A program made the position numbers and the translations under genes. The notes beneath the pieces were generated by a model, which did not search any database, had not been told where the DNA came from, and saw only the letters and a list, made by a program, of their open reading frames with translations. 64,000 bases of DNA from Symbiodinium sp. CCMP2592 (Eukaryota; Sar; Dinophyceae; Suessiales; Symbiodiniaceae): the NCBI GenBank assembly GCA_905221615.1, contig CAJNDT010005312.1:507489-571488 (forward strand). The letters run 5' to 3'. This document shows, one piece after another, positions 1 to 64,000 of the stretch; position 1 is the stretch's first letter, and each line of letters begins with the position of its first letter.

Positions 1-130
1 TGGTCTATGACCCTTAAACCTTTTCGTCCTGAAGGTAGAGTAGGGTTTACTATAGGGCTTGTAGGGTTTATAGGATTCATCGGGGTATAGGAGCTGGGAG
101 CTAAAGATTGGATAGCGTGTTTAGGGCTCC
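1..130. repeat. decayed piece of the 8.9-kb unit (end segment)
   Basis: The stretch resembles 14,205-14,335 and 23,137-23,267: the same order of 'ccttttcgtcct', 'gggcttg', 'agggtttata' and 'ttcatcggggtataggagct' can be read, with many substitutions. The match stops near position 110-130 and appears to resume near 5,450 (see that entry), as if about 5.3 kb lay inside an old unit copy. It holds no open coding region. Confidence 0.5.
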
Positions 131-2100
131 AGGGGTTTAGGAGTATTTCTGGTGTCTATGAGCAGCGATCCTCCTTGCAATTGCCGCCTTTAGATTCAGG
201 GTATATCTGGAACAACCCGAACTACCAGCAATTGCTTCTGCTACTTCCACAAAGGTTGTGTTGTCTTTTGCAAGTTTGATGAAGTTTTGGCTGGACTTGA
301 ACACTAAACGAGATCTTCTGGTTGGAGCTTGCAGGGCTTTGGGTTCAAAACGTAGATTCTAGCCTCTAGGCCAGGGTGCAAGCGAAGATTGGGTTTAGGC
401 TGGGGAGTTCATGGTTTCAGAGTTTTAGGATTCTAGGGCTCAGAGATGCTCAGAGTTCGTGCTTACTAGGCTTGATGGATGGTGGTCCACAGGTTCAAAT
501 GTGAGGTTTAGTTGAGAGACTACTTGCCAACAAATCGCAGGAACGACCTGTCAGCTAGACGAGAGTATAAAATCCTGTGGCACCGTAGGTTGCTGCCATT
601 TTGGGGGGCTCGAGGGTCAAGTCTCATGATCTCAGTGTCGAGCTAGCTTTGTGCTTCGTTCGGATATAGGCACCTACTGAAACGCCATCATCTTGTATGA
701 TATACTGCATAGTAATTAATATACGGTATACTCTAGTACAATATGGTATGTTTATTTTGGCCGTTTTGTGCATTGTTCTTTTCCCTCCTGTTTGCATGAT
801 GATGGTGGTGGCCGTGATATTCGTGATGATGATGATGACGATGGTGATTCCAATTCAGGGGTCACGCTTCCTCTTGTGATGCAGCTTGTCAACGATCTTC
901 CGATCAAAACTGCCAGTGGCGCTGGTGCTGGTGGTGGTGGTGGCAGCAGTCGTTGTTGGTGTTGCTGTACTCGAGGGGCATTGTAATCCTGTTCTTTTTG
1001 CTGATAACTCCGGCTCAAGCCATGAATTTCCGGAGCGCAAGTCGAGAGAAGAACTTAGAATCCGGTGCCGCTGGAGGCCAAGTTACACACGCTCCGCACT
1101 GTCTGCATGCTCTCCGTGGCAGGCCAGGTTCTGCATGAAGGGAGTTGTCTCTTGGCCTCATGTGCAAGAGTCATGGAATGAAGAGCTTCTGCTGTCAAGT
1201 CTGAAGTTCAGTTACTTGCGTCTTTGAAAGGCGCGAGCCTTGGAATTGTTCTTCTTGATGGCTTCACGTTCGTATTCTCGGCAATTGTGTTGCCCTGCCC
1301 CGTCCATGGCTTATAGCTGGACTCAAGCCAGAATCACTGCATGGATGAGGCACATGTCCCGACGATGGTTCCGGCAGTTCTGACAAATACAGGGGCCCTA
1401 ATAACTAGTGTCAGTATCTCATCTTCTCTAGGAGGTTTGCCACTTCCGCCCCGGGCCCGGGTAGAAAAGAAGACCATGCGCTCGTCAGCCCAGATCGCCA
1501 AACCGTGCCAGGCAGACGCTCCCGCCCGGCAATGTGCTGCTTTGTGCTTGGGCTGAGTGAACTTGTTCTAACTACTCTGGCGTGGTGCGATACCTTCTAA
1601 GAGGGATTCTAGGAGCGTCTTCTGTTTCCTAGGCCCTAGGCTCCCATAGAATCGACTGATGCCTCCGCTACAGCCCAGTGGTCAGCCCAGATTCTGCAAG
1701 GGGAGTGGGCGATGGAGCTGGGCACCGCTGTAGGTGTGCCTGCCCCGCGAGAAAAGATTAAAGATTGATTCTACGCTTCGATAAAGGGATCCTTCATGTG
1801 GTGGAATGTTGGGTGAGCCAAGGTTTCAAAGCTTTGCCGGAGATGCAATGTCATGTGCAGTTTCGTCGTAGTCTGCCCTCGTTGATGACGGCGGCCCTTG
1901 ACAGGTGCCAAGACACATCACTCCTGCTTCTGATGGCACTGGCAGTTAACGAACATGTGAGCCAGAAGTTCATCTTATGGGGAATCGTGCATAACCCTGT
2001 GAACGGAAGGTAAAACGCCATGAACTGGACGTTCTGGTCCTATGTTACTATACAGCGTATCATCGGGCATCTTACTGGAGCCGCCGCAATACACCCCGAT
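131..2100. other. gene-poor DNA, no gene recognised
   Basis: No reading frame here looks like a protein. The small overlapping open frames at 750-1,230 arise from a GTG/GAT trinucleotide-biased stretch (about 790-960) that is open in several frames at once. One of them contains a hydrophobic run followed by 'PAQAMNF', which superficially resembles a signal peptide, but it lacks any partner exon. TTTAGG-like words recur around 1-130 and 340-440. Confidence 0.5.
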
Positions 2101-2109
2101 TTGTAGTAC

Positions 2110-2275
2110 AGACAGAGATAGATAGACAGAGAGAGAGAGAGAGAGAGAGAGAATGATAGATACTGTAGATTGGTGGCAGATAGATACGTCGATAGGCAGA
2201 CCGATAGATAGATAGAAATAAAAACGGCTAAACATGGACAGACAGATGGAAACATGGATGGATGGATGGATGGAT
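2110..2275. repeat. GA, GATA and GGAT microsatellite cluster
   Basis: A run of GA dinucleotides (about 2,127-2,152) is followed by GATA words and then by four to five GGAT units ending near 2,275. The minus-strand Ser/Leu-rich open frames over it are translations of the repeat. Confidence 0.9.
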
Positions 2276-2567
2276 AATGGCCGACTTGCTCTTGGAAGGT
2301 ATCGCGCCCGGGCTGCTGATCACCCTAGGGCTTCGGAGGCACGCGCTCCTGACTCATGGAAGCTTCGCATTGGTTTGTGTAGCAGAACGGCGGTATGTTC
2401 CCAAGCATAGCGCTAGTATGGCAAAATGAGATTCCTACGCGATCGCTATAATTAGGCACGCGCCGCCTGCGACAGTTGCGCCGGCGGCGGTGTGCTGTGT
2501 TTGTTCGCTACAATATTGCGGGCTCCAGTTCCCACTTCGTGCTATCTTAAAAACCTCCTTCGGAGTT

Positions 2568-2692
2568 GATATATATATATATATATATATTTATTTATTT
2601 ATTTACACATATATATGTACATACGTACATATACATGCTTTATACATAGAAATATATATATATATATACACATATAATATATATATGTATAT
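2568..2692. repeat. TA/TTTA/TATG microsatellites
   Basis: TA repeats at about 2,568-2,590 are followed by TTTA and CATA units and a second TA run near 2,651-2,690. The predicted Tyr/Ile-rich peptides here are repeat translations. Confidence 0.9.
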
Positions 2693-2699
2693 GTTTCGC

Positions 2700-4670
<1,971 letters not shown>

Positions 4671-4683
4671 GGAAAAGGGGAAA

Positions 4684-4714
<31 letters not shown>

Positions 4715-5105
4715 AAAAGTAGAAACGAGATAGCGGGAGAGGAAAGGGAGGGAGAGAGAGAGTTAGCGAGCGGAGCAAACAAGAAAGAGCGGAAGCGGGA
4801 GAGGGAGAGAGAGGGAGAGAGGGTGCTGTGACAGCCTCGGATCAAGGCTTGCATTGGGTAGGATCATCGAGAGCATGAGATGTGAAGATTCGACATGAGG
4901 ACCTTTGAACATAGAAATTAGACAGCAATAGACGATAGATTTTTCAAGAACGACAACAGCCGCATGCATTTATAATATGCCTGCACAAGTGGAATGGAAA
5001 GGCTGTATTTCTTGGTTAGAACATTGCTTTTCCAGCCTACTACGATTCACAGAGAGATGTTTTTTGGCGGTTGGCTTCTGTGGACTTTGAGAAGAAGCAG
5101 TTGAC

Positions 5106-5504
5106 ATGAGTCAATTATTGACCCAATACTTGCGTGAAAACACAGAACAGCGTCAACAGATGCCAGGTGGTACAGAAAAACGTCACAACGAAACGTTGGA
5201 AAAAGAGTTGCGCGTGAACCCACAACCTACACTCGGACAAGTCCACTCCTGCGGGATAAACCGCAATCACGTTAAGGTGGGAGTGCCGCACGAAAACAGG
5301 TGTCCGGGAAAGGTTGAGGTACAAGTCGGAAATGAGCATGTTTGTGTCGCACGTGGCAGGTGCTGTTGGATGGATCATGTTGAGGTTTGGCAGACTTCTA
5401 CAGTGTCCAAACAGCACCTACACAAAATCGGAGCCAAAACGAAGGGAGCACTGCCCGAGACAATCTCTCGGGGATCCATTGGGGCAACCGGGTTGCGAGC
5501 ATAG
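5106..5504 (+). other. open frame of 132 codons, doubtful
   Basis: This is the only moderately long ATG-started frame in the first 7 kb that is not a simple repeat. The product is hydrophilic, with no recognised domain, signal peptide or repeat. Its 3' end overlaps the decayed unit copy that begins near 5,450, where the unit itself is non-coding. I think it is more likely chance than a gene. Confidence 0.12.
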
Positions 5505-5542
5505 GAAGCCTGAGAGGTCGAAGGGTGCGGGCCGGGGAGATC

Positions 5543-5905
5543 CGTTTAGGGGTTTAGGGTTTAGAGACTTCAAGAGGCCTGGATGCAAAAAAAAAAGGGT
5601 TTAGGGTCTTTAGTGATAGCACAGCAGCTACACTTCGAGAAGAAGGTTGCCGCCCCACAGATGCTTTCGCCTAACTACGCCACCATAGCGGCCCTGAACC
5701 TGGCACCCGAAGCTCAAAACCTGAATGAGGTGACCTCAGCGCCCAAGCCCTCGTGTCGGGAGCTGACATGGCCGTTCTTGCCTGGGCCTTATAGGCTTTG
5801 AGTACAGGACACAGAACTTATGGGGTTTAGGGTGTAGCGTATAAGGTTAAGGGTATACAGGGTTTAGGGTGTCGGGTAGAGGGTATAGGGTTTAGGATAT
5901 GGTGC
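5543..5905 (+). repeat. interstitial TTTAGGG-type motifs
   Basis: Several TTTAGGG words, some adjacent (about 5,545-5,565, 5,596-5,606 and 5,820-5,905), are mixed with degenerate GTATAGGG and GTGTAGGG variants. They match the plant-type telomere repeat reported for dinoflagellates. The runs are too short and too interrupted to be a telomere end. Confidence 0.7.
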
Positions 5906-6119
5906 TTAGGGTTGAAGCTTCGGGTTTCTGTCCGGTCAGAAAGCCCGAAAACCCTAGTCTAACTGTTAAGGCCCCTATATTAGACTCCTGCAGCCTGCGA
6001 ACCGTTGAAGCTTCGCTTGCAGCAGGCGACCATCTCTCTCCTGCGTGCCCACTTTCTGCTCGCTTCGTCTGCGAGCTGCAGCTGGAGGCTCGGAATCGGA
6101 AGGGATGGGCATGTACACA

Positions 6120-6244
6120 CATATACATCACATGTCTATATATATATATATATATGAATACAATGTTATGTCTGTCTATTCGTGTGTATCTGTATTTAGT
6201 TATTCATATGTGTGCGAATGTGTGTATTTACATACATGTATATG

Positions 6245-6292
<48 letters not shown>
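6120..6292. repeat. TA and TATG microsatellites
   Basis: A TA run near 6,137-6,155 and a longer one at about 6,253-6,288 flank degenerate TATG/TGTG words. They correspond in position to the TA microsatellite at 14,778-14,870 in unit 1. Confidence 0.9.
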
Positions 6293-7044
6293 CATGTCCG
6301 GCGAGTATCTGAACTTATCATTTGCTCTCTTAAGTGCCTTAAGCTATGTCCGTAACAAGGCCACTCCAAGCCTCCGAGCCGATACTTCTTGAGGATTCGA
6401 GCAAAAGATCTGGGGACCCAGGCGGTCCTGCACGGATTAGGGACCCGAAACTGAAACCCTAAACCTTGTAGGAGGGAAAAAATCCAGCCCTCAGACACTG
6501 AACTCTTAGCCTCAAGCTCCAAAGAATCCCTACAACCGTGCAAACTGCACCATCGAAATCTTAAGCGCTGAGTTTCTGAAAGCCGTAGAACTTGCAACGT
6601 GTTTGACGCCCGGAACTCCCGAACTCGAGTTCTGTGCTGTAACCACAAAATCTGTTTGGAGTAGCTCTCTTTTCATCCTCCTCAGGCCACGCGGACTTAG
6701 TGTGGAGGCGTGAAAATGCTCAGAGCTATTCTTAGTGTTTCTTAATATTGGGGTGCTTATAATAAGGATCCTGCTATTTAGGGTACTATATTGGGGTCCC
6801 CTATTTTCGGAAACTCCAAACGTTATGGCTGTATTCTTTAATATGCTGCCCGAAAACCTTTGTTCTAATTGTTAGCGCCCCTGCATTATGACAGGCTAAA
6901 ATCCTAAACCTACAGGGTATTACTGGGCCAGGTCGCTCTTTCCTCCTTCGTGCGAGAAGCTGGATGCCGTGGCGGCCGCAGCAAGGCTCAAAGTATGCCC
7001 AGTCTTTAGGATTTGCGGTTTGGGGGCAGTTTTCCTGTAGGGCT

Positions 7045-7150
7045 CCAAGTACTACTACTGCTACTGCGACGACGACTACTGCTACTGCCATTGCCGCCGC
7101 CACTGCCACTGCTGCCGCTACTGCTGCTGCTGCTGCTGCTCCGCCACAGT
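7045..7150 (+). repeat. GCT/ACT trinucleotide tract (unit 1)
   Basis: The tract is dominated by ACT, GCC and GCT triplets and is open in several frames on both strands. The same tract occurs at about 15,960-16,075 and 27,998-28,115 with small length differences (unit 3 has one more GCT than unit 2; unit 1 lacks the inserted 'gct' words seen in units 2 and 3). It lies about 560 bp upstream of each glycosyltransferase start and appears to be non-coding. Confidence 0.85.
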
Positions 7151-7709
7151 ACTACTGTAGCTAGCACTACTACCACCACCGCCGCACGTCTGTCGTGGGA
7201 CTGCAATGATTACCCATATGTTCTTCAGTGGCCTAGAAATGCTGGAGTTGCTTTCTTTTTCGTCTCGCGATCACTGCAGTGAGTAGTGCTGCTGTACTAT
7301 TCATAGTGCTTCTTATCTTTCTTGGGATTGCTGTGATCGCTACTCCTTTCTCGTCGTTACTGCTGTGGTTAGGCACGCGATTACAACGGCAGTAATTATG
7401 ACGGTTGCTGTTACTGTGATTGTTGTTCGTCAGGAGTCTTGCTGTTGCTATTTTGCTAATTACGGCTGATGTCGCTGTTGCTAGGCTGGGTGAGTCGTGA
7501 TTATTGCCATAACTAATACTATAGTCTGCGCATGAATCATTGTAACAGTGGCGTGTTTTGTCATTCTCACTAGGAGGTGCGTTTTAAATTTATAAGGTCT
7601 CGAGAGGTAGAGGTCAGGGCGCGAAGTCCGAGGGCGAATAATCTGAAACAAGTGGTGCCGAAGTTTCATTGGCTCTCTTGTACGCTCTCGAGTTTTCCGG
7701 TCCAGCTCC

Positions 7710-9309
7710 ATGGCGACCTCCTCCACACCCAGGCGTATCCTCATCGTCTACACCGGTTCAAGAGGTGACTGGCAGCCGTATGTTGTTGCTGGCACCATCT
7801 TGCGTGAAGCTGGTTACGAGGTGCATCTGTGTGGCCCAGGTGATGCTGCAGGGATGGCCGCTGACCATGACCTTCCGTTTCAACGCGTTCGTCAGAGCAT
7901 CCTCCGGAACTGGCCCGACAAATTCTCTGATGCCATCAGCCACGAGAAGATGCCCACAGTACCGGTAAGGTCTGACCGAGATGAGATGATTGCGGAGAGG
8001 AAGGCTCTCTACGATTTGTTCTCGACTTTCAAGCCAGAGCTCGTTCTCACCGCCTTTATGACCCTGATCGAGGTCAGTATCTTCAGCGAGATCTTCGACG
8101 ACATCCCTTTCGTGAACTTCGCTCTTCAGACACCGGCGGGACGTGACTGGAACATGGCCAGCATCAACCTTCCGCGATTATTGAAACCTCTGAACTGGCA
8201 ACTCAACATGTTCATGATGTCAATGATCCTCAAGATGCAACGGAAGGAGCTAGACTGCATCCCGGAAGTCTTGCCTCCGGAGCTGCGCAAGTCCATGCCC
8301 AAAAAGATCACAACGCAACCTTGGCTGGAGCACTGGTCAGAACAAGCAGTGTTTCCAAATCTTGTCGCACAAAGTACAGTCATCAATGGCGATGATTGGG
8401 GAAAGCACTACAAAACAGTCGTTTCGCTTGGTCCGCTCATGCTGGCGCCGAGCAGTCAGTCAGGGCATGAGTTTGGCAGCGACCAGATGCAGCAGAAGCT
8501 GGGCTCTTGTGAATTCGTTAAGTCGGAATTTAGTTTAAGTTGCCATTTCTCTAGTACATACTATGGTTTCCCCAATTTAGTGTATCTAAATTGCCATGTC
8601 CGTAGTACATAATAGACGATGGTTCCCTTATGATGGTAACTCAAAATAGAATCCCAGGATGGAAGACTTTCTCGCCCAGGGGGATGCTCCGGTCTACGTC
8701 GGCTTTGGGTCCATGAAGGTCTTCACGCCCAAGTATATGACTTTGCTCTGCGCCCGTGCCTTGCACCTTACCGGCCTGCGTGGCGTGATCTGTGCAGGTT
8801 GGGCGGGTATAGACCTGCAGCATGTGGAAGGTGAAGCTGACGAGTTGGAGCTGACTGAGTACATCAATCGCAACGTGCTCTTCATGCCCAAGTCACCTCA
8901 CGGCCTCCTCTTCCCGCGGTGCCAGGCCATCGTTCACCATGGTGGCGCAGGAACCATGAATGCCTCCGTCCGCTCGGGGAAACCAACCATCATCATACCG
9001 ATTTTGTTAGACCAGTATGACCATTCAAGAAAGATCAATGAGATGGGCATCGGAAAAGGCCTGAAGCATCTTCGGCATCAGACACCCTCGACAATCGCTG
9101 CAGCAATCAACGAGTGCATTAACTCGCAGTCGATCCGGACGAAGGCAGAGGAAGTTGGCTCAGCCATGCGCCGTGAAGAAGAACAGGCCCCAGTAAAGCT
9201 GACGCAGTTCATTCAGGACTACTTCCGGGACTACGTGGATGGCGGCCGCTTCAAAAGCATCATGAGAGACGCGCGAGAGCGACGAGCGCAGCAGTGCTGC
9301 AAGTGCTGA
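7710..9309 (+). CDS. UDP-glycosyltransferase, sterol-glucosyltransferase-like, copy 1
   Basis: The product is a GT-B glycosyltransferase of the GT1/GT28 type that transfers a sugar from a UDP-sugar to a lipid-like acceptor; the nearest family I recognise is sterol 3-beta-glucosyltransferase (UGT80/ATG26). Exon 1 starts at the ATG at 7,710 and has the N-terminal loop GSRGDWQPYVV near residue 16. Exon 2 has VYVGFGSM and the donor-binding stretch HHGGAGT followed by DQYDHS, as expected for this family. The total is about 480 residues, a plausible two-domain length. The intron lies between about 8,498-8,509 and 8,657 (acceptor cccag|g). The donor is unresolved: a GC donor at 8,498 keeps the frame, while the GT at 8,509 does not. 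Copy 2 has a stop inside the intron, which supports it being non-coding. There is no N-terminal signal or membrane segment. The acceptor substrate cannot be told from sequence. Confidence 0.88.
8535..8635 (+). repeat. tandem duplication inside the glycosyltransferase intron
   Basis: Two successive stretches of about 50 bp in the intron both read 'taa.ttgccat', then 'gtacata', then 'atggtt'. The same arrangement is present in copies 2 (about 17,447-17,547) and 3 (about 29,485-29,585). It may record how the intron grew. Confidence 0.6.
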
Positions 9310-9479
9310 TGCGCCCAGCAGCCAAATTCGCAGATTTCGCTGGAGCAAGGACATTCCCAAACAAGCGCCGCAGAAGACTTGGACTTACAATTAAAGCCTG
9401 AACCACACCCGGACAGTACGGATCGGAGCACAGAAGCATCGTCCACAAACTGATGTACAAAACGTTGCAAAATGTTGCC

Positions 9480-9960
9480 TCTTCTCAGAAACAGTAGCAG
9501 TTGCAGTAGCAGTGGTGGAGGTCGTAGTCGTGGTTGTGGTATCATCATTGATCGTGGCCGTAGTCGAAGCCGTAGTCGTCATCATCGTCGCATTAGCAGT
9601 GGCAGCTTCGCAGTTGGAGCCGGAGTTGCATCCTGATTGGCAGCAGTAGCTGGTCGGACGTCGGACTAGCAGCACCAGTGCTGGAAGCCGTCGGGGCGTC
9701 AGTAGAGAAAGTAATTACAATGTTACGAGTAGTCGTGGCAGAACTCGAGGTAGTAGAATTGATGGAAGTAGCCGTGGTCGTGGCACTGGCAGTGGTAGTG
9801 GTACTTCTAGTTGTAGTTGTTGTCGTCGACGTCGTTGTTGTAGAAGACGAAGACGAAGCAGAAGTAGAAGCAGGAGTAACAACAGCAGAGTGGTGGTGGT
9901 CGTAGTCGCACAGCAAACAGGCAGTGACTGTGGTAGTGACAGTGACGGTGTTAGTGGTAG
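9480..9960 (+). repeat. GTN/AGN trinucleotide-biased tract (unit 1)
   Basis: About 480 bases are built from GTA, GTC, GTG, GCA and GAA triplets, so all frames on both strands stay open and yield Ser/Thr-, Val- or Leu-only peptides. It starts about 170 bp after the glycosyltransferase stop. The same tract follows copies 2 (18,392-18,872) and, in a diverged form, 3 (about 30,430-30,990). I read it as cryptically simple DNA, possibly overlapping the 3' UTR. Confidence 0.8.
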
Positions 9961-10174
9961 CACAGTGCGCGAAGACATCACCCTATGTAATGCCGAGACT
10001 TGCATGACTGGGTCTTTCAATGGCATAATGTCATACGGCCGAAGCAAACAGAGACAGCAACGTTGATTGCAATGCAGAAGTGAATTACACACCGAGTGCC
10101 GTGGCAAGAGGAAGAATGCATCGCGACTCTTAGAAGAGGCAGAGTCTACTGCACACGCTCATTGTCAAACCAGG

Positions 10175-10235
10175 TGGGTGATTGTCAAAATTATGTTCCT
10201 GTTTTGGGTCCCTATGATAGTACGGCAACAACCCA
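10175..10235. mobile_element. internally deleted foldback element (family 'TGGGTGGTTGTC')
   Basis: The ends read 'tgggtgattgtcaaaatta' on the left and a remnant 'aaccca' on the right, with 'tacggca' inside. Full-length relatives of about 102 bp are at 31,209-31,310 and 59,619-59,721. The comparison with 31,209 at the equivalent place in the older unit shows that the right half was lost here. Confidence 0.7.
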
Positions 10236-10939
10236 TGCGTAGGGTTTCAGAGAGTCAGGAAGGTGCATCGTCGGTTCAGCCCGCCCTGATTCAATTGTCC
10301 TTGCTCACACTGCCCACTCTCCAGTGCATGTTTCTGTTCCTTGGCAGAATCCGTGGTCAATCTTCGGTTTGTCTTTTTGAGCCGACGGAGAACTCATTGT
10401 TGCCTGGTCCTTCTGTGATGTCCTCAAAGACACTTCCGAACCCCGTGCCAGTTGCTTCCCATTGGTGCAGAGTCCGATATCTCTGCGGCTCCGAAATGCA
10501 GGAAACAGTCATCGGCTTGTCTGCAAGACCACAGCAGTGAGTTTTGTTTAGGACCGTTCGTGTGCAGGATAGTGTTTGTGGTTGTTCGTTACTGTTGTGG
10601 TCTCTCCCAGTGCTCTTGCCGACATTGCGATGCTCCGGCTGATTGAAGCCGTTTCCAGTACATGCGTGCATGATTCATAGAGCCATTTGCGATTCAGTGC
10701 AAAATCGGACTGCAGATCGTTTGCTGAGAGCTGGCCGGAACCCTAACCTTCATCAATTTTTTCCGTAGTAATGCTATATTAACCTACAGTTAGTACTATA
10801 CTAATACCATAGTCTGCAAGCGCGGTCGTCCTCAGATGCCTCTTATTGGCCCGACTCCTCAGTCCTGATCATCCCTAGATCATCCGAAATCCCCAACCCC
10901 TTCAACCATCTTGAGCCCTAGTAACCGTTCTTAAGTCAT

Positions 10940-10981
10940 CCTAAACCCTCGGGTTTAGGGTTTAAGGTTTAGGGTTTAGGG
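10940..10981. repeat. head-to-head telomere-type repeats
   Basis: CCTAAACCC is followed after two bases by GGGTTTAGGG and two further TTTAGGG/TTTAAGG words, so telomere-type repeats of opposite orientation meet head to head. The identical stretch in unit 2 is at 19,852-19,893. Confidence 0.75.
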
Positions 10982-11337
10982 CTTACCCCGAATCAATAGT
11001 CTAGATTCTGTTTATTCTAGGACATCCGCTGGAAGAAGCTGCCTAGCCCTTGTACGGCCCCATAATCCCACCGCAGAGTGCCCAATACCTCTCAGTATTA
11101 TGATGATACTGCAATATTGCCACAATTCAATAGTTACTATAAAATAACTAGAATATATCTTTACTATAATAATACTGTAACCCCTCACTTGAGAATAAAC
11201 TGTGAACTTCATATAAAACTGTTTAAAACACCCTTGCCAAACAACACCCTTGATGCAATACGTATAAGACCCTCAGCTATCTATCTATATATGTATATAT
11301 ACGAATATGACAATGAGTATGAATATGGGTACACATT

Positions 11338-11418
11338 CATACATGCATGCATGCATACATGCATGCTACATGCATGCATGCATGCGTGCAGACACACGTA
11401 TATGAACAAATAAATATG

Positions 11419-11450
<32 letters not shown>
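11338..11450. repeat. ATGC tetranucleotide and TA microsatellites
   Basis: CATGCATGC words, which are self-complementary, run from about 11,342 to 11,390. A (TA)n run follows near 11,425-11,450. The copy in unit 2 is at 20,254-20,362. Confidence 0.9.
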
Positions 11451-11454
<4 letters not shown>

Positions 11455-11622
11455 CGTGCGATCAGAGGAATAGGCCGCCTAATTACTTGCAAGTGGAGCC
11501 CTGAAATTGCGAAATGGTCTCGCGACAGGGTGACTCCAAAACGCCTCAGGCGCCTGGAGGAGGGGCCGGTGCCCTTCAAGCATAGCTTGCCAGACCTGTT
11601 GGAGCACAAGGTAGCAAAGATA

Positions 11623-12706
11623 TTAGGACCTGTCCAACACGGCTGGGCTGCCGGGAGCGTGCCTGCCCGAGTCCCACTTAGCTTCCAGGGTACTCACGTG
11701 CCTGTGCATCCTCTCCTTCACTACACCGTCCCAGTCGGCATCCAGCTGTTCCTGGAATGCCTCAAACGTCTGGGTCTTTTCTCGTACAGGACTTTCACAC
11801 TTCTGGACCGTCTTGACCTCCGTGATCAGCTCTGCACACGCCACGAGCATGTTGTCAAGGACTTGTCGCGTCCACGGTCTGTCCTCGTCGCTGTCAAAGA
11901 TGAGCTCCCTCTCTGCAGCAAGGGGAACCGCGCTTCTTCGAGCTTCTTTCCCAGACAGGGCCGCCTTCGCTGGCGGAGTTCGTCCCAGCTCCTTGACCTG
12001 TGCTGGCCTCGTCACAGACCTCGATCGGGTTCTCGGCGATGGAGCTGTCATGGAAGTATAGTTGGTGAAGACAATCCGCAGGCCCAGTGCCCTTCACCAC
12101 AAGTTCCGAGAAAGGCGTGGTAGTGCCTCGTCTGGGGGCTCGACCTGCCTGCGCCGGCGTTAGCGGAGTCGTAGCCGTCCTGGTCCTCGGTGGAGACTCG
12201 GCTCGTTCATGACTGTCTGAAGACGCCGCTTGAAAAGCGCCATGGTTTCCTCGGCCATCCGCTGTCTTCCGTGCCCCCCATGAGGTCTTCTCGTCCCAGG
12301 CTTGGTCTGCTTCGCGACTGCTCCTGGCCCCCGGTTTCTTCATGAGCATCTCGGGGTTGGCCATAGCCTCCTGCAGGTCGCGGAATGCCGCCTTCTGCGC
12401 TTCCTGGCTGTCTCGCAGCTCCAAGTCGATCTTGAGTGCCTTCTTGAGGTAGCGGTCTCGCTCCTGCGTGAACTGTTTGCGCGTCCTGACCTCCGCCTTG
12501 CGGGCACTTGTGACCATCTCTTGAATGGATCGAACCAAGTCTGCCGCCTCTGACCTCTGACGTCTCCGAAGTCCTGGCAGCAGGTTGCTGCGGCACCTCC
12601 CACTCGTAGCCCTGCCCATGGTCTTCCCATCCACCATACGTGGCTTCTTGCCCATTGGCTTGCGCGTCCTGTAGAGCGCCCTGCCTTTCAAGAAGGCAGA
12701 GGTCAC
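11623..12706 (-). CDS. coiled-coil protein of unknown function, copy 1 (frame shift or short intron near 12,090)
   Basis: Read on the minus strand from an ATG ending at 12,706. The N-terminal 45 residues are very basic. Residues of about 48-120 (EAADLVRSIQEM through DLQEAM) form a charged heptad-like coiled coil, followed by a Ser/Arg/Thr-rich low-complexity region. Near 12,090 the convincing sequence moves to another frame, which continues to the stop at 11,623 and contains an acidic 'DSDEDRPWTRQVL' and a second helical part. Either a short intron or a one-base frameshift lies there; both unit copies share it. I do not recognise the protein. The segment is absent from the diverged third unit and is bracketed by microsatellites, which fits an inserted gene or a retroelement gag-like remnant. 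The overlapping plus-strand frame at 11,530-12,123 is the complement and looks like a shadow. Confidence 0.5.
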
Positions 12707-12738
12707 GGCACCAGGGTTCCAGTCCTTGTTCCCTTAGT

Positions 12739-12800
12739 CTTACATTGGATTAGTAGGAAATGGAGGAATGGGGTACGATTATAACTACTCTTACTACCAT
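12739..12800. mobile_element. left half of a foldback element (family 'CTTACCTTTGG')
   Basis: It begins 'cttacattggattagtagg', then 'aatggaggaatggggtac', then 'attataa', matching the left half and centre of the elements at 34,164 and 60,925. The right arm is missing. The unit 2 copy is at 21,651-21,712. Confidence 0.5.
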
Positions 12801-12963
12801 ATTATTACCACCATATTGCAATCATATTACTGTCAATCATAATAATACAAATAATATACGGTAATATGATGGCGTCGTCTGCACTTTCGCACTGGGGAAT
12901 GGGCTCTATACTCCAAGCAGAGGCTGCCCTCGGCTCGATCCCAAACCAGGTGTGTGTACATTT

Positions 12964-12994
<31 letters not shown>

Positions 12995-13760
12995 CTGTAT
13001 ATATATATATATATACATACATATAATCACAAATAAGTATTTATATATATATGTATATACAAATCTAGTTTTCTCACTTGCAAAGGGTTAATCGGCTTCG
13101 GAAGCCCGACCACACGACCCAAGGAGTGGGGAGGAGCCGCCCCGACACGGTCTTCCCTGGTGGGGAGCTCGGTCATCTGCCTCGGACTCTTGCATGACAG
13201 CTGAAGTCCTCGGATGGTTAGCCCCCTAGTGACACAACGGCCGCTTTGCTCTTGGCACTCTGGTGTGTGCACATAGAGCTCCTTAAGAATATAGGCACGT
13301 GTTGTGATTGCGAGAGGTAAGCCATAGGTTAGCAGAGTCAGTCAGAAGCCAAGATCAGAGCCGCCCAATGCAGGAAGCCTCTCTGCGGGCGAGCGCGCTT
13401 GCCGTTGTGGCAATGTCGGCATGTGTGGTGGCAGCAGGCATGGCCGAGGGATACACCTAGAGAAAGCAATACCTCTAAATGAAGGAATATGAAAAGTCAT
13501 AGCAAGCTTACTGAATATATGTTTAAAAAGTGAATCTATTTTGTGTACATATATATATATATATACGTATGCAAATATGAAAACACAAGCAACTGTACGT
13601 GCACATAAACATACACATATACATATACATACATATATATATATATATATATATGTCTATGTATGTGTGTTTGTTTTATAAGTATATAATATGTACATGT
13701 ACATACACACACGCAGACATGGGCATACATATGTATATATATATATACACATACGTTTAA
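12964..13760. repeat. TA, TG and TATG microsatellites, unit 1
   Basis: TA and GT runs at about 12,964-13,055 and 13,545-13,755 flank unique-looking DNA. The same tracts in unit 2 (21,874-22,000 and 22,490-22,690) have different lengths and account for the change of offset between the units. No gene is seen between them. Confidence 0.9.
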
Positions 13761-13799
13761 GGGTAAGTTGGGCTCTGTGGGCACAGAGTGATTCAAGGC

Positions 13800-14570
13800 T
13801 GCACTTCGGAGCCAACTTTTCGAGTGCCTTCGCATAGGGCCGAGTATCCTTCTGTGTGAATCAAGCGTTAGTCGTCACCGCTGATCTCGGGTTAAAGTGA
13901 CGGCATCTGTTGGCAGCACGATTCAGGAATCCGGCGGCTTCGACGCTGCCCAGCGATGACCACTGCAGCAAAACCGAGGGGACGGGGGGAAGGGGCGGAA
14001 GTCGGCTAGTGCCCGAACCCAGAACCCTTAACAAAAAGTGTACCCACATTGGACCCAGATTGACCGGAGCTGCAGAGACATTGGGGTCCAGATTGACCGA
14101 TGTCGAAAAAAAAGGTTTAAATATACATATGACAGCGAGTGTTTAGGATTTGGGGTTCAGGGTTTAGGGCTGATACGGCTTACCTTGGGGACCACCTGAG
14201 CCTGGACATCCCGTTATGCCCTGGAACCCTTTTGGGGTTCTTTTCGTCCTCAAGGTCGGCTGACAGGGTTTCCAGGGCTTGCAAGGTCTATAGGGTTCAT
14301 CGGGGTATAGGAGCTTGGCTGCCTGAGACAATTTGATGCGTTGGTGCAACCGGATTGCGAGAAGCATAGGAAGCATGAGAGGTCGAAGAGTGCAGGGGCC
14401 GGGGAGGTTTGTCGTGACAGCGCAGCAGTTTCGCTTCGACAAGAATGCTACGGCCCCATAGATGTTTTCGCCTAACTACGTCACCGTAGCGGCCCTAAAC
14501 CATGAAACCGACAGCTGCGGACCTCAGGCTCAAAGGGCGTTTGCAGGATTTATGGGGTTCAGGGTGTGGG
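13800..14570. other. unit 1 non-coding segment with TTTAGGG words
   Basis: The short frames here (for example 13,910-14,146) have no recognisable features and recur unchanged in unit 2 only because the DNA is duplicated. 'aggatttggggttcagggtttaggg'-like words lie near 14,145-14,170 but form no array. Confidence 0.4.
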
Positions 14571-14572
14571 GT

Positions 14573-14694
14573 ACTTGGAGGATCATGGGACTTAGTAAGT
14601 CAAGTTATAAGTACCTTAAGTGGGCTTAGAAGTGGTTATAAGTATAGTTACCTTATTTATATCCCCAGTTACTAAGTCCCATGATCCTTTAAGT
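14573..14694. mobile_element. foldback (MITE-like) element, family 'ACTTGGAGG.TCATGGG', unit 1
   Basis: The element is 122 bp. The left 26 bases pair with the right 26 with two mismatches (left 'acttggaggatcatggg', right complement 'acttaaaggatcatggg'). It is non-coding. A relative is at 30,578-30,691, and the unit 2 copy is at 23,505-23,626. Confidence 0.8.
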
Positions 14695-14777
14695 CTATAG
14701 TAATGCCCCGGTAGGGTACCTATACCTTGGATTTTAGGCATGCACACACATACATCACATATCTCTCTCTGTAGGTG

Positions 14778-14870
14778 TATATATATATATATATACAGAT
14801 GAATATTTCTGTGCGTATGTATATATACATATATACATACATACATACATATGTATGTACCCACACATAA
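14778..14870. repeat. TA/CATA microsatellite at the unit 1 spacer border
   Basis: TA repeats are followed by 'cagatgaatatttctgtg' and CATA units. In unit 2 the same TA run is split by the 3.1-kb block at 23,735-26,800. Confidence 0.9.
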
Positions 14871-15053
14871 TGCATCTACAGTAGCCAGAGGCTCTGAACT
14901 CATCCTTTGCTTTCATCCAAGTGCCTTAAGCTATGTCCGTAGTCTGGGCCACTCCAAGCGGACACGTCTTCAGTTTCGTGCGAGGCCAGAGAAGCTTGCC
15001 GCGTATGTGCAGGGGTCCGGCACGGATTAGGGGCCCGAAACTGAAACCCTAAA

Positions 15054-15162
15054 CCCAGAGACTCCAATATCCCTTAATTAAGGAATATACCTTAAATGAT
15101 ATAAGGGGTCCTACCATGATTTAAGGAATATTCCTTAATTAAGGGATATTGGAGTCTCTGGG
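15054..15162. mobile_element. 109-bp foldback element with 35-bp perfect inverted ends (copy 1)
   Basis: Positions 15,054-15,088 and 15,128-15,162 are exact reverse complements (35 of 35), beginning cccagagactccaatatccc. The loop of 39 bases has no coding capacity. The diverged flank copy near 6,460-6,475 lacks it. The second copy is at 27,077-27,185. Confidence 0.9.
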
Positions 15163-15810
15163 AACCTTGATCCCAGCCCTCAGACCCTGAACTCTTGGCC
15201 TCAAGCGCCAAACATACAAAACCTAACCCCACAACCGTGCAAACTGATAGATCGAAAGCTTAAGCGCTGAGTTTCTGAAAGCCGTAGAACTTGCAACGAC
15301 AATGTTTGACGATCTGAACTCCCAAACTCCAACTCCATAACCACAAGTTGTGTTTGGAGTAGCTCTCCTCTCATCCTCCACAGGCTATGCGGACTTAGTG
15401 TAGAGGCGTGAAAATGCTCAGAGCTATTCTTAGTGTTTCTTAAAGTTATAGCTGTATTCTTTAGTATGCCCGAAAACCTTTGTTCTAGTTGTCAGCGCCC
15501 CTGCCTGGAGCGCCGAATCTCTGCTTACAGCAGGCCAAATCCTGACGGATCAACAAAGAAGTCATACTAACGGAGATCAACACCACAAGCCCGTTTAGGA
15601 GTTAGAGGGCTTAGGAAACCCCAAACCACCAAACCCCCAGCCCTGAAATCATCTTAAATGCTAAGCGCCAAAGTCCCACGAGACCAAAAAGGCCAGGGCT
15701 TTCCAGAGACCGCCCTTCTTCCGACCGTTCAGTTATTGACATAGAGACTACACCCCACAAACAAACGGGGTAAAACCCCAAGCGCTCAATCCAGCCAACA
15801 CAGAAAGGCC
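15163..15810. other. unit spacer, no gene
   Basis: The spacer repeats at 27,186-27,850 with about 15 changes, including an 11-base difference near 27,527. Degenerate 'aaaccccaaacc' words occur around 15,600-15,680. No open frame of interest was found. Confidence 0.6.
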
Positions 15811-16621
15811 AAAATCCTAAACCTACAGGGTATTACTGGGCCAGGTCGCTCTTTCCTCCTTCGTGCGAGAAGCTGGATGCGGTGGTGGCCGCAGCAAGGC
15901 TCAAAGTATGCCCAGTCTTTAGGATTTGCGGTTTGGGGGCAGCTTTCCTGTAGGGCTCCAAGTACTACTACTGCTACTGCGACGACGACTACTGCTACGC
16001 TACTGTCATTGCCGCCGCCACTGCCACTGCTGCCGCTATTGCTGCTGCTGCTGCTGCTCCGCCACAGTACTACTGTAGCCAGCACTACTACCACCACCGC
16101 CGCACGTCTGTCGTGGGACTGCAATGATTACCCATATGTTCTTCAGTGGCCTAAAAATACTGGAGTTGCTTTCTTTTTCGTCTCGCGATCACTGCAGTGA
16201 GTAGTGCTGCCGTACTATTCATAGTGCTTCTTATCTTTCTTGGGATTGCTGTGATCGCTACTCCTTTCTCGTCGTTACTGCTGTGGTTGGGCACGCGATT
16301 ACAACGGCGGTAATTATGACGGTTGCTGTTACTGTGATTGTTGTTCGTCAGGAGTCTTGCTGTTGTTATTTTGCTACGGCTGATGTCGCTGTTGCTAGGC
16401 TGGGTGAGTCGTGATTATTGCCATAACTAATACTATAGCCTGCATGAATCATTGTAACAATTGCGTGTTTTGTCATTCTCACTAGGAGGTGCGTTTTAAA
16501 TTTATAAGGTCTCGAGAGGTAGAGGTCAGGGCGCGAAGTCCGAGGGCGAATAATCTAAAACAAGTGATGCCGAAGTTTCATTGGCTCTCTTGTACGCTCT
16601 CGAGTTTTCCGGTCCAGCTCC

Positions 16622-18221
16622 ATGGCGACCTCCTCCACACCCAGGCGTATCCTCATCGTCTACACCGGTTCAAGAGGTGACTGGCAGCCGTATGTTGTTG
16701 CTGGCACCATCTTGCGTGAAGCTGGTTACGAGGTGCATCTGTGTGGCCCAGGTGATGCTGCAGGGATGGCCGCTGACCATGACCTTCCGTTTCAACGCGT
16801 TCGTCAGAGCATCCTCCGGAACTGGCCCGACAAATTCTCTGATGCCATCAGCCACGAGAAGATGCCCACAGTACCGGTAAGGTCTGACCGAGATGAGATG
16901 ATTGCGGAGAGGAAGGCTCTCTACGATTTGTTCTCGACTTTCAAGCCAGAGCTCGTTCTCACCGCCTTTATGACCCTGATCGAGGTCAGTATCTTCAGCG
17001 AGATCTTCGACGACATCCCTTTCGTGAACTTCGCTCTTCAGACACCGGCGGGACGTGACTGGAACATGGCCAGCATCAACCTTCCGCGATTATTGAAACC
17101 TCTGAACTGGCAACTCAACATGTTCATGATGTCAATGATCCTCAAGATGCAACGGAAGGAGCTAGACTGCATCCCGGAAGTCTTGCCTCCGGAGCTGCGC
17201 AAGTCCATGCCCAAAAAGATCACAACGCAACCTTGGCTGGAGCACTGGTCAGAACAAGCAGTGTTTCCAAATCTTGTCGCACAAAGTACAGTCATCAATG
17301 GCGATGATTGGGGAAAGCACTACAAAACAGTCGTTTCGCTTGGTCCGCTCATGCTGGCGCCGAGCAGTCAGTCAGGGCATGAGTTTGGCAGCGACCAGAT
17401 GCAGCAGAAGCTGGGCTCTTGTGAATTCGTTAAGTCGGAATTTAGTTTAAGTTGCCATTTCTCTAGTACATAATATGGTTTCCCCAATTTAGTGTATCTA
17501 AATTGCCATGTCCGTAGTACATAATAGACGATGGTTCCCTTATGATGGTAACTCAAAATAGAATCCCAGGATGGAAGACTTTCTCGCCCAGGGGGATGCT
17601 CCGGTCTACATCGGCTTTGGGTCCATGAAGGTCTTCACGCCCAAGTATATGACTTTGCTCTGCGCCCGTGCCTTGCACCTTACCGGCCTGCGTGGCGTGA
17701 TCTGTGCAGGTTGGGCGGGTATAGACCTGCAGCATGTGGAAGGTGAAGCTGACGAGTTGGAGCTGACTGAGTACATCAATCGCAACGTGCTCTTCATGCC
17801 CAAGTCACCTCACGGCCTCCTCTTCCCGCGGTGCCAGGCCATCGTTCACCATGGTGGCGCAGGAACCATGAATGCCTCCGTCCGCTCGGGGAAACCAACC
17901 ATCATCATACCGATTTTGTTAGACCAGTATGACCATTCAAGAAAGATCAACGAGATGGGCATCGGAAAAGGCCTGAAGCATCTTCGGCATCAGACACCCT
18001 CGACAATCGCTGCAGCAATCAACGAGTGCATTAACTCGCAGTCGATCCGGACGAAGGCAGAGGAAGTTGGCTCAGCCATGCGCCGTGAAGAAGAACAGGC
18101 CCCAGTAAAGCTGACGCAGTTCATTCAGGACTACTTCCGGGACTACGTGGATGGCGGCCGCTTCAAAAGCATCATGAGAGACGCGCGAGAGCGACGAGCG
18201 CAGCAGTGCTGCAAGTGCTGA
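16622..18221 (+). CDS. UDP-glycosyltransferase, sterol-glucosyltransferase-like, copy 2
   Basis: Same two-exon structure as copy 1: ATG at 16,622, exon 2 from about 17,570, stop at 18,221. The GSRGDWQP loop and HHGGAGT/DQ donor site are intact, so the protein should be active if copy 1 is. Exon 2 reads PVYIGFGSM where copy 1 has PVYVGFGSM. Within the intron a C-to-A change near 17,473 makes a stop in the frame that stays open in copies 1 and 3, which shows that this stretch is not translated. The upstream 900 bases are also nearly identical between copies, so the copies probably share their promoter. Confidence 0.88.
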
Positions 18222-19086
18222 TGCGCCCAGCAGCCAAATTCGCAGATTTCGCTGGAGCAAGGACATTCCCAAACAAGCGCCGCAGAAGACTTGGACTTAC
18301 AATTAAAGCCTGAACCACACCCGGACAGTACGGATCGGAGCACAGAAGCATCGTCCACAAACTGATGTACAAAACGTTGCAAAATGTTGCCTCTTCTCAG
18401 AAACAGTAGCAGTTGCAGTAGCAGTGGTGGAGGTCGTAGTCGTGGTTGTGGTATCATCATTGATCGTGGCCGTAGTCGAAGCCGTAGTCGTCATCATCGT
18501 CGCATTAGCAGTGGCAGCTTCGCAGTTGGAGCCGGAGTTGCATCCTGATTGGCAGCAGTAGCTGGTCGGACGTCGGACTAGCAGCACCAGTGCTGGAAGC
18601 CGTCGGGGCGTCAGTAGAGAAAGTAATTACAATGTTACGAGTAGTCGTGGCAGAACTCGAGGTAGTAGAATTGATGGAAGTAGCCGTGGTCGTGGCACTG
18701 GCAGTGGTAGTGGTACTTCTAGTTGTAGTTGTTGTCGTCGACGTCGTTGTTGTAGAAGACGAAGACGAAGCAGAAGTAGAAGCAGGAGTAACAACAGCAG
18801 AGTGGTGGTGGTCGTAGTCGCACAGCAAACAGGCAGTGACTGTGGTAGTGACAGTGACGGTGTTAGTGGTAGCACAGTGCGCGAAGACATCACCCTATGT
18901 AATGCCGAGACTTGCATGACTGGGTCTTTCAATGGCATAATGTCATACGGCCGAAGCAAACAGAGACAGCAACGTTGATTGCAATGCAGAAGTGAATTAC
19001 ACACCGAGTGCCGTGGCAAGAGGAAGAATGCATCGCGACTCTTAGAAGAGGCAGAGTCTACTGCACACGCTCATTGTCAAACCAGG

Positions 19087-19147
19087 TGGGTGATTGTCAA
19101 AATTATGTTCCTGTTTTGGGTCCCTATGATAGTACGGCAACAACCCA
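19087..19147. mobile_element. internally deleted foldback element, unit 2 copy
   Basis: Identical to the element at 10,175-10,235, carried along by the tandem duplication. Confidence 0.7.
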
Positions 19148-19851
19148 TGCGTAGGGTTTCAGAGAGTCAGGAAGGTGCATCGTCGGTTCAGCCCGCCCTG
19201 ATTCAATTGTCCTTGCTCACACTGCCCACTCTCCAGTGCATGTTTCTGTTCCTTGGCAGAATCCGTGGTCAATCTTCGGTTTGTCTTTTTGAGCCGACGG
19301 AGAACTCATTGTTGCCTGGTCCTTCTGTGATGTCCTCAAAGACACTTCCGAACCCCGTGCCAGTTGCTTCCCATTGGTGCAGAGTCCGATATCTCTGCGG
19401 CTCCGAAATGCAGGAAACAGTCATCGGCTTGTCTGCAAGACCACAGCAGTGAGTTTTGTTTAGGACCGTTCGTGTGCAGGATAGTGTTTGTGGTTGTTCG
19501 TTACTGTTGTGGTCTCTCCCAGTGCTCTTGCCGACATTGCGATGCTCCGGCTGATTGAAGCCGTTTCCAGTACATGCGTGCATGATTCATAGAGCCATTT
19601 GCGATTCAGTGCAAAATCGGACTGCAGATCGTTTGCTGAGAGCTGGCCGGAACCCTAACCTTCATCAATTTTTTCCGTAGTAATGCTATATTAACCTACA
19701 GTTAGTACTATACTAATACCATAGTCTGCAAGCGCGGTCGTCCTCAGATGCCTCTTATTGGCCCGACTCCTCAGTCCTGATCATCCCTAGATCATCCGAA
19801 ATCCCCAACCCCTTCAACCATCTTGAGCCCTAGTAACCGTTCTTAAGTCAT

Positions 19852-19893
19852 CCTAAACCCTCGGGTTTAGGGTTTAAGGTTTAGGGTTTAGGG
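19852..19893. repeat. head-to-head telomere-type repeats, unit 2 copy
   Basis: Same sequence as at 10,940-10,981: CCTAAACCC facing GGGTTTAGGG. Confidence 0.75.
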
Positions 19894-20330
19894 CTTACCC
19901 CGAATCAATAGTCTAGATTCTGTTTATTCTAGGACATCCGCTGGAAGAAGCTGCCTAGCCCTTGTACGGCCCCATAATCCCACCGCAGAGTGCCCAATAC
20001 CTCTCAGTATTATGATGATACTGCAATATTGCCACAATTCAATAGTTACTATAAAATAACTAGAATATATCTATACTATAATAATACTGTAACCCCTCAC
20101 TTGAGAATAAACTGTGAACTTCATATAAAACTGTTTAAAACACCCTTGCCAAGCAACACCCTTGATGCAATACGTATAAGACCCTCAGCTATCTATCTAT
20201 ATATGTATATATACGAATATGACAATGAGTATGAATATGGGTACACATTCATACATGCATGCATGCATACATGCATGCTACATGCATGCATGCATGCGTG
20301 CAGACACACGTATATGAACAAATAAATATG

Positions 20331-20366
<36 letters not shown>

Positions 20367-20534
20367 CGTGCGATCAGAGGAATAGGCCGCCTAATTACTT
20401 GCAAGTGGAGCCCTGAAATTGCGAAATGGTCTCGCGACAGGGTGACTCCAAAACGCCTCAGGCGCCTGGAGGAGGGGCCGGTGCCCTTCAAGCATAGCTT
20501 GCCAGACCTTTTGGAGGACAAGGTAGCAAAGATA

Positions 20535-21618
20535 TTAGGACCTGTCCAACACGGCTGGGCTGCCGGGAGCGTGCCTGCCCGAGTCCCACTTAGCTTCCAG
20601 GGTACTCACGTGCCTGTGCATCCTCTCCTTCACTACACCGTCCCAGTCGGCATCCAGCTGTTCCTGGAATGCCTCAAACGTCTGGGTCTTTTCTCGTACA
20701 GGACTTTCACACTTCTGGACCGTCTTGACCTCCGTGATCAGCTCTGCACACGCCACGAGCATGTTGTCAAGGACTTGTCGCGTCCACGGTCTGTCCTCGT
20801 CGCTGTCAAAGATGAGCTCCCTCTCTGCAGCAAGGGGAACCGCGCTTCTTCGAGCTTCTTTCCCAGACAGGGCCGCCTTCGCTGGCGGAGTTCGTCCCAG
20901 CTCCTTGACCTGTGCTGGCCTCGTCACAGACCTCGATCGGGTTCTCGGCGATGGAGCTGTCATGGAAGTATAGTTGGTGAAGACAATCCGCAGGCCCAGT
21001 GCCCTTCACCACAAGTTCCGAGAAAGGCGTGGTAGTGCCTCGTCTGGGGGCTCGACCTGCCTGCGCCGGCGTTAGCGGAGTCGTAGCCGTCCTGGTCCTC
21101 GGTGGAGACTCGGCTCGCTCATGACTGTCTGAAGACGCCGCTTGAAAAGCGCCATGGTTTCCTCGGCCATCCGCTGTCTTCCGTGCCCCCCATGAGGTCG
21201 TCTCGTCCCAGGCTTGGTCTGCTTCGCGACTGCTCCTGGCCCCCGGTTTCTTCATGAGCATCTCGGGGTTGGCCATAGCCTCCTGCAGGTCGCGGAATGC
21301 CGCCTTCTGCGCTTCCTGGCTGTCTCGCAGCTCCAAGTCGATCTTGAGTGCCTTCTTGAGGTAGCGGTCTCGCTCCTGCGTGAACTGTTTGCGCGTCCTG
21401 ACCTCCGCCTTGCGGGCACTTGTGACCATCTCTTGAATGGATCGAACCAAGTCTGCCGCCTCTGACCTCTGACGTCTCCGAAGTCCTGGCAGCAGGTTGC
21501 TGCGGCACCTCCCACTCGTAGCCCTGCCCATGGTCTTCCCATCCACCATACGTGGCTTCTTGCCCATTGGCTTGCGCGTCCTGTAGAGCGCCCTGCCTTT
21601 CAAGAAGGCAGAGGTCAC
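20535..21618 (-). CDS. coiled-coil protein of unknown function, copy 2
   Basis: This is the unit 2 copy of the minus-strand gene at 11,623-12,706. It has the same basic N-terminus, coiled coil and frame change (here near 21,000). The predicted proteins differ by a Lys-to-Thr exchange (AWDEKTSW against AWDETTSW). Having the same frame change in both copies means that it predates the duplication or is an intron. The function is unknown. Confidence 0.5.
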
Positions 21619-21871
21619 GGCACCAGGGTTCCAGTCCTTGTTCCCTTAGTCTTACATTGGATTAGTAGGAAATGGAGGAATGGGGTACGATTATAACTAC
21701 TCTTACTACCATATTATTACCACCATATTGCAATCATATTACTGTCAATCATAATAATACAAATAATATACGGTAATATGATGGCGTCGTCTGCACTTTC
21801 GCACTGGGGAATGGGCTCTATACTCCAAGCAGAGGCTGCCCTCGGCTCGATCCCAAACCAGGTGTGTGTAC

Positions 21872-21930
<59 letters not shown>

Positions 21931-23504
21931 CTGTATATATATATATATATATATATACATACATATAATCACAAATAAGTATTTATATATATATATGTAT
22001 ATACAAATCTAGTTTTCTCACTTGCAAAGGGTTAATCGGCTTCGGAAGCCCGACCACACGACCCAAGGAGTGGGGAGGAGCCGCCCCGACACGGTCTTCC
22101 CTGGTGGGGAGCTCGGTCATCTGCCTCGGACTCTTGCATGACAGCTGAAGTCCTCGGATGGTTAGCCCCCTAGTGACACAACGGCCGCTTTGCTCTTGGC
22201 ACTCTGGTGTGTGCACATAGAGCTCCTTAAGAATATAGGCACGTCTTGTGATTGCGAGAGGTAAGCCATAGGTTAGCAGAGTCAGTCAGAAGCCAAGATC
22301 AGAGCCGCCCAATGCAGGAAGCCTCTCTGCGGGCGAGCGCGCTTGCCGTTGTGGCAATGTCGGCATGTGTGGTGGCAGCAGGCATGGCCGAGGGATACAC
22401 CTAGAGAAAGCAATACCTCTAAATGAAGGAATATGAAAAGTCATAGCAAGCTTACTGAATATATGTTTAAAAAGTGAATCTATTTTGTGTACATATATAT
22501 ATACGTATGCAAATATGAAAATACAAGCAACTGTACGTGCACATAAACATACACATATACATATACATATACATATATATATATATATGTCTATGTATGT
22601 GTGTTTGTTTTATAAGTATATAATATGTACATGTACATACACACACGCAGACATGGGCATACATATATATATATATATATACATACGTTTAAGGGTAAGT
22701 TGGGCTCTGTGGGCACAGAGTGATTCAAGGCTGCACTTCGGAGCCAACTTTTCGAGTGCCTTCGCATAGGGCCGAGTATCCTTCTGTGTGAATCAAGCGT
22801 TAGTCGTCACCGCTGATCTCGGGTTAAAGTGACGGCATCTGTTGGCAGCACGATTCAGGAATCCGGCGGCTTCGACGCTGCCCAGCGATGACCACTGCAG
22901 CAAAACCGAGGGGACGGGGGGAAGGGGCGGAAGTCGGCTAGTGCCCGAACCCAGAACCCTTAACAAAAAGTGTACCCACATTGGACCCAGATTGACCGGA
23001 GCTGCAGAGACATTGGGGTCCAGATTGACCGATGTCGCAAAAAAAGGTTTAAATATACATATGACAGCGAGTGTTTAGGATTTGGGGTTCAGGGTTTAGG
23101 GCTGATACGGCTTACCTTGGGGACCACCTGAGCCTGGACATCCCGTTATGCCCTGGAACCCTTTTGGGGTTCTTTTCGTCCTCAAGGTCGGCTGACAGGG
23201 TTTCCAGGGCTTGCAAGGTCTATAGGGTTCATCGGGGTATAGGAGCTTGGCTGCCTGAGACAATTTGATGCGTTGGTGCAACCGGATTGCGAGAAGCATA
23301 GGAAGCATGAGAGGTCGAAGAGTGCAGGGGCCGGGGAGGTTTGTCGTGACAGCGCAGCAGTTTCGCTTCGACAAGAATGCTACGGCCCCATAGATGTTTT
23401 CGCCTAACTACGTCACCGTAGCGGCCCTAAACCATGAAACCGACAGCTGCGGACCTCAGGCTCAAAGGGCGTTTGCAGGATTTATGGGGTTCAGGGTGTG
23501 GGGT

Positions 23505-23626
23505 ACTTGGAGGATCATGGGACTTAGTAAGTCAAGTTATAAGTACCTTAAGTGGGCTTAGAAGTGGTTATAAGTATAGTTACCTTATTTATATCCCCAG
23601 TTACTAAGTCCCATGATCCTTTAAGT
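23505..23626. mobile_element. foldback element, unit 2 copy
   Basis: Copy of the 122-bp element at 14,573-14,694, duplicated together with the unit. Confidence 0.8.
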
Positions 23627-23989
23627 CTATAGTAATGCCCCGGTAGGGTACCTATACCTTGGACTTTAGGCATGCACACACATACATCACATATCTCTCT
23701 CTGTAGGTGTATATATATATATATATATATATATAAGTAGGTAGGGTAGGTAGGTAGGGTTCGACCTGCAGCAGTAGCCGCGGCCTCCACCACTCTTCCC
23801 CGCCCAGCATCTCGGGGGGCCTCCGCAAGCGTCATCGGCCCCCTCCGCGGGAGGTTCCAGAGGGGGCTTGAACTAGAGTCTGGACTATAAGTGGAAACGA
23901 AGGCCGAGACCGGCACGGACTGGTCCCGAAAGAAATGGGGAGCCTGAAACCCGCCGGAAGTGGCCCAAGTCTGGGTTATCAGCTCGGGG

Positions 23990-25860
23990 TAGCGGCTACG
24001 GCTTCACGAGAAACGTACATTCTCGGAGCGAGACTATACGGCCTTGCGAGAAGCGGTGTCTGGAACGACGTGAGGAGCGATGCGTACTGCGACAGAAAGA
24101 AGCGGAGCTACTGCCGTGCGCGGGTCGTTTACCCAGGTCCCCGATCTGGGAGCTAGAAGCGGGTCTGGAACGACTTGGGGAGCGCTGTGTGGTGGACGCG
24201 ATGGAAGAAGCGGAGCTACGGCCGGGATTTAACAAACCGGGGAGAGAAGGGGGGACTGAGACGACACGAGGGGCGCTGCTTGGTGGACGAAATGGAAAGA
24301 GGCGGAACTACGGCCTTACACGGGTCGTTTACCAAGACCCGCCACCTCGGGGTGGGAAGGGGGGTCTGGAACGACAGGTGGCCGAAATGGAATGAAGTGG
24401 AGCTACGGCCTGACGCAGGTCGTTTACCAAGACTAAGACCCGCCACCTCGGGGTGGGAAGGGGGGTCTGGGACGACATGAGGGGCGCTGCTGGTGGACGA
24501 AATGGATTGAGGCGGAACTACGGCCTTACACGGGTCGTTTACCAAGACCCGCCACCTCGGGGTGGGAAGGGGGGTCTGGAACGACAGGTGGCCGAAATGG
24601 AATGAAGTGGAGCTACGGCCTGACGCAGGTCGTTTACCAAGACTAAGACCCGCCACCTCGGGGGGGTCTGGGACGACATGAGGAGCTGCGTGGTGGACTA
24701 AATGGGAAGAAGCGGAACTACAGCCTTATGCGGGTCGTTTACCAAGACCCGCCACCTCGGGGTGGGAAGGGGGGTATGGAGCGACATGAGGACCTGCGTG
24801 GTGGCCGAAATGGAAAGAAGCGGAACTACGGCCATACGCGGGTCGTTTACCAAGACCCGCCACCTCGGGGTGGGAAGGGGCGTCTGGAACGACATGATGA
24901 GCTGCGTGGTGGACGAAATGGAAAGAAGCGGAGCTACGGTCTGACGAGGGTCGTTTTCCGGAGACCTGCCACTTCGGGGTGGGAAGGGGGGTCTGGAACG
25001 ACATGAGGACCTGCGTGGTGGACGAAATTGAAAGAAGCGGAACTACGGCCATACGCAGGTCGTTTACCAAGACCCGCCACCTCGTGGGTGGGAAGGGGGG
25101 TCTGGAACGACATGAGGAGCTGCGTGGTGGACGAAATGAAAAAAGAAGCGGGGCTACGGCCTTACGCGGGTCGTTTACCAAGACCCGCCACGAACGACAC
25201 GAGGAGCTGCGTGGTGGACAATTTGTGGCAACAAGCCGAACTACGGCCTTACGCGGGTCGTTTACCAAGACCCGCCACCTCGGGGTGGGAAGGGGGCTCT
25301 GGAACGACATGAGGAGCTGCGTGGTGGACGAAAGGGAAAGAAGCGGAGCTACGGCCTAACGCGGGTCGTTTACCAAGACCCGCCACCTCGGGGTGGGAAG
25401 GGAGGTCTGGAACGACATGAGGAGCTGCGTGGTGGAGGCAGTGGAGGAAACGGAAAGAAGCGGAGCTACGGCCTTATACGCGGGCCGTTTACCAAGACCC
25501 GCCACCTCGGGGTGAGAAGAGGGGTCTGGAACGACATGAAGAGCTGCGTGGTGGAGGAAACGGAAACAAGCGGAGCTACGGCCATACGCGGGTCGTTTAC
25601 CAAGACCCGCCACCTCGTGGGGTGGGAAGGTGGGTCTGGAACGACGTAGGAGCTGCGTGGTGGACGAAATGGAAAGAAGCGGAGCTACGGCCATACGCGG
25701 GTCGTTTACCAAGACCCGCCACCTCGGGGTGGGAAGGGGCGTCTGGAACGACATGAGGAGCTGCGTGGTGGACGAAATGGAATGAAGCGGAACGACGTCC
25801 ATACGCAGGTCGTTCACCCAGATCCCCGATGTCGAAGCGAGCAGGGTCTGGAACGACAGG
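23990..25860. repeat. 108-bp minisatellite array, about 16 monomers
   Basis: The word 'tcgtttaccaagacccgcc' recurs at about 24,325, 24,535, 24,735, 24,843, 24,951, 25,060, 25,172, 25,258, 25,366, 25,593 and 25,702, mostly 108-109 bases apart. A few intervals are 86, 112 or 119. A 210-bp higher-order copy links 24,371 and 24,581. Monomers at both edges are more degenerate than those in the middle. Each monomer contains short self-complementary segments (cgggtc...gacccg and ccacctcggggtgg). Open frames exist on both strands, but indels that are not multiples of three argue against coding. Confidence 0.92.
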
Positions 25861-26230
25861 GGGAGTCCTTCACTATCCGCTCTCAAAGAGCGCTAACACA
25901 CGTCGAGGAAGAGGAGACAACGCTAGGAAACCTACAGAAGTCGGTTACCCAGAACCCTGTGTGTGACTGGAGGGGGTGACTTGGTAGGCACGCGTCGAGG
26001 AGGTGCCGAACCTAAGGGGCCTGTTACTAAAGAATCGGATGCCCAGACTCCCAGGAACGGCGAGAGGGGCCGACTGGGATGACACAGGATTCTACTCGAG
26101 GGAGTGGATGCGAAGGTGAGATAACGCAAACACTCGTCGAGGAAGTGGAGGCGACCTAAGTAACCTGCAGAGGTCGGTTGACCAGACCCTTGTGAGTCGG
26201 CGCGAGGGGGAGTGGGCTGCGCATGAGCAT
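25861..26230. repeat. decayed satellite edge with 'gtcgaggaag' repeats
   Basis: The words 'cgtcgaggaagaggag', 'gtcggttacccagaaccctg' and variants recur at about 25,905, 25,995 and 26,135, suggesting an older, longer-period tandem repeat next to the 108-bp array. Confidence 0.5.
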
Positions 26231-27076
26231 GTCAGGGAGCAGCGGTGATGAGGTCTTATACGGCCAAGGTGAGCGGTGAAGTTGTCCAGTGTAGGGTCCA
26301 TGCTTGTGAGCAATGAGCCACACGTCCAACCCGTGGAGCGCGGAGAAGTGCCTGCGAAGCTCAGGTCGCAGCTGAAGTTGCGCAGTGAGGGAGGAAGGCC
26401 ATCCGGTAGGCAATCGAGGCGGTCAACGAAGGCCCTTGCGACCAGCAGGTGATCATGTCCGCCAGCTCGGTGGTGATGCGAGGGAAGAGAGGCATACCGG
26501 ATTGCGACAAAGGAGCGAAAGGCAGAATGAATACACGCAAGTAGGTAGACACTACATGTGAGCGCATGGCGGAAACTAGGGAGGCGGCTGAACGGATGGA
26601 TGAGCGCGGACTGGCAAGAAGATGGGCGAGGAGGCCTGGAATTTAAGGAGCCAATGGAGGGGGCACTGTCACCCCGCCGCAGCTGACGATACAAGGTGTG
26701 GGTGCTCATCGGGCCTGGAAGGCAGCCCTTAGTGCCGCCCCGGGGGTCCACACACCTTAAGAGGAGGGGAATCGTCAGAGGGCTGCGACGGGCCCCGGGG
26801 TATATATATATATATATATATACAGATGAATATTTCTGTGCGTATGTATATATACATATATACATACATACATATGTATGTACCCACACATAATGCATCT
26901 ACAGTAGCCAGAGGCTCTGAACTCATCCTTTGCTTTCATCCAAGTGCCTTAAGCTATGTCCTTAGTCTGGGCCACTCCAAGCGGACACGTCTTCAGTTTC
27001 GTGCGAGGCCAGAGAAGCTTGCCGCGTATGTGCAGGGGTCCGGCACGGATTAGGGGCCCGAAACTGAAACCCTAAA

Positions 27077-27185
27077 CCCAGAGACTCCAATATCCCTTAA
27101 TTAAGGAATATACCTTAAATGATATAAGGGGTCCTACCATGATTTAAGGAATATTCCTTAATTAAGGGATATTGGAGTCTCTGGG
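27077..27185. mobile_element. 109-bp foldback element with perfect inverted ends (copy 2)
   Basis: Identical in structure to 15,054-15,162, with 35-bp arms. It lies in the spacer between units 2 and 3. Confidence 0.9.
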
Positions 27186-27850
27186 AACCTTGATCCCAGC
27201 CCTCAGACCCTGAACTCTTGGCCTCAAGCGCCAAACATACAAAACCTAACCCCACAACCGTGCAAACTGATAGATCGAAAGCTTAAGCGCTGAGTTTCTG
27301 AAAGCCGTAGAACTTGCAACGACAATGTTTGACGATCTGAACTCCCAAACTCCAACTCCATAACCACAAGTTGTGTTTGGAGTAGCTCTCCTCTCATCCT
27401 CCACAGGCTATGCGGACTTAGTGTAGAGGCGTGAAAATGCTCAGAGCTATTCTTAGTGTTTCTTACAGTTATAGCTGTATTCTTTAGTATGCCCGAAAAC
27501 CTTTGTTCTAGTTGTCAGCGCCCCTGCATTGTGACTCGCCTGGAGCGCCGAATCTCTGCTTACAGCAGGCCAAATCCTGACGGATCAACAAAGAAGTCAT
27601 ACTAACGGAGATCAACACCACAAGCCCGTTTAGGAGTTAGAGGGCTTAGGAAACCCCAAGCCACCAAACCCCCAGCCCTGAAATCATCTTAAATGCTAAG
27701 CGCCAAAGTCCCACGAGACCAAAAAGGCCAGGGCTTTCCAGAGACCGCCCTTCTTCCGACCGTTCAGTTATTGACATAGAGACTACACCCCACAAACAAA
27801 CGGGGTAAAACCCCAAGCGCTCAATCCAGCCAACACAGAAAGGCCAAAAT

Positions 27851-30290
27851 CCTAAACCTACAGGGTATTACTGGGCCAGGTCGCTCTTTCCTCCTTCGTG
27901 CGAGAAGCTGGATGCGGTGGTGGCCGCAGCAAGGCTCAAAGTATGCCCAGTCTTTAGGATTTGCGGTTTGGGGGCAGCTTTCCTGTAGGGCTCCAAGTAC
28001 TACTACTGCTACTGCGACGACGACTACTGCTACGCTACTGTCATTGCCGCCGCCACTGCCACTGCTGCCGCTATTGCTGCTGCTGCTGCTGCTGCTCCGC
28101 CACAGTACTACTGTAGCCAGCACTACTACCACCACCGCCGCACGTCTGTCGTGGGACTGCAATGATTACCCATATGTTCTTCAGTGGCCTAAAAATACTG
28201 GAGTTGCTTTCTTTTTCGTCTCGCGATCACTGCAGTGAGTAGTGCTGCCGTACTATTCATAGTGCTTCTTATCTTTCTTGGGATTGCTGTGATCGCTACT
28301 CCTTTCTCGTCGTTACTGCTGTGGTTGGGCACGCGATTACAACGGCGGTAATTATGACGGTTGCTGCTACTGTGATTGTTGTTCGTCAGGAGTCTTGCTG
28401 TTGTTATTTTGCTACGGCTGATGTCGCTGTTGCTAGGCTGGGTGAGTCGTGATTATTGCCATAACTAATACTATAGCCTGCATGAATCATTGTAACAATT
28501 GCGTGTTTTGTCATTCTCACTAGGAGGTGCGTTTTAAATTTATAAGGTCTCGAGAGGTAGAGGTCAGGGCGCGAAGTCCGAGGGCGAATAATCTAAAACA
28601 AGTGGTGCCGAAGTTTCATTGGCTCTCTTGTACGCTCTCGAGTTTTCCGGTCCAGCTCCATGGCGACCTCCTCCACACCCAGGCGTATCCTCATCGTCTA
28701 CACCGGTTCAAGAGGTGACTGGCAGCCGTATGTTGTTGCTGGCACCATCTTGCGTGAAGCTGGTTACGAGGTGCATCTGTGTGGCCCAGGTGATGCTGCA
28801 GGGATGGCCGCTGACCATGACCTTCCGTTTCAACGCGTTCGTCAGAGCATCCTCCGGAACTGGCCCGACAAATTCTCTGATGCCATCAGCCACGAGAAGA
28901 TGCCCACAGTACCGGTAAGGTCTGACCGAGATGAGATGATTGCGGAGAGGAAGGCTCTCTACGATTTGTTCTCGACTTTCAAGCCAGAGCTCGTTCTCAC
29001 CGCCTTTATGACCCTGATCGAGGTCAGTATCTTCAGCGAGATCTTCGACGACATCCCTTTCGTGAACTTCGCTCTTCAGACACCGGCGGGACGTGACTGG
29101 AACATGGCCAGCATCAACCTTCCGCGATTATTGAAACCTCTGAACTGGCAACTCAACATGTTCATGATGTCAATGATCCTCAAGATGCAACGGAAGGAGC
29201 TAGACTGCATCCCGGAAGTCTTGCCTCCGGAGCTGCGCAAGTCCATGCCCAAAAAGATCACAACGCAACCTTGGCTGGAGCACTGGTCAGAACAAGCAGT
29301 GTTTCCAAATCTTGTCGCACAAAGTACAGTCATCAATGGCGATGATTGGGGAAAGCACTACAAAACAGTCGTTTCGCTTGGTCCGCTCATGCTGGCGCCG
29401 AGCAGTCAGTCAGGGCATGAGTTTGGCAGCGACCAGATGCAGCAGAAGCTGGGCTCTTGTGAATTCGTTAAGTCGGAATTTAGTTTAAGTTGCCATTTCT
29501 CTAGTACATACTATGGTTTCCCCAATTTAGTGTATCTAAATTGCCATGTCCGTAGTACATAATAGACGATGGTTCCCTTATGATGGTAACTCAAAATAGA
29601 ATCCCAGGATGGAAGACTTTCTCGCCCAGGGGGATGCTCCGGTCTACATCGGCTTTGGGTCCATGAAGGTCTTCACGCCCAAGTATATGACTTTGCTCTG
29701 CGCCCGTGCCTTGCACCTTACCGGCCTGCGTGGCGTGATCTGTGCAGGTTGGGCGGGTATAGATCTGCAGCATGTGGAAGGTGAAGCTGACGAGTTGGAG
29801 CTGACTGAGTACATCAATCGCAACGTGCTCTTCATGCCCAAGTCACCTCACGGCCTCCTCTTCCCGCGGTGCCAGGCCATCGTTCACCATGGTGGCGCAG
29901 GAACCATGAATGCCTCCGTCCGCTCGGGGAAACCAACCATCATCATACCGATTTTGTTAGACCAGTATGACCATTCAAGAAAGATCAATGAGATGGGCAT
30001 CGGAAAAGGCCTGAAGCATCTTCGGCATCAGACACCCTCGACAATCGCTGCAGCAATCAACGAGTGCATTAACTCGCAGTCGATCCGGACGAAGGCAGAG
30101 GAAGTTGGCTCAGCCATGCGCCGTGAAGAAGAACAGGCCCCAGTAAAGCTGACGCAGTTCATTCAGGACTACTTCCGGGACTACGTGGATGGCGGCCGCT
30201 TCAAAAGCATCATGAGAGACGCGCGAGAGCGACGAGGGCAGCAGTGCTGCAAGTGCTGATGCGCCCAGCAGCAAAATTCGCAGATTTCGC
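27851..30290 (+). repeat. tandem unit 3, partial (recent part)
   Basis: The unit is nearly identical to units 1 and 2 from its start to just after the glycosyltransferase stop. Near 30,290 identity falls abruptly, although the same landmarks continue downstream. That point therefore marks a recombination or gene-conversion border. Confidence 0.9.
28660..30259 (+). CDS. UDP-glycosyltransferase, sterol-glucosyltransferase-like, copy 3
   Basis: This is the third copy of the two-exon gene: ATG at 28,660, exon 2 from about 29,608, stop at 30,259. It has the same catalytic landmarks as copy 1 (GSRGDWQP, HHGGAGT, DQYDHS). It shares PVYIGFGSM with copy 2 and differs near the C-terminus (RRGQQCCKC instead of RRAQQCCKC). 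Its downstream DNA is diverged, so copy 3 probably has its own 3' UTR while the upstream 800 bases match the other copies. The three copies may give a dosage effect. Confidence 0.88.
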
Positions 30291-30577
30291 TGGAGCGCAG
30301 CATGGACGACCTAGATTCTCAAACAACCGCCACAGAAGACTTGGATTTACAACGCTTGAACCACACCCGGACAGCATGGATTGGAGCACAGAGGCATCGC
30401 CCACAAACTTATGTACCAAAACTCGTGGAGGTCGTAGTGGTTGTCGGTCGGCATTGACCATGGTCGTAGTCGAAGCCTTAGTCGTCGTCATCATCGCCGT
30501 CTTGGCAAGAGTCTAGTCCACCTGTAGCCGCAGTGGCAGTAGCAGCAGCAGCTTCGCAGTCGCATCCGCAATGGCAG

Positions 30578-30691
30578 TACTTGGAGGTTCATGGCTAGTT
30601 ATAAGTAGGGCTATAAGTCCCCCCATATGGGTTATAAGTATAGTTACCCTACTTATAACCCTACTTATAACTACCCATGAACCTCCAAGTA
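30578..30691. mobile_element. foldback (MITE-like) element, 114 bp
   Basis: Arms of 40 bases pair with two mismatches, starting 'tacttggaggttcatgg'. It belongs to the family at 14,573 and 23,505. The equivalent place in units 1 and 2 (about 9,640 and 18,552) is empty. The ends lie at 'TA' on both sides, which would fit a TA target duplication. Confidence 0.85.
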
Positions 30692-31208
30692 GCCCCGGAG
30701 TCGGACTAGCAGTACCAGCAGTGGAAGTCGTCGTCGGCGTCGTCGTGGGAACAGTGACAGAAGCAGAAGCAGCAACAGTAATGTTACGAGTAGGGGAAAT
30801 TGTAGTGCCAGAACTCGGCGTGTTAGAAATGGCAGTGGTGGTGGTAGTTCTAGTTGTAGTCGTCATCGTCGTCTCCGTTGTTGTAGAAGAAGAAGAAGAA
30901 GACGAAGCAGAAGTAGCAGGAGTAGCAATAGCAGAGTGGTCGTGGTCACAGTCGTGCTGCAAATTGGCAGGTAGTGGCAGGGTCGGTAGTAGTAGCACAG
31001 TGTGCGAAGACATCAGTCTATGTATTGCCGAGACTTGCACGCCTGGGTTTTTCAAGGGCATATATGTCCTACAGCTGAAGCAAACAGTGACGGCATCGTT
31101 GATTGCAATGAAGAAGTATCTTACACATCCAGCGCCGTGGCAACAGGAAAGAATGCATCGCGACTCTTAGGGCAGTCAGAGTCTGCTGCACGCTCTTGTC
31201 AAACCATG

Positions 31209-31310
31209 TGGGTGGTTGTCAAAATTTGGGACATTTTTTGTTCCCCATTATAGTACGGCACCTAATATTTAGGATACCCCGAAAGGGACCATAGTTTTGA
31301 CAACTGCCCA
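31209..31310. mobile_element. full-length foldback element of the 'TGGGTGGTTGTC' family
   Basis: The left end 'tgggtggttgtcaaaattt' pairs with the right end 'agttttgacaactgccca'. The centre contains 'tacggcacctaatatttagg', which recurs as 'tacggcacctattatttagg' in the element at 59,619. It is non-coding. Confidence 0.8.
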
Positions 31311-32277
31311 TGTGTAGGGTCTCAGAGGGTCAAGAAAGGGCATCGTCCGTTCAGTCCGCCCTCATTCAGTTGTCCTTGCTCACTCGGCCCACTCTCCAAT
31401 GCATGTTTCTGTTCCGTGGCATTAGCCACGACAGATCTGCGATCCCTCTTTTTGAGCCGACGGAGATCTCACTTGTGTTTTTTGATGTCTTCCAGACATT
31501 CCGGAACCTTGTGCTATCTGCTTCCCATTCGTCCAGATTCCGATATCTCTGCGTCTCCGAAATGCATGAAACAGTCATCGGCTTGTCTGCAGGACAACAG
31601 CTGTGATTTTGTGTAGGGTCGTTTGTGTGCAGGATAGTGTTTGCGGTTGTTCTTTATTGCTGTGGTCTCTCCTAGTGGTCTTGTCGACATTGCGATGCTC
31701 CGGCTGGTTGAAGCCGTTTCCAGTAGATCCGTGCATGATTCATGAAGCCAGTTGCGAGTCGATGTAAAATCAGATTGCGCAGGGTTTGCCGAGAGCTAGT
31801 CGCGAACCCTAACCCTCATATCTGGAAGCACAGTTGTCCTCAGACTCCTTGGAAGTGGCACATTGCCCCGATGAATGAGTCCTAATTTCATCCCTAAATC
31901 ATCCTAAACCCTGAACCCTTAAACCATCCTAAACCCTATCAGCAATCTAGAACTATAATACGTCAAATATGCCCAGACCCGTTCCGGCGTTTTCGGGCCT
32001 CTGCGGGAAGGGCTCGAGCCCCCGAAGCTTCCGAAGCCCTTACCCAGAGAGCCCAGCACCTCTCCCTCTGATAAGAGTACTACAAGATTAATACCATGAT
32101 AGTGCCATATTCAATCCTTGATAAACTAAAGGCTAATACTGTACTAATACGACAATAAGCGGACTACAATAATAAAACCATACTAACTACAAACCTTTTA
32201 AAGCCCCTTACTAACATCCTTGATGAAACCCTTATAGGACCCTTTGAAGGAGCCGCCTTCCAAACCTATCTATCCAT

Positions 32278-32330
32278 ATGTATGTATATGTATATATGTT
32301 CATATATATATATATACATACATACATATG
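32278..32330. repeat. TATG/TA microsatellite
   Basis: Short TATG and TA runs lie exactly where the segment with the minus-strand gene is missing relative to units 1 and 2. Confidence 0.8.
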
Positions 32331-33060
32331 TAAGTGTGTATGCATGTGCATACACTAGACGCACATATGACATTTGCACATGTGATTTTCCACTTGAAAA
32401 GGGTTGGTGGGCCTCGGGAGCCCGACCTCACGACCCAAGGAGAGGGGAGGCGCCGCCGCAACGTTAATGAAGGAATAAATGCCGTAGACCATAGCAGCCG
32501 TAATTGTGAACAGTATGTATTCCTGAAGGGTTGGGCTCTGTGGGCTCACAGTGAGTCAAGGCTGCACTTCGGAGTCGGAGGCAACTTTTCGAGCGATTCC
32601 AAATTCCCCATAGCTAAAGGATAGAGGCCCATTTTAAGGCTTATGCTTCTATGTGAAGCGGCTGCAAGCGGTAATGGCCAATATTGGTGAAGGAATTTAG
32701 GGTGCAGGGGTTACAAGAGTAATTACCAGACCTCCCCGACCCTTAAGTCAACATCATCCGTAGCGCAGGAATCCTGCGCTGCCCAGTGGTTACCAACGCA
32801 GCAAAAGCAAGGGGATCGAGGCAAAAGGCCGCCAGTGTTCTACACCCAGAATCCGTAACTCTCACAGTCGCCATAGAGGTCAGAGGGGGCCGGACATGTT
32901 GGAATATCCCTATGTAATACACTGACATTCTCAGGCCAAGAATTGACTCCAATCAAGATGAGACCAAGTCGCCTTGAGTTTCAATTCGGTTGGAGGCAGG
33001 GGAAACTTCGGCTGCATGGATCGGGCATGTGGCTCCGCTTAGGGTTTAGGGTTCAGGCTC

Positions 33061-34163
33061 TGCTTGCAAGGTTCCTTGAGTCTGCGGTTCAGAGCCATTC
33101 CTGCAGAATCTGGATTCTTAAGCAGATGCGATGTGGAAGGCGGGATGTTCTTTTGAGCTCTTCAGCAATCAGCGCCGGATCATGACTGCAAGGGAAACTT
33201 CCGCACTTGTTACTTGGCATGCCCCAAAGCTCTTTCTTTGCGGCTCCATGGGTGCCCCTCTCGAGCCCAACGATCGCCGGAAGCAGCGGCCACGAGGCTT
33301 GCCACCAACTTGAAGCTTCTGTGTGCACCCTAAACCCTCAAAGCCCCAAACCCCCCAAACCCCAACCCCTACAAGCCCTAAACCCAGGTCAAGAGTGCCG
33401 GCGCTAGACGACAAACAGGTTTTCTTCCGCGGTCGTGAAGCTGTGTTGGCTCGTTTGTGGCATCGTGAAACGTATATATGTTAAGTGACCATAATAGAGA
33501 TCTATAGAAAAAAAGACAGTTTCCTTGTTCTGGTAAGTTAAACTAAGTTCCTTAACAAGAGCTCCGCACCATGCCCAAACAACGGCCCCACGTGCTTGTC
33601 CTGCTACTGCTCGCACCCCAGCACCGGATGAAAGCCACAGGAGACGAAGGACCAGACCAGCTGAAGATGAACGAAGGCGGTGAGGCGGCATCACGCCAAA
33701 AAGATGCCCCGCAAGTCTAAGTGTGACCATTCGCATCATGAACTCAGCAGAGTTAGCTTGCGGTTGTACGTGTGCACGTATGGTTGAAACGGCGCTCTGC
33801 GGCTTCGAGGAGGCTCCTAAAGTTGGAGCTTCCATGAAAGACGGATCAGGGAAACATTCATGCGACCACCTAGTGCTGCAAAACTGCTGTATACATAATC
33901 GGGCCCTATGGCCCTCACATTTTGATGCAACGTGTGGGGACATTCCTTCGAGACTTGTCATGGTGGGTGTATACGGGGGAAGTTAGAAGATCCCCGTCGA
34001 TTGCATGCGTCTCCTGGCCCTGTGCCTTGCCACGCTGCTGGCTGTGCGCCTGGACTCCGGGGCGGCACCTCGTCTCTCTGTTTCTCAGAATTGAGGCTGA
34101 ACGCACACACAAAAGAAATCCACTGTAAGGCAGACGCTGCGTCTTCACGGTGTGCAGCTTCAA
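33061..34163. other. no gene recognised; short secretory-like frame at 33,571-33,720
   Basis: A 49-codon plus-strand frame at 33,571-33,720 starts MPKQRPHVLVLLLLAP, which resembles a short signal peptide, and ends in a charged tail. It lies opposite a 185-codon minus-strand frame (33,404-33,961). Neither has a recognisable family. A CCCTAAA/CCCCAAA-rich stretch lies at 33,325-33,390. Confidence 0.2.
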
Positions 34164-34251
34164 CTTACCCTTGGTTAGTAAGGAATGGAAGAATGGTAGT
34201 AATAGTAGTTATTGTATCCCATTCCTCCATTCCCTACTAACCAAAGGTAAG
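34164..34251. mobile_element. foldback element, 88 bp, family 'CTTACCTTTGGTTAG'
   Basis: The 33-base arms pair with three mismatches; the left begins 'cttacccttggttagtaagg'. Relatives are at 60,925-61,018 and, as a half copy, at 12,739. Confidence 0.85.
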
Positions 34252-34444
34252 TATAGATCCCTTATAGTAACCCTTATAGACCCCCTTAAAGGGAACCCTA
34301 CCATTCCCTAAGTCAAACCCTGAAGTATCCTGAAGTCACATTGCTTTGCCGTGGGTCTGGAGTCGAGGCCGTCCGAGAAAATGCCCGATCCGCGCTCATC
34401 CTCGAGGTCCGGCGTCTCTCGGAAGATTCCGATGTTCTACCTAG

Positions 34445-34543
34445 AGTCTCCATTGTAGTTCCTTTTTTGGCTAACCAAAATGTCTATTATAGGATCCTAA
34501 CCATAAAACTGGTTAACCAAAAGCAGGAACAGCAATGGAGACT
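34445..34543. mobile_element. foldback element, 99 bp, family 'AGTCTCCATTG'
   Basis: The left arm, 'agtctccattgtagttcc' and onward to 'ggctaacc', pairs with the right arm over about 32 bases with a few mismatches. It lies about 65 bp before the start of the LRR gene. Confidence 0.8.
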
Positions 34544-34608
34544 ATGGGTTAGGTTCCTCTTGTGAACCCGTCGTTAGGGTGTACGTAAAGAAACACCGGA
34601 GGACAGCT

Positions 34609-37600
34609 ATGGGGAGCAGCAAGCGGGCCGAAGACGAAAAGGATCCGGAGATTGATGCTCGGCTGAACGTTTGTTTGGGGTCACTGGGCTCCAGATGTCG
34701 GACTCCGTGCTCGCTCACTCGCTGCTCCTTCCAGCACCTTTTCCCGACTGCCCTTGCAAGGCCCGTCCCCGCAAACGCTCCACAGCATCTTGGAGATGCT
34801 CGGAGTGCCGGCCGAAGAGCTCACCGGAGGTCCCGAGCAGTGGCGAGGAGTCCACTTCCGTCAGGACGGTTGTGTGTGGAAGCTGGATCTAGATGGGAGA
34901 CCCATCAGCGGCAGACTGGATCCTCTTGCGAATCTCACAAGCCTGAGGATTCTATATCTCTCGGACACCGGAGTAACCGGAGACTTGCAGGCTTTGGGCG
35001 GGATGGGCGAGCTGCAGCAGCTACGGCTGGATGGTACGAACGTGGCCGGTGACCTGACACCACTGTCCAAGCTCACCAATCTGAAGCTGCTTGTGCTCAA
35101 GAACACCGGCGTAACCGGAGATTTGCGGGCTTTGGCCGGGATGAGCGATATGCAGGTACTATGGTTGCATGGTACCAAGGTGGCCGGTGACCTGAAACCA
35201 CTTTCCACCCTCACGAAGCTGAAGCAGCTATTTCTTTCGGACACCGGCGTAACGGGAGACTTGCACGACTTGGGCGGGATGGGCGAGCTGCAATATCTAA
35301 GGCTGGATGGTACGAAGGTGGCAGGTGATCTGCAACCGCTTTCCACCCTCACTGACACCACTGTCCAAGCTCACCAAGCTGAAGGAGCTTGCGCTCAAGA
35401 ACACCGGCATAACCGGAGATTTGCGGGCTTTGGGCGAGATGCGCGAGCTGCAGAAGCTATGGCTGCACGGTACCAAAGTGGCCGGTCAACTGCAACCACT
35501 CTCCAAGCTCATCGAGCTGAGGCAGCTATTTCTTTCGGACACCGGCGTAACGGGAGACTTGCACGACTTGGGCGGGATGGGCGAGCTGCAATATCTATGG
35601 CTGGATGGTACGAAAGTGGCAGGTGGTCTGCAACCGCTTTCCACCCTCACGAAGCTGAAGGAGCTCTTGCTCCAGAAATCCGGAGTCACCGGAGACTTGC
35701 AGGCTTTGGGTGGGATGAGCGATATGCAGAAGCTATCGTTGCATGGTACCAAGGTGGCTGGTGACCTGAAATCACTCTCCAAGCTTACGAAGCTAACGCA
35801 GCTATATCTCTCGGACACCGGATTAACCGGAGACTTGCAGGCTTTGGGCGGGATGGGCGAGCTGCATCATCTATGGTTGGATGGTACGAACGTGGCCGGT
35901 GACCTGACACCACTGTCCAAGCTCACCAAGCTGAAGGAGCTCTTGCTGACGAACACCGGCGTAACCGGAGACTTGCAGGCTTTGGGCGGGATGGGCGAGC
36001 TGCAGAAGCTGTGGTTGGATGGTACGCACGTGGCCGGTGACCTGACACCACTGTCCACCCTCACGAAGCTGAACAAGCTCTTGCTGAAGAACACCGGCGT
36101 AACCGGAGATTTGCGGGCTTTGGGCGAGATGCGCGAGCTGCAGAAGCTATGGCTGCATGGTACGAAGGTGGCCGGCGACCTGAAACCGCTCTCCAAGATC
36201 ACGAAGCTGAAGGAGCTGTTTCTTGCGGACACCGGCGTAACCGGAGACTTGCAGGCTTTGGGCGGGATGGGCGAGCTGCAGAAGCTGTGGTTGGATGGTA
36301 CGAAGGTGGCCGGTGACCTGCAAGCGCTTTCCACCCTCACGAAGCTGAAGGAGCTCTTGGTGAAGAACACCGGCGTAACCGGAGATTTGCGGGCTTTGGG
36401 CGGGATGGGTGAGCTGCAGAAGCTATCGCTGGATAGCACCAAGGTAAGCGGTAACTTGGAATCTCTTGCCAACATGGCGGAGCTGCACCGTTTGATCATA
36501 GCAAATACCGCCGTGGAGGGCCCTATCACCAAGCTAATCCATCTGACGAGTCTAGAAGAGGCACGGGCACGAGATGTGTTGCCTGTACGTAGCATTGCCA
36601 TGTTTTCTCGGGCCCTAGTCCGCGGCCGCACCCCTGATCGTCCGTCTTGGAGGCCGATCTGAGATTCACGCACGTTACTGGGCGCTTGACATCCGCCTGG
36701 CGCGGCCAACTCCTGCAGCTCCACACGCTCAAGCTCCAAGACCGGGCCTCAGAGCAAGGCCCCATGTACATCCCTTCGCCTCTGAGCATATTTTGTCCTG
36801 GGCGCGTCCCGATGAAGCCGAGGGGAGCCGGGTGAACTTCCTGCCCGTCGGAAGTGACCTCGAAGACCTCCGAGCGACCTTCTTCACCAACGAGACCCGC
36901 CAGCTCCTTCCAGCTCTTGCAAACTTGGATGCTGCCTGGCTGCGCTTCAGGGATTGGATGGGCTTGGCCAACACTCGCAAGTCGATGCTTTTTTTGAAAA
37001 CAAGGTCCCAAGGTAGAAAGTGAATCTTTTGATGTTTCTTGCATCCAAGGTCTCGCTGTGTCCGCTGGATGGCCCTGTGCAGAATCTGTTGGAGCCCTTC
37101 TCGTTCGCGCAACGCTTGGCTTCGATCCGCGCCAATGGCGCGAACCTTTGCGGCAGTTTGGTGAAGGGCTGCTTGCAGCAGGTAGACGTGGACGGCGAGC
37201 ACTACGGGCAACATTGTGGGATACGCGAGCGTGGCTTACAGAGCTCCCTGCAAGGGTTGGAGTTGGCGGGCAACCAGATCCACCGTGTCGAGGGCATCCC
37301 GGCCAACGTCTATGTCTCCTTGGCGAACAACTCGGAGATGTACGTTGACGTGAAAGCCTTGCACAACTTGCAGCTTGGCAGGTTCAAAACGCATCTTTTG
37401 CGTGGTATCTATCGAACCCTGCCCTGGATTGTCCTGGGCCGCGTACATCATATAATGTTTTGCGCACGTATATTTCGCACGGCCATACCGGGCCTGTACG
37501 ATGGTTTTATCTTCGGTTATATGACAGCTACAGGGCATACAGGCTATTTGTTCCAAACAAACGTATATTTTAGAATTGTCTTCATGCCTGGCTAATACGT

Positions 37601-40593
37601 AGTTGCACAGGTGGGTTGCAGAGCCCGGCTAGATCTAAGGCGTAACTTGCAGCTGGATGTCACGGCCACCAAGATCTCCAACGCGGACGATGTAGCCACG
37701 CTGTTCCATGACGGAGTTTTGCACAGAACTGATCAGCTGACCCAAAGCGATCGCTCGAAGGGCTTCGAGTGTTACGGCATCACATCCACGTCCTTGCGGG
37801 TGTCTCCGTCCTCGTTTTGGCCCCAAGGCCTCTGCGCCTGCAGCGAGGGCTTTGAAGGGAACGGCACCTCGTGCCACCAGTGCGAGCCGGACACCTACAA
37901 TGCGCACTTCAATCGCAGTTGCATGCCGTGCCCCAACAGCAGCGCCGCACCGGCTGGGGCCACCTCCGTCTTCAGCTGCGTCTGCACAGTCGGCAGGACA
38001 GGTCGGGGAGGTTTCAGTATGTCCTCCACTTATGCTTCTATGTCGACCAGTCTTCCACCTGCCGCAGGATGCATTCGTCGAAGTCTGGGTCTGGGCACGA
38101 TTGCCAGTGCGATGCTTCGAAGGCGCTACACCGGACCCTTGGCTGTGCATCGCGAGATTCAAAGGCGTATGGATGAGCACTCCAATCCCGAACCGTCTCC
38201 AACTCCTTGCACCATAAAACAGTTTGAAGTATGCACATCGAAGTAGTCAGCACGGTCGGACATAATAGGTCTCTGAATGTTTCCCAGACCTCACCTCCGC
38301 TTCCGAGGGACGTCTGCGAAGACTGCGGGGAGCTACACTTGGACCGAGTGCTGTGTGCATATAGGGCTGTCATATGCCTCATCCGATTTGTAGATTTGTG
38401 ATTAAAGGACAAAATTTTGAGGGAGAGCGGTTTCGGCTTTGGAGCTGCAGCAGTGTGTAGAGGAGTCCCTGCCCCGAAGCCAGAATCAGAAGGATTTACT
38501 CAGGCCACGGGCTATCGTGCGTGACTATCTCAGACAGGTGTACGACCTGGAACGCAAGAGTTTCTACGCATGCCCGCGCCCCGTTGTATTGCAATTCCTC
38601 CACCCATTCCGTCCCAATGGGTGCTCAAACAAGAGTGCTGTGATCGAGGCATGGCCTGTAACCGCTGTAGCCGCTTGAACTGCACGTTGTGGCCAGTTGT
38701 TTTGCATGTAGCGAGAAATCCAAGAAGGGCTTCTTGAGGCTGCAGGAAGGAAAGCTGTGCTGTTTGGACTCGAGAGGACTGCCGGCAGAACGGCCTCGAA
38801 GCGAGCTCGGCGCCACCGCAGGCCTGCAATGATTTCTCCTTTGCGGTTTTTTAAAAAATATTCGGATTGCGAAGATCGAGGGGTGAATTCAGCCCAGCGC
38901 AGGTGGGCTTCGCGCGCCTGGAAGCCCGAGCTCGGCGTGCTTACAGGCACCAGCCAGGCTTTCGCTTTGGAGGCGCTTGGCTCCCTCGTCGTTGCCTCGC
39001 CAGGTGCTTGGAGCCGGCGGCAGAGGAGCGCTGCCACGCTTCTTCAGTGAATGGCACCGGGAAAGGCACGGCTCTGGGCTGTGCCGCCGGCCACCGGGCC
39101 GCACATCAAACGCTCAGGGGATTTCCAGTATAGAGGAGGATGCAGATGTATATACAGTATAGTGAAGAAGTAGTGAAGAAGTTCCTCCGAGGCCACGAGG
39201 GCCCGCTCTGCGTGGCCTGCTCCAGCGGCTACCGCAGCCGCTCCGGCGTCTGCGTTCCGTGCGAAGTGGCCCGCGATGCGGACACGCGCTGGCCTCCCGG
39301 ACGACACGCCCCCAATTTTAGCTGTTCTGAACTTCTGAACCGAACATGCTTGGTTGAGTGCCTTCTGAAAAGAATCCTCTCACCAGTCAGCCTGTTAGAG
39401 CTGCGCATGGCCAGCGGCCAGGCTGTACTTGCGTTGGGTGGCCGGGGCCGCGGTTCTCGCCGGAGTGCTCGGTGCCGTCATCTTCGTGTGGCGAAGGCCA
39501 GAGCTTCGCAGAATGTTCCTGCAAAAGATATGACCATGTGCGCAAGCAGCAGCAGATGGCAGACATGCCTTGGGGGAGGGACGGAAACTGAGAGAGCGAG
39601 CGAGAGAGAGAGAGAGAGAGACAGAGACAGAGAGCATGAGCCACTCAGTTGTCGCTGAAGGAGCCGCAGCCAGCCCGCGACAACCCCGCTCGAGCCGACC
39701 CTGTGGAGCGTCACCGGCCAAGCATGGATGGCTGCATACCTCTGGTAACGTTACTGATTCCGTACTGCTCTCGTTATTGCCAGTGACAGAGAGCCGGTTA
39801 GTACACTTCTCCAGGTGATGCAGCCCTTGTTGGCCGCACAGGGCCCGGTTCTGCTCCAGCTGTTCCAGCTCTGGGGGCTGTTGATGGCCCTCTTGGAATC
39901 TGACCGAGAATCTGGTGACGAACCCTCGCGGACTGATGGCTTGTGGGCGGAGGAGAGTCGGCGTTGCTGTGCGCTCGAGCGACCCCTTCATCAGCGCTTG
40001 AAAGCAAGTCCTCCGTGCTTGCTCGGGCTCAGGAGTGTGTCCAGTGGCTCCAGCTCACTGCGCAAGGCTTTCGCGATGCGACGAGCCTCGAGTGCTGGTT
40101 CGGAAGGACCTGCCTTGAAGCTCACAGCAGCTCGGAATTCAGTGCCGCGCATGTCCACGCAGTCAGGACAGCGAACGATGTCATGGCTTTGGCTGCGCCT
40201 TGCGTGCCACTGGCGCTGCTGGTGCTCTGCATTCTCCCCGAGGTGGCCTCCCAGGGAAGCGGCAGCGGGCTCAGATCGCAATGGCCGATGCCACGAGACC
40301 CTAGTCAGCAAGGGGTGCAGCACTTTGCAGGTGTCAGCCTAGTGCTGAAGCTGCTCACCTTGCTGTACATTGGGGGCGCCTCGAGCAGCGCGGAGCTCAT
40401 GCGATGCCAGCATGCCGACGGAGGTGTGGACTGTCGCTGCTCTTCCCTGTGCTCGTGCAGCTCACTTCCGGTCCCAGCCAGTCCTACTGTAGCCTGTACA
40501 GGCAAGGAGCGGCTTCCCGACAAGTATGCATTCCGCACGGCGCTGCCGGACATCAAGTGCCAGGACCCGGCCCCGCTCGTCACTGTGCTGCAG
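34609..40593 (+). CDS. LRR / cysteine-rich / transmembrane receptor-like protein, 5' part (exons only partly resolved)
   Basis: The ATG at 34,609 opens a 20-codon first exon (GT donor at 34,669). From about 34,750 the product is a ladder of about 23 leucine-rich repeats of 23 residues (LGGMGELQKLWLDGTKVAGDL alternating with LSTLTKLKELLLKNTGVTGDL), up to 36,560. An out-of-frame junction at about 35,348 splits the ladder between two frames. A clear GC-AG intron (36,561-36,652) follows. Later exons continue with an LRR cap (VNFLPVGSDLEDL, 36,828 on), a 37,050-37,385 exon (VSLCPLDGPVQ ... ALHNLQLG), a cysteine-rich module (CACSEGFEGNGTSCHQC, 37,831 on), further Cys-rich exons (38,030-38,160, 38,670-38,830 and 39,165-39,320, including GHEGPLCVACSSGYRS), and transmembrane exons (LYLRWVAGAAVLAGVLGAVI near 39,420, and LLALLVLCILPEV-like and VLKLLTLLYIGGASS segments near 40,200-40,390). 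The last exon ends at CAG 40,593. Probable role: cell-surface or endomembrane protein with an LRR ectodomain. The 3' part is at 57,142-60,543. Confidence 0.7.
35340..35356 (+). pseudogene. out-of-frame repeat junction in the LRR ladder
   Basis: The repeat 'LQPLSTLT' ends at about 35,348 and the sequence jumps to '(GDL)TPLSKLTKLKEL' in another frame. The DNA reads ...accctcac|tgacaccactg..., as if a deletion between two repeats had removed a length that is not a multiple of three. Unless it is an assembly error, the single-frame protein is broken after seven repeats. Confidence 0.6.
36561..36652 (+). other. GC-AG intron in the LRR gene
   Basis: The exon ends gaagag (36,560), the intron starts gcacgg and ends ttggag (36,652), and the next exon starts gccgatctg. 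The join gives LEEADLRFTHVTG, which continues the repeat pattern. The same gag|gc occurs at both borders, typical of dinoflagellate introns. Confidence 0.8.
39598..39634. repeat. GA microsatellite in an intron
   Basis: GAGA run with CAGA interruptions inside the LRR gene. Confidence 0.9.
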
Positions 40594-40766
40594 GTGTTCT
40601 GGTAGACGTCGAAGTCGCAAGAGCACTACTGGGAGACATTTTGTAATGGAATGCAGTATTATAGTTCCGGAGCCATCGGTGTCGAAAGTTCCGCAAAGTA
40701 GCAAAAACGGCAATTAGGGTTTAGACGTATACCCACAAGTCAGATCATGCCAATCTGAAGAGGGCG

Positions 40767-40769
<3 letters not shown>

Positions 40770-40806
<37 letters not shown>
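40770..40806. repeat. TA microsatellite at the left border of the nested element
   Basis: TA repeats end 'tatacata' directly before the left terminal inverted repeat. A matching TA run lies directly after the right one (57,051-57,068), so the element sits inside a TA tract. Confidence 0.9.
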
Positions 40807-40808
<2 letters not shown>

Positions 40809-40905
40809 CCTAGACCCCCAACAACCTACAAAATAGTCGGTTCTAATTTAAGAACCTGGGTTTGGGGCTAAATTTGAAAATAACTCGGTTCTCTCTTGAA
40901 GAACC
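40807..40905 (+). repeat. left terminal inverted repeat and subterminal palindromes
   Basis: The terminal TACCTAGACCC is followed by AACCTA at 40,823 and by two palindromes, GGTTCTAATTTAAGAACC (40,839) and GGTTCTCTCTTGAAGAACC (40,887). A third half-site 'ttgaagaaccca' lies near 41,022. Confidence 0.7.
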
Positions 40906-41494
40906 TGGTTTCTGGTTATGACCCTAATTTCTGAGATCTTGGTCTGGTTCGGGGTTGTAATTTAAGGCATTCTGTGAGGAAGCTTGGCATCCTCGAGCGA
41001 TGATTTGCGATCCGCTGCTCTTGAAGAACCCATTACAGTCTGAACTTATCTAGATATTCTGAAGCAAACAGGTGTCGCTAGCTGCCACACAGCTTGATAT
41101 GATCATGCACATGAGCGCCTTCGATCCATTAAAGTAGAGAGGGTGCTATGAGAAAGAAGCTGGTGCGAAATTCGAGAGCCAACAACTCTAGCCTTCACCC
41201 CACTAATTGAGAATGCCACACCCCGTGGATTTGCAGACTTCTCAAGTGATGTTAAAAATCTACCGACAGCTCTCGTAATTATATCATGGCGAGCGAGCCA
41301 ACGGCCATTTTGCCACGGCTGGCGACAAATGCCGCTGCATGGTCCAGCGCTCATCTTCTCCTCTCGTTCGGGCAGTATGTGTATCGCATGTGCACAAGCT
41401 TCCTTCCGACAACTCGATCGTTGTGATCTCAAGGATTTTGCGGGTCTATATAGGTTGAAGGGATTCACGGGGCACATTTTGTGTCCTTGAAGCC

Positions 41495-44400
41495 ATGGCC
41501 GAGTGTTCGCTTGACGGTCTAGCGGCCGAATGGGATGCCATCGAAAGCTTACGTGAGGGTCTGCGCAGAGGTCAGAACCTGATCGTGGAAGTATCGGAAA
41601 AGCAAGTGGATATCAAGATGCCGAAGAAGCACAGATTCCTGCTTTTGCCGATACTCAATCGCATGCGGGAAGCCAACAAGAAACTACCGAGTATCGAGGC
41701 GTTTCGATGCGAGGTTCGATTGCTCATGCAACTGAACAAGCGAGACCCAACAGAGGAGGATATTCAGAAGTCTGCTTGGCTAATCCGTAAGAACTGCGGT
41801 TTCATCAAGATGAAATGTCGACGTCAAGAGGTGTCGAATGCTGCCTGGCTTAAAAATAGATGGTCCTGGCAATCGCGCAATGTCAGACTACATATGTAGC
41901 TGGAATGACCTGTATATCTGCGGTTAAATGTAACGATTTACTTTTCGATCCTTTCTATAAACACGATCAAGGATCCCGACTTCCAAGAATTGTGCTTGGC
42001 CTTGGACCCCGACTTGCAGGAGTTGGGGGGCTTTGGGGGTGGGTGTGTTTAGTACACACACAGTGTGGAGTCCCATGCTGTATAGAAAAAACATCGTATA
42101 TAGTATTTGATATAGTTGTGGAGGGCATCGTGGACCAGATCAACGAGTCCCTTCAGCGACGACGTGCCGCGAAGGCGGCAACCGCAGCTGAGGACTTGAG
42201 TACATATATCGTCATGTATTCTCCGATTCATGTATGGGTCTGGATAAGGGTCCACTTTATTTTCTTTGTGCATGGAAGGACCCCCAAGTCGAGAGCGATG
42301 AGGATGCTTACGACGACGATGGTGAGGACGATTGCAGTGACCTCGCCAGTCACCTGTCTGACTTTCAGGCGGCGTGTGAGGGGTCAGAGCAGACGGATGA
42401 GTATGCCGACTCGTCCGATGTGGGCATGGCTCCCCTGCAGATCGTTGAGGTGCCGGACGAGGGCAGTGTGCCGGCAGAGGACAGTGGGCCGGCACCGGTT
42501 GCGTGTCCACCCGTGGAAGCCGTGGAAGTGCCAAACGAGAACAGTGGGCCGGGTCCATGCGTGAAAGTGCCGAACGAGAACAGTGGGCCGGGAGCAGTCG
42601 TAACAGTGCCAGTTAAGACAACCTTTGTCCCTGGGGTGGAGCCGACTGCAAGTGACAATCTTAGTTAAGTTTCCTCGTGAGGTTCAGTTCGCTTGGAGTC
42701 ATTTCTTTGATTGGGTATTCGGATCACCGGGTCGAGGCGAGAAGGCTTTGAAAGAACAGCGCATCCAGCAGATCAAAGATCGATTGGAGATGTTTCTTCC
42801 TTGCAGATTCGAGTATAAGTGGAAGCATTCTGGTGGCATATTTTTTATAATCGATCGATCGACTATATATCCCATGTATCACGTACATAACCGATCATCA
42901 GGTTGCGTGCGAAGCGGGACAGGATCACCAGTCCTGTGGCCAAGCCGGCTGAGCCGGCTGCTGCTGCTGCTGCTGTGGTACCGACAGGCGAGAAGGTATA
43001 GTGAGAGATGCTTGTTATGTATTTCTTCCACAATTAATGGGTATGTATGTATGTAGTATATATACTGTTCCAGAACGATCGAAAAAAGAGCACGAGAGAG
43101 ATAGATATACAGAGAGAACCGAGGGTCCAAAAAGTAAGTGATGAAAAATGTGTTTGTCCAAAGGTTGTATGGATGCTGCCGACACGCTGCCTTACGATAT
43201 GGATGCTGCTGACACCCCGCCTGAGCAGACAAGTCATGATAGTCCCAGCCGAAGTGTTGAGCATCGCAGATTGGAGTACCAGGGCAAGGGCCAGGTCACC
43301 AAGCCATTGCCTGGCAACCCCCCTTCGCCTGAAACCTTCAGCAGTAAGACGCCCGAGGTTTTCACCCCTGACAAGGAGCGGAGTTTAGAGGATATAGCTA
43401 ATATATTATATATATGGTTGGCTACGGATGCAATTGTATCGATCCTTGTATAAAGGATCGATACAATTGCTTGTGTGTATTTAGAAAGGGTTTAAGGAAC
43501 TTCGGGTTTCAGGTTATATAGGGGTTTATAGGGTTCCCGCTTATTTTGCTAGTGCTTTTAGAAACTTGTTTCGTGCAGGAGCCATTGGAGACGGACCCAA
43601 CGGTCGATAGGATCGCTCAGCTCAAGTTGAAGCAGCTGAGGAAGGAGAAGGACGGTCGTGGAACTCGCGGCCGTGGTGGCGGTCGAGGGGGCCGTGGACG
43701 CGGCCGCGGCCGCGGAGGCCCTTCATCTGCCGATGCGGCAGCGGATGGCGAGGCTGCTGAAGCCGACTACTCGGTGGAGGAGTGGATGGCTTGGTATGAA
43801 GCGCCAGGCGATTACTGGTACGAGACGCCCAAAAAGGCATCTAAGCGTGAGCCCGTGACGGAGCCGGAGAGCACCATCAAGGAGCGCAAGAGCACAAAGA
43901 ACCCGTCCAAGGCCGACGACCCGAAGAGCGACATGGAGCCGAAGACCAACCGAAAGCGAAAGGAGCCGACGAGCGAGGGCGACGTGGAGCCGAAGACCAA
44001 CAGAAAGCGCAAGGAGCCGACGATCGACGGCGAAGTGGAGCCGAAGACCAAGTCGAAGGACACGAAGAGCAAGCCCAAGGCTAAGGCTAAGGCTAAGGGT
44101 AGGGCTTCCAAGAATGCGAAGTCCGCAGATGAGGCGCCTGTGGCAAAGCGCAAGAGGTTGCCGGATTGTGCGGGCTTCAGCAACAAGAGGGCTCAAGCAG
44201 CCAACGGCGAGCCTACTTTCGCCAGGCGGTACAGGCCGGCCACGCCTTTCAAGGCGAAGCGGTGGGAGGCAATCAGAAATTGCTTCCGGTCGCAGATCAA
44301 GCCCCAGATTTCGGGCAGCCCCAGCCTTTACGAGGATATGGGCTATATGCTATATGTTTTTTTATGCAAGGGATATGTTCTAAGTCTGTAGCTTATACAG

Positions 44401-44610
44401 TTGGGTATATATGTTAATCAATCCATTCTGTGTGGGTTTTCGTTTTACCACAACAACCTAGCTATACGCCCGAAGGACCCCTTTTGGATGTATTGTATGA
44501 CGCAGATGCAGAAAACGAAAGCGAAGATCGACGAGGACAACGTGGTCAGCCATGTGGAGAAGTGCTGCAAGAAGTACTTGCAGCAGGTCATCGCCCCAAG
44601 CAAGAAGTGA
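41495..44610 (+). CDS. element gene A: RGG/KR-rich nuclear-type protein (multi-exon)
   Basis: It starts at the ATG at 41,495 (MAECSLDGLAAEWDAI), about 25 bases after 'gggcacattttgtgtcc'. The first exon ends after KNCGFIKMKC near 41,840. Further exons in order are: IKDPDFQELCLALDPDLQ (41,960); VVEGIVDQINESLQRRR (42,116); an acidic exon, VESDEDAYDDDGED, with repeated VPNENSGPG (42,284-42,660); a WSHFFDWVFGSPGRG exon (42,690-42,840); a Pro/Ala exon (42,905-43,000); a 43,160-43,400 exon; and a large exon from about 43,560 with an RGG box (RGRGGGRGGRGRGRGRGG) and three EPKTNRKRKEP-like repeats. The last exon has KDPFWMYCMTQMQKTKAK and stops at 44,610. An RNA- or chromatin-binding role is inferred from composition only. 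Exon borders are approximate. Confidence 0.6.
43430..43470 (+). other. perfect 18-bp hairpin in an intron of gene A
   Basis: gcaattgtatcgatcctt (43,430-43,447), a five-base loop gtata, then the exact reverse complement (43,453-43,470). It contains two ATCGAT sites. It is too short for a typical microRNA precursor. Confidence 0.85.
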
Positions 44611-45240
44611 GTTTTGTGTGGTTCGGCAGCTTTGCCCAACAATGAACTTCGATGGCAAATAGGTTTTTGCACTGCTACTGTGCACGAGCTTTTCGAGCGT
44701 AGGTGTGCCGGTTGTGGTTGGGATGCAAGTTGATGAAAGTCAGCTTGTGGGGTGACAACGACACCCCCCCGCGTAGCATGGGCTTGTGCTTAGAGGAGTG
44801 GTGCAGTCCTATAGTTTCGAGCAATGCCACATCGAAGCCCTTGATGATCACAATCGTCTGAACGTTGTACTTGTATTATGTTGACTCTATATATAACAGC
44901 TTGACAACATCCCCAGTCCAATGGTAAGGTATGTCGGTGGTATACCAAGAATATACAGTACAGGGTTCAGGTGTTCTGTATTTATTTTCGACCTACATTA
45001 CTTTCAGAGGTTTCTCAAAACTTTGGCTATAGCCTTCATAAAGATCTGATAGAAGCTCTACAAAGGCCTGAATTACCTGTAGCATGCATTGCTCGGGATG
45101 CTGTCCAAGGACGCCTGCACTTAGTTCCGCAGCTTGCAAGGAGCTGAAAAGGGTTCTCAGTTATACTTCATCGTATATACGGACAAATCACTTCAGCATG
45201 GTTCTTTCCCGAGATGACGTGTATATCATGGTTGGCCTTT
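44611..45240. other. spacer between element genes A and B, no gene seen
   Basis: The stretch has only short frames, a run of C near 44,765 and no recognisable exon. It may hold the 3' UTR of gene A and 5' introns of the next gene. Confidence 0.4.
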
Positions 45241-45244
45241 TCCG

Positions 45245-45725
45245 CAATGTGCTCTGGCTGCATAGATCGACAGAATTTAAAACTGTCGTTCATAGCCTGA
45301 CGGCTCTTCGTCCAGACTGGGGCATCCACGAAAATCGGGGAGCCTACCATATCGCTTTTGCTTCAACACGCATTCGACAGTTCAGCAATGCAGCTCGACA
45401 AGCTTTCCATGCATCACGACCTTTTAAAGCTCTCCTCGCCCTGCCCAGGCCAGAGCCAAAGCGAAGTCCACGCGCGGGAACAAATGGAAGGTGAGGCTGG
45501 ATCTCCTGCCCAAGAAACGTATCACCGGCCACGTGTTATTGCCTTTGGCATGAACATGTTCATGTGAGAAGCTGGCAGTTTGGCTTTTTTGTGGAGTTAG
45601 CCGTGAGCCCTCTTTCGGATGAGATATGGATCAAGGTCCGAGAGCTTCCGCCATGTATATATGCTTCGATTTTTGGCAGGGCTTGTTTCAATTTAAGAAC
45701 TGCGGCCTGCTATTGGGTTCTGGGC
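45245..45725 (+). pseudogene. element protein fragment with frame breaks (gene B, upstream part)
   Basis: One frame reads TEFKTVVHSLTALRPDWG, then GAYHIAFAS, then PFKALLALPRPE, ending near 45,465. The convincing sequence then moves to a second frame (NKWKVRLDLLPKKRITGHVLLPLA, about 45,480-45,547). It then moves to a third (RSWQFGFFVELAVSPLSDE, then IWIKVRELPPCIY) until about 45,725. Two breaks within 100 bp, with no splice signals of normal spacing, suggest small indels in a decaying gene or assembly errors. I remember similar sentences in many Symbiodiniaceae protein models, which is unverified. The function is unknown. Confidence 0.5.
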
Positions 45726-46010
45726 TGATCAGGTGACTTTCAGCTCGTTTGCTGTTTTCGCTGCAATGGTGAGCCTTGACCGACTTGTGTACGCACTGAA
45801 GTGCCTCGACGTTCCGAAGGAGCCCCGATTGCCTATCACGTAATGCACTTCGGCTAATCCGAACATTAGCCCAGCCCCTATCTAAGCGTAGCCTTGCTCT
45901 GGCCCAGGAGTTTGTGCTGTGCCTGCTGCTCCTCATTTTCAGCTACACGGAAGATGAACTGGTCCAGGCTGGCTACATGTGTGTGCTTTCGAGCCATGTA
46001 ACCCGGCAGT

Positions 46011-48603
46011 TTGGAAGCTGCAACCACCAAGGATTATGATTGCTTGGAGTTTTATGCTGGTCGTGCTCGAACAACCGCTGCTATGAGAAACAAATCCCTC
46101 AAAGCTGCACGGTTTGACAAGAAGTACAATGCACCCGACCTACGACACCGCTCCAACTTTATGGATCTGACCCATGCTTCAGGTTTCCTGCACCTCGGTG
46201 TAAATACACAGTGTAAGTTCTAATATACATACATATATCAACCCTTCTAAACCCTAAACTGCTCGCCCCTCTGAGGCTCGCCTGCTACTTCATCCTCCGT
46301 GGCCGCCCTGAAAATTTCTTTGTAATGTTCGCAGTGATGTGCTCTTCGTTCTGCAAGATGAACAGTGGTACTTCCAAGCGAAGCAAGTGTAACAGCCTGG
46401 GCTACGATGCTTATGTGTCCGTCCGTACCAGCAACATGTTGCTCGAGAGGCCAGGTACAGTTACATGTTTCGTCCATACTCGCCCACGAAAGTGTCTTAA
46501 ACCCATTTAAAGCACTGAACCCCCTATATAAACCCTCCCAATTTAGGCCTCGATCATACGTATTTGAACAACAACAGAAGCAGCCCAGTGCAGGTCCGTC
46601 CTCCTGATCTATCTGGTCACTGGGCTGGGAGGAACCTGGTTCGTGGAGCAGCCGAATCAATCTGTTCTCGAATATTACCCCAGTTTCCGCAAGATGATTA
46701 TGGATCTCTTCAATGTTCGGGGACGAGATGCTGCCACTTGATTTCTTGGGTTAAACATGCTGAAGGGTAGATGTAGGAACCTGCGCTGGGTCCAAAGTGT
46801 CATGGGGTAGGAGCTTTAGCAATGCGCTATAGTAGACTAAGGTATACGACACCAAATGGTGGATGTGCCACTACGGTTCAGCGACTCCCAAAAGACACTA
46901 TGCCTATGCCAACACTGATCAAATACACTTGCTGAACCGAGGCAAGCTCTACATGAAGGTGTGGTCCAGGTCCAAAAACGGAGAATCGAAAACAACAACA
47001 CGAAAGCACAATGCCCAGGGAAAGGAGTGCTACCAAGGCACGCCCGAGTTACGTGCCACGGAGTGCCCCGGTTGTTATCGTTGTTCATTACATTGGAATA
47101 TAGCATTCTCTAGCTTAAGGCATGGTTGGTTTTAGGGTGCTTTCCAGGCCTGTGTTTACAGGTAAATCGTCGATGGTTGGCTATCTATTTTTTGTATCAT
47201 GTATATGTCTTGCTGCTATAAGAGTTAAGTAGGTGGTACTGAAGATAGTCATTTCTCGATAGGTATGTGGGTGGGCTGGTAAGTAGAGATGGTTTAGGTT
47301 ATTCTATATAAGGGGAATGATGGAAGGGTGTTGTTCTGCTTCGGTTTGAAGGGAAGCAGGGCGCACAAGCCACATAGTTTCAAGTATGTAGTTGTGAACC
47401 AAAACTTAATCCCCGATCGATCCACATAATCCCCCCGGCTTTGTTGCGATCAATCCGCTGTACAGCTCACTGCGCCAAAGCTTCTTCGTCGTGTCGATGT
47501 AGAACCCCAAAAGAAGCAAAGCCAAAGCCCACACCCTTCGCCTAACCGATTGGATTCAGGGAATTAACTAGTATACGGCTTTTTGAATTGGGTTTAGACA
47601 TGGTATAAGCTATAACACGTAGAGAACTATAGGACCGAACTTAAGGACTTTGTGTATACAACGCGAAAGCCCTCAAGACTGATTCAAAGCCCGACTCCCG
47701 CCGTCTGTGTGGTATGTTACATATATATGTTCTATATTTTTAGAAATATATATATATATATATATAGTAATGTAGCTGGGTAGGCCCAAGGGTTACTTAG
47801 GTGGGTGTGTGCAGGGTTACCTACTGTCCCGAAAACATACTCGCTCCCCAACAACCAGGTATGATCTGAAATACCAGTGTCTGTGTTTAATGTTGCAAAC
47901 AAACACTATTTCTCAGAATCTTGAGGCTAATCAAGGGGCAAATTAAGTAGATCGACCGATAGCAAGAAATGGGTGCAATCTCTGTACATATCTCCACATA
48001 CAACCATATATAGAACCAAAGGTTGGGTATCTGTCCCATAGCCATGTTGAAGACACGGTAGAGAGTATATATAGTTAAAAGTATATATATGTTAACTATA
48101 GATCAGAATCTTCTATCTATGGGACAGATACCCAACCTTTGGTTATTGTCCTACATATATATATATATACACTTTATATAAGCCATACAAAGGATCGAGA
48201 CGGTCTAAAACCACCGGCTACATAGTTGCTGCATTCACATTATTGCATCGTGTATATATCATATATTTACATACAATATAAAAGTCATTCCCCTTATGCT
48301 TACGCATATCTAAATTGTGTATAGGTGGAAAACCTAAAGCCCGCAACCCTCAGCCCCTAAATCATCACCAATGACCCAATAACTTGCCCAAGCCAAGGGA
48401 GTATCCTCCCCGCTTCGCCTGCTACTTGGCCCACCACTGCGAGCTCCTCAAGGCTACGGCACAGGGACAACCACAAATGCCTGATGAAGTACCATCTGCT
48501 CGAACGACTTTTGCTTCGATGCGGTACAGTAGCCAGGGTGACTTGAGAAGTTCCTCAAGAGTGGAAGGAGTTGGTACCCAATGCCTTCCCTGGTGCTGCT
48601 TAG
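46011..48603 (+). CDS. element gene B: protein with C5-cytosine-methyltransferase-like motifs (multi-exon)
   Basis: The exon from about 46,033 starts KDYDCLEFYAGRARTTAAM; LEFYAG resembles motif I (LxLFxG) of C5-DNA methyltransferases. The next exon (46,322-46,455) has MCSSFCKMNSG at 46,337 on. Its Cys-x-x-Phe spacing matches the catalytic PCQxFS of motif IV, but the preceding Pro is Met. The third exon (about 46,575-46,720) has GGTWFVEQPNQSVLEYYP, comparable to the ENV/ENP of motif VI. The fourth (46,850-47,080) reads WWMCHYGSATPKRHYAYANT. After a 1.3-kb intron containing a foldback element, the last exons (48,395-48,603) read EYPPRFACYLAHHCELLKAT and end VPQEWKELVPNAFPGAA with TAG at 48,601. 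The motif order I-IV-VI is right, but the assignment is an inference. The start is not determined. Confidence 0.5.
47735..47768. repeat. TA microsatellite in an intron of gene B
   Basis: TA repeat following 'tatatatgttctatatttttaga'-type AT-rich sequence; no coding content. Confidence 0.85.
48014..48144. mobile_element. 131-bp foldback element with 28-bp perfect ends inside the giant element
   Basis: The left arm, 48,014-48,041 (aaccaaaggttgggtatctg and on), is the exact reverse complement of 48,117-48,144. The 75-bp centre is AT-rich and non-coding. It lies in the long intron of gene B, so it is a nested insertion. Confidence 0.9.
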
Positions 48604-48850
48604 CTGGCTGTGCCTGATGTCTTTCTAGAACAGAACGACCTCAGCCTGTCACCCAGCAACCCCTTAGAATCGAAATGCCACGGCAATCGGCACAATGCAG
48701 CTAGCTTTTGGCTTTTGGTCTCAGGGCTCAGGAATTGTGCTTCCCAATAGGATTCTTGGGGTGCTTTTTGTCGCTGTTTTGAACCATTCCTGAGCTTTTT
48801 AGCACGATTTAAGTGGTTTTGAGCTAGTCTGGTACTAGGCAACCCAAGCT

Positions 48851-49012
48851 AACCCGTATATAACCCGTATTTACCCGAATATAACCCGCATATGACCCGT
48901 ATATAACCCGTATATGGTCATAGTAGGTTTACAACCTACTTTTCCCAACCCGTATTTAAAGCGTATTTAACCCATATTTAACGCGTATAAACCCGTATTT
49001 GAAATATGGGTT
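48851..49012. repeat. AACCCGTATAT tandem repeat, 11-12 bp units
   Basis: About a dozen degenerate copies of aacccgtatat/aacccgtattt lie in a row. They are interrupted by the small hairpin gtaggtttacaacctac near 48,923 and end in the imperfect palindrome aacccgtatttgaaatatgggtt. It separates genes B and C. Confidence 0.85.
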
Positions 49013-49310
49013 TTTTCCCTGCCTGGGTAGTTACCAGAAACGTGCCCCGAAGTGCTTTCAAGGCCTGAGATACCAAACAAATTCGTTGCAACAGTGTGTG
49101 AATACACACAGGATGTTCCAGCATTGCCGAAAACACCGTGTTCCCAGCCACTGCAAGTGTTGATGTTGTGACGACCATGGGCGGGTGAGTGCTGCTGGCT
49201 TCAAAGACAATGAACGTGCTCTTCGCAGGTCCTCGAGCAGCAAGCCAGTAGCACACTTTGGTGTCCTCCTGCAAGAAGGATGGCTGTAGCTTCCAAGCAA
49301 TGGAGTTCCA

Positions 49311-52300
49311 CGACTCTGGATGCAGGGATAGCTTCTGTAGATACAGAGGCAAACCTAAGACTGATGGAGGAGGAGGAGGCACGACTCCAACAAGAGCTCC
49401 AGGAGACATGACAGCGCAGATGTGATTCGATATGTGTGTCTATAGACGTATGGTAGCTATAGTGTACACAACATGCCATGTTATCTAGATTGCACTGGAA
49501 GTAAAGGACCTGGAGGCTGCTGGCTCGATCCCCGAGCATGACACTGCCACTTGGTATGAATCCTGCCTCTCGACGCAGGCAAGATTAGGTTCAATGTGTT
49601 AGTTTGTATATATGCAGATAAGGTTATCGATGAGTATGCGCCCCCTTCGGAAGCTGCGACCCTTCCTGCAACTAGGCTTGAACAACCATCCCCAAAATCC
49701 CCGCGCCCCTGCAGCAAAGTCTCAGTCCGAGTCAACATAACATGTTTGTGCCCAGGCAACGACACAGGAGCTCGAGGACGCTGGGCTGTCTACAGGCCCA
49801 ACCACCGGTCCTGAAGAGACTGACGCCATCGATGTTGATGCTCCTTGCCTGCAGCTTCCCGAAAACTATATACAATGACGTCCCGCGTGTGTATAGGATG
49901 TCTGATATTCAGGCACTGTGATGGTGTCAATCTCAGGACATAGATGATGATGAAGTGCAAGCTTTCTTTGGGTCTATGACATTGACTGTTGTCAAAGCCG
50001 AGCCCTCTGGGGAGAGTCCGGTAAAGGGTGCATCCCAGCCCCCTGGCGACGGCAGCGCAGGGTTGCCCTCCAGCCCGAAAGCCGCCCCATCCGTTGATCC
50101 CAAGGACCCCGAAACCTCTAGGCCAATCGCGACCCCTGCCAGAGCATCTAGTGCGCCGGTTCCAGTGAAAATCGAAAGCAAGCTCAAGCTCACCAAGGAG
50201 CAGACCCGCCAGGACCAGTAATCACTTGTATTTGTTGGGGTACTATATATCTAGGGTAGACTTCGGTGTTATACATCTCTATATTAGAAGAAAAGTCCTT
50301 ACCGAAATTACATCATGTGTGGTTATACAAGACTTGAGGTGATGTGTAAAACCCTCCCTGGTCTGTGTTTCTCTTTCTCTCTCTTTCTCACTCTCTCTCC
50401 CTCCATCTCTCTCTCTCTCTCTCTCTCTCGCTGCCCTGTCCGGTGCCTTTCTTTCTTCTATATAAGTAGTCTCGACATAAAGTACATACACATGTGAGTC
50501 TTGGTTTGAGGTGGGACAGATTTGTTGCCAGGTTGAAGATGCACAGTGCAATTTTAAAGGTGTATAAGGTTTAGTCTCCCATCGGACCCCAAAGGATCTA
50601 TTCAAATTATTATCTACCCTCTATATATATATATACATATATTAAAGCCTTTATATAAACCCATATATCCCCAAAAGCGGATATATCAGTACACCTTCCT
50701 TATGTAGCATACATAAACCCTTCACGGCATCCCTGAAGCTTGGCCCTCAGCCTGCATCCGCCTCGGAGGAGAAACTGCTCCTGGCCGCCAGGAGCAGACT
50801 TAACAGGATGATGAAGCCGCACACCAAGAAGAAGGATCTCGAGGCTCCAGAGTATGCTAAGAAGCATTGGAAGGATGGGAACAAAACGGAGATGACTCTC
50901 TTGCTTCGCGACTGCAACTTTTGCAAGGACATGTCAGCGCTTCTGCATTCTCTCAGGTGTGTGTATGTATGTGTCGTCATTTAGCAGTGACTCTCATCAA
51001 CATCTTTGCAGGACGTGTTCTTGCAAAGGCTAGAGAAGATCGTGACGAAAAAAGAAAAGTACACGATAAAGCTCGACGAGGGCCGGTATTCAGCTGCTGA
51101 GATGAAGACCGAGCTCAAGTGGTCCCAGCATCACACTTAGCTGATGTGTTTATATAAACTAAATATGTGTGGACATTACAGGTCTGCGATGTAGACAGTG
51201 CAGCCAATTTACACATATATCCCCGGGGGGCCTCAGGCAAAGGATTGACGGAGCCATTCGCCGGTGCAAAGCCTTGGGCGAAAGCCATTGCCGGCACGGG
51301 CCCAGGAGTGTTCACGAGGTTTCGGGTATTTTTAGAATCAGATTATATATTGCTCGATCTGAACCAATTAAGGCGAAATTGCTATGACGACGTGGAGGAG
51401 TACTGGGTCACGGTCAGGGAGACAGGGGTTAGGAAGGAATCCGTGTCCGTTGAAGAGAAACAGACGGACATTGGCAAAGCCTCTATGTCTCAAACAGACT
51501 CGTACGATGCAGTCCATATCAGGATCTCGAAAGGTTCAATGTTTCCTAAACTTAGGCTTCTGACCCAGTGGAGATCCCGGAGGGCTCCTTCAAAGGAGCG
51601 ACTGCCTACCAGAAGAGCAAGGCCGCTGAAGCCTCCCTGGCTTCTGGCTCTTCCGGTGCTTCTGCCAACAAGGATCCGTCGGTTTGTTTGTGTTTGAGTT
51701 GCTTGCCCCATTTACGTACCCCTACATAGGTAGTTACCACCCCCGACAATAAAATACAGTTCCAACCTGCCGAACCAGACCAGCACTATCCTCCAGAAGT
51801 TCTTGGAAGACCTGATGGCCAAGCTGGGTAAAATCCGAGGGCTCGCCAAGGACCTAGCCAAGAACTACCACGGTGATGATTCCAAGAAGCTACACATCTG
51901 AAGCATTAGTTGACTTTGGTGATATAATTAACCCTGCCCCAGACGCTTAAACTATGTGTAGATCCCTTTATATATTGTAGGCCCAAAGATCTTTCCCATC
52001 TACCCTATCTAGAGAAACTGTTACTTTGCATAGTTTGTAATCTCAGCCCGGAGCCGAAAGCTGTCCATGCCGACAAAGGCACATCGAGAACCTGGACGGA
52101 TGGGTGCAAAAACTTGAGGAACAACACGAAGCTTGTCAGTTGGTGCTGAGCCAGGGTGAGCTGAACAACTTCAACACAGAGCATCCAGAGACAATTAGAT
52201 CGCGTGACGTTTTTGTTGAACATCATATATGATCTGTAGTTTCTGTCTTGTCGTAAACAAAGGTTCAAGCAGAAGGCTGAAGCCCAGATGAAGACCACCA

Positions 52301-52722
52301 CATTTGTGTTCGGTTCTCGGTGCTGGCTCTAGCATCCTCTTGCTGCTAGTGCTGGCATGTCTATATGTACACAAGCCATTAAAGCAATTCTGAGGTGTAG
52401 CAAAGCCGTGGCGGCAGAAACGCGCATCCGGACCGATGTTTTAGCTTCCTGTATTGGGTTATGCAGGGTTATATGTAGCGCTCCTGTTCCTGGTAGGTCA
52501 AAGGTTAGGGCTGATAGGCTTCACGATGCAGGTTTGCTTTACAATAGAGTAGAACGGATCCTCCGTAGTGAATTTTTTTTACAATGAAGCCAACCCAAAC
52601 CTACATCATGCAGGAATGCCAAGAAGTACCTGGACAAGGTGGACAAGGACAGCACCAACAAGCGAGCCCCGCCCAAGTCAAACACTCAGCAGTCGAAGCC
52701 GAAGGCACAAAAGAAGAAGTAG
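49311..52722 (+). CDS. element gene C: charged multi-exon protein of unknown function
   Basis: Exons are recognised by amino-acid composition and mutually compatible ends. They are: LDAGIASVDTEANLRLMEEEE (49,311 on); AQATTQELEDAGLSTGP (49,752 on); an acidic, Pro/Ser-rich exon DDDEVQAFFGSM (49,936-50,221); KLLLAARSRLNRMMKPHTKK and KHWKDGNKTEMTLLLRDC (about 50,730-50,930); DVFLQRLEKIVTKKEKYT (51,011-51,125); RIDGAIRRCKALGESHCR (51,238 on); LNQLRRNCYDDVEEYWVTVR (51,363-51,480); SFKGATAYQKSKAAEASL (51,578 on); a helical exon LQKFLEDLMAKLGKIRGLAK (51,794-51,899); a second helical exon IENLDGWVQKLEEQHEACQL (52,086-52,190); and NAKKYLDKVDKDSTNKRA ending in lysines with TAG at 52,720. The protein is hydrophilic and rich in Lys and Glu, with no membrane segment. 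It may be a DNA- or RNA-binding partner encoded by the element. The start is uncertain. Confidence 0.5.
50378..50432. repeat. CT microsatellite in gene C
   Basis: CTCT-rich run in a non-coding interval between exons. Confidence 0.9.
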
Positions 52723-54156
52723 GGCCATTTTCCCAATTTGGGTATGCAACCGTGCGGGCGATCCTGCACGTTGGGGTGATGTTCCCTGTGCAAAATCATA
52801 ACCGGCCTTCCCGGAAATGCGAGACTGGCTGCAGCGCTGCGGCCATGCCTCGATCACTTATGGGCAATGTAGGGTCTCGGGGTCTTTATATATGGGTTTA
52901 TGGTTGGACCAGTTTCGGGAAGGTTTCTGGCTCAGTATGTACAGCTCTCCTTCTTTATCCAAAGAAGTATTACTTAAGACTATATTGGCCACTCTATATA
53001 TATGTATATCTAGAACCCCAGCCAAACCCAGGCTTAGGTAAGATCGGCTATTCGAGTCAATGCTAGTGCACAGGGAATCCAACATCATTTTACAATTAAA
53101 GACTTGTTCCGAAAGGGGACGTCGATGCCGTGTGGTTTTGCGCCACAAGCTTTCGATGACTCTGAGCGCTACATGTGCGAGGGGCTACCAAAATCACGTT
53201 GCCAATTTAATCGTGCTGCACCCACATATAGTTGTTGCAGTTTTGCGGCACCCTTACACTATATAGCAGCACTGTGCTTCCAAATTCCTGGGCCAGGTCC
53301 CAAAGCTGGGCTTGCTGCTCGCGGCTTTTCCGCTGAGATCGGAGAAGGAGCCTGGACCTTGGGGTGATCGGCTTCGTTTCGAAAGCTCGCAGCATGAGGG
53401 TGCTTACTGTGTTTACCGAAGGCTGTTTGGCCCCAGTACATCCCAGGGCAATGGTCCAAGCACTGACCGTTTTTGTTGCTGCCGCCTTGGGCCATGAGCT
53501 GTGAGTCGGCGGAGGATGAACTCCTAGACCTACTCACGAAAACACCGCCCCGTTGCTGGAGTGAATATGTAGGCGAATCTCAGCAAACCTGCATGTTGAA
53601 TGTTGCACCGATATTATGATTCAACATCTATCTTCCGCACATTTGCACGTGGGTATCTGAGGCTACTGATGGTCCATTTCCATGGAACGAAGCCTGTGGG
53701 AGCTCTACGTGCGTGTCTGGGGCATTGACTACTGTCTCTTCGCGACCCAAACTTCTGCAAGAACCGCCAGCGAGACAATCAAAGCCTATAGATGTGAGTA
53801 TTTGATTGATAATCCCCGGGTTAGACATCAAACAGAACAGTTGATATCTGAGAGCCATGCTCGAGAACTTCCGCTGGCTTTCCGCCTTCCTCGCAAAGGT
53901 CTCGTGGCTGGCAGTGTTTTGCAGCATGCGCTTTGTGTTACGGGTACACCCAGGATGTGGATATTTGGTCCGAATTATTCTTCTCCATGTGTCCCAGGAA
54001 GCCTATGGACCCGCTATGCTGGAAAGCTGCTTTAATCAGCATGCATCAGAGCAACTCGTTAGCAGAGCTTGAAAGACAATCTACATATATAGATGGTCTA
54101 CATATAGCGACAAGAGAGAGCCAGTGAAGGATTGAACACAACAAGAGAGCAAGGGA

Positions 54157-54209
<53 letters not shown>

Positions 54210-54234
54210 CGTGAGAAAATTGAGGTCGGCCTGA
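52723..54234. other. spacer or unresolved 5' exons of gene D
   Basis: Fragments such as VPKGDVDAVWFCATSF (about 53,110-53,160) and a 71-codon Leu/Phe-rich frame (53,857-54,072) could be exons of gene D or a separate decayed gene, but no consistent frame could be followed. A GA microsatellite ends the interval. Confidence 0.3.
54160..54210. repeat. GA microsatellite before gene D
   Basis: About 50 bases of GA repeats with few interruptions. Confidence 0.9.
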
Positions 54235-56537
54235 ATGTCGAAACGCCTCGGCGGCGACACCGTCACTGAAAGCACGACCTCAGCCGACGATGTGTTTTTC
54301 ACTTGGTGTACAGGTCATTCAAGTATCCACCTTCCGGAAACACAAGAACCTTCAAAAGAAAGGTTCCTTCATGCTGAGTTTTCTGGAGCTGTTCAGTGAT
54401 GCAACAAAGAATGGCAGAGTCTGTTTGCAAGCACCATGTTCTCACATCGCTGATCGATTAGCATGCCCCTGCTTTTGAAGTTATATATTAGAATGTCCCT
54501 ACGCCGAGGCTTCATGCTCGGCGGCGGTTCGTGCTGCGCAACGAGTGGTTGCCGACATCGGCGAGAAAGCTGCTGCGTCCAGTGGGGGACTGCTTGAGTT
54601 GTCGAAGTGCCGAGAGAAGGATGCCGAGAGAGATACACATCGTCTTTTTGCCAAAAAGCTTCATTTAAGCTTGGAGAAGTGGGTCCCTCTTTCTTCTGTG
54701 AGGCACGAGAAGAAACACTTGACTGTCCTGAGATTACGTGACTGGCTTCAATTCTTAGTCGACAAGAAGTGCTGGCATATCGTCACAGGCCTGGTCCGCA
54801 GGGACGCAGCCCGCGAGAGGGCGATTCTCAAGTCCTTTTGGGAAAAGTACCGATGCACTCACGAGCACCATCCGATTTATGAGATGGAGAGGCAGGGCTT
54901 GCTCTCTCTGGAGCGCACAGCCCCTCTTCTTTACCACGGTGATGAAGGACGAGGTCGGCGAAGAACCCCGTTTTTAGTCACGAGCTGGTCTTCGATGCTT
55001 GGCCGTGGATGTGCGCCTGCGGATAAGTATCGGAAGAAGCATGGAATCCGAAACGAGTTCATCAAACATCGTACAAACTTCAGAGGGCACTCGTTCACGA
55101 ACAGATTCTTTCAGGCAACAGAGCAGCAATAAATGTGCCAGAATTTTCGCGTTTGTTTAGTATAGCTCATGCTGTTTTAACGGAGCGAAGACAAATTTAT
55201 CACTATATAGGACAAAGAGAAAAAGGTCGCCGATGTTTATGTGGTCTAAACAAGAAGCCGGGGATTTGTTGTTTTGTGTGGGGTGTATTCTGTGAATTCA
55301 GACCTAAACCCTGAAGCCGCTTATTCTAGAATCCTCGATCTGCAAATTTTCAACAACAGATCCTTGACCTCAGAAATCCTAGGCTGGATGGCCGAAGAAA
55401 GTGATCGAGGCCGAGGGGTGCGTGCAGTTGCTGCTTCAGCACTGCAAAGACGAGAACGATTTCGTTTTGCATCAGGGTGTTTCTGATGGACACAGCGGCG
55501 AGAAGTTTCATGCTTGCATCCTTGCTGTCACTGGTGATTGGCCCTGGCTAATCAAATCTGGGAATTTGGGAAGAAGCTTTAATCATGTGGTCAAAAAGAC
55601 AAAAGAGGTGGCGGATCCAGAGGGGATCTGTCACCTCTGTCAGGCAGGGCAGAGGGGGCACAGCTTCGAACACTTCCACACGAGAGACCCATCGTGGCTT
55701 CAGACATTCTTGGTCCGAAGCCCCTTCTTGGATCCTAGAAGCCCGCTCGCGGACCTTCCTCACCCACCGGGGGCTGCGGCCTCCAACTTCCGATACGACC
55801 TGTGGCATTGTTGTCACTTAGGTGTGTGCAAAGCACTGGCTGGATCTGCATTGGCACTCTTCAGTGAAACCTTCGATGGTCGATCCAAGGATGCGCGCTT
55901 TGAAGCGCTTTCGGAGCACTACATGAATTGGTGTGCCCAGCATCGCCGGCAACCGCTTTTGACCAAGATCATCAAAGAGACGGTGTCCTGGGATAACAAT
56001 AACACTTATCCCTATGCCACGTGGTACAAAGGGTCGTTGTCCACCACGATGTGTGAGTACATCGCTTCATTCACGCAAGATGCAGAATTTGAAGACGACC
56101 TTTTGACAAAGTGCGGTGAAGCCGCGCGCGCTATGAACGCATTCCTTTCTGGGCTTTATCAAAGCGACCTATTTCTGGACCCTACCACCGCAAAGAGAAT
56201 TGGGGAATACGGCCTACGATTTCTTCGGCGATACTACTCGTGTGCTACACAAGCACATCAGCAGCAAAGATGCTTGTTTTTGCTCCTCCCCAAATTCCAT
56301 TGTGTGCAGCATATCTGTCTTCAGGATCTAGTGCTGGCCTCCCAGAAGGCCGAATGGATTGTCAACCCCTTATGCTACTCCGTTCAACTTGCTGAAGATT
56401 ACATTGGCAGAAATTCAAGAACCAGCAGGCATGTGCACCCATCTACGGTTGTACAGCGGATTGCTCAGCGGCATTTGCAGGCTGCATTCACGAAGTACGT
56501 GGAAGCGCAGTACTTAGTAGTCGACGACGACAGCTAG
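54235..56537 (+). CDS. element gene D: transposase-like protein (multi-exon)
   Basis: The first exons are short and their start is uncertain: an ATG at 54,235 (MSKRLGGDTVTESTTSADD) or the frame at 54,290 with STFRKHKNLQKKGSFMLSFL. A large exon of about 54,520-55,130 and another from about 55,395 to the stop at 56,537 give roughly 600 residues. Exon features: YHGDEGRGRRRTPFLV with an Asp at 54,941; a Cys pair, ICHLCQAGQRG (55,627 on); YDLWHCCHLGVCKAL with an Asp at 55,797; SLSTTMCEYI (56,036 on); and LPKFHCVQHICLQD (56,287 on). The D-x-x-H-x-x-x-LGV and K-F-H-x-x-x-H patterns resemble CACTA/tnp2-type DDE transposases, in which the first Asp lies in a DG motif before a PF/WP stretch. I cannot place the third acidic residue. 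The gene ends about 515 bp before the right end of the element. Confidence 0.5.
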
Positions 56538-57052
56538 CAAAGATGACAGCACAAATCGAGATTTTAAGGATGACACCACACATCGAGATAGGTAGAAATC
56601 GAGGTGTTTCGCAATGTTTGAGATTCCTGTCACTCCAGTGCTGTCTTGAGCTCCCGGCATGGCACGAGATGGAGATCGCCAAGATGCCAAACATCAGCGG
56701 GGGCTTTCGAGGGTTCGCAGGGGTCTTGGGCGGGGCTTTGGCTTTCGGATGTTTATGCTTGGAGTCGTCGGGGGATTTCGCTGGTTTTATTCTGCAAGGA
56801 TTTCGGTATCTTCAGGGCCCTTATCGAGAGTTAAGGTCTTCCGGCGGGGTTTTGAAAGGCATCTACATTCGAGGCTGTTCTTCGGAAGTTCAGAGGATGT
56901 TGGCCTGTGTCGTTTAATACATGAACTATGCAAACAGCAGCTTTTCCAAGCATGTGCCAAAACCCGGTTTCCAAGCAAAACCCGGTTCTCCTCTAAAGAA
57001 CCTAGTTAATTTTCATTACCTACAATTTATTAGGTTCTAGTGGGTCTAGGTA
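56538..57052 (+). repeat. right end of the giant element with subterminal palindrome and inverted repeat
   Basis: Non-coding DNA after gene D. AAAACCCGGTTT near 56,969, the palindrome GGTTCTCCTCTAAAGAACC (56,984-57,002) and the terminal GGGTCTAGGTA (57,042-57,052) mirror the left end. A few open frames (56,543-57,009) overlap one another and lack family features. Confidence 0.65.
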
Positions 57053-57093
57053 TATATATATATATATGTATCTCTCTCTCTCTCTCTCTCTGT
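57051..57093. repeat. TA and CT microsatellites at the right border
   Basis: TA repeats (57,051-57,068) follow the right terminal inverted repeat directly, and a CT run follows them. Confidence 0.9.
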
Positions 57094-57141
57094 GGTTTCA
57101 ATTGTAAGTTGTTGTCGAAGGCATGGGCTTGAAAATCTGAG

Positions 57142-60100
57142 GCAGATGGTATCGCTGTGTCCTGCGTCGTGTGCTACGGGCTGCTAATCCCCAGCTTCCT
57201 GGCGTACCTCATGTTGAAGCAGCACGTGGCTTTGGCCCCCAGCCGACGCTTCGTCAGCCACGTCGCCAAGAAGAAGGGCGACGTCACGGTCTGGGTTTTA
57301 CCCGTGGAGGAGTCCGAGAAGCCCGAGCCGCACCAGGACAGGGTGGGAACCGGGTGGCATGATTCCAAACCAGTTGCCAATGCTTAGATATTTTTCGAGT
57401 TCCTTCCAACACGACACGATGGAGGAGCTGAAGAGTAGGAGCCTCCTGGCCGCGGCGGTCGCCCGCAGCTGCATTTACTTCTCAGGCGCCGTCCGAGTCC
57501 AGCTGCAGGACGAGCACCTGAGTCTTGGCTGCCACCGGTTTTATTGAAGGAACAACCCGCTGAACTGTCGGAAGTCCGTCGCCCTTCAGCTGAGGATCCT
57601 CCGACCGCAGGAGCAAGGAGGCCACGAGCACGACGTGAACTTGGACGCCCTTGGCTCGAACGACCGTACGTGACGTACGTGCATATAGTGGGGCCGTGGT
57701 GCACTGCAGGCGAGCAGCTTCGTTTGGACAGCCCTGGGGAACAAGGGCGATGCAGATCTTCGGCGTTGCCAAGCTCTTGAGAGGCCGTGGCTTTTGAACC
57801 TTCATCCCTTCCCCGACCCAGACAGGGACGCTCCGGGTCCGGAGTTTGCTTATGAGGGCTCTTCGACTTGCTGTCCGCCTGCATGAAGTCACCGGTCTAA
57901 GTGAAGCGGACGCCTGCACAGAGGATGCTGAAGGAGCGGATGTACTTGAAGAGGTCGCCTCCTCCGACAGATGCTTGGCTTGAGTACGTGTGTGATGGTT
58001 CCTCGCACCTCCGGTCTAATAAAGCCGCAGCTGCATGCAAAAGATAGAGGCATTCAAAAGATCTTGCAATGACATGTTTGCCGGCCCCATGGGCGTGTCC
58101 AGCATGAGTGTCTCAGGAATCGTTTCCGGTGCAAAGGAGCTCTTCGTCAAATATGCACCTGAGACAACTTCAGAAATTAAAGTATTGGGTCAGAAAAGCA
58201 GCCTGTCTGAGCAAAATGCACGCCTTACATAGTGTATGTAGACCGATCCGCAGGTCGGAGTCCGGGGAGCTTACCGAGAGAGAGAGGGCGTGCTTCGACT
58301 GCCGAGGCAGCGTGCCAAAACGTGTGGTTCGAGATCGCCCCTCGCTTCACCATCTTGGTCTTATTGGCTGTAAACTCAACTTTTCAACTTTTGGGGGTTC
58401 TTATAAGGTAGTCGATTCTGAAAGTTTCAACGTTTATTTCCTTGGTTTTAGGGCCAGTGAGTGGTTGCTTTCTTAGCCAATCCTAGAATCCTGTCCTGTG
58501 ATTTGTCATTATCTAGAGGCATCCAAAACTGAGAACGGAGGGAGTCCCAAGCAGACATTAGGAGGGAGTTCATGATGGACCGTATATATTCACGCTGGCC
58601 AATGGTTGAGCACAAGGTTTTTCCACGTCAATGTTTTGGGGAGGATGCAGACCGCTTGTATTTACTGAATTTGCTTCGGAAGCCAGAATAACAGCATTTC
58701 CGCTTGTCCTAAGTTTCTGGATCGTCGAGTTTGATTTTGCTTTACGTGTTGTTCGGGTCACACAGGAGTGTTTGAAGTCCGTTGCTGTCCCGCAAGATTC
58801 AAGAAATCTGAGACTCATGAACTGTTGATCTGCTCTTTTCGTGAGATCTCTAAGCATTGAGGCCATGAGGATCGTGGCCGTTGCTTTGGTGGCCGCACCT
58901 TGGCTGAAAGGGTCGCAAGGCTGTTCGAGGCTTTCGAGAGGACCCCACAAAAGGATGTTTTCGTCCCACCTCGGGCTCCTGCATGCATGCGAGGCCGTCG
59001 GGAGCGAGAATGGCCTGGAGTTCACCCTGGGCTTCACCTTGTGCACCTCGCTGGCCATCGCCACCATCCGACCCTTCCGGCAGCACCAGGCGATTGTGCT
59101 TTCGGAGAGTTGTGTTTAAGTATGTGCGTCGCATCGTGTATGGTGTGAGAGGGACAGCTGCAAGAGGAGGGACCAGACGCGTGATTCTCTCGACTTTTTG
59201 CTTGAGCATTTTGAGCTGATCTGCAGTCGGTCATATCTTACACAGCTGCAGGGCTGGAGAGTAAATCGATGTAAAACGACTCGAAGGATCGTGGCGACTT
59301 CGCATCCGCTCGCAGGGCAACAACTACATACTACATCACCCCCCATGCTCTCTTGATCTTTCGAAGATCGCCTTTCCTGCTCCCGTGCAGGTCAACGACT
59401 TGCAGAGCTTCTGCTTCTTCTGCTCCCCGGCCGTAGTTTCATTAGCCATGCCGTTCAGCATGGATCAGGTCCAGCACCGAATTGTAGATATAGGAATCCG
59501 TGGAAAAGGCAGCGGCAGTTGAAGCTTCGACTGTGAAACGATCCGTGCCCAGGTCTGGCGATCGCGGCCTTCGCCTTCTCGACAGGCGAGGCCAAAGGAT
59601 GCCCCGAAGACCTTCGGATGGGTGGTTGTCGAAATTAGGATCCCTTTTTGGGTCCTTATTATGATACGGCACCTATTATTTAGGGTATCCAAAAAGGGAC
59701 CCTAATTTTGACAACTACCCACATGAGCGTTTCCGCGTGTATCCGCGGTGGCAGAGGCCGCGTGCTGACGGCCCGTGCCGCTCTGCTGGCGCCCTGCGTG
59801 ATGGCGGCCGCGCAGGTGTTGAAGCCAGGCGCAGAGCGCATGTGTGTCGAAACGATCTCGGGACCTCTACTTTCCATGCCTGCTTGCTGCCTGCTTGCAT
59901 AGTTCACCGTAGTTCAGCTTATTTGTCGTTGTTTGTCGGTTGGAGTTGTTTGTTTTTGTTGCGGTTTCCTGTACCTGTGCAGCAATCTGCAGCCGGTAGC
60001 CGTAGATAGTCTCATAAACCCCGAAGGCACAACTACATGACATCGGATTTTGATTCTGCACCAGCCTGAGCCATAAGCCCAAAAGACGCATGAGCAGGAA

Positions 60101-60543
60101 GACAAAGCATGAAGCCCAAGGAAGCTCTCATGCTGTAATACAACTCGGACGTGTGCTTCCTTGCAAAACCCACTCGACCGCTGGGTTCTTTGTGCAGACG
60201 GCCCGGAAGCGCTGGCGCTGCGCCTCTTCCAGGCTTCCTGCAGACAACAGATAACTCCCTGGAAATGAGAATGATCGGGGAATGTTTAGGGGAGCCGAGA
60301 TGTGCAGAGCGCAAGTGGCTCCTCAAGAACTGTGAATGTTTGTTTTAAAAGAAGCATAGTGAGCCGTTGCTTGACGAACAACCCCAAAGCGCCGGTCTGA
60401 AATGTAAGAAACCCCTGCTTAAACCCCAAAACCACCCAAAAGCTCTTGTTGCAAGCCGGCCGCAGGATGCCGAGGCTCGGTGGCCCTCGCTGGAGCAGGG
60501 CGAGACCGTGGAGCTCTCGCTGCGGAGCATCAGCTTGCTCTGA
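57142..60543 (+). CDS. receptor-like protein, 3' part (transmembrane and cytoplasmic exons)
   Basis: The exon at 57,142 reads ADGIAVSCVVCYGLLIPSFL and on to LAYLMLKQHVALAPSRR, a membrane segment with a basic cytoplasmic edge. The next recognisable exons are ELKSRSLLAAAVARSCIYFS (57,427-57,538), a 57,845-57,985 exon (MRALRLAVRLHEVTGLSEAD), and GLEFTLGFTLCTSLAIATIR ending at CAG 59,089. These are followed by VNDLQSFCFFCSP from 59,391, LLAPCVMAAAQVLKP to 59,828, GPEALALRLFQ (60,198-60,232) and DAEARWPSLEQGETVELSLR from 60,466 to the TGA at 60,541. The introns at 59,090, 59,829 and 60,233 start with GC. The joins at 59,829/60,198 and 60,233/60,466 are exact and in frame. The order fits the multi-span C-terminus of dinoflagellate LRR-Cys-rich membrane proteins and continues the gene that starts at 34,609. 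A frame at 58,035-58,232 may be one more exon. Confidence 0.6.
59619..59721. mobile_element. foldback element of the 'TGGGTGGTTGTC' family in an intron
   Basis: The 34-base arms pair with four mismatches (left 'tgggtggttgtcgaaatta', right complement 'tgggtagttgtcaaaatta'). The centre 'tacggcacctattatttagg' matches the element at 31,209. It lies in the intron before the exon with LLAPCVMAAAQVLKP. Confidence 0.85.
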
Positions 60544-61580
60544 AACGCCCAGCATTATAAACATGTTGAGTTTGGGGTTTAGTGTTTTAGGATATCTTTC
60601 CCCAATATGTTTAGTGCTTCTGAAACGCCTAGCTGGAGAGCCTTTACCCATAGGCCCCATAGTGGTTCCTTTTTGGGATCACCTTATAGGATTCTAATTC
60701 TAAATATGAACCTGCTGAAACGCCCAGCTGGATGAGCATCAGCTTGCTTTGAGATGATTGGCTGGAGAGCCTTGGTAATTAGCCAATATGGGCTGTTAGC
60801 CGAGTTTTGTAGAATCTGCCAGCCCTGCGGAGGGCATTGCAGAGCCGCACAGGATCTGCAAGGGCGCTTGGGTGCCCACTTTAAGTGGAGGGAAGTCTTG
60901 CGATTGAGAGTCCAGGTTCTCGGCGGCTCATTGGCTAGTAGGGAATGGAGGAATGGGGTACAATTATAAGCACTGTTAATTACTACCGTTCTTCCATTCC
61001 CTACTCACCAAAGGTAAGTCAAGCGAGCCACTCTGTCCTCGGACCTTTACATCGAATCAGATGTGATATATGAACGGTGAGTAGAGATTTTGTGGACCGC
61101 GCCGGAGTGCAAGGGTCTGCTACAGTTGCCGAATCTGCCAGCCCAGCCACAGAGGGCATTGTAGAGTCGGCGGAGGGTCCGTGGAGCCGGACTGGCGCTT
61201 GGGTGCCAAAAGGTCTTCTATGAATGTCTTATTCGTGATAGCCGCGTTGATCATGATCCGCCCTTGCACCCCGACTTGAAAAGTCAATCTTGAGTTGTAA
61301 GTTAAGCTAAGCTGTGTCCGTCAATCGCGCATTGATCTCGCTCCGAACATGGCTTCGAACTGTACACAACAGGAGAAACACCAGTCGGAAGGCTCCGAAA
61401 TCAAAGTTTGGTTTTGTGCAACAGAGCTTTGCGCAGCATGGGAGGCGGATTTGGCACTGCCTTTCTCAAGCTTGAGCCGGACCCACCGAAGCATGCAATC
61501 GGATACAGCATGCTTTCATGATTAGCCGTCGCCTTCTAGTTCTTTCATGGTTTTGAGCTTTCTGCAAACTGCAATCCAGC
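60544..61580. other. intergenic region with local duplications
   Basis: The 3' end of the receptor gene is echoed: 'gcatcagcttgctctgaaacgcccag' at 60,527 recurs in part as 'tgagcatcagcttgctttgag' near 60,733, with 'gaaacgcc.agctgga' words at 60,620 and 60,717. A second pair, 'gaatctgccagccc..c' with 'gagggcattg.agag' and 'gcgcttgggtgcc', occurs at about 60,815-60,880 and 61,130-61,210. No intact gene is seen. Confidence 0.5.
60925..61018. mobile_element. foldback element of the 'CTTACCTTTGG' family
   Basis: 'ttggctagtagggaatgg' pairs with 'ccattccctactcaccaa'. The right end 'caaaggtaag' is intact and the left end is less conserved. A relative is at 34,164-34,251. Confidence 0.8.
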
Positions 61581-63242
61581 ATGTGCCATGCAGCTGCAAT
61601 GGTGGATCTCGCAAGAGGATCTATTCATACCGCTCCTGGCGCAGCCCGTGGGACGCTTAGCAAGGGTCGGGAGTGGCAGCTCGCGATCCATCTGCTCCAG
61701 GACACCTTGCCGACATCGACTGACCAGAAGACGCACTCCAAAGCCATCATAAGTTGCGCAAGCTCTTCGCAATGGCTGCCGGCACTGGAGGTTTTGGCAG
61801 AGATCATGGAAGCAAGGATCGTGCCGGATGTCTACAGCTTCAGTGCTGCCATTGCTGCTTGCAAAGGGGCCCTGAAGTGGCAACTGGCACTGGGGCTGCT
61901 TCTACAGATGGGCTTGATGTATACAGCTCCGAATGAGTTCAGCTGGAACGCTGCTATCAGCGCTTGTGAGAGGTCAGGGCAGTGGGAAAGGGCGCTGGTA
62001 CTTTTGACTAGCATGTCCGCAACTCAAGTCTCGCCGAATGTGCTCAGTTTCAGTGCTTGCATCAGCGCATGCGAGAAGGGAAGTGTGTGGCAGATGGCCA
62101 CATCCCTCCTTGAACAAATGCACGCGGCTGAGGTGGAGCCGGACACCATCAGCTTCAACGCTGGATTCAGCGCCTGCGAGAAGTCTGGCCAGTGGCAGAC
62201 GGCAGTGTGTCTGTTCTCACAAATGAAAGTTGCGGAAGTCCAACCCAGCACGATCAGCATTAACGCGTGCATCAGCGCTTGCGAAAAAGGAGGCAACTGG
62301 CGGATGGCCCTGCACTTGATCTCACATATGTCGACTATGGCAGTCACTCCGGATGCGGTCAGTTTCAATGCAGGCATGAGTGCATGCGAGAAGGGCGGTC
62401 ATTGGCAGATGGCCCTCCAACTGATGTCAGAGATGCCGAGTGCCGAAGTTTTGCCCAACACAATCAGCTTCAATGCGAGCATCAGCGCATGCGAGAAAAG
62501 TGGTGAATGGCAGCTTGCCATCGCGTTGTTATCCGAATCATTCGTCTCCCAAGTGTTGCCAGATACTATCACTTTCAACGCCAGCATGAGCGCATGCGCG
62601 AAAGGTGCCGAATGGCGCAGAGCCGTCTATTTTTTGTCGCGAATGCCACGGGTCAAAGTCGTGCCAGACAAGATCAGTTACAACGCTGGCATGAGTGCAT
62701 GCGAGAAAGCTGGTAGATGGCAGATGGCTTCGTTCCTACTGTTCGAGATGCTGACAAGCCAGATCTCACCCAGCACGATCAGTTTCAATGCCGCGATCAG
62801 TGCGTGTGGGAAGTGTGGCGAATGGCAGATGGCCGTGCAGCTGCTGTCGCAAATGCCTGCCGTGGACGTTGTACCAAGCACTATCAGTTTCAGTGCAGTG
62901 ATCAGTGCCTGTGAGAAAGCCGGGAACTGGCAGACTGCTTTGCGATTCTTTGCGCAGATGTCTGCAGCCAGGGTTGGCTTAGACACGATCGCTTTCAGTG
63001 CCGGCATCAGTGCCTGTGAGAAAGGCAGTGAGTGGCCGGTTGCTTTGCTCTTGCTGTCTGAAATGCCAACTGCCAGAGCCGAGCCAAATGTGATCTCCTT
63101 GAATGCTGCCATCAGTGCATGTGTCAACATGTGGCATATGGCGGTGCACTTGCTGGCGCAAACGCCGACATTCACGCTTTCACCAGACGAGTTCAGTTTT
63201 AGTGCGGCTGTGACTGCTTGCAGAGACCTTCCCTCTGCATAG
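61581..63242 (+). CDS. P-type pentatricopeptide repeat (PPR) protein, 553 residues
   Basis: PPR proteins bind single-stranded RNA, usually in plastids or mitochondria, one base per repeat, and act in transcript processing, stability or editing. This frame is uninterrupted from 61,581 to the TAG ending at 63,242. From residue 49 on it consists of about 14 repeats of 35 residues of the form TISFNAAISACEKGGEW..A..LL.QM....V.P(D/N/S); repeat 14 has 33 residues and a partial repeat ends the protein. A partial repeat precedes them (SKGREWQLAIHLL). Residues 5 and 35 follow the known recognition code (N/S at 5; D, N or S at 35). No C-terminal E, DYW or SMR domain is present, so catalytic activity is not expected. 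The first 30 residues (MCHAAAMVDLARG...) have few acidic residues but no clear transit peptide. The single exon contrasts with the intron-rich neighbour and would fit a retroposed gene. The target organelle is unknown. Confidence 0.93.
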   Translation: MCHAAAMVDLARGSIHTAPGAARGTLSKGREWQLAIHLLQDTLPTSTDQKTHSKAIISCASSSQWLPALEVLAEIMEARIVPDVYSFSAAIAACKGALKWQLALGLLLQMGLMYTAPNEFSWNAAISACERSGQWERALVLLTSMSATQVSPNVLSFSACISACEKGSVWQMATSLLEQMHAAEVEPDTISFNAGFSACEKSGQWQTAVCLFSQMKVAEVQPSTISINACISACEKGGNWRMALHLISHMSTMAVTPDAVSFNAGMSACEKGGHWQMALQLMSEMPSAEVLPNTISFNASISACEKSGEWQLAIALLSESFVSQVLPDTITFNASMSACAKGAEWRRAVYFLSRMPRVKVVPDKISYNAGMSACEKAGRWQMASFLLFEMLTSQISPSTISFNAAISACGKCGEWQMAVQLLSQMPAVDVVPSTISFSAVISACEKAGNWQTALRFFAQMSAARVGLDTIAFSAGISACEKGSEWPVALLLLSEMPTARAEPNVISLNAAISACVNMWHMAVHLLAQTPTFTLSPDEFSFSAAVTACRDLPSA

Positions 63243-64000
63243 CAAAGGTCGATCACCAAGCCCGCAAATGATTCTTGAGCCAACCTTTTCTAGACCCGGC
63301 TTCGGTGCTTAGAACGAATTCTGATCAGCACCTTTGCTTTTCTGTATTCTGAAGTTTTGAAGCCTACCGTAGGTGTACAAGAGGAATAAGTTTTGAACAC
63401 GCCTTGTTCTCAACTCATGTTTACGTGGCTTGCGCTCGCGGGCGCTTGCAGAAACATGCAAGCGAACGCAGCTGCTACCAGACTGTTGACTGTTGGTTTG
63501 GCTTGAAGTTTCTTTTCGAGCTTTGTTGGTATGACGGCCACAACCCTCACATCATCCCGCGGCTCTGCAGGTTTCGGGTCCTTGGCGGTGTGCGGGTATT
63601 ACTAACGTGTAAGACCACATGAGGTCGATGTAAAGTACCAGCGCAAGCTTGTGCACACCAGCGGGCTATAACGGCTATATGCCCAGGAACGATTTTCCTC
63701 GCGGACGCATGGATTTCGACCGGATCTGATGAAAGATGAGCTACCCTAAGCTTCATGTTCCTTCAGGCCTGAGGGGTGACTTGCCGCAATACAGTATCGT
63801 GAGCACAGATCCGAGCTTGAATATTGAGAGTCCAAGCAAGACCTGGGACCTTGCATTTTGCAACAAAAAGCCGAAACATGCTATGGTAAGGGGTGTAGCT
63901 TCGTTCATAGGGCATCATACCACTACTGTCGTCATCGTCCGTTATATGTTCAATGATTTTGCTTGAACGTGACGTCCGAAGAGCTCAGATTTCTGTCCCT
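63243..64000. other. downstream region, no gene recognised
   Basis: The 3' flank of the PPR gene. The open frames at 63,404-63,622 and 63,736-63,966 have no recognisable features. Possible exons of a following gene cannot be excluded because the window ends here. Confidence 0.4.

Follow-up and report, generated by a model that had tools for sequence, protein, structure and literature searches.

There is little doubt that the stretch of DNA analyzed here (the window, 64 kb from the dinoflagellate Symbiodinium sp. CCMP2592) carries a DNA transposon of the cut-and-paste type that was active recently, is probably autonomous and belongs to a large dinoflagellate family. The element is 16 kb long and includes a transposase gene (D) and three further genes (A, B and C) that appear to be stable parts of it under purifying selection. 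A first-pass annotation of the window had proposed such a single mobile element, and this reading gained from a second copy that lies between unrelated flanks and from the presence of A and B upstream of D at dozens of loci (Table 1).

Table 1. Features of the element, its ends and its genes (window coordinates; Ka and Ks from comparison with the C1121 copy unless stated).
Feature	Coordinates	Strand	Support
Transposable element proper (CC...GG, 16,242 bp)	40809..57050	+	C2702 copy homologous across the span, unrelated flanks
TA adjoining left end, presumed target-site copy	40807..40808	.	TACC at 4/4 ends of two copies
TA adjoining right end, presumed target-site copy	57051..57052	.	TACC in two copies and family right ends
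Left terminal inverted repeat, imperfect	40809..40842	+	28/36 vs right end, counted from TA
Right terminal inverted repeat, imperfect	57017..57050	-	28/36 vs left end, counted from TA
Left subterminal palindromes GGTTCT..AGAACC, candidate transposase-binding sites	40839-40856, 40887-40905	+	
Right subterminal palindrome GGTTCT..AGAACC	56984..57002	+	
Gene A first coding exon, 115 codons	41495..41839	+	No stops in diverged C1121 copy; Ka 0.26, Ks saturated
Gene A probable middle exon, low-complexity and FARRYRP blocks	43600..44345	+	Open frame
Gene A later conserved exon (KDPFWMYC...)	44470..44600	+	Ka 0.33, Ks 1.01
Gene B exon, motif-I-like LEFYAG	46035..46199	+	Ka 0.14, Ks 0.39
Gene B exon, MCSSF (PCQ-like)	46268..46459	+	Ka 0.14, Ks 1.11
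Gene B exon, WFVEQP (ENV-like)	46595..46735	+	Ka 0.11, Ks 0.86
Gene B exon, TPKRHYAYAN	46836..47075	+	Ka 0.22, Ks 1.09
Gene C exon	50742..50960	+	Ka 0.16, Ks 1.19, 61 codons
Gene C exon	51021..51128	+	Ka 0.18, Ks 2.3, 36 codons
Gene C exon region, 17 aligned codons	52330..52445	+	Ka 0.03, Ks 1.25
Gene D exon with HGDEGRG, start provisional	54479..55114	+	67% identical to P0001; Ka 0.25, Ks saturated vs L021
Gene D intron, GC...AG	55115..55382	+	Exons join in frame
Gene D exon with GDW, C(2)C, DLWH, H(3)H, EDYIG, stop	55383..56537	+	63% identical to P0001

Boundaries and recent movement of the 16-kb element

The 11-base identical inverted ends of the first-pass annotation were confirmed: TACCTAGACCC occurs exactly twice in the window, at 40,807-40,817 (+) and 57,042-57,052 (-), and alignment of both ends recovered the terminal match that had been reported. 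GGTTCT-N-AGAACC palindromes, described as lying near both ends, are indeed found there (three in the window, where 0.06 is expected), and seven of the 23 GGTTCT/AGAACC hexamers in the element sit within about 100 bp of an end. By eye, AACC/GGTT/AGAACC-like motifs are also seen at the right ends of other subfamilies.

The window corresponds to C4916:507,489-571,488 in a 1.098-Gb assembly of 5,383 contigs, which was searched for further copies. By the annotation's own criterion, its reading called for a further locus where the two ends are similarly spaced, and one was found on contig C2702, where the left-end query has a 99% match and the ends are 16.4 kb apart. The full-length element aligns with C2702:602,253-618,711 at 98.5% identity, gaps included, with both limits inside TA tracts; the second copy proper occupies C2702:602,300-618,690. 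In a global alignment, the two copies differ by 55 substitutions, 15 of them within one 31-bp patch, and the other 40 amount to about 0.25%. The sequence on either side of the element in the window (12.8 kb and 6.9 kb) has nothing in common with the flanks of copy 2 beyond dispersed matches of 55-132 bp. The element has moved recently.

TA is followed by CC at all four ends of these copies, the left end of copy 2 being CCTAAACCC. TA tracts had been noted on both sides of the window element, and since the homology with C2702 runs from TA tract to TA tract and stops there, the ends described are true element ends: the boundaries are 40,809 and 57,050, TA excluded, and the adjoining TA is most likely the target dinucleotide. 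Both window-type copies lie in TA tracts; such tracts account for 0.6% of 141 kb examined outside the window element (a stretch that includes copies 2 and 3), and other subfamilies are also found at single TA sites. No empty site was found; the right flank of the window element is unique, and that of a copy from another subfamily (g3; C2119:19128-19726) is a high-copy, partly tandem repeat that matched 366 times across many contigs.

A third copy, on C1121, is cut off by the contig end and has 69-87% identity in local matches. Its genes A, B and C follow one another as they do in the window copy. In the two complete copies these genes are enclosed by the ends, and in the third they follow the left end. 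Left ends were read from these three copies and from a fragment at C668:185,679-185,787 (minus strand), a 109-bp match of 79% that adjoins a TA tract. No other element parts were found in the 30 kb of C668 examined; the fragment is possibly a solo end or a small non-autonomous derivative.

Elsewhere in the window, a host leucine-rich repeat (LRR) ORF lies to the left of the element (35,301-36,662), and the CpG observed/expected ratio gives no signal (0.77 in the element vs. 0.81 in the rest). An array at 24330-25717 contains TACCAAGACCC 11 times at a spacing of 87-217 bp, one mismatch from the element end. A dispersed repeat of about 110 bp, possibly an introner or miniature element, occurs in both orientations (window 59618-59726 and 31205-31314; C668:170622-170736 and 184205-184313), its copies being 72-89% identical. 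One open frame of 561 residues at 61557-63242 has FNAxISACEKxGxWxxAL-type repeats and looks pentatricopeptide-like by eye.

The transposase and its companion genes

Gene D had been called transposase-like, which fits the RAG1/Transib-type RNase-H fold predicted for a close relative and the DDE motifs of the family. The fold comparison listed at least the transposases RAG1, RAGL, Transib, P element and Hermes. The D family also displays the CMCT-type DDE order, its C(2)C and H(3)H motifs being located after the second D and before the last E. Across 35 relatives, D296, C327-x2-C330, H549-x3-H553 and E581 (P0001 numbering), which presumably include the catalytic residues, either never vary or are conserved in 90% or more. 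GDW, DxWH/DxFH and EDxxG were present at all 30 genome loci compared (L021-L050, the window's own two included), and the C..C.AG motif at 29 of them. On predicted fold and motifs, D is a RAG1/Transib/CMC-type DDE transposase.

The D exon junction, NRFFQ|AGWPKK, resembles NRFLQAGWPKK of P0001, the second exon has no stop in copy 2, and comparison of the D exons with the two nearest subfamilies gives a Ka of 0.25-0.35 and a saturated Ks. Named protein relatives come from Symbiodinium, Durusdinium and Cladocopium. A Pfam search with 35 D relatives (E<=1) gave no transposase model among the best 25 of 30 families, and a PDB sequence search with the D family gave no meaningful match. The annotation could match the element to no named superfamily, which has to be revised in that the lineage can be placed near the CMCT group (RAG1/Transib/EnSpm), although it is recognized by no sequence model. 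Between C and D, the segment at 53852-54070 resembles the N-terminus of P0003 and P0005 (KFGFTHNPIWRW...LYGY) only across frame breaks; it may be a decayed exon, of what we take to be GIY-YIG-like appearance.

Gene B was likewise described as methyltransferase-like, which remains a reading from its motifs. Its relatives share the order AGxG, acidic motif, [KM]C[SA]SF, EQP and TxKRHY; C89 (in KC[SA]SF or MCSSF), E143-Q-P and TxKRHY are invariant in six of them, and AGxG is present in four of the five that cover motif I (AGKAN in P0054). The window B reads LEFYAGRAR at this position, lacking the second glycine. We take this order to resemble motifs I, IV (PC), VI (ENV) and VIII of C5-cytosine methyltransferases. 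In a profile comparison with E. coli Dcm, motif I alone aligned, which was not significant (p 0.039, probability 1.3%); four other E. coli proteins gave p values of 0.34-0.72. The AlphaFold model of relative P0050 was unusable for fold assignment (pLDDT 41.5), and a B profile search of PDB gave no match. NCBIfam and Pfam searches with B relatives returned weak, chance-like matches only, with no Pfam DNMT match in six relatives. The UniRef labels are weak evidence because they differ ("Methyltransferase" for P0049, lipid desaturase for P0052). A methyltransferase stays the best guess for B. Ka/Ks against C1121 is about 0.36 in the first exon and 0.13-0.20 in the other three.

The corresponding ratios are 0.33 for the later A exon and 0.02-0.13 for the three C segments. 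In the later A exon, another frame also matches C1121, more weakly; in the first C exon of Table 1, other frames match with stops or lower identity. The probable middle exon of A was part of a composite query that retrieves Symbiodinium relatives; this block (searched in three frames) and the stretch at 42,280-42,665 have no match in C1121. The raw ORFs of A and C had no significant Pfam match, and two A relatives gave only weak, chance-like NCBIfam matches, none significant; four A relatives carry the database label ANK3. Inspection by eye of the predicted relatives P0001, P0002, P0040 and P0041 shows C-like sequence continuous with D, so C and D may be one gene. Of the four plus-strand multi-exon genes first proposed, the coding nature thus holds for the exons examined, whose selection tests indicate real coding blocks in A, B, C and D, and the count of four is in doubt. 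The exon structures were derived from homology, not transcripts.

A large family with a recurrent gene set

With P0001 as query, at least 72 matches were found in this genome, or at least 63 loci once exons were merged, a lower bound because 70 of 1,106 candidates were scored. At 48 of these 63 loci, the match falls in a single open frame of 570-692 residues with no stop; 10 loci have two exons like the window element, and five have a stop in the match. Near-identical sets occur on different contigs, and within sets, homology stops about 0.5-0.6 kb past the transposase. Right ends were readable in 17 of 19 cases, with TACC in 16 and GA before CC on C779; the other two, from subfamily g6, break inside TA tracts, where a TACC-type motif search, biased by the pattern used, recovered TACCTTAACC.

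At 48 of the 63 loci, the transposase is preceded on its own strand by the first exon of A, at a distance of 9.9-24.3 kb, where 0.05 would be expected by chance; these account for 48 of 55 A first-exon matches. B lies upstream at 31 loci (0.06 expected), 30 of them at 5.8-11.1 kb; the 31st, on C3396 at 14.9 kb, is doubtful. A or B is present at 51 loci, both at 27 and neither at 12. The A-B-D order is thus recurrent in this genome. Relatives of B and D are both found in Symbiodinium sp. CCMP2592 and S. natans, and CCMP2456 has relatives of A and D. No listed transposase adjoins most of the 110 loci with B-like matches; members of the B family therefore also occur elsewhere or next to unscored copies. 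Near-identical B-like frames on C558, C961, C4955, C711, C946 and other contigs, 41% identical to P0049 and with no listed transposase adjoining, may mark another mobile family with the same gene.

Might the mobile unit be the transposase alone, with A, B and C as host genes captured by chance? No A is listed at 15 of the 63 loci and no B at 32, but the companion searches were scored in part (64 of 2,179 candidates for A, 126 of 1,453 for B), which makes absence weak evidence. Against it stand the numbers of neighbors, far above chance, and their orientation: A never occurs on the wrong side or strand within 30 kb, and B occurs once on the other side within 20 kb, probably as part of a neighboring element on C4939. 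With all three genes inside the ends of the complete copies, chance capture is improbable. An endogenous virus or Polinton-like element would account for the 16-kb size, the terminal inverted repeats and the several genes, and is just as hard to sustain given the RAG1-type fold predicted for the D relative. A two-pattern scan of 2.9 million viral contigs gave 35 stretches that fit a pattern and no confirmed D relative, nor was any confirmed in bacterial or archaeal genomes, and none of the 10 of 68 element ORFs (>=80 aa) run through Pfam had a significant match (Birna_RdRp_C was sub-threshold, E 0.097). Least credible of all is a segmental or assembly duplication of an ordinary gene cluster. 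Duplicate-looking loci do exist: C966 and C5085, whose flanks are shared, probably represent a single locus that entered the assembly twice, and independent insertions therefore number fewer than 63. However, the flanks of copies 1 and 2 are unrelated on either side, and homology in seven subfamilies stops at the same terminal motif, with different flanks in all but this pair.

For the transposon, we infer the following mechanism. The D protein would bind the subterminal GGTTCT/AGAACC repeats near both ends and cut at the CC...GG termini, and the 16-kb unit would insert at TA dinucleotides, at times in TA tracts, with presumed duplication of TA. Purifying selection maintains A, B and C as stable parts. 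Modification of element or host DNA is the probable role of the C5-methyltransferase-like B, giving protection or expression control; its methylation may avoid silencing or regulate element genes, by analogy with TET/JBP fungal transposons and DNMT-bearing Symbiodinium retrotransposons. A and C probably assist DNA binding or complex assembly.

Significance and comparison with known systems

The chances seem about even that this is a new superfamily-level RAG1-fold lineage, confined to dinoflagellates as far as seen, whose four-gene unit with its own methyltransferase-like enzyme would amount to built-in epigenetic control. Among the titles listed in searches of the open PMC literature, none concerns a dinoflagellate RAG1/CACTA-like or methyltransferase-bearing DNA transposon, and a term search of a 2024 review (PMC11453091) gave "DNA transposon" once and "transposase" not at all; autonomous dinoflagellate DNA transposons seem poorly described. 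Counting against novelty, transposase sequences were recovered from most Symbiodiniaceae genomes according to PMC11114475, and transposase ORFs of Symbiodinium DNA transposons were used in PMC5890265, which also cites DNMT-encoding DNA transposons of marine viruses.

This multi-copy, largely intact and recently mobile family would represent a distant branch in the group that gave rise to the V(D)J recombinase. It could serve as a native gene-delivery tool for dinoflagellates, which are reported to be hard to transform (PMC6380556). A transposon with a methyltransferase-like gene directly raises the question of whether elements manage their own DNA modification, and many uncharacterized dinoflagellate proteins of the A-D families can now be read as transposon genes.

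As defined in PMC12730594, CMCT transposases have a DDE triad in which C(2)C and H(3-4)H separate the second D from the last E. The element shares the DDE order, C(2)C, H(3)H and a short, presumed TA target with this group (EnSpm/CACTA, Mirage, Chapaev, Transib, Plavaka, ESTA and Lanisha) and RAG1, and the predicted fold of the D relative is RAG1/Transib-like. CMCT elements duplicate a target of 2-5 bp; here TA adjoins either end of two copies and 16 of the 17 readable right ends, and no empty site was found. Unlike CMCT elements, its termini are CC..GG instead of the usual, although not universal, CA..TG, its companion genes differ, and comparison of D with the sequences of Pfam and PDB detects no similarity. 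ESTA (PMC12730594) is similar in combining a RAG1-like transposase, TA target duplications and a DNA-modification companion; in ESTA and other TET/JBP-bearing transposons, however, the companion is a TET/JBP dioxygenase and the hosts are fungi, whereas here it is a methyltransferase-like protein in dinoflagellates.

Dinoflagellate introners (PMC9860276 and PMC10522408) are also inverted-repeat elements in introns, but these short elements are non-autonomous and, in S. microadriaticum, have duplications of 4 bp; an introner reading of the element is contradicted by its 16.2-kb size and transposase gene, and its target is TA. DNA transposons said to carry a methyltransferase gene are mentioned in PMC5890265 as DNMT-encoding elements of marine viruses. 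The same paper describes SymbioLINE-Dnmt and SymbioDIRS-Dnmt3, mobile elements of related algae with a cytosine methyltransferase. These encode a reverse transcriptase, of which none was found in the 10 of 68 element ORFs run through Pfam, and the six B relatives, unlike these retrotransposons, have no Pfam DNMT match; the present element has terminal inverted repeats and a transposase instead.
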